The notes beneath the pieces are model-generated. The model was not told where the DNA came from and made no database searches. It worked only from the letters and a program-made list of their open reading frames with translations. 34,917 bases of DNA, from the NCBI GenBank assembly GCA_945870865.1, contig CAMBTO010000018.1:1-34917 (forward strand), read 5' to 3'. Each line of letters begins with the position of its first letter. The stretch's first letter is position 1. Source of the stretch: Klebsiella pneumoniae. Its GTDB lineage: Bacteria > Pseudomonadota > Gammaproteobacteria > Eutrophobiales > Eutrophobiaceae. The translations under genes were made by a program, and so were the position numbers. Shown piece after piece: positions 1 to 34,917 of this stretch.

Positions 1-2
1 TG

Positions 3-1007
3 AGCGCGTATCATTACCTGCTGCGCCGTGACGGTCGTCTGCCGATCCGTCATGCCTATACCTACGAGATGCACCGCAACGAGTTGCACTCGCCTGACTT
101 CGTAGAACATGTCTACCCTTTCATGGGTGCCCACTGGGCGTTTGGTCCGAAGAGCGGCAATCGCTGGTTGTGGATCCAGGGCATCGGTTCGGAAGGCGCC
201 TGGGATACCCCGGAGATTGCCTGTCTGGGGCCGGACTTGCCTGGTCTGCCCGATGTCGCCGAGCTGGCGAAGAAGCGTGAGCGTTGCGGCTTCCTGGAGC
301 CGGGTCAGCGTACCCCGGAGATCAACGGTATGCACAATGCCTTGATGCACGGTTGGCGTATCGCCGGACTGCATGGTGTGGGCAGCCACGGTATGCGTCA
401 GTTCATTGGTTATGTGGAAGAGGCGATTGCCTCGGGTCTGATCACCGAGGAAGAAGTGCGGCAGATGCGTATCTTGATGGCGCACGGCACGATGGTCGGC
501 AAGGAGCCGGACGTGATCGCCGGGCTGAAGCGATACAACATCATCATCCCGATGCAGATCCGACGTGCGTTGACGAGCGAGCCGAACGTAATCGATACGT
601 TCTATGGACCGGAAGGTTATGAGTTCCTGGCGCCGATGAAGAGCCTGATCGATGCGGGCGTGCGCGTGGCAGCCGAGACGCACAGTGCGGGCCCGCAGGA
701 TCTGTTGTTCCGTCACATGCCGTTGTTTGTGACGCGTACGGCGGCAGGGCGCACCTCGGTACCGGAAGAGGCGGTAGATAGGGTAGTGGCGCTGAAGCTG
801 TTCACGTATGCGAACGCGGAGTCGATGCTGGCGGAGGACTATATTGGTTCGCTGGAAGTGGGCAAGTTTGCTGACTTTGCGATCATCGAAAACAACTATC
901 TGGAGCAGCCGGAAGCGGAGTTGGAGAATAACAAGAACCTGATCACGATCGTGGGTGGCAAGGTGATCTTCCGCGACGAGACCGCACCCTGGAAGGTAAT
1001 CAAGTAA
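3..1007 (+). CDS. Amidohydrolase family protein (YtcJ-like), C-terminal part, cut by the window edge
   Basis: The frame is open from the window edge to TAA at 1005-1007, so the N-terminal half is missing; the ATG at 69 is only an internal Met. The visible 334 residues look like the C-terminal part of a metal-dependent amidohydrolase of the Amidohydrolase_3/YtcJ type: a GxHGVGSHGM segment, an AHGTMV segment where this family places metal-ligand histidines, AAETHSAGP, and the closing pattern ANAESMLAEDYIGSLEVGKFADFAII followed by VGGKVIF, which is the typical end of amidohydrolases. Substrate is not predictable. The gene is followed by an intrinsic terminator, so it ends its own transcription unit and is probably not co-transcribed with the next genes. 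The family call is fairly secure; the subfamily is tentative. Confidence 0.7.
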   Translation, partial: SAYHYLLRRDGRLPIRHAYTYEMHRNELHSPDFVEHVYPFMGAHWAFGPKSGNRWLWIQGIGSEGAWDTPEIACLGPDLPGLPDVAELAKKRERCGFLEPGQRTPEINGMHNALMHGWRIAGLHGVGSHGMRQFIGYVEEAIASGLITEEEVRQMRILMAHGTMVGKEPDVIAGLKRYNIIIPMQIRRALTSEPNVIDTFYGPEGYEFLAPMKSLIDAGVRVAAETHSAGPQDLLFRHMPLFVTRTAAGRTSVPEEAVDRVVALKLFTYANAESMLAEDYIGSLEVGKFADFAIIENNYLEQPEAELENNKNLITIVGGKVIFRDETAPWKVIK

Positions 1008-1035
1008 TACCACGAGGTAATTTGTAGGAACTGAT

Positions 1036-1068
1036 AGAGGAACCCGCTACGGGTTCCTCTGTTTTTTT
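1036..1068 (+). terminator. Intrinsic terminator after the amidohydrolase gene
   Basis: A perfect 11-bp stem (AGAGGAACCCG pairing with CGGGTTCCTCT) closes a 3-nt loop and is followed after one G by seven Ts. It lies 29 bp after the stop codon. Confidence 0.92.
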
Positions 1069-1121
1069 GTCCAGTGTTTTCTTGCCGGTGCGCACACCAG
1101 GCATACCAGCAGCAGGTCAGC

Positions 1122-1149
1122 TTGTTATCACCTAGTCCGGTTATATTCT
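1122..1149 (+). promoter_or_regulatory. Possible sigma70 promoter for the Mxa/VWA-like cluster
   Basis: TTGTTA (1122-1127) and TATTCT (1144-1149) are separated by 16 bp and lie between the terminator at 1036-1068 and the next gene. Each hexamer matches its consensus at only four of six positions, so this is a weak call. No other clear promoter was seen in the 1069-1210 interval. Confidence 0.3.
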
Positions 1150-1210
1150 GGTTAGCAGTAAGCCGACAGTACAGATTAATATTTTGAAAAAATCAAGTCA
1201 GGGGGACGGA

Positions 1211-2932
1211 GTGGGTCAGTTCAAACGGTTACTACATAACCGGATAATCTCAGGTTCAATAATCGCAGCATTGTTGTTGCTGATAGCGGCCTGCTTGCTG
1301 GTATATTCCAGTCTCTCGCTGACACCCCGTTCGTTGTTCCCGTATGCAGAGCCCCTTGCTGCCGGGACGCTGGTCGAGGGACAGAATATTGGTGGCACGG
1401 CCGCGTTCGACAAGGACAGCTATCTGATAGGTGATCTCGCGAGTTACCGGATCAGTTTGTTCTGGCGCGATGAAGTCATCACACCGGATATTGAGGCGTT
1501 CAGGAATGGTATCGGCTTTTTCCCGTTTAACCGGCTGTCGGTCACAGAGTCGAAGTCTGTCCACCCCGGAGGTATCCAGGAAATCAGTTTGCAGTATAAC
1601 CTGCAGGCTGTGGATGTAGAGACCACGCGCAGTTATCAGCTTGCACCCCCAACAGTTTATTATACCGTTGTCGGTAATGCCGATATGCAACTGGAATCGT
1701 TTCGAATCGACGCGCCGGTTATACATATCGGAGAATTTTATCCGGCCAACGTTTCCGGCGTCGAACTTGTCACCTACAAGGGTGAAATCAAGGACCCTGT
1801 CACTGGCAGACAAATGATGATGGCCTTGTCAGCGCTGTTGATGCTGGCACTGGGTGGCGGGTTGCTGCGGTATTATGGACGTATACGACAGCGTACCGAG
1901 CTGGATGATTCGGAACAGCTCTGGTATGTCTATCGTCAGCTGGACAGGGAACAACTCGGCAATCGTCAGTATCTTGATCAATGCGAGCGGGTCTTTACCG
2001 GGCTTTTGCGCTATAGGTTGCAGTTGAGTCCCGCCCTGTTCTGGTCCGGTGCGGCGACAGACGATCAGGTATGGGCGGACATACTGCTACGTGCACGTGA
2101 ACTGTTTTATCGTAATTATCTGTCAGCTGATCCGGGTGAAGAGACGCTGACAGAAGTGACATCGATCATTGATGGCATGTTTGCCCGATTAACCGAAGAA
2201 GATCGACTGCGGCGTGAACAACAGCCGCGATTTTTACAGCGTGTTTCCAGTGAGTTTGGTGCGCTCAGTTCAGGTGGTAGCATGCTGCTGGCGGGTCTTG
2301 TCATGCTCACGCTGACCCTGTTTCCGCGTATATGGACCTCGACAGATATACTTGTCTACAATGCCGCGGTTCGTCGCCTGTCAGACAACGAAACGATACT
2401 CGCCATCCATGAAGACGTGAATGAGGCTGCTGAGCAGATCCAGGAGCCACAAATCAAGGCGGCCGCCTTGTATAATCTCGCGGTGTTATCTACCCGCCCG
2501 GCGATGGCGGAGATCAGCGAGGACCAGCAGCATGCATTGCTGCAGGTCATGTTTCAGCAGGAAAAGGTATTTATAGATGCGCTGTTGCATTCGCTGACGA
2601 TGGAAGATCCGTTCCTGCTGGTGTCTATTCTGCGTGACAGTGTCCGCTACCTGACCATGAGTGAGTCCTCGCTGAAAACAGCGACCCGACTTGCACCCGC
2701 AGATGAGGCCATCCGGCGTAACCTTGAGCTGGCGCAGAAACGTCGTAATGCCTATGCCGAGACAATCCAGGAACTGTTGACCCAGGGGGATGACAGCGGT
2801 GGCCAGGGAGAATTACAGCGCCAGGCTTTGATGGATCTCGAAATGCTGTTGCAGACCGAGATGCCGGATAAATACGCTGACTTCAAGGAAGGTCAGAACA
2901 ACAAGGAATATTTCATCATGGAAGCATTCTGA
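1211..2932 (+). CDS. Multi-domain membrane protein resembling an MxaA-MxaK fusion
   Basis: Start chosen at GTG 1211 because a strong Shine-Dalgarno (AGGGGG, about 5 nt away) precedes it; an in-frame TTG at 1184 has none. The 573-residue product has a membrane segment at about 13-33, a beta-rich periplasmic part to about 200, a second segment at about 202-221, a charged cytoplasmic part, a third segment at about 356-373, and a helical, TPR-like periplasmic tail. The first half resembles MxaA (periplasmic domain, one span, cytoplasmic tail); the last 200 residues resemble MxaK. Together with the two following VWA genes this reproduces the order MxaA-C-K-L of methanol dehydrogenase clusters, whose products are needed for metal insertion into MxaF. 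Function here is inferred from architecture and order only. A BatD-like protein is the alternative. Confidence 0.55.
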   Translation: MGQFKRLLHNRIISGSIIAALLLLIAACLLVYSSLSLTPRSLFPYAEPLAAGTLVEGQNIGGTAAFDKDSYLIGDLASYRISLFWRDEVITPDIEAFRNGIGFFPFNRLSVTESKSVHPGGIQEISLQYNLQAVDVETTRSYQLAPPTVYYTVVGNADMQLESFRIDAPVIHIGEFYPANVSGVELVTYKGEIKDPVTGRQMMMALSALLMLALGGGLLRYYGRIRQRTELDDSEQLWYVYRQLDREQLGNRQYLDQCERVFTGLLRYRLQLSPALFWSGAATDDQVWADILLRARELFYRNYLSADPGEETLTEVTSIIDGMFARLTEEDRLRREQQPRFLQRVSSEFGALSSGGSMLLAGLVMLTLTLFPRIWTSTDILVYNAAVRRLSDNETILAIHEDVNEAAEQIQEPQIKAAALYNLAVLSTRPAMAEISEDQQHALLQVMFQQEKVFIDALLHSLTMEDPFLLVSILRDSVRYLTMSESSLKTATRLAPADEAIRRNLELAQKRRNAYAETIQELLTQGDDSGGQGELQRQALMDLEMLLQTEMPDKYADFKEGQNNKEYFIMEAF

Positions 2933-2949
2933 GCAGATGGTAATCAGTG

Positions 2950-4020
2950 ATGAATGAAACCTCGACCGATGCGTTCAGCTTTGTGTCGCCATTATTGTTT
3001 CTGGTGACATTGCCGTTTTTGATCCTGCTGCTACTGGAACTGTATAATCGCAGCAATACCCGCACGGTAGCGATGACCGGTCTGGAGTATCTGCGAACTC
3101 ACAACTGCACTGTCGGGAAAAACTGGCACCACCTGCGCTTGTTACTCTGGGCCATACTCGTGCTGTTGCTGGGACTGTTATGGGTCGCCCCGGTTCTGCA
3201 TACCTCCGCCCCGGTGTTTGCAGGTGGTGATCAACCGATGCAGAAAAACATGATGGTTGCCATCGACATCTCCCGGTCGATGTCACAACCGTTGAAGGTG
3301 GCAGACAAGGAAACCCGTTTCGCCAATTATGCGAACAACGAACAGGGTGAACAATCTGTCGCTGAGCAGATTACGCGCTACGAATCGGCGAGGCAGACAT
3401 TCTATAATTTTGTTGATCGCTTTGAAGGTGCCAACATCGGCTTGATCCTGTTCAGTACCGAACCGTTTCTGGCACGCTGGCCCACGGTAGAGACTGAAGA
3501 TCATTTCATAGAGGTGCTTGAGGAGAATATCGGTCGCAGTGAACGCTCGCAGTTGCAACGCCTGTCATCATTGACGAATATAGACAAGGCCATCAGCCTG
3601 ACGCGCGATGTGTTTTCCAGCCAGCAACATGTCCGCGGCGGTGCCGTTGTCCTCATCTCCGACGCCGAGGACGAAGTTGATAAGATGGGACTGGCCATAC
3701 GTAGCCTGCGTGAACAGGGCATACGCCTGTATACGATCGGGGTCGGTATCTCGGAAATTATTGTGGAAAAGCTGGCGGACGAGTTTGCCGACGACCCCGG
3801 ATTCAGGATTTTTCATGTGGATTCAGAACAGGAAATGGAAGAGGCTTACCGTCTGGTTGCCGAGCTCGAAGAGTCGCCGGGGTTGGCCGATCAGCAGCAG
3901 GAATATGTGACCCAGTTACGCTGGGTCATTGCAATTGTGCTGGTCTTGCTGGCGGCCGTTGTCATCGGGTTGTCAGAGACACGGATGCACCAGTCACTGA
4001 TCACCGATCAGGATCGCTAG
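2950..4020 (+). CDS. Membrane-anchored VWA-domain protein (BatA/MxaC-like)
   Basis: The ATG at 2950 is preferred over the overlapping GTG at 2947. The protein has membrane segments near residues 15-32 and 62-82, then a von Willebrand factor A domain with an intact MIDAS start (DISRS, about residues 106-110), a Thr in SLTNID and an acidic VLISDAEDE strand, and a final hydrophobic segment near 325-345. This is the usual layout of BatA/BatB/MxaC proteins, which bind a divalent ion in the VWA domain and act at the membrane on periplasmic partners, typically together with a MoxR AAA ATPase and a DUF58 protein. Neither of those partners is in this window, so they would have to be encoded elsewhere. 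It follows the previous gene by 17 bp and is likely co-transcribed. Confidence 0.8.
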   Translation: MNETSTDAFSFVSPLLFLVTLPFLILLLLELYNRSNTRTVAMTGLEYLRTHNCTVGKNWHHLRLLLWAILVLLLGLLWVAPVLHTSAPVFAGGDQPMQKNMMVAIDISRSMSQPLKVADKETRFANYANNEQGEQSVAEQITRYESARQTFYNFVDRFEGANIGLILFSTEPFLARWPTVETEDHFIEVLEENIGRSERSQLQRLSSLTNIDKAISLTRDVFSSQQHVRGGAVVLISDAEDEVDKMGLAIRSLREQGIRLYTIGVGISEIIVEKLADEFADDPGFRIFHVDSEQEMEEAYRLVAELEESPGLADQQQEYVTQLRWVIAIVLVLLAAVVIGLSETRMHQSLITDQDR

Positions 4021-4037
4021 ACCGGAATCCCGACAGA

Positions 4038-5051
4038 ATGAATTTTGAATTTCCCGTTGCGCTGTCCCTGCTTGCCGTCCTGCCCGTAATTTACATGATC
4101 ATGCGGCGTGGCGAGCGGACAACGATGACTGTGGCCGCGATATACCGTGGGCAGGCGCCAGCCCGACGTTATTACCAGTTGCGACATCTGCTGGCGGGTC
4201 TGTTTCTGGGCTCGATTACGATGGTGTCAGCACGTCCCTATATCGAATCAGGACGCAGTGGTGATGTATTGTTTCTGGTGGATGTGTCCAGAAGTATGGA
4301 TGCGCGACATTCCTGTGGCGATATGACTTTTTTGTCCCGGGCAAAAAATGTGATGCGTGACGTACTGACCGGTATACCTGAGGCACGTTTTGGCATCATT
4401 GCCTTCGACAGGTTTGCGTTTCCGATTACCCACCTGACCCGTGATCGAACCTATCTGGAAGATGTGATTACAAAGGCCGTCCATATCGGGCTGACCTTTG
4501 AGGCGACGCGCACGGAACTGGCGAATGCGCTGGGCGTTGCGGCAGCAAAGAAACAACGCCTGCCCGAAATTTTTGGTGGTGTCAGCGATATCATCTTGTT
4601 GAGTGACGGACATATCGCAGGCGACTACACCCGCAGCCTGCGTGAGCCGTTGCAGCAATTGCGTGAGGCGGGGATCAGGATCCTCTCGGTAGGTATAGGC
4701 AATCCCGGCGAGACCCCTATCATGAGTATTGATCGTGAACAATGTACCAACGAGTTTATCGAACTCGATGGCAAGGTGGTTAATATTCCGCTACGTGATG
4801 ACATACTCAAACACATAGCGAGTGAAACGAACGGTCAGTATTTTGCAGAGGGCGATACTGCAAACCTGACCCGTGTGCTGCGTGAGGGTCTGGCGCGGAT
4901 AGGTGAGGGTGAACAGGTTGAAGGCGGCAGGTATCGTCGTGATATCAGCCAGATATTTCTCGTGGTGGCCAGTATCTCACTGTTTGGCCTGATCCTGCTG
5001 GGCTCTGGCCTCGTCCGCTGGAACAGTCCTGTCAAACCTACTTCAGATTAA
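4038..5051 (+). CDS. Membrane-anchored VWA-domain protein (BatB/MxaL-like)
   Basis: This 337-residue protein has two N-terminal hydrophobic segments (about residues 6-22 and 50-65), a VWA domain with MIDAS residues DVSRS (about 82-86), RTELANAL and ILLSDGH, and a C-terminal membrane span ending in basic residues. It is a second, divergent VWA protein placed 17 bp after the first, as MxaC and MxaL (or BatA and BatB) occur as pairs. Its last 14 bp overlap the 3' end of the cupredoxin gene on the opposite strand. A role in metal loading or assembly of a periplasmic enzyme is inferred from the family and the neighbours. The VWA call is firm; the specific Mxa/Bat assignment is not. Confidence 0.8.
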   Translation: MNFEFPVALSLLAVLPVIYMIMRRGERTTMTVAAIYRGQAPARRYYQLRHLLAGLFLGSITMVSARPYIESGRSGDVLFLVDVSRSMDARHSCGDMTFLSRAKNVMRDVLTGIPEARFGIIAFDRFAFPITHLTRDRTYLEDVITKAVHIGLTFEATRTELANALGVAAAKKQRLPEIFGGVSDIILLSDGHIAGDYTRSLREPLQQLREAGIRILSVGIGNPGETPIMSIDREQCTNEFIELDGKVVNIPLRDDILKHIASETNGQYFAEGDTANLTRVLREGLARIGEGEQVEGGRYRRDISQIFLVVASISLFGLILLGSGLVRWNSPVKPTSD

Positions 5052-5457
5052 CGGTGAATGATCCACGTTCCTCAGGGTGCAATGTGCACTGGTAGGGGAA
5101 ATCACCAAACGTATGGATCTCAAGACCCCAGCGTTCACCCGGTTGGATGACCGGAGATACATATTCAAGATCCATTTTATTGCCGATATCGGGCAGAAAT
5201 ACCAGACGATGGTTGGTTTTATCCTGGTTTTCAAAAATAATCGGCTGGTAGATATCAATCGTCAGTTCCGGCGTCTGGATCTTGCCGTCCTTGATGGCGA
5301 TTTCAGTGATGTCGGTAAAAAACTGCTTCTGCTGGTATTTCAGCCAGGTGAAGATACCCAGATCCATGATAGGGTCACCGTCCGTTGCTATAACAGTGTG
5401 GATCGGTCCAGACAACACAGTGCAGAGCGTGGCTGTAATGAGCATACGGTATTTCAT
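5038..5457 (-). CDS. Secreted cupredoxin-like protein with an altered type 1 copper site
   Basis: The 139-residue product starts with a signal peptide (cleavage probably after ...HTVIA). The mature part has the cupredoxin pattern: FENQDKTNHRLVF supplying the first His, then FPYQCTLHPEERG supplying Cys and the second His. In most single-domain cupredoxins of this type the motif is C-x2-H-P-x-M-x-G; here the axial Met position is Glu. It should be a periplasmic copper electron carrier or copper-binding protein. It converges on, and overlaps by 14 bp, the VWA gene, and is divergent from the small gene and CopD-cytochrome gene. The Shine-Dalgarno is poor (GGGG about 13 nt before ATG). The fold call is good; copper binding is inferred. 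Confidence 0.75.
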   Translation of the reverse strand: MKYRMLITATLCTVLSGPIHTVIATDGDPIMDLGIFTWLKYQQKQFFTDITEIAIKDGKIQTPELTIDIYQPIIFENQDKTNHRLVFLPDIGNKMDLEYVSPVIQPGERWGLEIHTFGDFPYQCTLHPEERGSFTVNLK

Positions 5458-5596
5458 TTTATTACGTCATCCCCTCGGTAAAGCCGGATTACAGGAGAGA
5501 TTCCTGCCAATTCGTCCGCTTCAAGTTTACCACCGGTAATATCGACTTGCTACCCGAAGCCTTGACAAAGTGTTTTACAGTGGGATACAAGGCGAA

Positions 5597-5866
5597 ATGC
5601 ATAAACAATTCCGTTTAGCCCTGTTTTTGATTTTAGCCTTAGGTTTGTCATCGCCGGTAATGGCGATTGATGGAGACTTTGGTTCGCCCTACGCGCCCGG
5701 TCAGGGTAATTCACCCCCACCCACACGCCTGCCCGGAGAACTACCGGCATACGGTGGCCGGGATGCTGGTGTCCCGCCGCTGACACTGTTTGGAGGCATA
5801 TTGGTCATACTGGGTGCAGGAGCGACAGGGTACTGGTTGCGCAGGTCGCGACTGACTGCGCCATAG
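5597..5866 (+). CDS. Small secreted or anchored Pro/Gly-rich protein with C-terminal span
   Basis: Start at ATG 5597 is supported by AAGGCG five nt upstream; an in-frame GTG at 5570 lacks a Shine-Dalgarno. The 89-residue product has a clear signal peptide ending in SSPVMA, a short Pro/Gly-rich linker (APGQGNSPPPTRLPGE), and a C-terminal hydrophobic stretch (about residues 65-82) capped by RRSR. Such motif-span-basic ends resemble sorting tails of the CTERM type, but no known recognition motif (PEP, GlyGly, IPTL) is present, so a plain membrane anchor is as likely. It precedes the CopD-cytochrome gene by 69 bp on the same strand. No family recognised. Confidence 0.6.
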   Translation: MHKQFRLALFLILALGLSSPVMAIDGDFGSPYAPGQGNSPPPTRLPGELPAYGGRDAGVPPLTLFGGILVILGAGATGYWLRRSRLTAP

Positions 5867-5903
5867 TTTCAATAAACCGTTTTACCGGTCCGGGCTGAAT
5901 ATA

Positions 5904-5915
5904 CAGACCGGTCTG
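5904..5915. promoter_or_regulatory. 12-bp palindrome between the small gene and the CopD-cytochrome gene
   Basis: CAGACCGGTCTG is a perfect palindrome. A second ACCGGTC at 5884-5890 pairs with GACCGGT at 5906-5912, so the spacer can also form a 7-bp hairpin. It could be a regulator site or a weak attenuator; no T-run follows. Confidence 0.3.
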
Positions 5916-5935
5916 TTCTGGGGGTAGTTGCTGGT

Positions 5936-7732
5936 ATGTTTGCAAGTCTGCTCAAACTGACGGGATTAATATTACTCCCGGGCGGTTTGTTGTTTTATAT
6001 GCTGGTCTGGTATCCGCTCACCGGTAAGCTCGCGGCTGTCTGCCCCGCAAAATTCCACAAGCTCGCCGGACGTCTGCTGCGGATCGGTGGAGGCCTGTAT
6101 GTAGCGGGTATCCTGCTGCAAACCTGGCAGTCATACCAGCTCACTCTACAGTCGGATCCGGGATCTACACCCGGCGCGTTCATGCTGAACGCTGCTCACG
6201 CGCTGCCGTTGCTGAATCTGTTGCTGGTACCGATCCTGATCTTCGGGTTTACCCGCATGGTGTCTACCCCCGCCTCGGCGCGTTTGCACCTGCCCGGTTT
6301 GCTCATCGTGTTGATGCTGTTAATGGATACTGCCGGCAGTCATGCGGCGGCCGATCCCGGACTGTTACCGTATCTGGGCAATGTGATCCACCTGTTTTCC
6401 GCCATTATCTGGGCCGGTGGTTTATTTTATCTTTTGCTGCTCACCCGGCAGTCATCTGCAGACACGGCGGTGATGGATAACGCACAATTACATGCACTTG
6501 ACCATCGTTTTTACCGGCTGGTACTGTTGATGTTTATCGCAGTTGTTACCAGTGGTTCGATACTGGGTTTTGTCCACGTCCATAGCGAGGCGGCCTTGTA
6601 CAGCACCGCGTATGGTAATGCGCTAGTTCTGAAACTGGTCCTCGTTTTGGCAGCTACACTGTTGCTGGCATACCATGTACTTGTTACCAGTCCGGCATTG
6701 CAACGGTCTCTCGTTACACCGCAGACAGATCCCGGGCTGCCAGTCTTGTCGAGGTATCGCCGACGGATTATTGTAGAGGCCTTTATCCTGACCGGGCTGT
6801 TAATCGCCACCGCAGTAATGCGCAGTCATACCCCTCCGGATACGACACCATTTCTGAATCCGCAAACGTTCGCGTTGACTGTTGAAGGACAAGCAATCAA
6901 GGTCACACTGCAACCGGTCGCGGGTAGTCTGGATAGCGTACGCATGGAGTTTTTTTTGCCTGCAGCGCTTGCTGGCGGTGATAACACACGTGTCTATTTT
7001 ATGCTCGACATGGTGGTTAACGGTCTGGTAATTCTGGAAGCGGAGGCATTGCGTGTCAGCCCGAACAGTTATCAGGGTGAAGCGACATTCCCGATACCAG
7101 GAGACTGGCAGCTGCATATCAGGATTGCGGGTGTGGATGGGAACGAACAACAGCTGACCTCGGAACTGAAGATACCAAAACAGCCATTGGTAGAAGACAT
7201 CGCCACCTATCTGAGTCCACAGGCGGTAGTGTACAGCTCATCCCGTTTGATCACGTTTGGCACCGGCCTGTTACTGGTCTTCGTATATGGCTGGATGCTG
7301 TCACGTACAGGCCATCGCGGTGTCCCGCCGTGGGCAGTGCTCGCGGGTACGGGTGGTGTCCTGTTCGGTTTGTATCTGGTCTGCTCGGTTGCGCTGGTCA
7401 AGACCTATCCTTCCACGTACAGGCAGAACCCCTTGCCATTGAAGGCCAGTGTCGTTGCACGTGGTCAACTGGCCTATCAGAATAATTGTGCTGAATGTCA
7501 TGGTCCATTGGGAGAGGGCGACGGCCCGTGGGCCATAACAAATCGTGGTGCGATCCCGTCACTGGTCTCGACCCATCTGGATGTGCACACAGACGGCGAG
7601 ATTTACTGGTGGATAGTGCGTGGTATACCGGAACTCGATATGCCGCCGCGCGAGCAGCAACTGGATGAGGACCAGCGTTGGGAGTTGATCAACTACCTGC
7701 GTAGCTTGCGCCATGGTAGTGAGCCGGGCTGA
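5936..7732 (+). CDS. CopD-like membrane protein fused to a cytochrome c domain
   Basis: The 598-residue product has an N-terminal polytopic region (residues about 1-290) with several hydrophobic helices that resemble the CopD domain of copper import/resistance proteins, a soluble beta-rich part (about 300-425) of the kind found after CopD in CopD/YtkA-type proteins, one more span (about 430-495 contains two), and a C-terminal class I cytochrome c domain with CAECH (near residue 520) and a likely axial Met in ELDMPP. The heme domain should lie in the periplasm and be matured by the Ccm system encoded later in the window. This suggests copper handling linked to electron transfer. It probably forms an operon with the small upstream gene. 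Domain calls are good; the function is inferred. Confidence 0.75.
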   Translation: MFASLLKLTGLILLPGGLLFYMLVWYPLTGKLAAVCPAKFHKLAGRLLRIGGGLYVAGILLQTWQSYQLTLQSDPGSTPGAFMLNAAHALPLLNLLLVPILIFGFTRMVSTPASARLHLPGLLIVLMLLMDTAGSHAAADPGLLPYLGNVIHLFSAIIWAGGLFYLLLLTRQSSADTAVMDNAQLHALDHRFYRLVLLMFIAVVTSGSILGFVHVHSEAALYSTAYGNALVLKLVLVLAATLLLAYHVLVTSPALQRSLVTPQTDPGLPVLSRYRRRIIVEAFILTGLLIATAVMRSHTPPDTTPFLNPQTFALTVEGQAIKVTLQPVAGSLDSVRMEFFLPAALAGGDNTRVYFMLDMVVNGLVILEAEALRVSPNSYQGEATFPIPGDWQLHIRIAGVDGNEQQLTSELKIPKQPLVEDIATYLSPQAVVYSSSRLITFGTGLLLVFVYGWMLSRTGHRGVPPWAVLAGTGGVLFGLYLVCSVALVKTYPSTYRQNPLPLKASVVARGQLAYQNNCAECHGPLGEGDGPWAITNRGAIPSLVSTHLDVHTDGEIYWWIVRGIPELDMPPREQQLDEDQRWELINYLRSLRHGSEPG

Positions 7733-8157
7733 ACATTACGGATTCCCTTTCCCCGAATAAACCGGTTTCTTCCACTAACATCCACACGAATTCCATACAC
7801 AACGGCGACATGTTGTAGTGTCGTTTGCGGATAATTCACACGCCCTACTAGGTAAGCGGCAAATTAAGGAAAAATAAGGGATTTTCTGGCCTGGCCAGTA
7901 ACGGAAATGTTACACTGGCAGGAAATTTCCGGCCGTTATTACGGTTAAAACCGCGCAGTATTTTTTGTGTGTGCCGATGCGGGTTTTCCAGGGGTACGTC
8001 AGTGACCGGTCGCGGTAAGCTTGCCAGGCAGGCCTCCAGTACGGGTCAGGACTTTCAGTCACAGATAAACCCGGTCAGGCGGTTTCTGAAAACACGTAAG
8101 CGAGAAATGTTGACAGTCTGACCCAGGCAGTAACGCCGGCATTGATAGAAACAGCAG
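7733..8157. other. 425-bp intergenic leader before the receptor array
   Basis: No convincing gene was found. The region holds a perfect dyad CTGGCCTGGCCAG (7886-7898), the hairpin GTAAC/GTTAC immediately after it, the palindrome GGAAATTTCC (7921-7930), and two copies of GAAATGTT (7904 and 8104), which is the outer half of the gammaproteobacterial Zur box. A TTGACA at 8110-8115 has no matching -10. The region probably carries the promoter and leader for copies 1-4 of the array, but no promoter can be fixed by eye. Confidence 0.5.
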
Positions 8158-10326
8158 ATGAGAATGACAGTAAACAAAAAATCAGTGGCTCACTTTTCCG
8201 ATGGCTTGTTGCGTACAACAGTTTATTTGTCGATCCTGATAGCCCTGTTATCGAGCCCGTTACTGGCCCAGCAGAACGATGCTGCATCTGCCGTTGCCGA
8301 AACGGGTCAGGACGGGCAGCATACAATTGAGTATCCGGCGGTTTTTTTCAGCCGCTATAACCCGGCCACCGCACTTGATATGGTAAACCAGTTGCCCGGG
8401 TTCCAGCTTGATGACGGCAGTGGCGACCGGGGTTTCAGTGCGGCCAGCGGAAATATACTGATTAATGGACGCTTGCCAAGCGCGAAGGAAGACTCACCGT
8501 CTGCCATCCTCGGCCGAATTCCCGCCAGCCAGGTGGCACACATCGAATTGATCCGCGGTCAGATGCGTGGTGTGGACATGCGCGGACAGACCGTTATTGC
8601 CAATATCCTGCTGCAGGAGGATGTCCCCGCCACCGTACGCTGGGAGACAGCGGTCAGGAAAAATCTGGACGTGGACAAATTGATGATGCGTGGAAATATC
8701 TCCCTGTCCGACCAGTGGCATGCCATTGATTTCAATTCCGGATTAAGTGTGGCGCGCAGTGCAACCGGTGAACGCGGCCTGGAAGACCGTTTTGATGGCA
8801 GTGGTCTGTTGACAGAGAAGCGGGTTGAAAATTCTACAGAGGGTGGACACAAGCTGGGAGCCAGGTTAAACGCGTCCGGCTGGGCTGGGCAGACACGCCT
8901 GCAGCTGAATTCCAGTATTGATCATATGACCGAAACCGAACCGTTCGTGTCGGTCCGTACCCCACAGTCGCCCGTATCCGCCCCACGCTCGGAAAGATTC
9001 AATTCAGATAGCGAAGAGCTGGAGTTTGAACTGGGTATCAATGCAGAGCGCGATCTGGGTGCAGAGCTGACCGGCAAGGCCATCCTGCTGTTTATAAGTG
9101 ATGATGCGACGGAAGTTGATACACAAACCAGTATCAGTGCGGCAAATCTGCAGACCCAACGCAGGCAGGCGGATGCCGAAGCGGTCAGCACCGAAGGCAT
9201 TGCACGGCTGGAGTTTGACTGGAGCGGTATTGAAAACCATGCACTGCAGCTGAACGTGGAAGGCGCGTACAACGAGCTGGACGGCAGTTTGTTGCAGGTA
9301 GTGGATCGTGGTCTGGGTGCAATGGTCGTGGATGTGCCTGGCGCGAACTCGGTGGTGGAAGAGGTGCGCAGTGATTTTCTGCTGAAAGATACGTGGTCGC
9401 TGGGGAAGTTTGAACTGGACTACGGCCTCGGCGCGGAGAGTTCGACGATAACCCAGCGTGGGGATGCCGTGCTGGAGCGAGATTTTTTCTTTGTGAAACC
9501 GCATGCGTTGTTAAGTTATGCGCCGGGTCAGGGTCGGCAGACGCGTTTGCGTCTGGCACGTGAGGTGGCGCAGCTGGAATTTGATGATTTTATCAGTGCG
9601 ACGGTGTACGAGGACGATGACCTGGCGCTGGGAAATCCGAACCTGCGACCTGACACGACGTGGGTGGCAGAACTGGGCCATGAGCGTCGGTACGGGGAGC
9701 TTGGTGTGGTGAAAGTGACCTTGTTCCATCACTGGATCCATGACGTATTGGACTTGTTGCCGTTGTCAGACAGTTTTGAGGCACCGGGCAATATCGGCGA
9801 CGGACGGCGTTGGGGCGTGGAGTTAGAGAACACGGTGCCGCTGGAGTGGCTGGGGCTGACGGGTGCGCGGCTGGATGTAAAACTGCGCTGGCAGGACTCC
9901 TCGGTGACCGACCCGGTTACCGGCGTGCGGCGTATGTTGTCTGGTAACAGTGGATTTGGTGGTACGCCGTATATCGATTTTCGGGACGAGAATGAATATG
10001 CGTTCATCGCTGACTATCGCCAGGACCTGGCACAGACCCGCGTGGCCTGGGGCGTGAATATGGGTATGCGGGCGAAGCGCCCTTTGTACAAGGTGAATGA
10101 ACTGGATGTCTACGATGAAGGGACCTCGGTGAATGCCTTTGTGGAAACGACTCGCTGGTTTGGACTGAAACTGCGTTTTCTTGCCGAGAACATTCCGAAC
10201 CTGTCGCAGCGCCGTGACCGTACGTCCTATGCGGGCCTCCGGAATTTGTCTGCTGTCGATTTTCGCGAGATATCTGTCGGCAGGGAAGGTGTCCGCCTTA
10301 CTTTTTTAACCAGCGGGAGTTTCTAG
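8158..10326 (+). CDS. TonB-dependent receptor-like plug/beta-barrel protein, array copy 1
   Basis: A signal peptide (cleavage near LLA-QQ, residue 37) is followed by the motif TIEYPAVFFSRYNPATALDM, a plug domain (about residues 65-155: QLPGF, DRGF, NILINGRLPS, RIPASQVAHIELIRGQ), and a beta barrel ending in GSF, the terminal aromatic read by the BAM complex. The barrel holds ALGNPNLRPDTTW, a common TonB-receptor barrel pattern. It lacks a carboxypeptidase-like N-terminal extension and a signalling domain. Residues from FDWSGI to RRMLSG are almost identical to copies 3 and 6. Ligand unknown. ATG 8158 or 8164 could start the protein; neither has a strong Shine-Dalgarno. First gene of a close-packed set of four. 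Confidence 0.85.
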   Translation: MRMTVNKKSVAHFSDGLLRTTVYLSILIALLSSPLLAQQNDAASAVAETGQDGQHTIEYPAVFFSRYNPATALDMVNQLPGFQLDDGSGDRGFSAASGNILINGRLPSAKEDSPSAILGRIPASQVAHIELIRGQMRGVDMRGQTVIANILLQEDVPATVRWETAVRKNLDVDKLMMRGNISLSDQWHAIDFNSGLSVARSATGERGLEDRFDGSGLLTEKRVENSTEGGHKLGARLNASGWAGQTRLQLNSSIDHMTETEPFVSVRTPQSPVSAPRSERFNSDSEELEFELGINAERDLGAELTGKAILLFISDDATEVDTQTSISAANLQTQRRQADAEAVSTEGIARLEFDWSGIENHALQLNVEGAYNELDGSLLQVVDRGLGAMVVDVPGANSVVEEVRSDFLLKDTWSLGKFELDYGLGAESSTITQRGDAVLERDFFFVKPHALLSYAPGQGRQTRLRLAREVAQLEFDDFISATVYEDDDLALGNPNLRPDTTWVAELGHERRYGELGVVKVTLFHHWIHDVLDLLPLSDSFEAPGNIGDGRRWGVELENTVPLEWLGLTGARLDVKLRWQDSSVTDPVTGVRRMLSGNSGFGGTPYIDFRDENEYAFIADYRQDLAQTRVAWGVNMGMRAKRPLYKVNELDVYDEGTSVNAFVETTRWFGLKLRFLAENIPNLSQRRDRTSYAGLRNLSAVDFREISVGREGVRLTFLTSGSF

Positions 10327-10329
10327 GTT

Positions 10330-12465
10330 ATGCATGAGATTACGATGAACCGACATAAGGTGTTAATGCTGTTAATCCTGTCGGGTAGTCCGGTGCTTGC
10401 GGCTGCACAAGCGGCGCAGGGCTCAGCTACACCACCGGGTGTCAGTAGTGCCTCGGAGGCACAGGTGGTTGAATATCCGGCGAATTTTTTCAGTCGGTAT
10501 AAACCAAATACGGCGCTCGACATGATAAACCAGACACCAGGTTTCCTGCTTGATGACGGCGATGCCTCACGTGGTCTTGGTGCAGCGGCAGGTAATATAC
10601 TGGTCAATGATCGACGGCCGAGTGCCAAGCAGGACTTGCCCTCACTGATCCTGTTGCGCATACCGGCTGCACAGGTCGAGCGCATCGAGATTATCCGTGG
10701 CCAGGTCCGCGATATCGACCTGCAAGGCCAGGCCGTTATTGCCAATATCGTGTTACGCAATGACTCCCCGGCGGCAATTCGTTGGGAGGCGTCCTGGCGT
10801 TATAATGTCGATTACTTCAGCACATTTGAAGGCAGTATCTCGATTGCCGACCGCTGGCGCGAAACTGACTACAACGCTGGCCTCAATATGCGCCGATTCA
10901 CCCGCGGCGATTTGACCGTGCAGCAGACCTATAACGGTGCCGGTGAGTTGATTGAAATCCGTCGGGATGATGCTGACCTCGGTGGGTATCGCGGTGGTGG
11001 CAACCTGACGACCTCAAGCTGGTTTGGTCAGACACTGTTACAGGTGAATGCAAACTTCTTTGGCGAGGATCGTGACGGTTTGCGGTTTGCCAACCGCGTA
11101 CCGGAGACGCCCGCAGGTATTCGTCGTAGCGAACATATCGGAGAGGACTACCAGATGGCCCAGTTTGAACTGGGCGTCGATGCAGAACGTCGCTTGCGCG
11201 ATGACCTGACCGGCAAGTTGATCGGTGTCATCACCCATGGATTTGATGACATCTCATCAACCTTGCGCCGTTTTAACGCAACGGGTAACCAGACACTGTT
11301 CCGTATCGCCGATGCAGGCACCGATTCAACCGAGGCGATCTCGCGTATTGAGTTTGACTGGGCCTTCATGGCGAACCATACACTGCAGTTCAACACGGAA
11401 GGCGCATATAACTCGCTGGAAGGTGACCTGTTCCAGACCGAGGATACCGGGGCCGGACCGTTCGAGGTGGCCGTGCCGGGGGCGAACACATTGGTAGAAG
11501 AAACCCGCTGGGACTTTTTACTGAAGGACACCTGGTCGTTGGGCCAGTATGAGCTGGATTATGGTATGGGAGCGGAATCCTCCACCATCTCGCAAACCGG
11601 TGATGCCGAACAGGAACGCAGTTTTTTTTATATCAAACCGCAGGCCGTGTTGACCTACACGGCTGATGAGGGCGCCCAGTCGCGTTTGCGTCTGGCGCGC
11701 GAAGTTGCCCAGTTGAACTTTGATGATTTTGTCAGTGCAACCGTGTTTGAAGACGATGATCTTGCACTCGGCAATCCCAATCTGCGCCCGGACAATACCT
11801 GGGTTGCCGAGCTCAGTCACGAGCGCCGTTTTGGCCCGGAGAGTGTGGCCAAGGTAACACTGTTCCATAACTGGATTGAGGATGTGCTGGACCTGTTGCC
11901 GCTTACCTCGACCTTTGAGGCGCCAGGTAATATCGGCAATGGTACACGCTGGGGAATCAATGCCGAGGGTAGTATGCCGCTGGAGTGGCTGGGTCTGACC
12001 GGGGCGAAGATTGATGTGAATGCGCGCTGGCAGAAATCCTCGGTCACCGATCCTGTCACCGGCGAGAAACGTGTCCTGTCCAGTCGTACACGACCGGGCG
12101 CCATCTTCCCGCTGTCGTTCCGAGACGATAACCGGTTTGCAGTTATTGTTGATTTTCGCCAGGATTTTCAGAAGTCGCGGATGGCCTGGGGTTGGGACAT
12201 GCGGACGCGTGCCGAACGGCCACTGTATAAAGTGAACGAGCTTGATATTGCGGATGACGAGTATGAGGTCAATGTGTTTGTCGAGACCACCCGCTGGTTT
12301 GGCCTGAAGTCGAAAATGATTGCCGAGAATATTTTTGACATGGTGGAGAACCGTGATCGTACGATTTACACAGGTGAGCGTGGTCTGACCCCGGTGGCAA
12401 CACGTGAGTATCGTGAACGTGTGCGTGGATTCCGGGTTTCGTTTGAGCTGAACGGGAGTTTCTAG
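10330..12465 (+). CDS. TonB-dependent receptor-like plug/beta-barrel protein, array copy 2
   Basis: Begins 3 bp after copy 1. ATG 10330 has GGGAG about 10 nt upstream, as copy 3 does; ATG 10345 gives a more typical signal peptide (MNRHKVLMLLILSG) and is equally possible. After the signal come VVEYPANFFSRYKPNTALDM, a plug with NILVNDRRPS and RIPAAQVERIEIIRGQ, and a barrel with ALGNPNLRPDNTW, YKVNELD, FVETTRWFG and final GSF. The middle barrel keeps the same framework as copies 1, 3 and 6 but is clearly more diverged, so it was not part of the recent sequence exchange among them. The outer-membrane receptor call is solid; the substrate is unknown. Confidence 0.85.
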   Translation: MHEITMNRHKVLMLLILSGSPVLAAAQAAQGSATPPGVSSASEAQVVEYPANFFSRYKPNTALDMINQTPGFLLDDGDASRGLGAAAGNILVNDRRPSAKQDLPSLILLRIPAAQVERIEIIRGQVRDIDLQGQAVIANIVLRNDSPAAIRWEASWRYNVDYFSTFEGSISIADRWRETDYNAGLNMRRFTRGDLTVQQTYNGAGELIEIRRDDADLGGYRGGGNLTTSSWFGQTLLQVNANFFGEDRDGLRFANRVPETPAGIRRSEHIGEDYQMAQFELGVDAERRLRDDLTGKLIGVITHGFDDISSTLRRFNATGNQTLFRIADAGTDSTEAISRIEFDWAFMANHTLQFNTEGAYNSLEGDLFQTEDTGAGPFEVAVPGANTLVEETRWDFLLKDTWSLGQYELDYGMGAESSTISQTGDAEQERSFFYIKPQAVLTYTADEGAQSRLRLAREVAQLNFDDFVSATVFEDDDLALGNPNLRPDNTWVAELSHERRFGPESVAKVTLFHNWIEDVLDLLPLTSTFEAPGNIGNGTRWGINAEGSMPLEWLGLTGAKIDVNARWQKSSVTDPVTGEKRVLSSRTRPGAIFPLSFRDDNRFAVIVDFRQDFQKSRMAWGWDMRTRAERPLYKVNELDIADDEYEVNVFVETTRWFGLKSKMIAENIFDMVENRDRTIYTGERGLTPVATREYRERVRGFRVSFELNGSF

Positions 12466-12469
12466 TCTG

Positions 12470-14596
12470 ATGAGGTGTGGTCTGTCGTATCGTCCAGTTT
12501 TTTTGCTGGCGTTGTTAGTTGCTGTGGTACCGATTGTTGGTGTTGAGGCCCAGGTAGTTAAGGCCACGGAGCCGGACGGTTTGTCACGGGACAACCTGGT
12601 CGTTGAATACAGTGCTGATTATTTTGGTCGTTACCGGCCGAATACCGCGCTTGACATGGTGCGCCAGTTACCCGGCTTTCAGCTTGATGATGGTGAACAG
12701 ATTCGCGGGTTTGCCTCGGCCGTCGGCAATATTCTGATCAACGATAAATATACCAGTGCCAAGCAGGATTTGCCCTCCGCCATTCTGGCCCGTATCCCCG
12801 CACGCCAGGTAGATCGTATCGAACTGATACGTGGACAGGTCCGTGATATTGACCTGCAGGGCCGTGCACTGGTGGCCAATGTGATCCTGCGCAACGATGT
12901 CCCGGCCACCGTACGTTGGGATGCGTTTCTGGAGGATAACAGTGCCGCACCGCTGAAGCCGGGTGCCAGTATATCGATTTCAGATGTGTGGCAGGACGTC
13001 GAGTTTAACGTGGGTCTCAGTGCTGAACGTGATTCCAGCGGTCGTTATGGTTCGGAGGAGCTGTTCGATGGTAATGGTAATCTGACGGAACAGCGAAGTG
13101 AGGACACCCGTGAGTCAGGATTGAAGATCAACGGTGTTTTTTTGAATGCATCTACCTGGAGGGGGGATACCCAGGTCAATCTGAACAGCAAGTTCAGTAT
13201 GTATGATTCCGAGCGGAAACAGATATCCGACCGGTTCCGTGTGCCTGTGAGCAGTCCGGGCGAGCAGGTCATCATTGTAGATGAAGAACGTAACAAGGAG
13301 ATCGAGCTCGGCGCTGATGCACAGCGTCGTCTTGCAGCAGATCTGACCGGCAAGGCGATCCTGTTGTTTTTCCGGCAGCAGGAGGATCCTGTTTCCACCC
13401 AGACCAGTCTTGATCATTCAGGTGTATTACAACAATTACGTCGGGCCAGCACGGACAACAGGCGCACCGAAGGTATTGCACGGATGGAGTTTGACTGGAG
13501 CGGGATCACGAACCATGCGGTGCAGTTGAACGTCGAGGGCGCGTACAACGAGCTGGACGGCAGTTTGTTACAGGTGGTGGATCGTGGTCTGGGTGCAATG
13601 GTCGTGGATGTGCCGGGCGCGAACTCGGTGGTGGAAGAGGTGCGCAGTGATTTTCTGCTGAAAGATACGTGGTCGTTGGGAGAGTTTGAACTGGACTATG
13701 GTCTGGGTGCGGAGAGTTCAACGATATCGCAGACCGGCGATGCTGAACTCGGGCGCGATTTTTTCTTTGTGAAGCCGCATGCGTTGTTAAGTTATGCGCC
13801 GGGTCAGGGCAGCCAGACGCGGCTGCGGCTGGCACGTGAGGTGGCGCAGCTGGATTTTGAAGATTTTATCAGTGCAACGGTGTACGAGGACGATGATCTG
13901 GCGCTGGGAAATCCGAACCTGCGCCCGGACACGACGTGGGTGGCGGAGGTGGGCCATGAGCGTCGTTATGGTGAGCTCGGCGTGATGAAGGTAACGTTAT
14001 TCCATCACTGGATCCGTGATGTGCTGGATCTGTTGCCGCTGTCGGACAGTTTTGAGGCGCCGGGCAATATCGGCGACGGACGGCGTTGGGGTGTGGAGTT
14101 GGAGAATACGGTGCCGCTGGAGTGGCTGGGGCTGACGGGTGCACGGCTGGATGTGAAGCTGCGCTGGCAGGACTCCTCGGTGACCGACCCGGTTACCGGC
14201 GCGCGGCGTATGTTGTCTGGTGATGGTGGCTACCGTACGCTGGCGAATCTGGGCAGGAACTTGCCGTATTATTTCAATATCGATTTTCGTCAGGACTTTG
14301 ATAAGGCACAGTTCGCCTGGGGCTGGACGTTGGCCGAGCGTGCCGCCAGAAAACTGTACAAGGTAAATGAATTTGAATACAACAATGAAAATTATGCGAT
14401 GAACGTCTTTGTGGAAACCACACGCTGGTTTGATACCAAGGTCAGGCTGTCGGTGGACAATATCTTCAACTATACCATCCTGCGTACACGTACTGTTTAT
14501 GACGGCATACGTGACGGGTCACCTCTGGATTTTTTCTCCGAACGGGAACGCAATATTGGATACCGGTTTGTGCTGTCGATGAGTGGAAATTACTGA
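12470..14596 (+). CDS. TonB-dependent receptor-like plug/beta-barrel protein, array copy 3
   Basis: Starts 4 bp after copy 2. Signal peptide (cleavage after VEA), then VVEYSADYFGRYRPNTALDM, plug with NILINDKYTS and RIPARQVDRIELIRGQ, then barrel ending GNY instead of GSF. The first barrel half (about residues 160-330) differs strongly from copy 1, while from FDWSGI on it suddenly becomes about 94% identical to copy 1 by hand count (some 14 changes in about 245 residues) up to RRMLSG, after which it diverges again. The C-terminal part is also the most unusual of the six (YKVNEFEYNNENYAMN). This is the clearest mosaic member. Confidence 0.85.
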   Translation: MRCGLSYRPVFLLALLVAVVPIVGVEAQVVKATEPDGLSRDNLVVEYSADYFGRYRPNTALDMVRQLPGFQLDDGEQIRGFASAVGNILINDKYTSAKQDLPSAILARIPARQVDRIELIRGQVRDIDLQGRALVANVILRNDVPATVRWDAFLEDNSAAPLKPGASISISDVWQDVEFNVGLSAERDSSGRYGSEELFDGNGNLTEQRSEDTRESGLKINGVFLNASTWRGDTQVNLNSKFSMYDSERKQISDRFRVPVSSPGEQVIIVDEERNKEIELGADAQRRLAADLTGKAILLFFRQQEDPVSTQTSLDHSGVLQQLRRASTDNRRTEGIARMEFDWSGITNHAVQLNVEGAYNELDGSLLQVVDRGLGAMVVDVPGANSVVEEVRSDFLLKDTWSLGEFELDYGLGAESSTISQTGDAELGRDFFFVKPHALLSYAPGQGSQTRLRLAREVAQLDFEDFISATVYEDDDLALGNPNLRPDTTWVAEVGHERRYGELGVMKVTLFHHWIRDVLDLLPLSDSFEAPGNIGDGRRWGVELENTVPLEWLGLTGARLDVKLRWQDSSVTDPVTGARRMLSGDGGYRTLANLGRNLPYYFNIDFRQDFDKAQFAWGWTLAERAARKLYKVNEFEYNNENYAMNVFVETTRWFDTKVRLSVDNIFNYTILRTRTVYDGIRDGSPLDFFSERERNIGYRFVLSMSGNY

Positions 14597-14597
14597 T

Positions 14598-16721
14598 ATG
14601 AATATAAATAAACACACACCATTGCTGGCACTACTATTTGCGATTGCTTCCAGTGCGGTAATGGCGCAGAACTCGGGTTCGGAGGCCGGGCAGGCGATTG
14701 ACCCCTCCGCACAACTGGTTGATTACCCGGCGGCTTTTTTCTCCCGCTACAACCCGAATACAGCACTTGACATGGTCCGTCCGGTCCCGGGTTTTCAGAT
14801 GGATGACGGAAGTTCAGATCGTGGCTTTATCAGTGCGGTAGGCAATATCCTGATTAATGACAAGTATCCCAGTGTCAAGCAGGATACGCCAACGGCGATG
14901 CTGGCGCGTATACCTGCCAATCAGGTTGAGAAGATAGAGCTGATACGTGGGCAGGTACGTGAGATTGATCTGCAGGGTCGGTCTCTGGTGATCAATGTAA
15001 TACTCAAGGACACGTCAAAGGCATCTGTACGTTGGGAAACCTTCATACAACACAGTAACAGGGGGCCAATTAAGCCGATTGCCAGTATCTCCCTGTCAGA
15101 TCGCTGGCAGCAGACGGACTATAACGTCGGGTTTAACGTCGAGCGTGAGTCAAACGGTGAAGAGGGTACTGACTATATCTATAACAGTGCGGGTCGCCTC
15201 TCTGAAATACGTCGCGACAAACTTACCCAGACCGGCCTGAAACAGATGGACCTGTTTCTGAATACCTCATCCATGTTCAGTACAACCCGTTTGCAGTTTA
15301 ACGGCAAGGCCACTTTTAAAAATGGCCCGGAAAACCAGTTACAGAGTCGCGAACCACAAATCACCGGACGTCCAAGCGCCGTATTTTTCAAGGACAGTCA
15401 GAACACACCATCGTTTGAACTGGGTCTGACTGCCGACCGGGAACTGGCAACGGATCTCAAATCAAAGGCGATATTGCTGTATACCTACAGTGACTTTAAT
15501 GTGATCAACCTGCAGCAAAATACCAATGCAGACGGATTGTCCACATTGCTCCGGATTGCAGATACCGAGACCCGGACCCGTGAAGCGATCGGACGTGTCG
15601 AGTTTGACTGGGCGGGAATTACCAACCATAACCTGCAGTTCAATCTGGAAGCGGCCTATAACTCGGTAGAAGGTTTGCTTGCGCAAACGGATGATACCGG
15701 CACGGGCCCTGTCATTGTTGAGGTGCCAGGTGCAAACTCACTGGTCGAGGAGACCCGTGGGGATTTTTCACTGAAAGATACGTGGAACCTCGGGAAGTTT
15801 GAGCTGGATTATGGCCTGGGTGCGGAGGTTTCCCGCATTACCCAGACCGGAGATACAGAACAGCAGCGTGACTTTTTCTTCCTCAAACCGCAGGCCACGC
15901 TGACCTGGTCGCCAGTCGCCGGGCAGCAGACGCGCTTGTTATTGCTGCGTGATATTGCCCAACTGGATTTTGATGATTTTATCAGCGCCACTGTGTTTGA
16001 GGACGATGATTTGGCGCTCGGCAATCCTGACCTGCGCCCGGATACCACATGGGTTTCTGAATTGAGCCATGAATATCGCTATAACAGCCGTGGTGTCATC
16101 AAGCTGACGGCATTTCACCACTGGATCCGTGATGTGCTGGATCTGTTGCCCTTGTCTGAAACATTCGAGGCCCCCGGCAATATTGGCGATGGCCGGCGCT
16201 GGGGCATGATACTGGAGTTTACCGTGCCGCTGGATTGGTCCGGCCTGCACGGTGCACGCCTTGATATCAAGTCACGCTGGCAGGATTCTGCGGTGACGGA
16301 CCCGGTCACCGGCAGGACGCGGATACTGTCAGCAGCACAGGTCGGTTTCGGCGGACCTCCACAGGTCCGCTTCGCCGATAATGGCAGTCGTTATATTTAT
16401 GATATCGCCTATCGTCAGGATCTTGAACAGCTGGATGTGTCGTGGGGCGTTGATTTTGCGATGCAATCCAGTCGTCCACAGTTCAAGGTAAATGAACTGG
16501 AAGTTTATGATGAAGGTACCGAAATAAATGCCTTTGTTGAAACGACACGCTGGTTCGGCGTCAAGCTAAGACTGGAAGGCAATAACCTGCTGGACTATTC
16601 CGAGATCAGAAACCGGACGATTTATGCTGGCGAGCGTGACCTTACGCCGGTGGCATCACAGATTTACAGGGACAGGATGGCAGGACGCCGCATCAAGCTG
16701 GTACTGAGTGGCAGTTTTTAA
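14598..16721 (+). CDS. TonB-dependent receptor-like plug/beta-barrel protein, array copy 4
   Basis: ATG 14598 lies 1 bp after the stop of copy 3 and gives a clean signal peptide (cleavage after AVMA); an in-frame GTG at 14583 would overlap copy 3 and adds five non-signal residues. The product has LVDYPAAFFSRYNPNTALDM, a plug with NILINDKYPS and RIPANQVEKIELIRGQ, and a barrel ending in GSF. Its barrel follows the family framework (ALGNPDLRPDTTW, YKVNELEVYDEGT, FVETTRWFG) but is not part of the near-identical block of copies 1, 3 and 6. Last gene of the close-packed four; an inverted repeat follows. Confidence 0.85.
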   Translation: MNINKHTPLLALLFAIASSAVMAQNSGSEAGQAIDPSAQLVDYPAAFFSRYNPNTALDMVRPVPGFQMDDGSSDRGFISAVGNILINDKYPSVKQDTPTAMLARIPANQVEKIELIRGQVREIDLQGRSLVINVILKDTSKASVRWETFIQHSNRGPIKPIASISLSDRWQQTDYNVGFNVERESNGEEGTDYIYNSAGRLSEIRRDKLTQTGLKQMDLFLNTSSMFSTTRLQFNGKATFKNGPENQLQSREPQITGRPSAVFFKDSQNTPSFELGLTADRELATDLKSKAILLYTYSDFNVINLQQNTNADGLSTLLRIADTETRTREAIGRVEFDWAGITNHNLQFNLEAAYNSVEGLLAQTDDTGTGPVIVEVPGANSLVEETRGDFSLKDTWNLGKFELDYGLGAEVSRITQTGDTEQQRDFFFLKPQATLTWSPVAGQQTRLLLLRDIAQLDFDDFISATVFEDDDLALGNPDLRPDTTWVSELSHEYRYNSRGVIKLTAFHHWIRDVLDLLPLSETFEAPGNIGDGRRWGMILEFTVPLDWSGLHGARLDIKSRWQDSAVTDPVTGRTRILSAAQVGFGGPPQVRFADNGSRYIYDIAYRQDLEQLDVSWGVDFAMQSSRPQFKVNELEVYDEGTEINAFVETTRWFGVKLRLEGNNLLDYSEIRNRTIYAGERDLTPVASQIYRDRMAGRRIKLVLSGSF

Positions 16722-16727
16722 ACACGT

Positions 16728-16785
16728 GTTCTGAAATCCACCACTGGCCGGTGTCAGCCATAGGGTATCAGCCGGATTTCGGAAC
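16728..16785 (+). repeat. Inverted repeat after receptor copy 4 (terminator-like)
   Basis: GTTCTGAAATCC (16728-16739) pairs with GGATTTCGGAAC (16774-16785) over 12 bp, with one U-G pair if transcribed on the plus strand; the 34-nt loop has its own CACTGGCCGGTG dyad. There is no long T-run, so it may be an imperfect terminator or an RNA-stabilising hairpin. The left arm resembles the one after copy 6. Confidence 0.55.
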
Positions 16786-16853
16786 AGTTATTTGACAAGA
16801 CATACATCCGTTGCTTTGGCACCGGTAATAGCAATCAACACAGGGTAACTATT

Positions 16854-18977
16854 ATGAACAAGTGGTCAGGATATACATTACTGATAGCAGGAATGACGAT
16901 GGCTTTTGCCTCCAGTGCACAACCCACTGCTGAACCGATTCATGAGACGGGCGCCGTCAGTGAGGATTCCGTGCGTACGGTCGAATATCCTGCGGCTTTT
17001 TTTATGCGCTATCAACCAAACACAGCGCTGGATATGGTCAAGCAGTTGCCGGGTTTCCAGCTGGATGATGGTGACAGCGCGCGCGGGTTTACCACCGCAG
17101 CCGGAAACATCCTGATCAACGATCGTCGCCCCAGTGTCAAACAGGACACACCTTCGGCTATCCTCAATCGTATACCATCCAGCAATGTCATTCGTATTGA
17201 TCTGGTCAGGGGACAGATGAGTGGTGTGGACATGCAGGGGCAGCCGGTGGTAGCCAATATCATCATGCGCGAGGAGTCCCCTGCGGCCGTTCGCTGGGAA
17301 AGTTTTCTCTGGAAAAATTTCTATACCGGTACCGTGATGCCGGGGGGCAGTATTTCACTGTCTGACAAATGGAACGGTTTTGACTTTAACGCGGGTCTTG
17401 AAGGAAATCGTCACGTCCACGTAACGAAGGGTCAGCGTGATTCGGTCGACGCGGCCGGCAACCTGCTAGAGGATCGCTCGGACAAGAACAATAATTCACA
17501 TTTCACCGTCAGCGGCAACCTGAATGCAAGCGGCTGGATTGGACAGACCTTGATGCAGTTGAATGCTGAACTCGGGTTTAATGATATCAGTGACAAGACA
17601 ACATCAAACCGATTGCCCCAGGCCGTCGGCAGTACCCCGCGTAGCGAATTTTTTAATGAGGGAAGGCGCAGCAATGATATTGAGCTGGGTGTGAATGCGG
17701 AACGTGAACTGGGGAAAGACCTTACCGGCCGGTCTATCCTGATATTTACCCGGACTGACCTTGATACCTCATCCGATCAGACCGCACTCAATTCTACCGG
17801 ACAGCAAACCCTGTTCAGGGAGTCCGATACCGGGACGTTAACAACAGAAGGGATTGGCCGTATCGAGTTTGAGTGGCGTCGGATAGCCGACCATTCCATC
17901 CAGTTTAACGCTGAAGGTGCCTACAATGAACTTGATAACGCGCTGCTTCAGACCGTCAATACCGGTGCCGGGGCTGTGGTGGAGCTTATCCCCGGTGCGA
18001 ATGCCCGTGTGGAAGAGGTACGCTGGGACTTTCTGTTAAAGGACACCTGGTCGCTCGGTATTTTTCAGCTGGACTATGGCATGGGTGCCGAGGCCTCGCA
18101 GATATCACAGACCGGTGATTCTGAACTGGAACGTGACTTTTTCTTTCTCAAACCCCAGAGCATGATCAGTTATGCGCCGGAAAAAGGCAGACAAACTCGT
18201 TTACGACTGGCGCGGGAAGTTTCCCAACTTGATTTTGATGACTTTGTCAGTGCCGCCGAATTCCAGGATGAAGACCTTGCCCTCGGCAACCCGAACCTGA
18301 GCCCGGACAAGACCTGGCTACTGGAATTGAGTCATGAGCAACGCTTTGGAGATATCGGTGTGGTTAAGGTTACTGCGTTTCATCACTGGATTACCGATGT
18401 GGTTGATCTGTTGCCACTGTCATCCACATTTGAAGCACCGGGTAATATCGGGGATGGTAAACGCTGGGGATTGAAGGTCGAAAACACTATCCCGCTGGAC
18501 TGGTTGTTGCTTGATAATGCCAGACTGAATATCCGTGCCCGCTGGCAGGATTCGACTGTTGTAGATCCGGTGACGGGACTTAACCGTGTACTCTCGGGTG
18601 AGAGTGGACTGACAGGCAATATTCCCTTCAAGGATGAGGATATCAAATATACTGCGGCTGTCGATTTCCGTCAGGATTTCCAGCAGGCCAAAGTGGCCTG
18701 GGGTTGGGAGACAAAATTCCGTGATGCGCGGATACTCTATAAAGTGAATGAGCTGGATATCTATGACGAAGGTACCGAGATCAGTCTGTTTACAGAGACT
18801 ACACGCTGGTTCGGTGTAAAGATACGCGCGACGCTAAAGGACCTGCTTAACACGGACAGGACACGTGTGCGCACGATCTATCTCGGTGAACGTGACAGTT
18901 CCGGGGTCAATCGGCGTGAGTTGATTGAAAACAGGCGCGGTCGCCAGCTGGATCTGGTTGTCAGTGGCAGTTTCTAG
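16854..18977 (+). CDS. TonB-dependent receptor-like plug/beta-barrel protein, array copy 5
   Basis: ATG 16854 has AGGGTAA about 6 nt upstream, the best Shine-Dalgarno of the six copies. Signal peptide to about FASSA, then TVEYPAAFFMRYQPNTALDM, plug with NILINDRRPS and RIPSSNVIRIDLVRGQ, barrel ending GSF. The barrel keeps the family landmarks (ALGNPNLSPDKTW, YKVNELDIYDEGT, FTETTRWFG) but is the most diverged in the central block. A 132-bp spacer with an inverted repeat separates it from copy 4, so it is likely its own transcription unit. Outer-membrane receptor function is inferred from the fold; the ligand is unknown. Confidence 0.85.
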   Translation: MNKWSGYTLLIAGMTMAFASSAQPTAEPIHETGAVSEDSVRTVEYPAAFFMRYQPNTALDMVKQLPGFQLDDGDSARGFTTAAGNILINDRRPSVKQDTPSAILNRIPSSNVIRIDLVRGQMSGVDMQGQPVVANIIMREESPAAVRWESFLWKNFYTGTVMPGGSISLSDKWNGFDFNAGLEGNRHVHVTKGQRDSVDAAGNLLEDRSDKNNNSHFTVSGNLNASGWIGQTLMQLNAELGFNDISDKTTSNRLPQAVGSTPRSEFFNEGRRSNDIELGVNAERELGKDLTGRSILIFTRTDLDTSSDQTALNSTGQQTLFRESDTGTLTTEGIGRIEFEWRRIADHSIQFNAEGAYNELDNALLQTVNTGAGAVVELIPGANARVEEVRWDFLLKDTWSLGIFQLDYGMGAEASQISQTGDSELERDFFFLKPQSMISYAPEKGRQTRLRLAREVSQLDFDDFVSAAEFQDEDLALGNPNLSPDKTWLLELSHEQRFGDIGVVKVTAFHHWITDVVDLLPLSSTFEAPGNIGDGKRWGLKVENTIPLDWLLLDNARLNIRARWQDSTVVDPVTGLNRVLSGESGLTGNIPFKDEDIKYTAAVDFRQDFQQAKVAWGWETKFRDARILYKVNELDIYDEGTEISLFTETTRWFGVKIRATLKDLLNTDRTRVRTIYLGERDSSGVNRRELIENRRGRQLDLVVSGSF

Positions 18978-18979
18978 AT

Positions 18980-18994
18980 AACCTGTTTCAGGTT
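18980..18994 (+). repeat. Small hairpin after receptor copy 5
   Basis: AACCTG and CAGGTT form a 6-bp stem with a TTT loop two bases after the stop codon of copy 5. No T-run follows, so termination is uncertain. Confidence 0.4.
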
Positions 18995-19002
18995 CTCGGA
19001 CA

Positions 19003-19116
19003 CAACAGCCGTCTGATTATTATCGTTCCAGACACGCTGTAAATACATCCGTGTACGCTCGGGCGCCGCACCCATGCGGCTAATAGTCTGTCACGATAAT
19101 AACCAGACGACTGTTG
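19003..19116. repeat. Palindromic dispersed element, copy A (conserved core, unique arms)
   Basis: Two 31-nt arms (19003-19033 and 19086-19116) are inverted repeats with 27 of 31 positions matching. Between them lies a core with TACATCCGTGTA, GCTCGGG and the hairpin GCCGCA/TGCGGC. The core, including inner ends TCCAGAC and GTCTGTCACGA, recurs at 34.81-34.92 kb, whereas the outer 20 or so bases of the arms are unrelated between the two copies. It resembles REP/MITE-like intergenic elements. It separates receptor copies 5 and 6. Confidence 0.7.
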
Positions 19117-19156
19117 CCGATTTTCTGTGGAATCTGTAAAAGTTTGTAATGAGGAT

Positions 19157-21280
19157 ATGACTTTGCCTGACTTTATGAACGCCCCATTATCAGTGTTCCT
19201 GCTGTCTGCTGTGCTGGTTATGCCATATGCAAACGCGCAGCAGGAGCAACCGGACACAGCTACGGTGATATCGGATCAGGTGGTCAAATATGACGCGGCA
19301 TTTTTTGCACGTTATCAGCCGAATACCGCGTTCGACATGGTCAAGCAGGTGCCTGGGTTCCAGCTCGATGACGGCGACAGCAACCGCGGTTATGCCGCGT
19401 CTGCCGGTAATGTGCTTATTAATGGCAGACGTCCCAGTGCCAAACAGGACAGACCCTCCGCTATCCTCTCGCGTATTCCGGCCGGTCAGGTCCTCGCTAT
19501 CGAACTGATCCGTGGCCAGATGCAAGGCCTGGACATGCTGGGTCAACAGGCGGTCATCAATGTGCAGATGCTTGACGATGCCCCGGCGGCGGTCCGTTGG
19601 GAGAGCTTCTTGTTGTACACCAGTTCCGGGCCGATCAAGCCCGGGGTGAAGGCCTCATTGTCGGACCACTGGAGAGACATTGAATATAACATCGGTATTG
19701 GTATCGAACGGAATTCCAACGGTGAGTTCGGGCCGGAGCAGGTCTATGATGGAAACGGACAGCTGGTAGAGGATCGTTATGATGACGAAGACGAAACCGG
19801 ACTGACGCTGTCTGGCCTGTTTGTGAATGCAGCCAGCTGGATAGGACGGAACCATGTGCAGGTCAACGGCAAGTTTGGACTGGTCAATGCGCCTGAAGTA
19901 CGAATGTCCAGTCGTACGCCCCGCCTGCCTGACAAACCCTATAATGTCTTTTTCCGCGATGGCCAGCATAGTGAAACCTATGAGCTGGGTATGGACGCAG
20001 AGCGCACGCTGGCGAGTGAACTGGCCGGCAAGGCGATCCTGCTTTATATACGCAAGGAAGTAGACGTGTTATCAACGCAGAGTACACGTGAACCTGGCGG
20101 TCAGCAGGCGTTTTACCGTCAGGCACGGACAGCCTCGGTCAGCACCGAAGGCATTGCGCGGATGGAGTTTGACTGGAGCGGAATTACGGACCATGCGGTC
20201 CAGCTGAACGTGGAGGGTGCGTACAACGAGCTGGACGGCAGTTTATTTCAAATGGTTGACCGCGGTCCGGGGCCAGTGGTTGTTGATGTGCCGGGCGCGA
20301 ACTCGGTGGTGGAAGAGGTGCGCGGTGATTTTTTGTTGAAAGACACCTGGTCGCCGGAAAAATTTGAACTGGACTACGGCCTCGGCGCGGAGAGTTCGAC
20401 GATAACCCAGCGAGGAGATGCCGCGCTAGAGCGTGATTTTTTCTTTGTGAAGCCGCATGTGATATTCAGTCATATCCCGGTCCCGGGTCGGCAGACGCGT
20501 TTGCGTCTGGCTCGTGAGGTGGCGCAGCTGGATTTTGAAGATTTCATCAGTGCCACGGTATATGAGGACGATGATCTGGCGCTGGGTAATCCAAACTTGC
20601 GACCGGACACGACGTGGGTGGCAGAGCTGGGTCATGAGCGTCGATATGGGGAACTCGGTGTGGTAAAAGTAACCTTGTTCCATCACTGGATCCATGATGT
20701 GCTGGACCTGTTGCCGTTGTCAGCGAGTTTTGAGGCACCGGGCAATATCGGTGATGGCCGGCGTTGGGGCGTAGAGCTGGAGAACACGGTGTCGCTGGAG
20801 TGGCTGGGGCTGACGGGTGCGCGGCTGGATGTGAAGCTGCGCTGGCAGGACTCCTCCGTAACCGACCCGGTCACCGGCTTGGAACGCCAATTGACTGCCA
20901 ATGCCGGTTTCAGTGGTCCACCGGCCATCCGTTTTCGCAGCGAAAATGATTACGTATACTTAATCACGTATCGTCAGGATCTGCAGGCCTCGCATCTCGC
21001 CTGGGGCTGGGACGTGGCTGAACAGGCCGAGCGTCCGATATACAAGGTTAACGAACTGGAGATTAATGACGAGGGTGTGCTGATTAACCTGTTCGTGGAG
21101 ACGACGCGCTGGTTCGGACTGAAGTTTCGGGTCGAGGGCAATAATCTGCTTGATTATGATGAGCTGCGCGATCGGTTTATCTACACCGGTGGCCGTGATT
21201 TGACACCATTGAAGTCACGGATCGTCCGCAATCGTTCAGCCGGCAGGCGTCTGAATCTGGTGGTCAGCGGTACTTTCTGA
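19157..21280 (+). CDS. TonB-dependent receptor-like plug/beta-barrel protein, array copy 6
   Basis: Start at ATG 19157 is chosen for the TGAGGA just upstream; an in-frame GTG at 19127 has no Shine-Dalgarno, and ATG 19175 is a later alternative. The product (707 residues, as copies 4 and 5) has a signal peptide ending ANA, then VVKYDAAFFARYQPNTAFDM, a plug with NVLINGRRPS and RIPAGQVLAIELIRGQ, and a barrel ending in GTF. From FDWSGI to DPVTG it closely matches copies 1 and 3 (roughly 25 differences from copy 1 by hand count), while the flanks match copy 4 better, notably the C-terminal EGNNLLDY segment. A long inverted repeat follows and the zinc operon is next. Confidence 0.85.
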   Translation: MTLPDFMNAPLSVFLLSAVLVMPYANAQQEQPDTATVISDQVVKYDAAFFARYQPNTAFDMVKQVPGFQLDDGDSNRGYAASAGNVLINGRRPSAKQDRPSAILSRIPAGQVLAIELIRGQMQGLDMLGQQAVINVQMLDDAPAAVRWESFLLYTSSGPIKPGVKASLSDHWRDIEYNIGIGIERNSNGEFGPEQVYDGNGQLVEDRYDDEDETGLTLSGLFVNAASWIGRNHVQVNGKFGLVNAPEVRMSSRTPRLPDKPYNVFFRDGQHSETYELGMDAERTLASELAGKAILLYIRKEVDVLSTQSTREPGGQQAFYRQARTASVSTEGIARMEFDWSGITDHAVQLNVEGAYNELDGSLFQMVDRGPGPVVVDVPGANSVVEEVRGDFLLKDTWSPEKFELDYGLGAESSTITQRGDAALERDFFFVKPHVIFSHIPVPGRQTRLRLAREVAQLDFEDFISATVYEDDDLALGNPNLRPDTTWVAELGHERRYGELGVVKVTLFHHWIHDVLDLLPLSASFEAPGNIGDGRRWGVELENTVSLEWLGLTGARLDVKLRWQDSSVTDPVTGLERQLTANAGFSGPPAIRFRSENDYVYLITYRQDLQASHLAWGWDVAEQAERPIYKVNELEINDEGVLINLFVETTRWFGLKFRVEGNNLLDYDELRDRFIYTGGRDLTPLKSRIVRNRSAGRRLNLVVSGTF

Positions 21281-21282
21281 AG

Positions 21283-21332
21283 AACAGTTTCGAAATCCAC
21301 GCCGCGATTCTGAACAGGATTTCGAAACTGTT
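21283..21332 (+). repeat. Perfect 16-bp inverted repeat after receptor copy 6
   Basis: AACAGTTTCGAAATCC (21283-21298) and its exact reverse complement (21317-21332) enclose an 18-nt loop. It lies 2 bp after the stop codon and separates the receptor array from zur. It may end transcription, although only short T stretches follow. The arm resembles that after copy 4. Confidence 0.6.
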
Positions 21333-21401
21333 ATTCATGTCTATTAATGCCAGTATAGTTACATCAGACCCGTATATATCTATCTGAACGAGAAAAGAAT
21401 T

Positions 21402-21430
21402 TTGCTGTAATACACCCTATTTGTTATATT
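21402..21430 (+). promoter_or_regulatory. Probable sigma70 promoter of the zur-znu operon
   Basis: TTGCTG (21402-21407) and TATATT (21425-21430) are 17 bp apart. The -10 lies inside the Zur-box palindrome, the arrangement expected for repression by promoter occlusion. Confidence 0.55.
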
Positions 21431-21440
21431 ATAACAAATA
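21418..21440. promoter_or_regulatory. Zur-box palindrome
   Basis: A perfect 23-bp palindrome: TATTTGTTATA, one central T, and TATAACAAATA. It closely fits the known gammaproteobacterial Zur box (outer A/T-rich bases, TGTTATA-n-TATAACA core). It lies 26 bp before the zur ATG and covers the -10, so zur and znuACB should be repressed by Zur when zinc is plentiful. Confidence 0.85.
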
Positions 21441-21466
21441 ATTGCTCAGCGAAATTCTCCTGTTTT

Positions 21467-21958
21467 ATGCATACACACCAGATAGTCAGTCCGTTCAGGG
21501 ATGCCGATCACCATCATGCTGATTGTATGGACACGGCGCTGGGCAAGGCAGAAGACAGTTGTTTACGCCGCGGCCTGCGGCTGACGGCGATACGTCGGCG
21601 TGTGCTGGAGCTGGTGTGGACCAAGCATGAGCCGGTCAAGGCCTATGATTTGCTGGAGGCACTGAAGCAGGAAAAAAAGGGTGCGGCACCGCCTACGGTA
21701 TATCGTGCGCTGGAATTCCTGCAGCAACAGGGTTTTGTGCACCGGATTGAATCGTTGAATGCCTATGTCGGTTGCGGCGAACCCGGACATCAGACGACGG
21801 CGCAGTTCCTGATATGTCATGTGTGTGGCGTAGTGGCGGAACTTGAAGACAGGGAGATCGGAAATCTGATTGCCAGCAAGGCGCACCAGCTGGGTTTCAC
21901 CAGCAAGCATCAGACCATCGAAGTACATGGTTTGTGTACCACCTGTGGGTCGGACTAA
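21467..21958 (+). CDS. zur: Zinc uptake regulator Zur (Fur family)
   Basis: The 163-residue protein has a His-rich N-terminus (HTH, DHHHADC), the Fur-type DNA-binding segment RGLRLTAIRRRVLELVW and recognition helix PPTVYRALEFL (about residues 75-85), and the two CxxC structural zinc motifs CHVC (117-120) and CTTC (157-160). EVHGLC fits the regulatory zinc site region. It should repress zinc uptake genes when zinc is bound. The position directly in front of znuACB and behind a Zur-box palindrome supports Zur rather than Fur. Zur appears autoregulated here. The N-terminal extension of about 25 residues is slightly long, so a later start is possible, but no better ATG is seen before residue 21. 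Confidence 0.9.
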   Translation: MHTHQIVSPFRDADHHHADCMDTALGKAEDSCLRRGLRLTAIRRRVLELVWTKHEPVKAYDLLEALKQEKKGAAPPTVYRALEFLQQQGFVHRIESLNAYVGCGEPGHQTTAQFLICHVCGVVAELEDREIGNLIASKAHQLGFTSKHQTIEVHGLCTTCGSD

Positions 21959-21988
21959 GTCCGTCCCACCCGACGCCAGATACCCCTC

Positions 21989-22828
21989 GTGTTCCTGTTA
22001 TCCCGATTGTTGCTGTTGCTGTCAGCGCTGGTTTTCGATGTTGCGGTAGCGGATCGGGTAGGTGTATTTGTAAGTATCCCTCCCCAGCGCCAGTTCGTTC
22101 AGAAAATCGGTGGCGAGCATGTTGATATTCATGTGATGTTGCCGGCCGGTCAGTCTCCCGAGACCTACTCTCCCTCACCGAAAATGCTGGCCTCGCTGTC
22201 GGTCGCAGAGGTGTATTTCCAGATCGGTGTACCATTCGAGGTCAGCTGGACCGATGCCATCCGCTCTGCGAACAGCGATATCCATATAGCCACTTGTTGT
22301 GAACATATAGTTGGTCTCGCACCAGTGTCCTACATGCACGACCATCAAGATCTGCACATCTGGAGCAGTCCGGTTGCCGTGAAACGTCTGGCAACACAAA
22401 TTCGCGATGAGTTAACTCTGATAGATCCTGCACACACGGATGATTATCAACAGGGATATTTATCTTTTATAGCCGAGCTGGACGCGCTGGATGCGCGTAT
22501 ACGTGCCAGCCTGGTCGACAGACGTGTGGATCATTTTATTGTTTCGCACGCGGCATGGGGATATTTTGCCGAACAATACGGACTGGTTCAGCTTGCACTG
22601 GAAAACAATGGCAAGGAAAGTGGTCCACGCAGCCTGCTGGATATCATCAGACTGGCCAGGGACGAGGACATCCATACCGTATTTTCGATTAAACAATACC
22701 AGACCCCGGTCGTCGGCAGTCTGGCCCGCGAACTCAAGGCCACTGTGGTTGAACTGGATCCGCTGGCAGAAGACTATCTTGCTAATATGGCACAGGTGTC
22801 CGCACAGATTGCCGGGTCACTGAAATGA
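21989..22828 (+). CDS. znuA: Zinc ABC transporter substrate-binding protein ZnuA, variant metal site
   Basis: GTG 21989 is the only plausible start ahead of the signal peptide (cleavage near FDVAVA, residue 21); the Shine-Dalgarno is weak. The 279-residue product is a cluster A-I solute-binding protein: VSIPPQRQFVQKIGGEHVDIHVMLPAG, then DLHIWSSP (His123), FIVSHAAWG (His187) and VELDPLAEDY (Asp257) give three of the four usual metal ligands. The first ligand, normally His in P-H-x-Y, is Glu58 here (SPETYSP). The His-rich loop of many ZnuA proteins is reduced to MHDHQD. It should capture zinc (or a related divalent ion) in the periplasm for ZnuB/ZnuC. It overlaps znuC by ATGA. Confidence 0.85.
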   Translation: MFLLSRLLLLLSALVFDVAVADRVGVFVSIPPQRQFVQKIGGEHVDIHVMLPAGQSPETYSPSPKMLASLSVAEVYFQIGVPFEVSWTDAIRSANSDIHIATCCEHIVGLAPVSYMHDHQDLHIWSSPVAVKRLATQIRDELTLIDPAHTDDYQQGYLSFIAELDALDARIRASLVDRRVDHFIVSHAAWGYFAEQYGLVQLALENNGKESGPRSLLDIIRLARDEDIHTVFSIKQYQTPVVGSLARELKATVVELDPLAEDYLANMAQVSAQIAGSLK

Positions 22829-23544
22829 CTACACAGAATGCGCTTGATATCGCTGATGTCAGTCTGGCATACGGTCAGGTGCCCGTACTCGAACATATCC
22901 GGCTGCAGATTGCTGCCGGAGAGTTTTTTGGACTGATAGGCCCGAACGGTGCAGGCAAGACCTCATTGTTACGTCTGATACTCGGGCTGGGGCGACCGGA
23001 CTCGGGCAGTATCACTGTGCTGGGTGAAGACCCAATCAAGGCCAGAAGCAGAATCGGATATGTGCCTCAACATCCGACCTTCCGCCGGGATTTCCCGATT
23101 ACAGTTACCGAGGTAATTCGCCTGGGACAACTTGGCAGTTACTGGTCTGAGCCGGTGCTAGCTGATAAATTGCTGGCTGTAATGGCCGCACTGGAACTTG
23201 AAACATTGGCGAATCGGCAGATCGGGACGCTGTCGGGGGGGCAGTTGCAGCGTGTGTTGATTGCGAGAGCGCTGGCCTGCGAACCGGAATTGTTGATACT
23301 GGATGAACCCACTGCCAATATTGATCTGCGGGTCGAACAGAATATCTTCAGTCTGCTCAGACAATATAACGAGCGCATGACCATCATTGTGGTATCGCAT
23401 GATGTCGGGTTTATCTCCGGGTTTGTCCACCGTGCCGGGTGTCTGAACAGGACACTGGTCTGTCATCGCACCGAAGACATCAGTGGCAAGACCATAGAAC
23501 AACTGTACGGATCACCGGTTCGTATGATCAACCACCATCACTGA
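22825..23544 (+). CDS. znuC: Zinc ABC transporter ATPase ZnuC
   Basis: A 239-residue ABC ATPase with Walker A GPNGAGKTS (39-47), Q-loop region YVPQHPTFRRDFP, signature LSGGQ (136-140), Walker B LLILDEP (about 156-162) and switch His in VVSHD. The FRRDFPITV segment after the Q-loop is typical of ZnuC/MntB-type ATPases. It powers import of zinc through ZnuB. ATG overlaps the znuA stop (ATGA), which points to translational coupling. The His-rich end (NHHH) is a small oddity that may bind metal. Confidence 0.9.
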   Translation: MTTQNALDIADVSLAYGQVPVLEHIRLQIAAGEFFGLIGPNGAGKTSLLRLILGLGRPDSGSITVLGEDPIKARSRIGYVPQHPTFRRDFPITVTEVIRLGQLGSYWSEPVLADKLLAVMAALELETLANRQIGTLSGGQLQRVLIARALACEPELLILDEPTANIDLRVEQNIFSLLRQYNERMTIIVVSHDVGFISGFVHRAGCLNRTLVCHRTEDISGKTIEQLYGSPVRMINHHH

Positions 23545-23555
23545 TATCCGCACCC

Positions 23556-24392
23556 ATGTCTGAATTCCTTGCCGCCATCCTAGGTTTCCGTTTTATGCAA
23601 TACGCACTGCTGGCCTGTGTGCTGGCCAGTGTTGGCTGCGGGATGATTGGCACATTTGTGGTGGTGAAGCAGCTTGGTTCACTGGCCGGTGGTATCGCCC
23701 ATGCGATACTGGCAGGTATGGGTATCGCATTTTTCTTCGGTGTATCGCCGATGCTGGGTGCTACTGTCATGGCCCTGTTCTCAGCCATCTCGATTGGACT
23801 GATTAACCTGCGAATGAAACAGGGTGAGGATGTGCTGATTGCCGCTTTCTGGTCTGTTGGTATGGCCGTTGGGATCCTGTTCATATCACAAACACCGGGT
23901 TATAACGTTAACCTGATGAGTTATCTGTTCGGAAATATCCTGCTGGTGTCCGGGGCCGATCTTGCGCGTATGCTCGCGCTCGATGTCGTTATCTTGATCG
24001 TGATCAGGTTGTACTACCGGCAATTCCTGGCGGCGGCGTTTGATGAGGAGTATGCGCGGGTCAGGGGCGTCCACGTGGAGCTGTTTTATATTCTGCTGTT
24101 GACCTTGATCGCGCTGACGGTGGTCTTGCTGATCCAGATCGTTGGACTGATACTGGTGATTGCGTTGCTGATCCTGCCTGCGGCCTCGGCGGCCCGGTTT
24201 GCCGGGTCGCTGCCGCGCATCATGTTATTCGCGGTACTACTCAGCCTGGTCTCCACGCTGGGTGGGCTGGCACTGTCCTACAATCCGGATTTGCCCTCTG
24301 GCGCGGTCATCGTCTTGCTTGCAGGAGTTATCTATATCATTTCGGTAACAATTGCCCTGTATAAATCCAACAGAGCAAAACAGCCAGGCTGA
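23556..24392 (+). CDS. znuB: Zinc ABC transporter permease ZnuB
   Basis: Start at ATG 23556, 11 bp after znuC; an open frame extends 39 codons upstream but those residues only overlap znuC in another frame and are not permease-like. The 278-residue product has about eight membrane helices and the ABC-3 family landmarks GTFVVVKQLGSLAGGIAHAILAGMG near the N-terminus and ILPAASAARFA in the second half. It forms the membrane channel of the zinc importer with ZnuA and ZnuC. The same family includes manganese permeases, but the Zur context favours zinc. It converges on the next gene with only 9 bp between the stops. Confidence 0.9.
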   Translation: MSEFLAAILGFRFMQYALLACVLASVGCGMIGTFVVVKQLGSLAGGIAHAILAGMGIAFFFGVSPMLGATVMALFSAISIGLINLRMKQGEDVLIAAFWSVGMAVGILFISQTPGYNVNLMSYLFGNILLVSGADLARMLALDVVILIVIRLYYRQFLAAAFDEEYARVRGVHVELFYILLLTLIALTVVLLIQIVGLILVIALLILPAASAARFAGSLPRIMLFAVLLSLVSTLGGLALSYNPDLPSGAVIVLLAGVIYIISVTIALYKSNRAKQPG

Positions 24393-24401
24393 GCCCTGTC
24401 C

Positions 24402-24944
24402 TTATTTGCTGGTGCCACTGAGGTCAACCCGAAACACGGTCTTGTAATAACCGCTGAGTGACAGTTTTATTTTGACTGCTTTGTCACCCTCATTGACCCA
24501 GTACCAGCCATGTTCACCTGTGTAGGGTGCAACAACACTGCCCTGTTCCCGGCTGGCCGTACCATCACTATAGCGCGTCCACACATCCGGATTGACGCCG
24601 GGCTGGTGGCCGTGAAAATCATGATACAACGGTTCACTGGTTTCCCACGCAAACAACATCACCTCACCCTGATCGATGGTTGTCATGAACTCCATCTCAC
24701 TCTGCGGATACAGCGTGGCCTCCAGCGTTTCGGACTTGAACTGTTGATCATGTCTGCGCAGGTTTGACTCCGTCATCACCGGCAGTGACTGCCCGCGCTC
24801 GTCGTAGCGCGGTTGCAGATTTGCAGGCTCTGTGGATTCATACAGCGTTTCAGCCCGCACGCTGTTTAGCACCAGCACCAGAATGCCACAGAGCAGTGGC
24901 AGTGCTATGCTGACGGGTTTGTGCAGTACTCTCAGGCCCGGCAC
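24402..24944 (-). CDS. Membrane-anchored periplasmic protein resembling the 'transmembrane anchor protein' family
   Basis: A 180-residue product with one N-terminal hydrophobic segment (about residues 12-31, PVSIALPLLCGILVLVLNSV) that may be a signal peptide or anchor, followed by a soluble domain. The pattern FAWETSEPLYHDFHGHQPGV, then GEHGWYWVNEGDKAVKIKLSLSGYY, recalls a family annotated as transmembrane anchor proteins, often near divalent-cation transport genes. The shared feature is the HGH and HGWYW histidine/aromatic pair, which might bind metal. It is the last gene of a minus-strand set hinT-aroG-this, 9 bp after aroG, and is tail to tail with znuB. Function unknown. Confidence 0.6.
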   Translation of the reverse strand: MPGLRVLHKPVSIALPLLCGILVLVLNSVRAETLYESTEPANLQPRYDERGQSLPVMTESNLRRHDQQFKSETLEATLYPQSEMEFMTTIDQGEVMLFAWETSEPLYHDFHGHQPGVNPDVWTRYSDGTASREQGSVVAPYTGEHGWYWVNEGDKAVKIKLSLSGYYKTVFRVDLSGTSK

Positions 24945-24953
24945 AGGTACGCG

Positions 24954-26012
24954 TTATCCGGCTGTACGGCGCTGTCTTGTGGCGTCTGCCAGTTCGCGGA
25001 TCAACACTTCGGTATCATCCCAGCCCAGACAGGCATCGGTGATACTCTGACCGTAATTGAGCGGCTGGCCGTTGATGACGTCCTGACGACCTTCACACAG
25101 ATGACTTTCTACCATCACACCAAAGATTCGGTTGTCACCCGCCGCCAGCTGGCCGGCGATATCGCTGCTCACCAGCATCTGGTTCTTGTGTTTCTTGCTG
25201 CTGTTGGCATGGCTGAAATCCACCATGATCCGCACTGGCAGCTTTGCATGTTCGAGGCGGGTGGCCGTTTCATTGATGCTGGCACTGTTAAAGTTTGGTT
25301 CCTTGCCGCCGCGCAGGATCACATGACAGTCCTCATTGCCGCGTGTGGCAAAAATGGCCGAGCTGCCTTCCTTGCGCAGCGACAGAAAATGATGGGGTGA
25401 CGCCGCGGCTCGTATCGCATCAACCGCGACCTGGATCGTGCCATCGGTTCCATTCTTGAAACCGACCGGACAGGACAGGCCGGAGGCGAGTTCCCGGTGT
25501 ACCTGGCTTTCGGTGGTCCTGGCACCGATTGCACCCCAGCTGACCAGATCGGCCATATATTGCGGGGTGATAACATCGAGAAATTCCACGCCGGCGGGTA
25601 TGCCTTCATTATTCAGATCGAGCAACAACTGCCTTGCCAGTCGCAGGCCTTTGTTAATCTTGAAGCTGCCGTCCAGATCCGGGTCATTGATCAGGCCTTT
25701 CCAGCCGACAGTCGTACGTGGCTTTTCGAAATAGACACGCATGACGATTAACAGGTCATCGCGGTATTGTTCGATCAGTTTGACCAGCCGGTGGCCATAT
25801 TCCTTTGCGGCCGTCGTATCGTGGATGGAACAGGGGCCGACGATGACCAGCAGGCGGTCGTCCTCGTTACGCAGTATTTTTTGGATACCGGAACGGGCGC
25901 CATGCGTTGTTTCGGCCGCCTTTTCCGTAATCATGATTTCTTCACAAATCTCGGCTGGTGTTGCTACCGCCTTGATTTTTTCTATGCGCAGGTCTTCAGT
26001 GTTGTACTTCAT
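24954..26012 (-). CDS. aroG: DAHP synthase, class I AroG type
   Basis: The 352-residue product catalyses condensation of phosphoenolpyruvate and erythrose 4-phosphate to 3-deoxy-7-phosphoheptulonate, the first shikimate step, in the cytoplasm. It carries the family landmarks VGPCSIHD, RVYFEKPRTTVGWKGLINDP, ARTTESQVHRELASGLSCP, GFKNGTDG, CHVILRGGKEPN and VDFSHANSSK, and matches the length of E. coli AroF/G/H. The N-terminal extension (NTEDLRIEKIKAV) is the part that carries feedback control in this class, so allosteric inhibition by an aromatic amino acid is likely, but which one cannot be said. It lies 28 bp after hinT on the same strand. Confidence 0.95.
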   Translation of the reverse strand: MKYNTEDLRIEKIKAVATPAEICEEIMITEKAAETTHGARSGIQKILRNEDDRLLVIVGPCSIHDTTAAKEYGHRLVKLIEQYRDDLLIVMRVYFEKPRTTVGWKGLINDPDLDGSFKINKGLRLARQLLLDLNNEGIPAGVEFLDVITPQYMADLVSWGAIGARTTESQVHRELASGLSCPVGFKNGTDGTIQVAVDAIRAAASPHHFLSLRKEGSSAIFATRGNEDCHVILRGGKEPNFNSASINETATRLEHAKLPVRIMVDFSHANSSKKHKNQMLVSSDIAGQLAAGDNRIFGVMVESHLCEGRQDVINGQPLNYGQSITDACLGWDDTEVLIRELADATRQRRTAG

Positions 26013-26040
26013 TCGTTATGTTGTCCCGGATGAGGATGGG

Positions 26041-26379
26041 TTAGCCTGGAGGCCAGTTAAATGTACGTCCAGCCAGAAGGTGGATATGCAGGTGAAACAC
26101 ACTTTGTCCGGCGTCCGCGCCGTTATTGACAACCAGACGGAACGCCCCGCTAACACCGAGTTCCCCGGCGATACGGTTTGCCGTCAACAGCAGATGGCCC
26201 AGCAGTGGCTGGTCGGTCTGCCCGGCATCGGCAATCTTCGGGATCGGATTTTTCGGGACTATCAGTATATGTATGGGCGCCTGGGGATTCACATCACGAA
26301 ACGCCAGGCACAAGTCATCTTCATAAACAATGTCTGCCGGTATCTTGCGTTCTATAATTTTTGAAAAGATTGTATCCAT
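26041..26379 (-). CDS. hinT: HIT-family nucleotide hydrolase HinT
   Basis: Start at the ATG at 26379 gives MDTIFSKIIERKIPADIVYED, the standard HinT beginning; an open frame runs 39 codons further upstream but without family resemblance. The 112-residue product has the histidine triad HLHIHLLAG and the HILIVPKNPIP segment of purine nucleoside phosphoramidases. It is cytoplasmic and hydrolyses AMP-linked amines. First gene of the minus-strand set; the AT-rich stretch at about 26505-26545 is a likely promoter area, but no hexamers could be fixed. Confidence 0.92.
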   Translation of the reverse strand: MDTIFSKIIERKIPADIVYEDDLCLAFRDVNPQAPIHILIVPKNPIPKIADAGQTDQPLLGHLLLTANRIAGELGVSGAFRLVVNNGADAGQSVFHLHIHLLAGRTFNWPPG

Positions 26380-26573
26380 GGCCGGTAATCTTAAAGAACC
26401 CGCACCGGAAAGGAAAATTTTTATTGCCCGCCAGTAACAGCTACCTGATACATATCGGTGCAGATTTGAATGAACTGCCCTGAAATAGTACAGCAATTGT
26501 CCCGGGCAAATTTTATAACTATATGATTCATATTAAATAATAAGTTGGCACATTTATTGGATAGATATAAAAA

Positions 26574-26652
26574 GAGAGCGGGTACCTGGTAACAACTGTC
26601 TAACCTTTACCCCCAAATAAAGTATCGTCAACCGTGCCAGGTACTCGTTCTC
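26574..26652 (+). ncRNA. Candidate structured RNA with a long stem
   Basis: GAGAGCGGGTACCTGG (26574-26589) and CCAGGTACTCGTTCTC (26637-26652) pair over 16 positions on the plus strand, two of them G-U; U-G and A-U pairs extend it to 18. On the minus strand those positions would be mismatches, so pairing favours a plus-strand RNA. The loop is 43 nt. No promoter or T-run is obvious next to it, so transcription is unproven. Confidence 0.35.
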
Positions 26653-26726
26653 ACTAAAATCCTGCTTTGTTATTGCTAGTCCCTTCATTCATCAGCCTGT
26701 AAAAAGCACGGGAAGTGCAAGTGGTG

Positions 26727-26791
26727 TCTCAGTTTGAAATATTCGGCCCTTTCGAAAGAGCATAGCGACTGAGAAATCTTGTGGTTTTTTT
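26727..26791 (+). terminator. Possible terminator-like hairpin with T-run
   Basis: TCTCAGT (26727-26733) pairs with ACTGAGA (26768-26774), with an inner CTTTCGAAAG palindrome, and TTTTTTT follows at about 26785-26791. The gap between stem and T-run (about 10 nt) is longer than usual, so it is a weak call. It could end a transcript that begins near the stem at 26574. Confidence 0.3.
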
Positions 26792-26833
26792 GGAAACGAT
26801 CTCCCTCAAAAACATGTACCTGACGTTTTCTAC

Positions 26834-26866
26834 CGCCTACATCCTTGTAGGCGTCGACTATGCTCG
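26834..26866. repeat. Hairpin with partial likeness to the dispersed element core
   Basis: CGCCTACA and TGTAGGCG form a perfect 8-bp stem with a TCCT loop, followed by CTATGCTCGGG. The TACATCC-TGTA and GCTCGGG pieces also occur in the palindromic elements at 19.0 and 34.8 kb, but the flanking TCCAGAC/GTCTGTCACGA ends are absent, so it may be a degenerate relative or a chance likeness. Confidence 0.35.
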
Positions 26867-26973
26867 GGACAAACTGTGATACTACCGAAGTGCAGCTTCC
26901 GTGTTATTGGGGTACGTGCTGTGTTACACTTTTCCGGGTGTTTTATCCCATGCCGACACTGGTTTTTTTACGA

Positions 26974-27663
26974 ATGAATCTCCCGAGGTACCACAATACG
27001 GCCGCTGCACAACCGGACCTTACCCGCGGCCCCGGTTCTGTGCGTCCTGGGATCTCACTTGCAGTACAGGGCCTGGTCTGCTCACGTAATGACAGCGTGC
27101 TGTTCAGTGGACTAGAATTTGTGGTGAACGCCGGGCAGATGCTAATGATTGAAGGCGCGAACGGCAGTGGCAAGACCAGTTTGTTAAAGACCTTGTGTGG
27201 TTTTATCCTGCCTGATGAAGGTGAGGTGTCCTGGTGCGGGAATAATATACGCAACTGTATGGACGATTATCTTGCCGGTATGCGCTATGTTGGCCATAAC
27301 AATGGCGTCAAATCGGGGTTGACCTGTACCGAAAACCTTAATATTGCGTGTGCATTTTTTGGCGCCGCAAGGTCAGTCGATATTGCCGGTATCCTGCAAC
27401 AATACGGTCTCGGACGTCATGCCGAGACCCCTGCCCAGATGCTGTCTTCGGGCCAGCGCCGTCGACTGGCATTGGCGCGTTTGTCCATTGCCCGTTCCGG
27501 CATCTGGATACTGGATGAGCCGTTTACCTCACTGGATGAAAAGGGCAAGGTATTCATGAGGCAACGATTTGTCGAACAACTGTCTGGTGGCGGTATCATC
27601 GTGCTGACCTCACATGAGCCAGTCCTGCTTGACGGAATTAACTCGTTACAGGTCATTTTATGA
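26974..27663 (+). CDS. ccmA: Heme exporter ATPase CcmA
   Basis: An ABC ATPase with Walker A GANGSGKTS (about residues 61-69 from this start), signature MLSSGQRRRLALARL, Walker B IWILDEP, and the GMRYVGHNNGVKSGLT segment typical of CcmA. With CcmB it uses ATP to release holo-CcmE from CcmC/D during cytochrome c maturation. The start is uncertain: ATG 26974 is listed, ATG 26950 and GTG 27040 are also in frame, and GTG 27040 would give the usual length of about 207 residues; none has a good Shine-Dalgarno. The signature is SSGQ instead of the more common SAGQ. It overlaps ccmB by ATGA. Confidence 0.88.
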   Translation: MNLPRYHNTAAAQPDLTRGPGSVRPGISLAVQGLVCSRNDSVLFSGLEFVVNAGQMLMIEGANGSGKTSLLKTLCGFILPDEGEVSWCGNNIRNCMDDYLAGMRYVGHNNGVKSGLTCTENLNIACAFFGAARSVDIAGILQQYGLGRHAETPAQMLSSGQRRRLALARLSIARSGIWILDEPFTSLDEKGKVFMRQRFVEQLSGGGIIVLTSHEPVLLDGINSLQVIL

Positions 27664-28343
27664 TTATGGCGAAGACTTCAGGTCTCTACCTGACCATACT
27701 GAAGCGTGATCTGATGCTGGGTCTGCGCAACCAGAGTGATCTGGTCAACCCACTGCTGTTTTTTATCATTGTGGTTACCCTGTTTCCGTTGACGATTGGA
27801 CCGGAACAGGCCACCTTGCGCCAGCTTGCCCCTGGTATCGTCTGGGTGGCGGCCGTGCTGGCCTCCAGCCTGTCTCTGGATGGAATATTTCGCAGTGATT
27901 ATGAGGATGGATCGCTGGAGCAGATGTTGTTGTCACCGCAGCCCAAATTACTGTTGATTATGGCCAAGATCAGTGCACACTGGTTGTTGTCGGGTGCGCC
28001 GTTAATCCTGTTTGTACTGTTTTCCGGTGTACTGCTGTACTTACCCACCGGTTCGATGTTGACCTTGCTGGTGACGTTGTTGCTGGGTACACCGGTGCTC
28101 AGTCTGATCGGGGCGATTGCTGCCGCGTTGACGGTAGGCCTGCGCAGTAGCGGACTTCTGCAGGCATTGTTAATATTACCGCTGTTCATGCCGCTGCTGA
28201 TTTTTGCAGTCTCGGCGGTCAGCAATGTCAACCGGGGGCTGTCGGTTACCGGGGAATTCTATTTTCTCGGGGCAATGCTGGTACTTGCATTGACATTGGC
28301 CCCGTTTGCGGTACTTGCATCTCTCAAGATAAGAATGGCCTGA
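27660..28343 (+). CDS. ccmB: Heme exporter membrane protein CcmB
   Basis: The 227-residue protein has six predicted membrane helices and the CcmB landmarks LKRDLMLGLRNQSDLVNPLLFF near the N-terminus, PGIVWVAAVLASSLSLDGIFRSDYEDGSLEQMLLSP in the first third, and LPLFMPLLIFA later. It is the membrane partner of CcmA in the ABC complex that frees heme-loaded CcmE. Start at ATG 27660 overlaps the ccmA stop; ATG 27666 is the only nearby alternative. Confidence 0.93.
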   Translation: MIMAKTSGLYLTILKRDLMLGLRNQSDLVNPLLFFIIVVTLFPLTIGPEQATLRQLAPGIVWVAAVLASSLSLDGIFRSDYEDGSLEQMLLSPQPKLLLIMAKISAHWLLSGAPLILFVLFSGVLLYLPTGSMLTLLVTLLLGTPVLSLIGAIAAALTVGLRSSGLLQALLILPLFMPLLIFAVSAVSNVNRGLSVTGEFYFLGAMLVLALTLAPFAVLASLKIRMA

Positions 28344-28347
28344 TACT

Positions 28348-29097
28348 ATGTGGGAATGGTTGATAAAATTTGCCTCACCAATGAATTTTTATTTGTTGGT
28401 AAACCGGTTTGCGCCCTGGTTGGGTCGTGCTGCCGTGGTGTTGTTTGCTGTCGGACTGTACGGGGCATTTTTTTACGCCCCGGCGGATTACCAGCAGGGC
28501 GAGAGTTTCCGCATTATCTATGTGCATGTGCCCAGTGCCTGGATGTCGATGTTTGTTTATATGACGATGGCGGGCGCCGGTGCGGCGGGACTTGTCTGGA
28601 AGACCAAGGTGTCCGATGCCATTGCGCGGAGCTGCGCACCGCTCGGTGCCTCGTTTACCTTTCTGGCACTGGCGACTGGTTCGTTGTGGGGCAAGCCAAT
28701 GTGGGGTACCTGGTGGGTATGGGACGCCCGGCTTACCGCTGAGCTCATACTGCTGTTCCTGTATCTGGGCTATATAGCATTGCAGTCTGCGATAGATGAC
28801 CGGCGCATGGCGGCACGCGCCGGGGCCGTGCTCGCACTGGTCGGCGTGGTCAATATTCCCATCATCCACTATTCAGTCGAGTGGTGGAATACGCTGCACC
28901 AGGGTCCGACTATCACCAAAATGGACACGCCGTCCATCCATGTCGACATGCTGATTCCGTTACTGGTAATGATAGCGGCGTTTATGTGCTACTTTTTTGC
29001 ACTGGTACTGGTGCGGGCACGCGTGGAGATTATCGAGCAGGAACGTAACAGCAAGTGGGTACAGGAACTTGTATTGCCACCGGGAGGTCACAAATGA
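28348..29097 (+). CDS. ccmC: Heme handling protein CcmC
   Basis: A 249-residue polytopic protein of the heme-handling family. The tryptophan-rich WWD motif WGTWWVWDARLT (about residues 119-130) lies between the periplasmic histidines VHVPSAW (His60) and IIHYSVEWW, which ligate heme. CcmC loads heme onto CcmE with help from CcmD. It begins 4 bp after ccmB and its stop overlaps the ccmD start. Confidence 0.95.
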   Translation: MWEWLIKFASPMNFYLLVNRFAPWLGRAAVVLFAVGLYGAFFYAPADYQQGESFRIIYVHVPSAWMSMFVYMTMAGAGAAGLVWKTKVSDAIARSCAPLGASFTFLALATGSLWGKPMWGTWWVWDARLTAELILLFLYLGYIALQSAIDDRRMAARAGAVLALVGVVNIPIIHYSVEWWNTLHQGPTITKMDTPSIHVDMLIPLLVMIAAFMCYFFALVLVRARVEIIEQERNSKWVQELVLPPGGHK

Positions 29098-29261
29098 CGG
29101 GTATCAGCGAGTTCCTGCATATGGGTGGGTATGCCTTTTATGTCTGGGGTTCCTATGGGCTGGCCGCGGTAATTCTCTATCTGAATTATCTGCTGCCGGT
29201 CAGGCATGAACAGCAGCTGATGCGTAAACTTTCCATCCTGCAGGCCAGCAAGACCGGTTAA
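29094..29261 (+). CDS. ccmD: Heme exporter small subunit CcmD
   Basis: A 55-residue single-span protein in the canonical place between ccmC and ccmE. The start ATG 29094 overlaps the ccmC stop (ATGA). It has the CcmD signature: [23 protein letters not shown] followed by a charged tail. It helps CcmC hand heme to CcmE. An open frame upstream of the ATG lies inside ccmC and is not used. Confidence 0.92.
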
Positions 29262-29265
29262 ATTG

Positions 29266-29727
29266 ATGAATTCAAAACGAAAAAAGCTGTTGATGATCGT
29301 CATTGTGCTTGTGCTCGGCATGGGCACAGCGACAACACTGGCGTTAAAGGCGTTCCAGGAAAACCTGATGTATTTCTACAGCCCGAGTCAGGTAAAAAAA
29401 GGCGAGGCCCCGTCTACGCGTAGTTTTCGTATAGGTGGACTGGTTATTAACGGTAGTGTCAAACGCAATCCGGAAAACCTGAAGGTCAGTTTTGACCTGA
29501 CCGATACTATCAGTACTGTTACCGTGCAGTATGAAGGCATATTGCCCGACCTGTTTCGTGAAGGGCAGGGTATTGTTGCCAACGGTTCTCTGGGGGCGGA
29601 GGGCAAGTTTATTGCAGCTGAAGTGCTGGCCAAACACGATGAAAACTACATGCCTGCCGAGGTCGCCGATGCACTCGACAAGGCCGGGGTAAAGCACGAC
29701 TACACCAAAAAGGAACAGGGTCGATGA
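29266..29727 (+). CDS. ccmE: Periplasmic heme chaperone CcmE
   Basis: Start at ATG 29266 is preferred over the TTG one codon earlier. The 153-residue product has an N-terminal anchor (about 8-27), an OB-fold domain ([20 protein letters not shown]) and the heme-binding motif LAKHDENY with His124 as covalent heme ligand and Tyr128 as axial ligand. It carries heme from CcmC to CcmF in the periplasm. It overlaps ccmF by ATGA. Confidence 0.95.
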
Positions 29728-31712
29728 TACCAGAGTTGGGCCATTTTGCATTGATACTGGCACTGTGTGTGGCCGTATTGCAGTCGGTTGTGCCGATGAC
29801 GGGGGCGGCGCGACGCAATATTGCGTGGATGGCAGTCGCCAGGCCGGCAGCCCAGGTGCAGTTTGTTCTGGTTGCCCTGGCCTTTGCCGCCTTGACCTGG
29901 TCGTTCATAGACAATGACTTTACAGTACGTTATGTGGCCAATAATTCGAATTCGATGTTGCCGGTCATATACCGGATCTCGGCAGTCTGGGGTGCGCACG
30001 AGGGGTCGTTATTATTGTGGGCGTTGATACTGTGTGTCTGGACGGTCGCAGTCACACTGTTCAGCAAGGGCCTGCCCGAGGTGTTTATAGTGCGTGTTAT
30101 TTCCGTGCTCGGGATCATCAGTACCGGTTTTCTGTTGTTCATGCTGTTGACCTCGAACCCGTTTGAACGCTTTTTCCCGGGACCGATGGATGGCTCCGAC
30201 CTGAATCCCCTGCTGCAAGACCCGGGACTAATCATTCATCCGCCGATGTTGTATGCCGGATATGTCGGCTTCTCCGTTGCATTCAGTTTTGCCATTGCCG
30301 CACTGCTCAGCGGCAATCTGGACATCGTCTGGGCACGCTGGTCGCGTCCCTGGACGATTGTGGCCTGGTCATTCCTGACGCTGGGCATTGCGCTGGGCAG
30401 CTGGTGGGCCTATTACGAACTGGGCTGGGGTGGCTGGTGGTTCTGGGACCCGGTTGAAAATGCGTCATTTATGCCGTGGCTGGTCGGTACTGCCCTGATC
30501 CATTCGTTATCGGCGACCGAAAAACGCAGTGTGTTCAAGAACTGGACCATCCTGCTCGCCATCTGTGCCTTCTCGCTCAGCCTGCTCGGCACCTTTCTGG
30601 TCAGATCCGGTGTGCTCACCTCGGTGCATGCGTTTGCGACCGATCCCGAGCGCGGTATTTTCATCCTGATATTACTTGGTATCGTCATCGGTGGGTCACT
30701 GCTCTTGTATGCCTGGCGCGCACCGTCGATGGGGCAGAGTAATTCCTTTGCCCTCTTATCACGTGAAACATTATTGCTGATCAACAGTGTGCTGCTCTCG
30801 GTGGCGACCGCGGCGGTGTTGCTGGGCACCTTGTATCCATTGATAGTCGAGGCGCTGGGCATGGGTAAATTATCCGTCGGCGTCCCCTACTTCAATGCGG
30901 TGTTTGTCCCGTTGATGGTCCCGGTGGCGCTCGCCATGGCGGTGGGCATGATTGCGCGTTGGCGTGCGGATGAGTTGCAGCGGTTGTGGCTCCATCTCCG
31001 CCTCGCGCTGATGGCCAGCCTGGTGCTGGGAGTCTCGCTGGTATTGATGCTGACAGACCATTTTGTTTTCAGGACAGCGGCCGGTGTGGCCATCGCCTTG
31101 TGGATAGTGGCCGGTACCCTCGTGGCGATTTATGAGCGTATCCGTAATGCACCGGGGGTGATGGGTGGACTGGCCGCGCTACCGGCAGCGTTTATCGGTA
31201 TGTGTCTCGCCCACACCGGTTTTGCCTTTGTCATTATCGGTATCAGTATCAGTTCCCAGTACAGCGAGGAACATCATGCGCGTATGGGCGTGGGTGATAG
31301 CGAGCAGATGTCTGGATATACCTTCCGGCTTGAATCTTTGCAGCAGGTAGAAGGACCGAACTACACCGCCACAGAAGGTGTGTTTTCAGTCACGAAAGGT
31401 ACTGAGCTCATCACCACGGTACACAGTCAGAAACGTTATTACCCGGTGGTGGGTACCTCAATGACAGAGGCCGGCATCGACGGTAATCTGTTTCGTGATC
31501 TGTATATCTCGCTCGGAGAGGTGCTTGAAGGCGAAGATTGGAGTGTGCGACTCTATTACCGCCCGTTTGTACGCTGGTTATGGCTCGGCGCCATCATGAT
31601 GATGCTGGGTGGTCTGTTTGCCGCCTCTGACAGGCGTTATCGGCTCAAGGCAGAACAGTCGCGTAGTATCCCCTTGGCCACGGGTGCAGTCACGGCCGTA
31701 TCCGGTTCCTGA
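29724..31712 (+). CDS. ccmF: Cytochrome c heme lyase subunit CcmF
   Basis: A 662-residue polytopic protein with the WWD heme-binding region [21 protein letters not shown] near residues 230-250, preceded by [15 protein letters not shown] and followed by [12 protein letters not shown], all typical of CcmF. The large C-terminal periplasmic loop starts near [11 protein letters not shown]. With CcmH and CcmI it ligates heme to apocytochrome CxxCH sites, such as the one in the CopD-cytochrome protein of this window. Confidence 0.96.
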
Positions 31713-31718
31713 CAGACC

Positions 31719-32249
31719 ATGCTCAGGTATCTGGTCCCGTTTTTTGTGTTTGTTGGTCTGGTGTTGCTGTTTATTTTTGGTCTGCACAATGATCCGAAGC
31801 TGGTGCCGTCCCCCTTTATTGACAAACCGGTACCCACATTTGATCTGCCTGCACTGCGCGATGAAAACGTGACGCTGTCTTCAACTATGATGAAAGGTAA
31901 TGTGGCACTGCTGAATATCTGGGCAACCTGGTGTATACCCTGTCGTCAGGAACACCCCTTGCTTGTCGATCTTGCTGCTACCAATAATGTGAAAATCTAC
32001 GGACTCAATTACAAGGACGTGCGTACTGACGCGATTGCATGGCTGGAAAAACTCGGTGATCCCTATGAACAGGTCTATTTTGATGAGGCCGGTAATACCG
32101 GCATTAATCTGGGTGTCTACGGCGTGCCCGAGACCTTTGTGCTGGATGCAGCGGGTATCGTCCGCTACAAACATATTGGTCCGTTGACCGCAGATATCAT
32201 TCGGGACATCATACTGCCAGTGATCACTGAACTTCAGGCCGCTCCATGA
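31719..32249 (+). CDS. ccmG: Periplasmic thioredoxin-like CcmG (DsbE)
   Basis: A 176-residue thioredoxin-fold protein with an N-terminal anchor (about 4-22) and the redox motif WCIPC (Cys72, Cys75); GVPETF supplies the cis-Pro loop. It keeps the cysteines of apocytochrome c reduced in the periplasm. It follows ccmF by 6 bp and overlaps ccmH by ATGA. Confidence 0.95.
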   Translation: MLRYLVPFFVFVGLVLLFIFGLHNDPKLVPSPFIDKPVPTFDLPALRDENVTLSSTMMKGNVALLNIWATWCIPCRQEHPLLVDLAATNNVKIYGLNYKDVRTDAIAWLEKLGDPYEQVYFDEAGNTGINLGVYGVPETFVLDAAGIVRYKHIGPLTADIIRDIILPVITELQAAP

Positions 32250-32719
32250 TCCGGTCAATTCTGGTGTGGTTGCTGATATTTTACGGGGGCTGCCTTTATG
32301 CAGCGGACGAACCCTTACAGTTTGAGGATCCGGAACGACAGGAACAATACCAGCATTTGCTGCAAGAGCTGCGTTGTCTGGTATGCCAGAACCAGACGCT
32401 GGCCGACTCACATGCAGACCTGGCACAGGATCTGCGCAACGAGGTTTACAGGATGGTGGAGGCCGGCAAGACCAATACCGACATTATTGACTTCCTGGTC
32501 TCACGCTATGGTGATTTTGTGTTGTATCGTCCGCCGGTAAAATGGACCACGGTATTGTTATGGTTTGGACCGTTTGCACTGTTGCTGGTGGCCTTGTTCA
32601 GCATGTGCCGGTTCATACGTTCGCGCAGGGCGGGTGATGTCATCATCAGTTCCTCCGACCGGGCGCAACTGTCCCGCTTGCTGGACAGTCCGGATCAACC
32701 ACAGAACGGTAGATCATGA
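32246..32719 (+). CDS. ccmH: Cytochrome c maturation thiol protein CcmH
   Basis: The 157-residue product has a signal peptide, the redox motif LRCLVCQN (Cys44, Cys47), and a C-terminal span near residues 105-122. This is the short CcmH form that lacks the TPR part, which is encoded separately by the next gene. It acts with CcmG in reducing the apocytochrome. Confidence 0.95.
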   Translation: MIRSILVWLLIFYGGCLYAADEPLQFEDPERQEQYQHLLQELRCLVCQNQTLADSHADLAQDLRNEVYRMVEAGKTNTDIIDFLVSRYGDFVLYRPPVKWTTVLLWFGPFALLLVALFSMCRFIRSRRAGDVIISSSDRAQLSRLLDSPDQPQNGRS

Positions 32720-33966
32720 TGTTCTGGCTGCTGGTTATCCTGGTATTACTGCTCGTGTTGTTACTGTTGTTACGCCCGTGGTCGCATGCCGGTGGCGCGG
32801 CTGTGACCAGTGATGATCCGCTGCGCATATCCATTTACCGTCAGAACCTGCGTGAACTGGATCGTGAATTCGAGCGTGGCCAGCTGACGGCCGAACAGCT
32901 GGCAAACGTACGCAATGAGCTGGAACTTTCCTTGCTGGCCGAGCTTGAGCGGAGCAAACCGGACTCTGCAGCGGTTGATCCCGGTCGCCGTCGGGTCAGC
33001 CGCTGGTCTGTTGCCATGCCGGTGGTGATGCTTACCGGACTGTCGATACCGTTGTACCTGTATCTGGGTAATCCACAACTGAATGAACTGAAGCAGTACA
33101 GCCGGCTGGCTGAACAAACTGAAGGAGAAACGCCTCCTCCTCTCGATGGCGTTATCCCAGAGATGCTAACGCATCTGCAGAAAAATCCCGGTGATGCAAA
33201 TGGCTGGTTATTGCTGTCTGACATGTATGCGACGATGCAGCAATTTGCGGCAGCGGTAGATGCGCTGGAGAGTCTGTATCGACTGACCGGTGATGACTCC
33301 GATGTGATGCTGCGTCTGGCCAATGCGCTGGTGATGGCGCATGACGGGAAGTTTGGCGGCAGGCCGGCTGAACTTGCGCAACGTGTACTTGGCATTGAAC
33401 CGGAAAACTATACAGCGTTGTTGTTCGCAGGCATGGCCTCGGACGAGGCGGGAGATTACAAGGTTTCCAATCAGTATTACCGGAGACTGTTACCTGCACT
33501 GAAGGACAATGCGGGGCTGGAGCAGACCATTACCCAGCTGATTGCCCGCAATGATCAGTTGCTGCGCGATGCCGGAATAGACCCGGAGGTTCCGGTCGCG
33601 GCAGCGGAAATGGTCGCAGTATCGCTACGAGTCTCTGTCAGCGTTGCGACTGACCTGGCCGGAAAATTCGGGCCGGAAGATACGCTTTTTGTTTATGCCC
33701 AGGCTATTGATGGCCCACCCATGCCGCTTGCCGTGGTGCGTAACCTGGCCGGTGCCCTGCCGGTCGAGGTGACGCTGGACGACAGTATGGCAATGATGCC
33801 TGCGATGAAACTGTCGGCATTCCCCCGGGTGAAGTTACAGGCGCGGATATCAAAATCCGGAAATGCACAGCCTGAGTCCGGTGACTTGACCGGACTGCTT
33901 GCAGACATCGAGATTGCGACCAGCCCGCAGCCGCTTAATCTGGTCATAGATACAGTAATGCCCTGA
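32716..33966 (+). CDS. ccmI: Apocytochrome chaperone CcmI (TPR protein)
   Basis: The 416-residue product has an N-terminal span (MMFWLLVILVLLLVLLLLLR), the conserved IYRQNLRELDREFERGQLTAEQ segment, a second span near 95-115, TPR repeats (about 150-280: GWLLLSDMYATMQQFAAAVDALESL and following), and a beta-rich C-terminal domain (VSVSVATDLAGKFGPEDTLFVYA). It binds the C-terminus of apocytochromes and delivers them to CcmF/H. It overlaps ccmH by ATGA. Confidence 0.93.
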   Translation: MMFWLLVILVLLLVLLLLLRPWSHAGGAAVTSDDPLRISIYRQNLRELDREFERGQLTAEQLANVRNELELSLLAELERSKPDSAAVDPGRRRVSRWSVAMPVVMLTGLSIPLYLYLGNPQLNELKQYSRLAEQTEGETPPPLDGVIPEMLTHLQKNPGDANGWLLLSDMYATMQQFAAAVDALESLYRLTGDDSDVMLRLANALVMAHDGKFGGRPAELAQRVLGIEPENYTALLFAGMASDEAGDYKVSNQYYRRLLPALKDNAGLEQTITQLIARNDQLLRDAGIDPEVPVAAAEMVAVSLRVSVSVATDLAGKFGPEDTLFVYAQAIDGPPMPLAVVRNLAGALPVEVTLDDSMAMMPAMKLSAFPRVKLQARISKSGNAQPESGDLTGLLADIEIATSPQPLNLVIDTVMP

Positions 33967-33967
33967 G

Positions 33968-34612
33968 ATGAGTCACGATATTTCAGGACACCGGATTGAA
34001 TATGATTATGCCGGGCTGCATGAAGCGGCGGTCAGCGCCGATCCATTTCACCAGTTCGGGCAGTGGTTTCAGGAAGCCATTGCACTTGATATTGAACTGG
34101 CTAATGCCATGGTAGTAGCCACTGCCGATAGTGACGGTCGGCCCGCCGCCCGTTACGTACTGCTGAAGGAATACAGTAGCGCAGGTTTTGTCTTTTATAC
34201 GAACAGCCTGAGCCAGAAGGGCCGACAGTTTGCGGTGAACCCGCAGGCGGCACTGCTGTTTTACTGGAAGGAGATGCACAGACAGATCCGGATCGAGGGT
34301 CGCGTGGAGCAGATTGCGGACAACCGGTCAGATGAATATTTTGCAAGCCGTCCCCGGGGCAGCCAGATCAGTGCCTGGGTCGCACCACAAAGCAGTGTGG
34401 TGCCGGACCATGCCTGGATGCAGGATCGGGTCACTACCTTGTCCAGTCAGTATGAAAATTCCAGCGTACCCCGGCCACCAGACTGGACCGGATACCAGGT
34501 TATCCCTCACTGCTTCGAGTTCTGGCAGGGGCAGGATAACCGCCTGCATGATCGCCTCTTCTATCAGCGTGATACGTCCGGTAACTGGGGCATCACCCGG
34601 CTTGCACCCTAA
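33968..34612 (+). CDS. pdxH: Pyridoxamine 5'-phosphate oxidase PdxH
   Basis: The 214-residue flavoprotein oxidises pyridoxine or pyridoxamine 5'-phosphate to pyridoxal 5'-phosphate in the cytoplasm. Landmarks: ARYVLLKEYSSAGFVFYTN, SQKGRQFAVNPQAALLFYW, RQIRIEGRVEQ, SRPRGSQISAWVAPQS, and the C-terminal FEFWQGQDNRLHDRLFY and ITRLAP. It starts 1 bp after the ccmI stop and may be read through from the ccm operon, although it is unrelated in function. Confidence 0.95.
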   Translation: MSHDISGHRIEYDYAGLHEAAVSADPFHQFGQWFQEAIALDIELANAMVVATADSDGRPAARYVLLKEYSSAGFVFYTNSLSQKGRQFAVNPQAALLFYWKEMHRQIRIEGRVEQIADNRSDEYFASRPRGSQISAWVAPQSSVVPDHAWMQDRVTTLSSQYENSSVPRPPDWTGYQVIPHCFEFWQGQDNRLHDRLFYQRDTSGNWGITRLAP

Positions 34613-34634
34613 ATATCATCCTGTATTATCAGGT

Positions 34635-34644
34635 CCTGATCAGG
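34635..34644. repeat. 10-bp palindrome after pdxH
   Basis: CCTGATCAGG is a perfect palindrome, and CCTG-TATTAT-CAGG just before it can form a 4-bp hairpin. No T-run follows, so it is at most a weak terminator or a regulator site for the small frame that begins at 34653. Confidence 0.25.
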
Positions 34645-34652
34645 TAACCAGA

Positions 34653-34825
34653 ATGAGTGGAGATGACAACACCTCACTGACGACGGCGAAGACTCTGTAG
34701 ACGGAGACGATACTGGAGATCCTGTATCAATCACTGAAGGCGAACAAGAAAGTTGTGATTTTATATTTAAGGCTGGGCAGAGTGTAGCGTTCGTGCCTGA
34801 CCCTTCATTTCAGCAGGCCGATTAG
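34653..34825 (+). pseudogene. Possible frameshifted small acidic gene
   Basis: An ATG at 34653 opens a short frame (MSGDDNTSLT...) that stops at 34700. A second frame, shifted as by loss of one base, is open from 34667 to TAG 34825 and reads as a natural continuation: DDGEDSVDGDDTGDPVSITE, then GEQESCDFIFKAGQSVAFVP. Joined near 34680 they would encode about 58 acidic residues. The last codons (FQQAD-stop) lie in the left arm of the palindromic element. It could be a broken gene, a sequencing indel, or chance; no slippery site for programmed shifting is seen. Confidence 0.3.
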
Positions 34826-34917
34826 GTCGCTCCAGACACGCCGTGAATACGTCCATGTAGGCTCGGGTGCCGCATCCCTGCGGCACACGGTCTGTCACGA
34901 CCTAATCGGCCTGCTGA
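34810..34917. repeat. Palindromic dispersed element, copy C (reaches the window end)
   Basis: Arms 34810-34837 and 34890-34917 are inverted repeats with 25 of 28 positions matching; the outer 20 are perfect. The core has ACGTCCATGTAGGCTCGGG and the hairpin TGCCGCA/TGCGGCA, with inner ends TCCAGAC and GTCTGTCACGA as in the copy at 19.0 kb. The palindrome may continue past the window. The arms share no sequence with those of the other copy beyond the inner ends. Confidence 0.75.

Follow-up and report, generated by a model that had tools for sequence, protein, structure and literature searches.

Relation to described systems

Environmental bacteria carry dozens of TonB-dependent transporters (TBDTs), the ligands of which are mostly unknown. 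Groups of the pyoverdine receptor FpvA are told apart by limited regions in or near the plug, at residues 168-295 of FpvA (PMC11444679), DdvT-type TBDTs of Sphingobium SYK-6 have been reported in connection with lignin-derived aromatics (PMC6874591), and prokaryotic paralogues are described as undergoing a long-lasting concerted evolution in which recurrent gene conversion keeps them alike (PMC6053082). The FpvA receptors of that account were compared among strains, whereas in the locus studied here six paralogues coexist in one array. By the description given of the DdvT-type transporters the array can be likened to them, and an aromatic ligand is a candidate here. The account of concerted evolution, the main text of which does not mention TonB, differs from the present case, in which half of the gene is homogenised while the rest diverges. 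With TBDTs in general (FecA, FhuA, PhuR, ChuA, BtuB, OprC and ZnuD) the array receptors share the same plug and 22-strand barrel but differ from them by an identity of 8-15% in the listed matches and by weak recognition in Pfam.

The array is a variant within this known transporter class and not a new class, and gene conversion of a half-barrel among three of its members is an unexpected, new feature. Among the papers listed by the literature searches, judged mainly by title, none describes such a receptor array. The first-pass annotation had weighed an uncommon array against a common conserved locus with a described substrate; the locus proved to be conserved in its genus, and no described substrate was found. 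Six long-separated paralogues, three of which have a common half-barrel, offer a natural experiment for telling the parts that set specificity from the common TBDT machinery.

Organisation and conservation of the array

The window, that is the whole stretch of 34,917 nucleotides analysed here, holds six intact forward-strand genes of one family, which fill positions 8158-21280 in the open reading frame list. The array genes and their flanks are as follows.

5936-7732, forward strand: CopD and cytochrome c fusion, upstream flank (PF05425, PF00034; synteny)
8158-10326, forward strand: T1, TBDT of 722 residues (PF00593 at 54.2 bits; AlphaFold model)
10330-12465, forward strand: T2, TBDT of 711 residues (reading frame; alignment with T1)
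12470-14596, forward strand: T3, TBDT of 708 residues (reading frame; PF00593; alignment with T1)
14583-16721, forward strand: T4, TBDT of 712 residues from GTG (reading frame; alignment with T1; later ATG possible)
16854-18977, forward strand: T5, TBDT of 707 residues (reading frame; alignment with T1; AlphaFold model mef65368ce0c5)
19127-21280, forward strand: T6, TBDT of 717 residues from GTG (PF00593 at 48.8 bits; later ATG possible)
21467-24392, forward strand: zur, znuA, znuC and znuB, downstream flank (PF01475, PF01297, PF00005, PF00950; synteny)

T2 to T6 were 53-61% identical to T1 when aligned over their length, far above chance, and the GTG starts of T4 and T6 are uncertain. The N-termini of all six were judged by eye to be signal-peptide-like, and their last residues are F, F, Y, F, F and F. 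Reading frames, alignments and the models of T1 and T5 agree with the first-pass description of six head-to-tail genes of one family with signal-peptide-like N-termini, a plug and an aromatic C-terminus, and its copper-like and zinc neighbours are borne out by the CopD-cytochrome c gene upstream and zur-znuACB downstream. T1 to T4 are probably a single operon, since the gaps T1/T2 and T2/T3 are 3 and 4 nt and T4, if it begins at its GTG, overlaps the end of T3 by 14 nt, against 132 nt before T5 and 149 nt before T6. Upstream of the array stand an amidohydrolase and two VWA proteins besides the CopD-cytochrome c fusion, and downstream DAHP synthase, ccm genes and pdxH besides zur-znuACB.

By searching the window proteins in the loci of the relatives, the array was found in all five genomes of the genus, three of which have it with both flanks on one contig. 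These whole arrays hold 6, 7 and 6 copies (window, G002 and G004) between the same flanks, the genes from the CopD-cytochrome gene to zur being complete in both relatives (seven in G002, six in G004) and the outer flanks the same. In G001, contig C19 carries the left flank with three complete genes, one split and one cut-off gene, and contig C62 carries a fragment, one complete gene and zur-znu. The array of G003 lies on a 6.4-kb contig without flanks that comprises part of T3, T4, T5 and part of T6. In G004 the array and zur stand about 6 kb apart, with other genes in between (L077:9915-15383). Judged by gene content and order, the array is a genus-conserved locus, neither a recent nor a private amplification.

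Some minor features of these loci were also observed. The split array gene of G001 (G001:C19:9513-11548) is either a broken gene or a sequencing error. The genes in the G004 interval encode an ankyrin-repeat protein, a DUF1552 protein and a DUF1592/1588/1587/1585/1595 protein, and the genome of the window has relatives of this ankyrin/DUF1552/DUF1592 cluster close to a different member of the family (L093:1-3401). The record CAMDWI (L031, L035, L037, L038, L042, L044) bears the array and paralogues of the genus, and its Klebsiella pneumoniae label looks wrong.

Fold and class of the receptors

The plug and 22-strand fold was modelled for two of the six copies. AlphaFold gave a plug and a barrel, of 22 strands by our own count, for T5 (pLDDT 82.6, pTM 0.80) and for T1 (pLDDT 83.2, pTM 0.77); strands and loops were assigned by our reading of these models and the strand numbering is our own. 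When the T5 model was compared with known structures by two programs, the 50 matches listed by each were all TBDTs, at 8-15% identity; they take varied ligands and include ZnuD, OprC, FecA and heme receptors. No ligand class stood out among these listed matches; ZnuD (4rdt) at Z 20.2 was one of many TBDTs tied near Z 20.

Pfam models detect the family weakly. With hmmscan at E<=0.001 only T1 and T6 exceeded the PF00593 cut-off, T2 had a PF14905 match below cut-off and T3, T4 and T5 had none, while in the genome-level Pfam search the T3 locus also exceeded the PF00593 cut-off. The plug family PF07715 was matched at E<=0.01 by 20 of 40 family members (best 8e-6), T5 reaching 17.3 bits, which is below cut-off. 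NCBIfam matches to the receptors all lay far below cut-off, and the sequence search of the PDB returned only Cir, at E 8e-4. A VVEYPA-like stretch, seen by eye in most of 37 aligned rows at the place of a TonB box before the plug, may correspond to that element. From the models and these recognitions, T1 to T6 are TonB-dependent transporters of one unusual family, for which TonB-driven uptake is predicted; the first-pass assignment to TBDT-type receptors of an unusual family stands on the plug and 22-strand models of T1 and T5 and on the weak Pfam recognition.

Three known subclasses were considered and rejected. Neither a SusD lipoprotein nor a SusC N-terminal extension was found in the receptors or in 21 scanned neighbours in the window, which sets the array apart from SusC/SusD systems. 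A FecA-type signalling receptor does not fit: the T5 model and the translations leave no room for a signalling domain between signal peptide and plug, and the scanned window neighbours include no sigma or anti-sigma genes. These domain scans of receptors and neighbours agree with the first-pass remark that SusD-like and sigma/anti-sigma genes are missing beside the array. In copper TBDTs of the OprC type the metal is bound by Cys, Met and His. The window receptors have 0-1 Cys (none in T1, T2, T4 and T5, one near the N-terminus in T3 and T6) and 6-12 His each, and the OprC type was set aside on their cysteine content.

Size and distribution of the family

The genome of the window gave 21 family-profile matches, comprising the six array genes, 12 other full-length genes and three fragments, and the five genomes of the genus gave 21, 25, 24, 20 and 17, fragments counted. 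Among 53 genomes of the GTDB family, eight matched at E<=0.001, namely the five of the genus and three at E 2.6e-4 to 8.4e-4; none of the 48 other genomes had a strong match. In a class sample of 369 genomes four matched at E<=1e-20, the own genome included, and the other three contained four matches of 283-299 bits. Two short peptide patterns, scanned in one genome per species, hit 19 loci, all within five metagenome-assembled genomes. As genomes of the genus hold 17-25 matches against few in the family and class samples, the family is thinly spread elsewhere and strongly expanded in the genus. The search for copy number and synteny thus qualified the first-pass view of an uncommon array: it is not private to this genome, the locus being shared and the family being large in each genome of the genus.

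Outside the genus, a Novosphingobium plasmid, whose record carries no annotation, encodes a relative with 29% identity across 88% of T1. This relative and those at 283-299 bits are similar in length and match nearly full-length; they differ from the array in their neighbours and in number, each genome having one or two matches within the small set of candidates that was scored. Two further plasmid matches (24-28% identity), which adjoin phytase genes, were too distant to inform. A remnant of the family, a C-terminal piece with an in-frame stop, was also seen in the genome of the window (G000:C13:16437-16847).

Old lineages at each array position

Trees were built for four segments (plug, N-barrel, central and C-terminal) from 37 proteins, 25 of them from arrays and 12 being non-array members of the own genome; the set excluded fragments, cut-off genes and the gene that is split. 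In the plug and N-barrel trees all six window genes grouped with their positional counterparts in G004 (SH-aLRT 80-99 and 88-97, respectively). The C-terminal tree gave this grouping for five of six (92-100), T6 standing in an open fork with G4_6 and G0_L015, and in the central tree it was retained by T2, T4 and T5 but not by T1, T3 and T6. T2 hence paired with G004 position 2 in all four trees, as did T4 with position 4 and G3_1, and T5 with position 5 and G3_2; T1 and T3 paired with positions 1 and 3 in the plug, N-barrel and C-terminal trees. The positions of G002 are partly traceable: the plug and C-terminal trees place G2_1 with T1, and every segment tree joins G2_5 to T4 and G2_6 to T5. 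Each array position is, as these trees indicate, an old lineage of its own.

Selection was measured between the window and G003, a comparison that covers T4 and T5 whole and T3 and T6 in part, T1 and T2 being without a close orthologue there; many window-G004 pairs were saturated in dS and were not used. Outside the signal peptide (which itself had a dN/dS of 0.23-0.62), every measured segment gave dN/dS of 0.01-0.17, with N-barrel values of 0.06 in T4, 0.06 in T5 and 0.17 in T6. The four measurable copies, T4, T5 and the parts of T3 and T6, are under purifying selection.

A half-barrel shared by T1, T3 and T6

The exception made by T1, T3 and T6 in the central tree coincides with a block of about 250 codons which spans, in the T5 model, the second half of strand 8 to loop 9 and carries loops L5-L8.

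9181-9951, forward strand: T1 copy of the homogenised half-barrel, about residues 342-598 (partners T3 and T6; approximate limits)
13463-14203, forward strand: T3 copy of the homogenised half-barrel, about residues 332-578 (partners T1 and T6; approximate limits)
20135-20905, forward strand: T6 copy of the homogenised half-barrel (partners T1 and T3; approximate limits, placed by offset from T1)

In 20-codon windows the DNA identity of T1, T3 and T6 was 71-98% at alignment codons 360-600 and 27-77% outside them, the first gappy windows excepted. Central dS was 0.46, 0.48 and 0.61 among T1, T3 and T6, whereas the remaining 12 window pairs ranged from 1.33 to saturation. At fourfold sites of shared amino acids the central identity was 0.64 for the three pairs and 0.33 for the other 12 window pairs; the controls gave 0.36 (G004), 0.33 (G002), 0.38 (non-array) and 0.36 (window by non-array), though single non-array pairs reached 0.59 (46 sites). 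In the central tree T1, T3 and T6 formed one clade (SH-aLRT 98). The half-barrel of T1, T3 and T6 is kept alike by gene conversion while the rest of each gene is position-specific.

A permutation of third positions agreed with exchange among T1, T3 and T6 but was not specific, so the claim of conversion rests on dS and fourfold sites. At <=1/1000 it flagged three of 15 window pairs (T1-T3, T1-T6 and T3-T6), one of 15 in G004, none of 21 in G002, one of 66 non-array pairs and none of six window-G004 orthologue pairs. Of the 72 window-by-non-array pairs, four were flagged at 0 of 500. Amino acid conservation can inflate such counts; segment identity was 0.43-0.54 in the other flagged pairs versus 0.67-0.75 among T1, T3 and T6.

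The same switch was present in T3 of G003. Over 88 central codons its T3 was 90.5% identical to T6 of the window, 89.8% to T1 and 89.0% to T3, while its C-terminus was 88.5% identical to T3 of the window, versus 50.6-53.4%, and so near to that gene alone. Its T6 was 93.3% identical to T6 of the window in the N-barrel, versus 48.3-54.4%, and in the central codons 89.8% to T6 versus 86.1% to T1 and 83.7% to T3; as the centre of this gene is somewhat nearer to its own position, mixing is incomplete. The central fourfold identity of window-G003 orthologues (0.59, two pairs) resembles that of the blocks, which suggests that conversion is about as old as the split between the window and G003 or continued later. 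The central tree also groups G4_1 with G4_6 (94), so an exchange between positions 1 and 6 may have occurred in G004 too, where synonymous sites no longer show it.

That the mosaic arose by misassembly of a metagenome-derived genome, which lies in 97 contigs and in which related tracts can be mis-joined, can practically be dismissed, because G003 is a separate assembly with the same switch in T3, and the central blocks differ at 30-44% of compared fourfold sites and are hence not collapsed copies.

Among the six copies, mean identity in the loops was 84% for L7, 84% for L8 and 100% for the three residues assigned to L10, as opposed to 11% for L1, 43% for L2, 16% for L3, 25% for L4, 39% for L9 and 49% for L11. 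Between window and G004 orthologues, L2 is 46% and L11 73% identical. In the consensus from the alignment of 40 family members, L7 and L8 stand out as well. In terms of the modelled loops, L7 and L8 are nearly invariant and L1, L3, L4 and L9 copy-specific. In FecA, L7 and L8 move upon ligand binding.

Proposed function and its alternatives

Position-wise orthology and purifying selection in the four measurable copies argue for distinct maintained functions and make a repertoire of related receptors, one of the roles offered in the first-pass annotation, the best reading. We propose, with a probability of roughly 0.55, that the array is a genus-conserved TBDT repertoire in which each copy takes up a different member of one organic ligand class, the metal genes being bystanders. 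Fold, old positions, purifying selection and the shared half-barrel are computed; ligand uptake by each copy we infer. Each receptor would import its ligand into the periplasm in a TonB-driven manner; the near-invariant L7 and L8 would close the pocket and recognise what the ligands have in common, or a shared partner; and individual specificity would be set by the copy-specific strands 1-8, L1-L4 and the C-terminal strands and loops. Synteny alone would tie the zinc and copper-like genes to the array, as bystanders.

The nature of the ligands was approached through the neighbours of the other family members. For the non-array members and fragments of the own genome, 30 chosen neighbour proteins and then a few more were scanned with Pfam at 1e-8; six of the 30 had no Pfam family at that threshold and many others were uninformative on ligand. 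G0_L015 is adjoined by DctP, DctQ and DctM, and G0_L020 by NMT1 and DctM. Other neighbours were SMP-30, dienelactone hydrolase, alpha/beta hydrolase, SDR, a FAD-binding monooxygenase type, GSDH and PQQ, as well as MmgE/PrpD, a MatC/citrate carrier and an amidohydrolase; Kelch, ankyrin, DUF1028, DUF4159, DUF1800, TauE, a nuclease, a beta-lactamase-like protein, a sulfate permease and others also occurred. The TRAP neighbours of G0_L015 and G0_L020 were kept in three genomes, with DctP and DctM beside relatives of the former (L035, L032) and DctM beside relatives of the latter (L038, L040). A relative of G0_L018 has Kelch and dienelactone hydrolase (L037), and one of G0_L026 a 600-residue protein (L044), a 58% version of which lies about 4 kb away in L047.

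The cargo of TRAP systems is mostly carboxylates, and these systems and the hydrolases adjoining other family members favour oxidised organic compounds. By this analogy carboxylates, aromatic or terpenoid acids, or oligomers of these, are likelier ligands than zinc or copper. No catabolic gene adjoins the array itself. Two further arrangements of family members were seen: at L091:6081-12247 two divergent non-array family genes flank a gene weakly SsuA-type-like (44 bits, cut-off 163.5), adjoining DctPQM and SMP-30 and resembling divergent pairs in L035 and L032, and in two genomes (L034, L046) a family member is followed by four consecutive amidohydrolase-like matches.

A related but doubtful proposal treats the receptors as modular. 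The L7/L8 half-barrel would be a common gating or docking module kept uniform in T1, T3 and T6, and the other half a position-fixed specificity module. New specificities would then arise when a standard half joins a different half.

About equally improbable is that the array imports metal chelates (zincophores, copper chelates or siderophores), ZnuABC providing the inner-membrane step; metal chelates were the guess that the first-pass annotation drew from the neighbours. The CopD-cytochrome c gene and zur-znuACB are indeed conserved flanks, ZnuD, OprC, FecA and heme receptors are among the listed structural matches, and the distant relative L109 adjoins imelysins, DHOR and an ABC transporter, which we take to be genes of the iron-uptake type and which keep metals in consideration. 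Regulation points the other way. One site, a perfect palindrome, was found by pattern scan.

21422-21436, no strand assigned: Zur-box-like perfect palindrome in the array-zur interval, before zur (0-1 mismatches in four genomes)

It is the sole Zur-box match in the window at up to three mismatches and the only place with a zero-mismatch box in the own genome, and it precedes zur with 0-1 mismatches in all four genomes in which the stretch is present in the assembly. At <=3 mismatches no Zur box lies before the first array gene in the window, G004, G002 or G001, the two 3-mismatch matches of G001 being inside array genes and not upstream, and no Fur box was matched in the window. Membership of a zinc or an iron regulon was rejected on these scans. 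Since the conserved Zur box precedes zur and not the array, the nearness of the zinc genes seems incidental; the interval of about 6 kb that parts the array from zur in G004 and the residue content of the receptors (Cys 0-1, His 6-12) also speak against chelate import. The guess from the neighbours is hence weakened by the regulatory scans and by the TRAP and hydrolase neighbours elsewhere, and retains the iron-type neighbours of L109 in its favour. A metal-gene neighbourhood can thus mislead annotation: here the order of the genes is conserved, but only zur has the regulatory box in front of it.

It is improbable to a much greater degree that the copies are largely redundant and retained for amount. 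The tight head-to-tail spacing of T1 to T4 and the half-barrel common to three copies would suit such a role, but the copies are only 53-61% identical to T1 and their position-specific lineages are old.

Slightly less credible still is antigenic or phage-escape variation, in which the copies would be variant surfaces reshuffled by conversion. Conversion among copies is real, the copies are very unlike in their extracellular loops, and L3 and L4 are only 50% and 43% identical when orthologues of the window and G004 are compared. However, L1 is 92% and L9 73% identical in the same comparison, homogenisation affects the most conserved half and not the variable loops, and the N-barrel dN/dS values are low (0.06, 0.06 and 0.17 in T4, T5 and T6). 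The dN/dS of 0.01-0.17 outside the signal peptide in the four measurable copies makes this explanation, also raised in the first-pass annotation, unlikely, and the copy-specific segments are conserved between species, L3 and L4 notwithstanding.

Non-coding elements of the array

Besides the Zur box, three non-coding features were delineated.

7856-7919, forward strand: candidate array promoter region, partly alike in four genomes (alignment judged by eye)
19003-19116, no strand assigned: dispersed hairpin repeat in the T5-T6 spacer (inverted repeat; the spacer matches genome-wide)
21278-21337, no strand assigned: inverted repeat after T6 (21-nt arms, 95% complementary)

Consensus scans found 11 promoter sites, where shuffled sequence gave 10.2 on average, and 10 terminator sites, where it gave 13.4, and Rfam detected no riboswitch or known RNA in the window at gathering scores. 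The hairpin repeat, about 110 bp long and REP- or MITE-like, occurs in the window at 18978-19126 and 34827-34900. The T5-T6 spacer as a query had 40 matches in the own genome, itself counted, and some copies of the repeat adjoin other family members (G000:C21:17116-17223 and C2:25941-26048).
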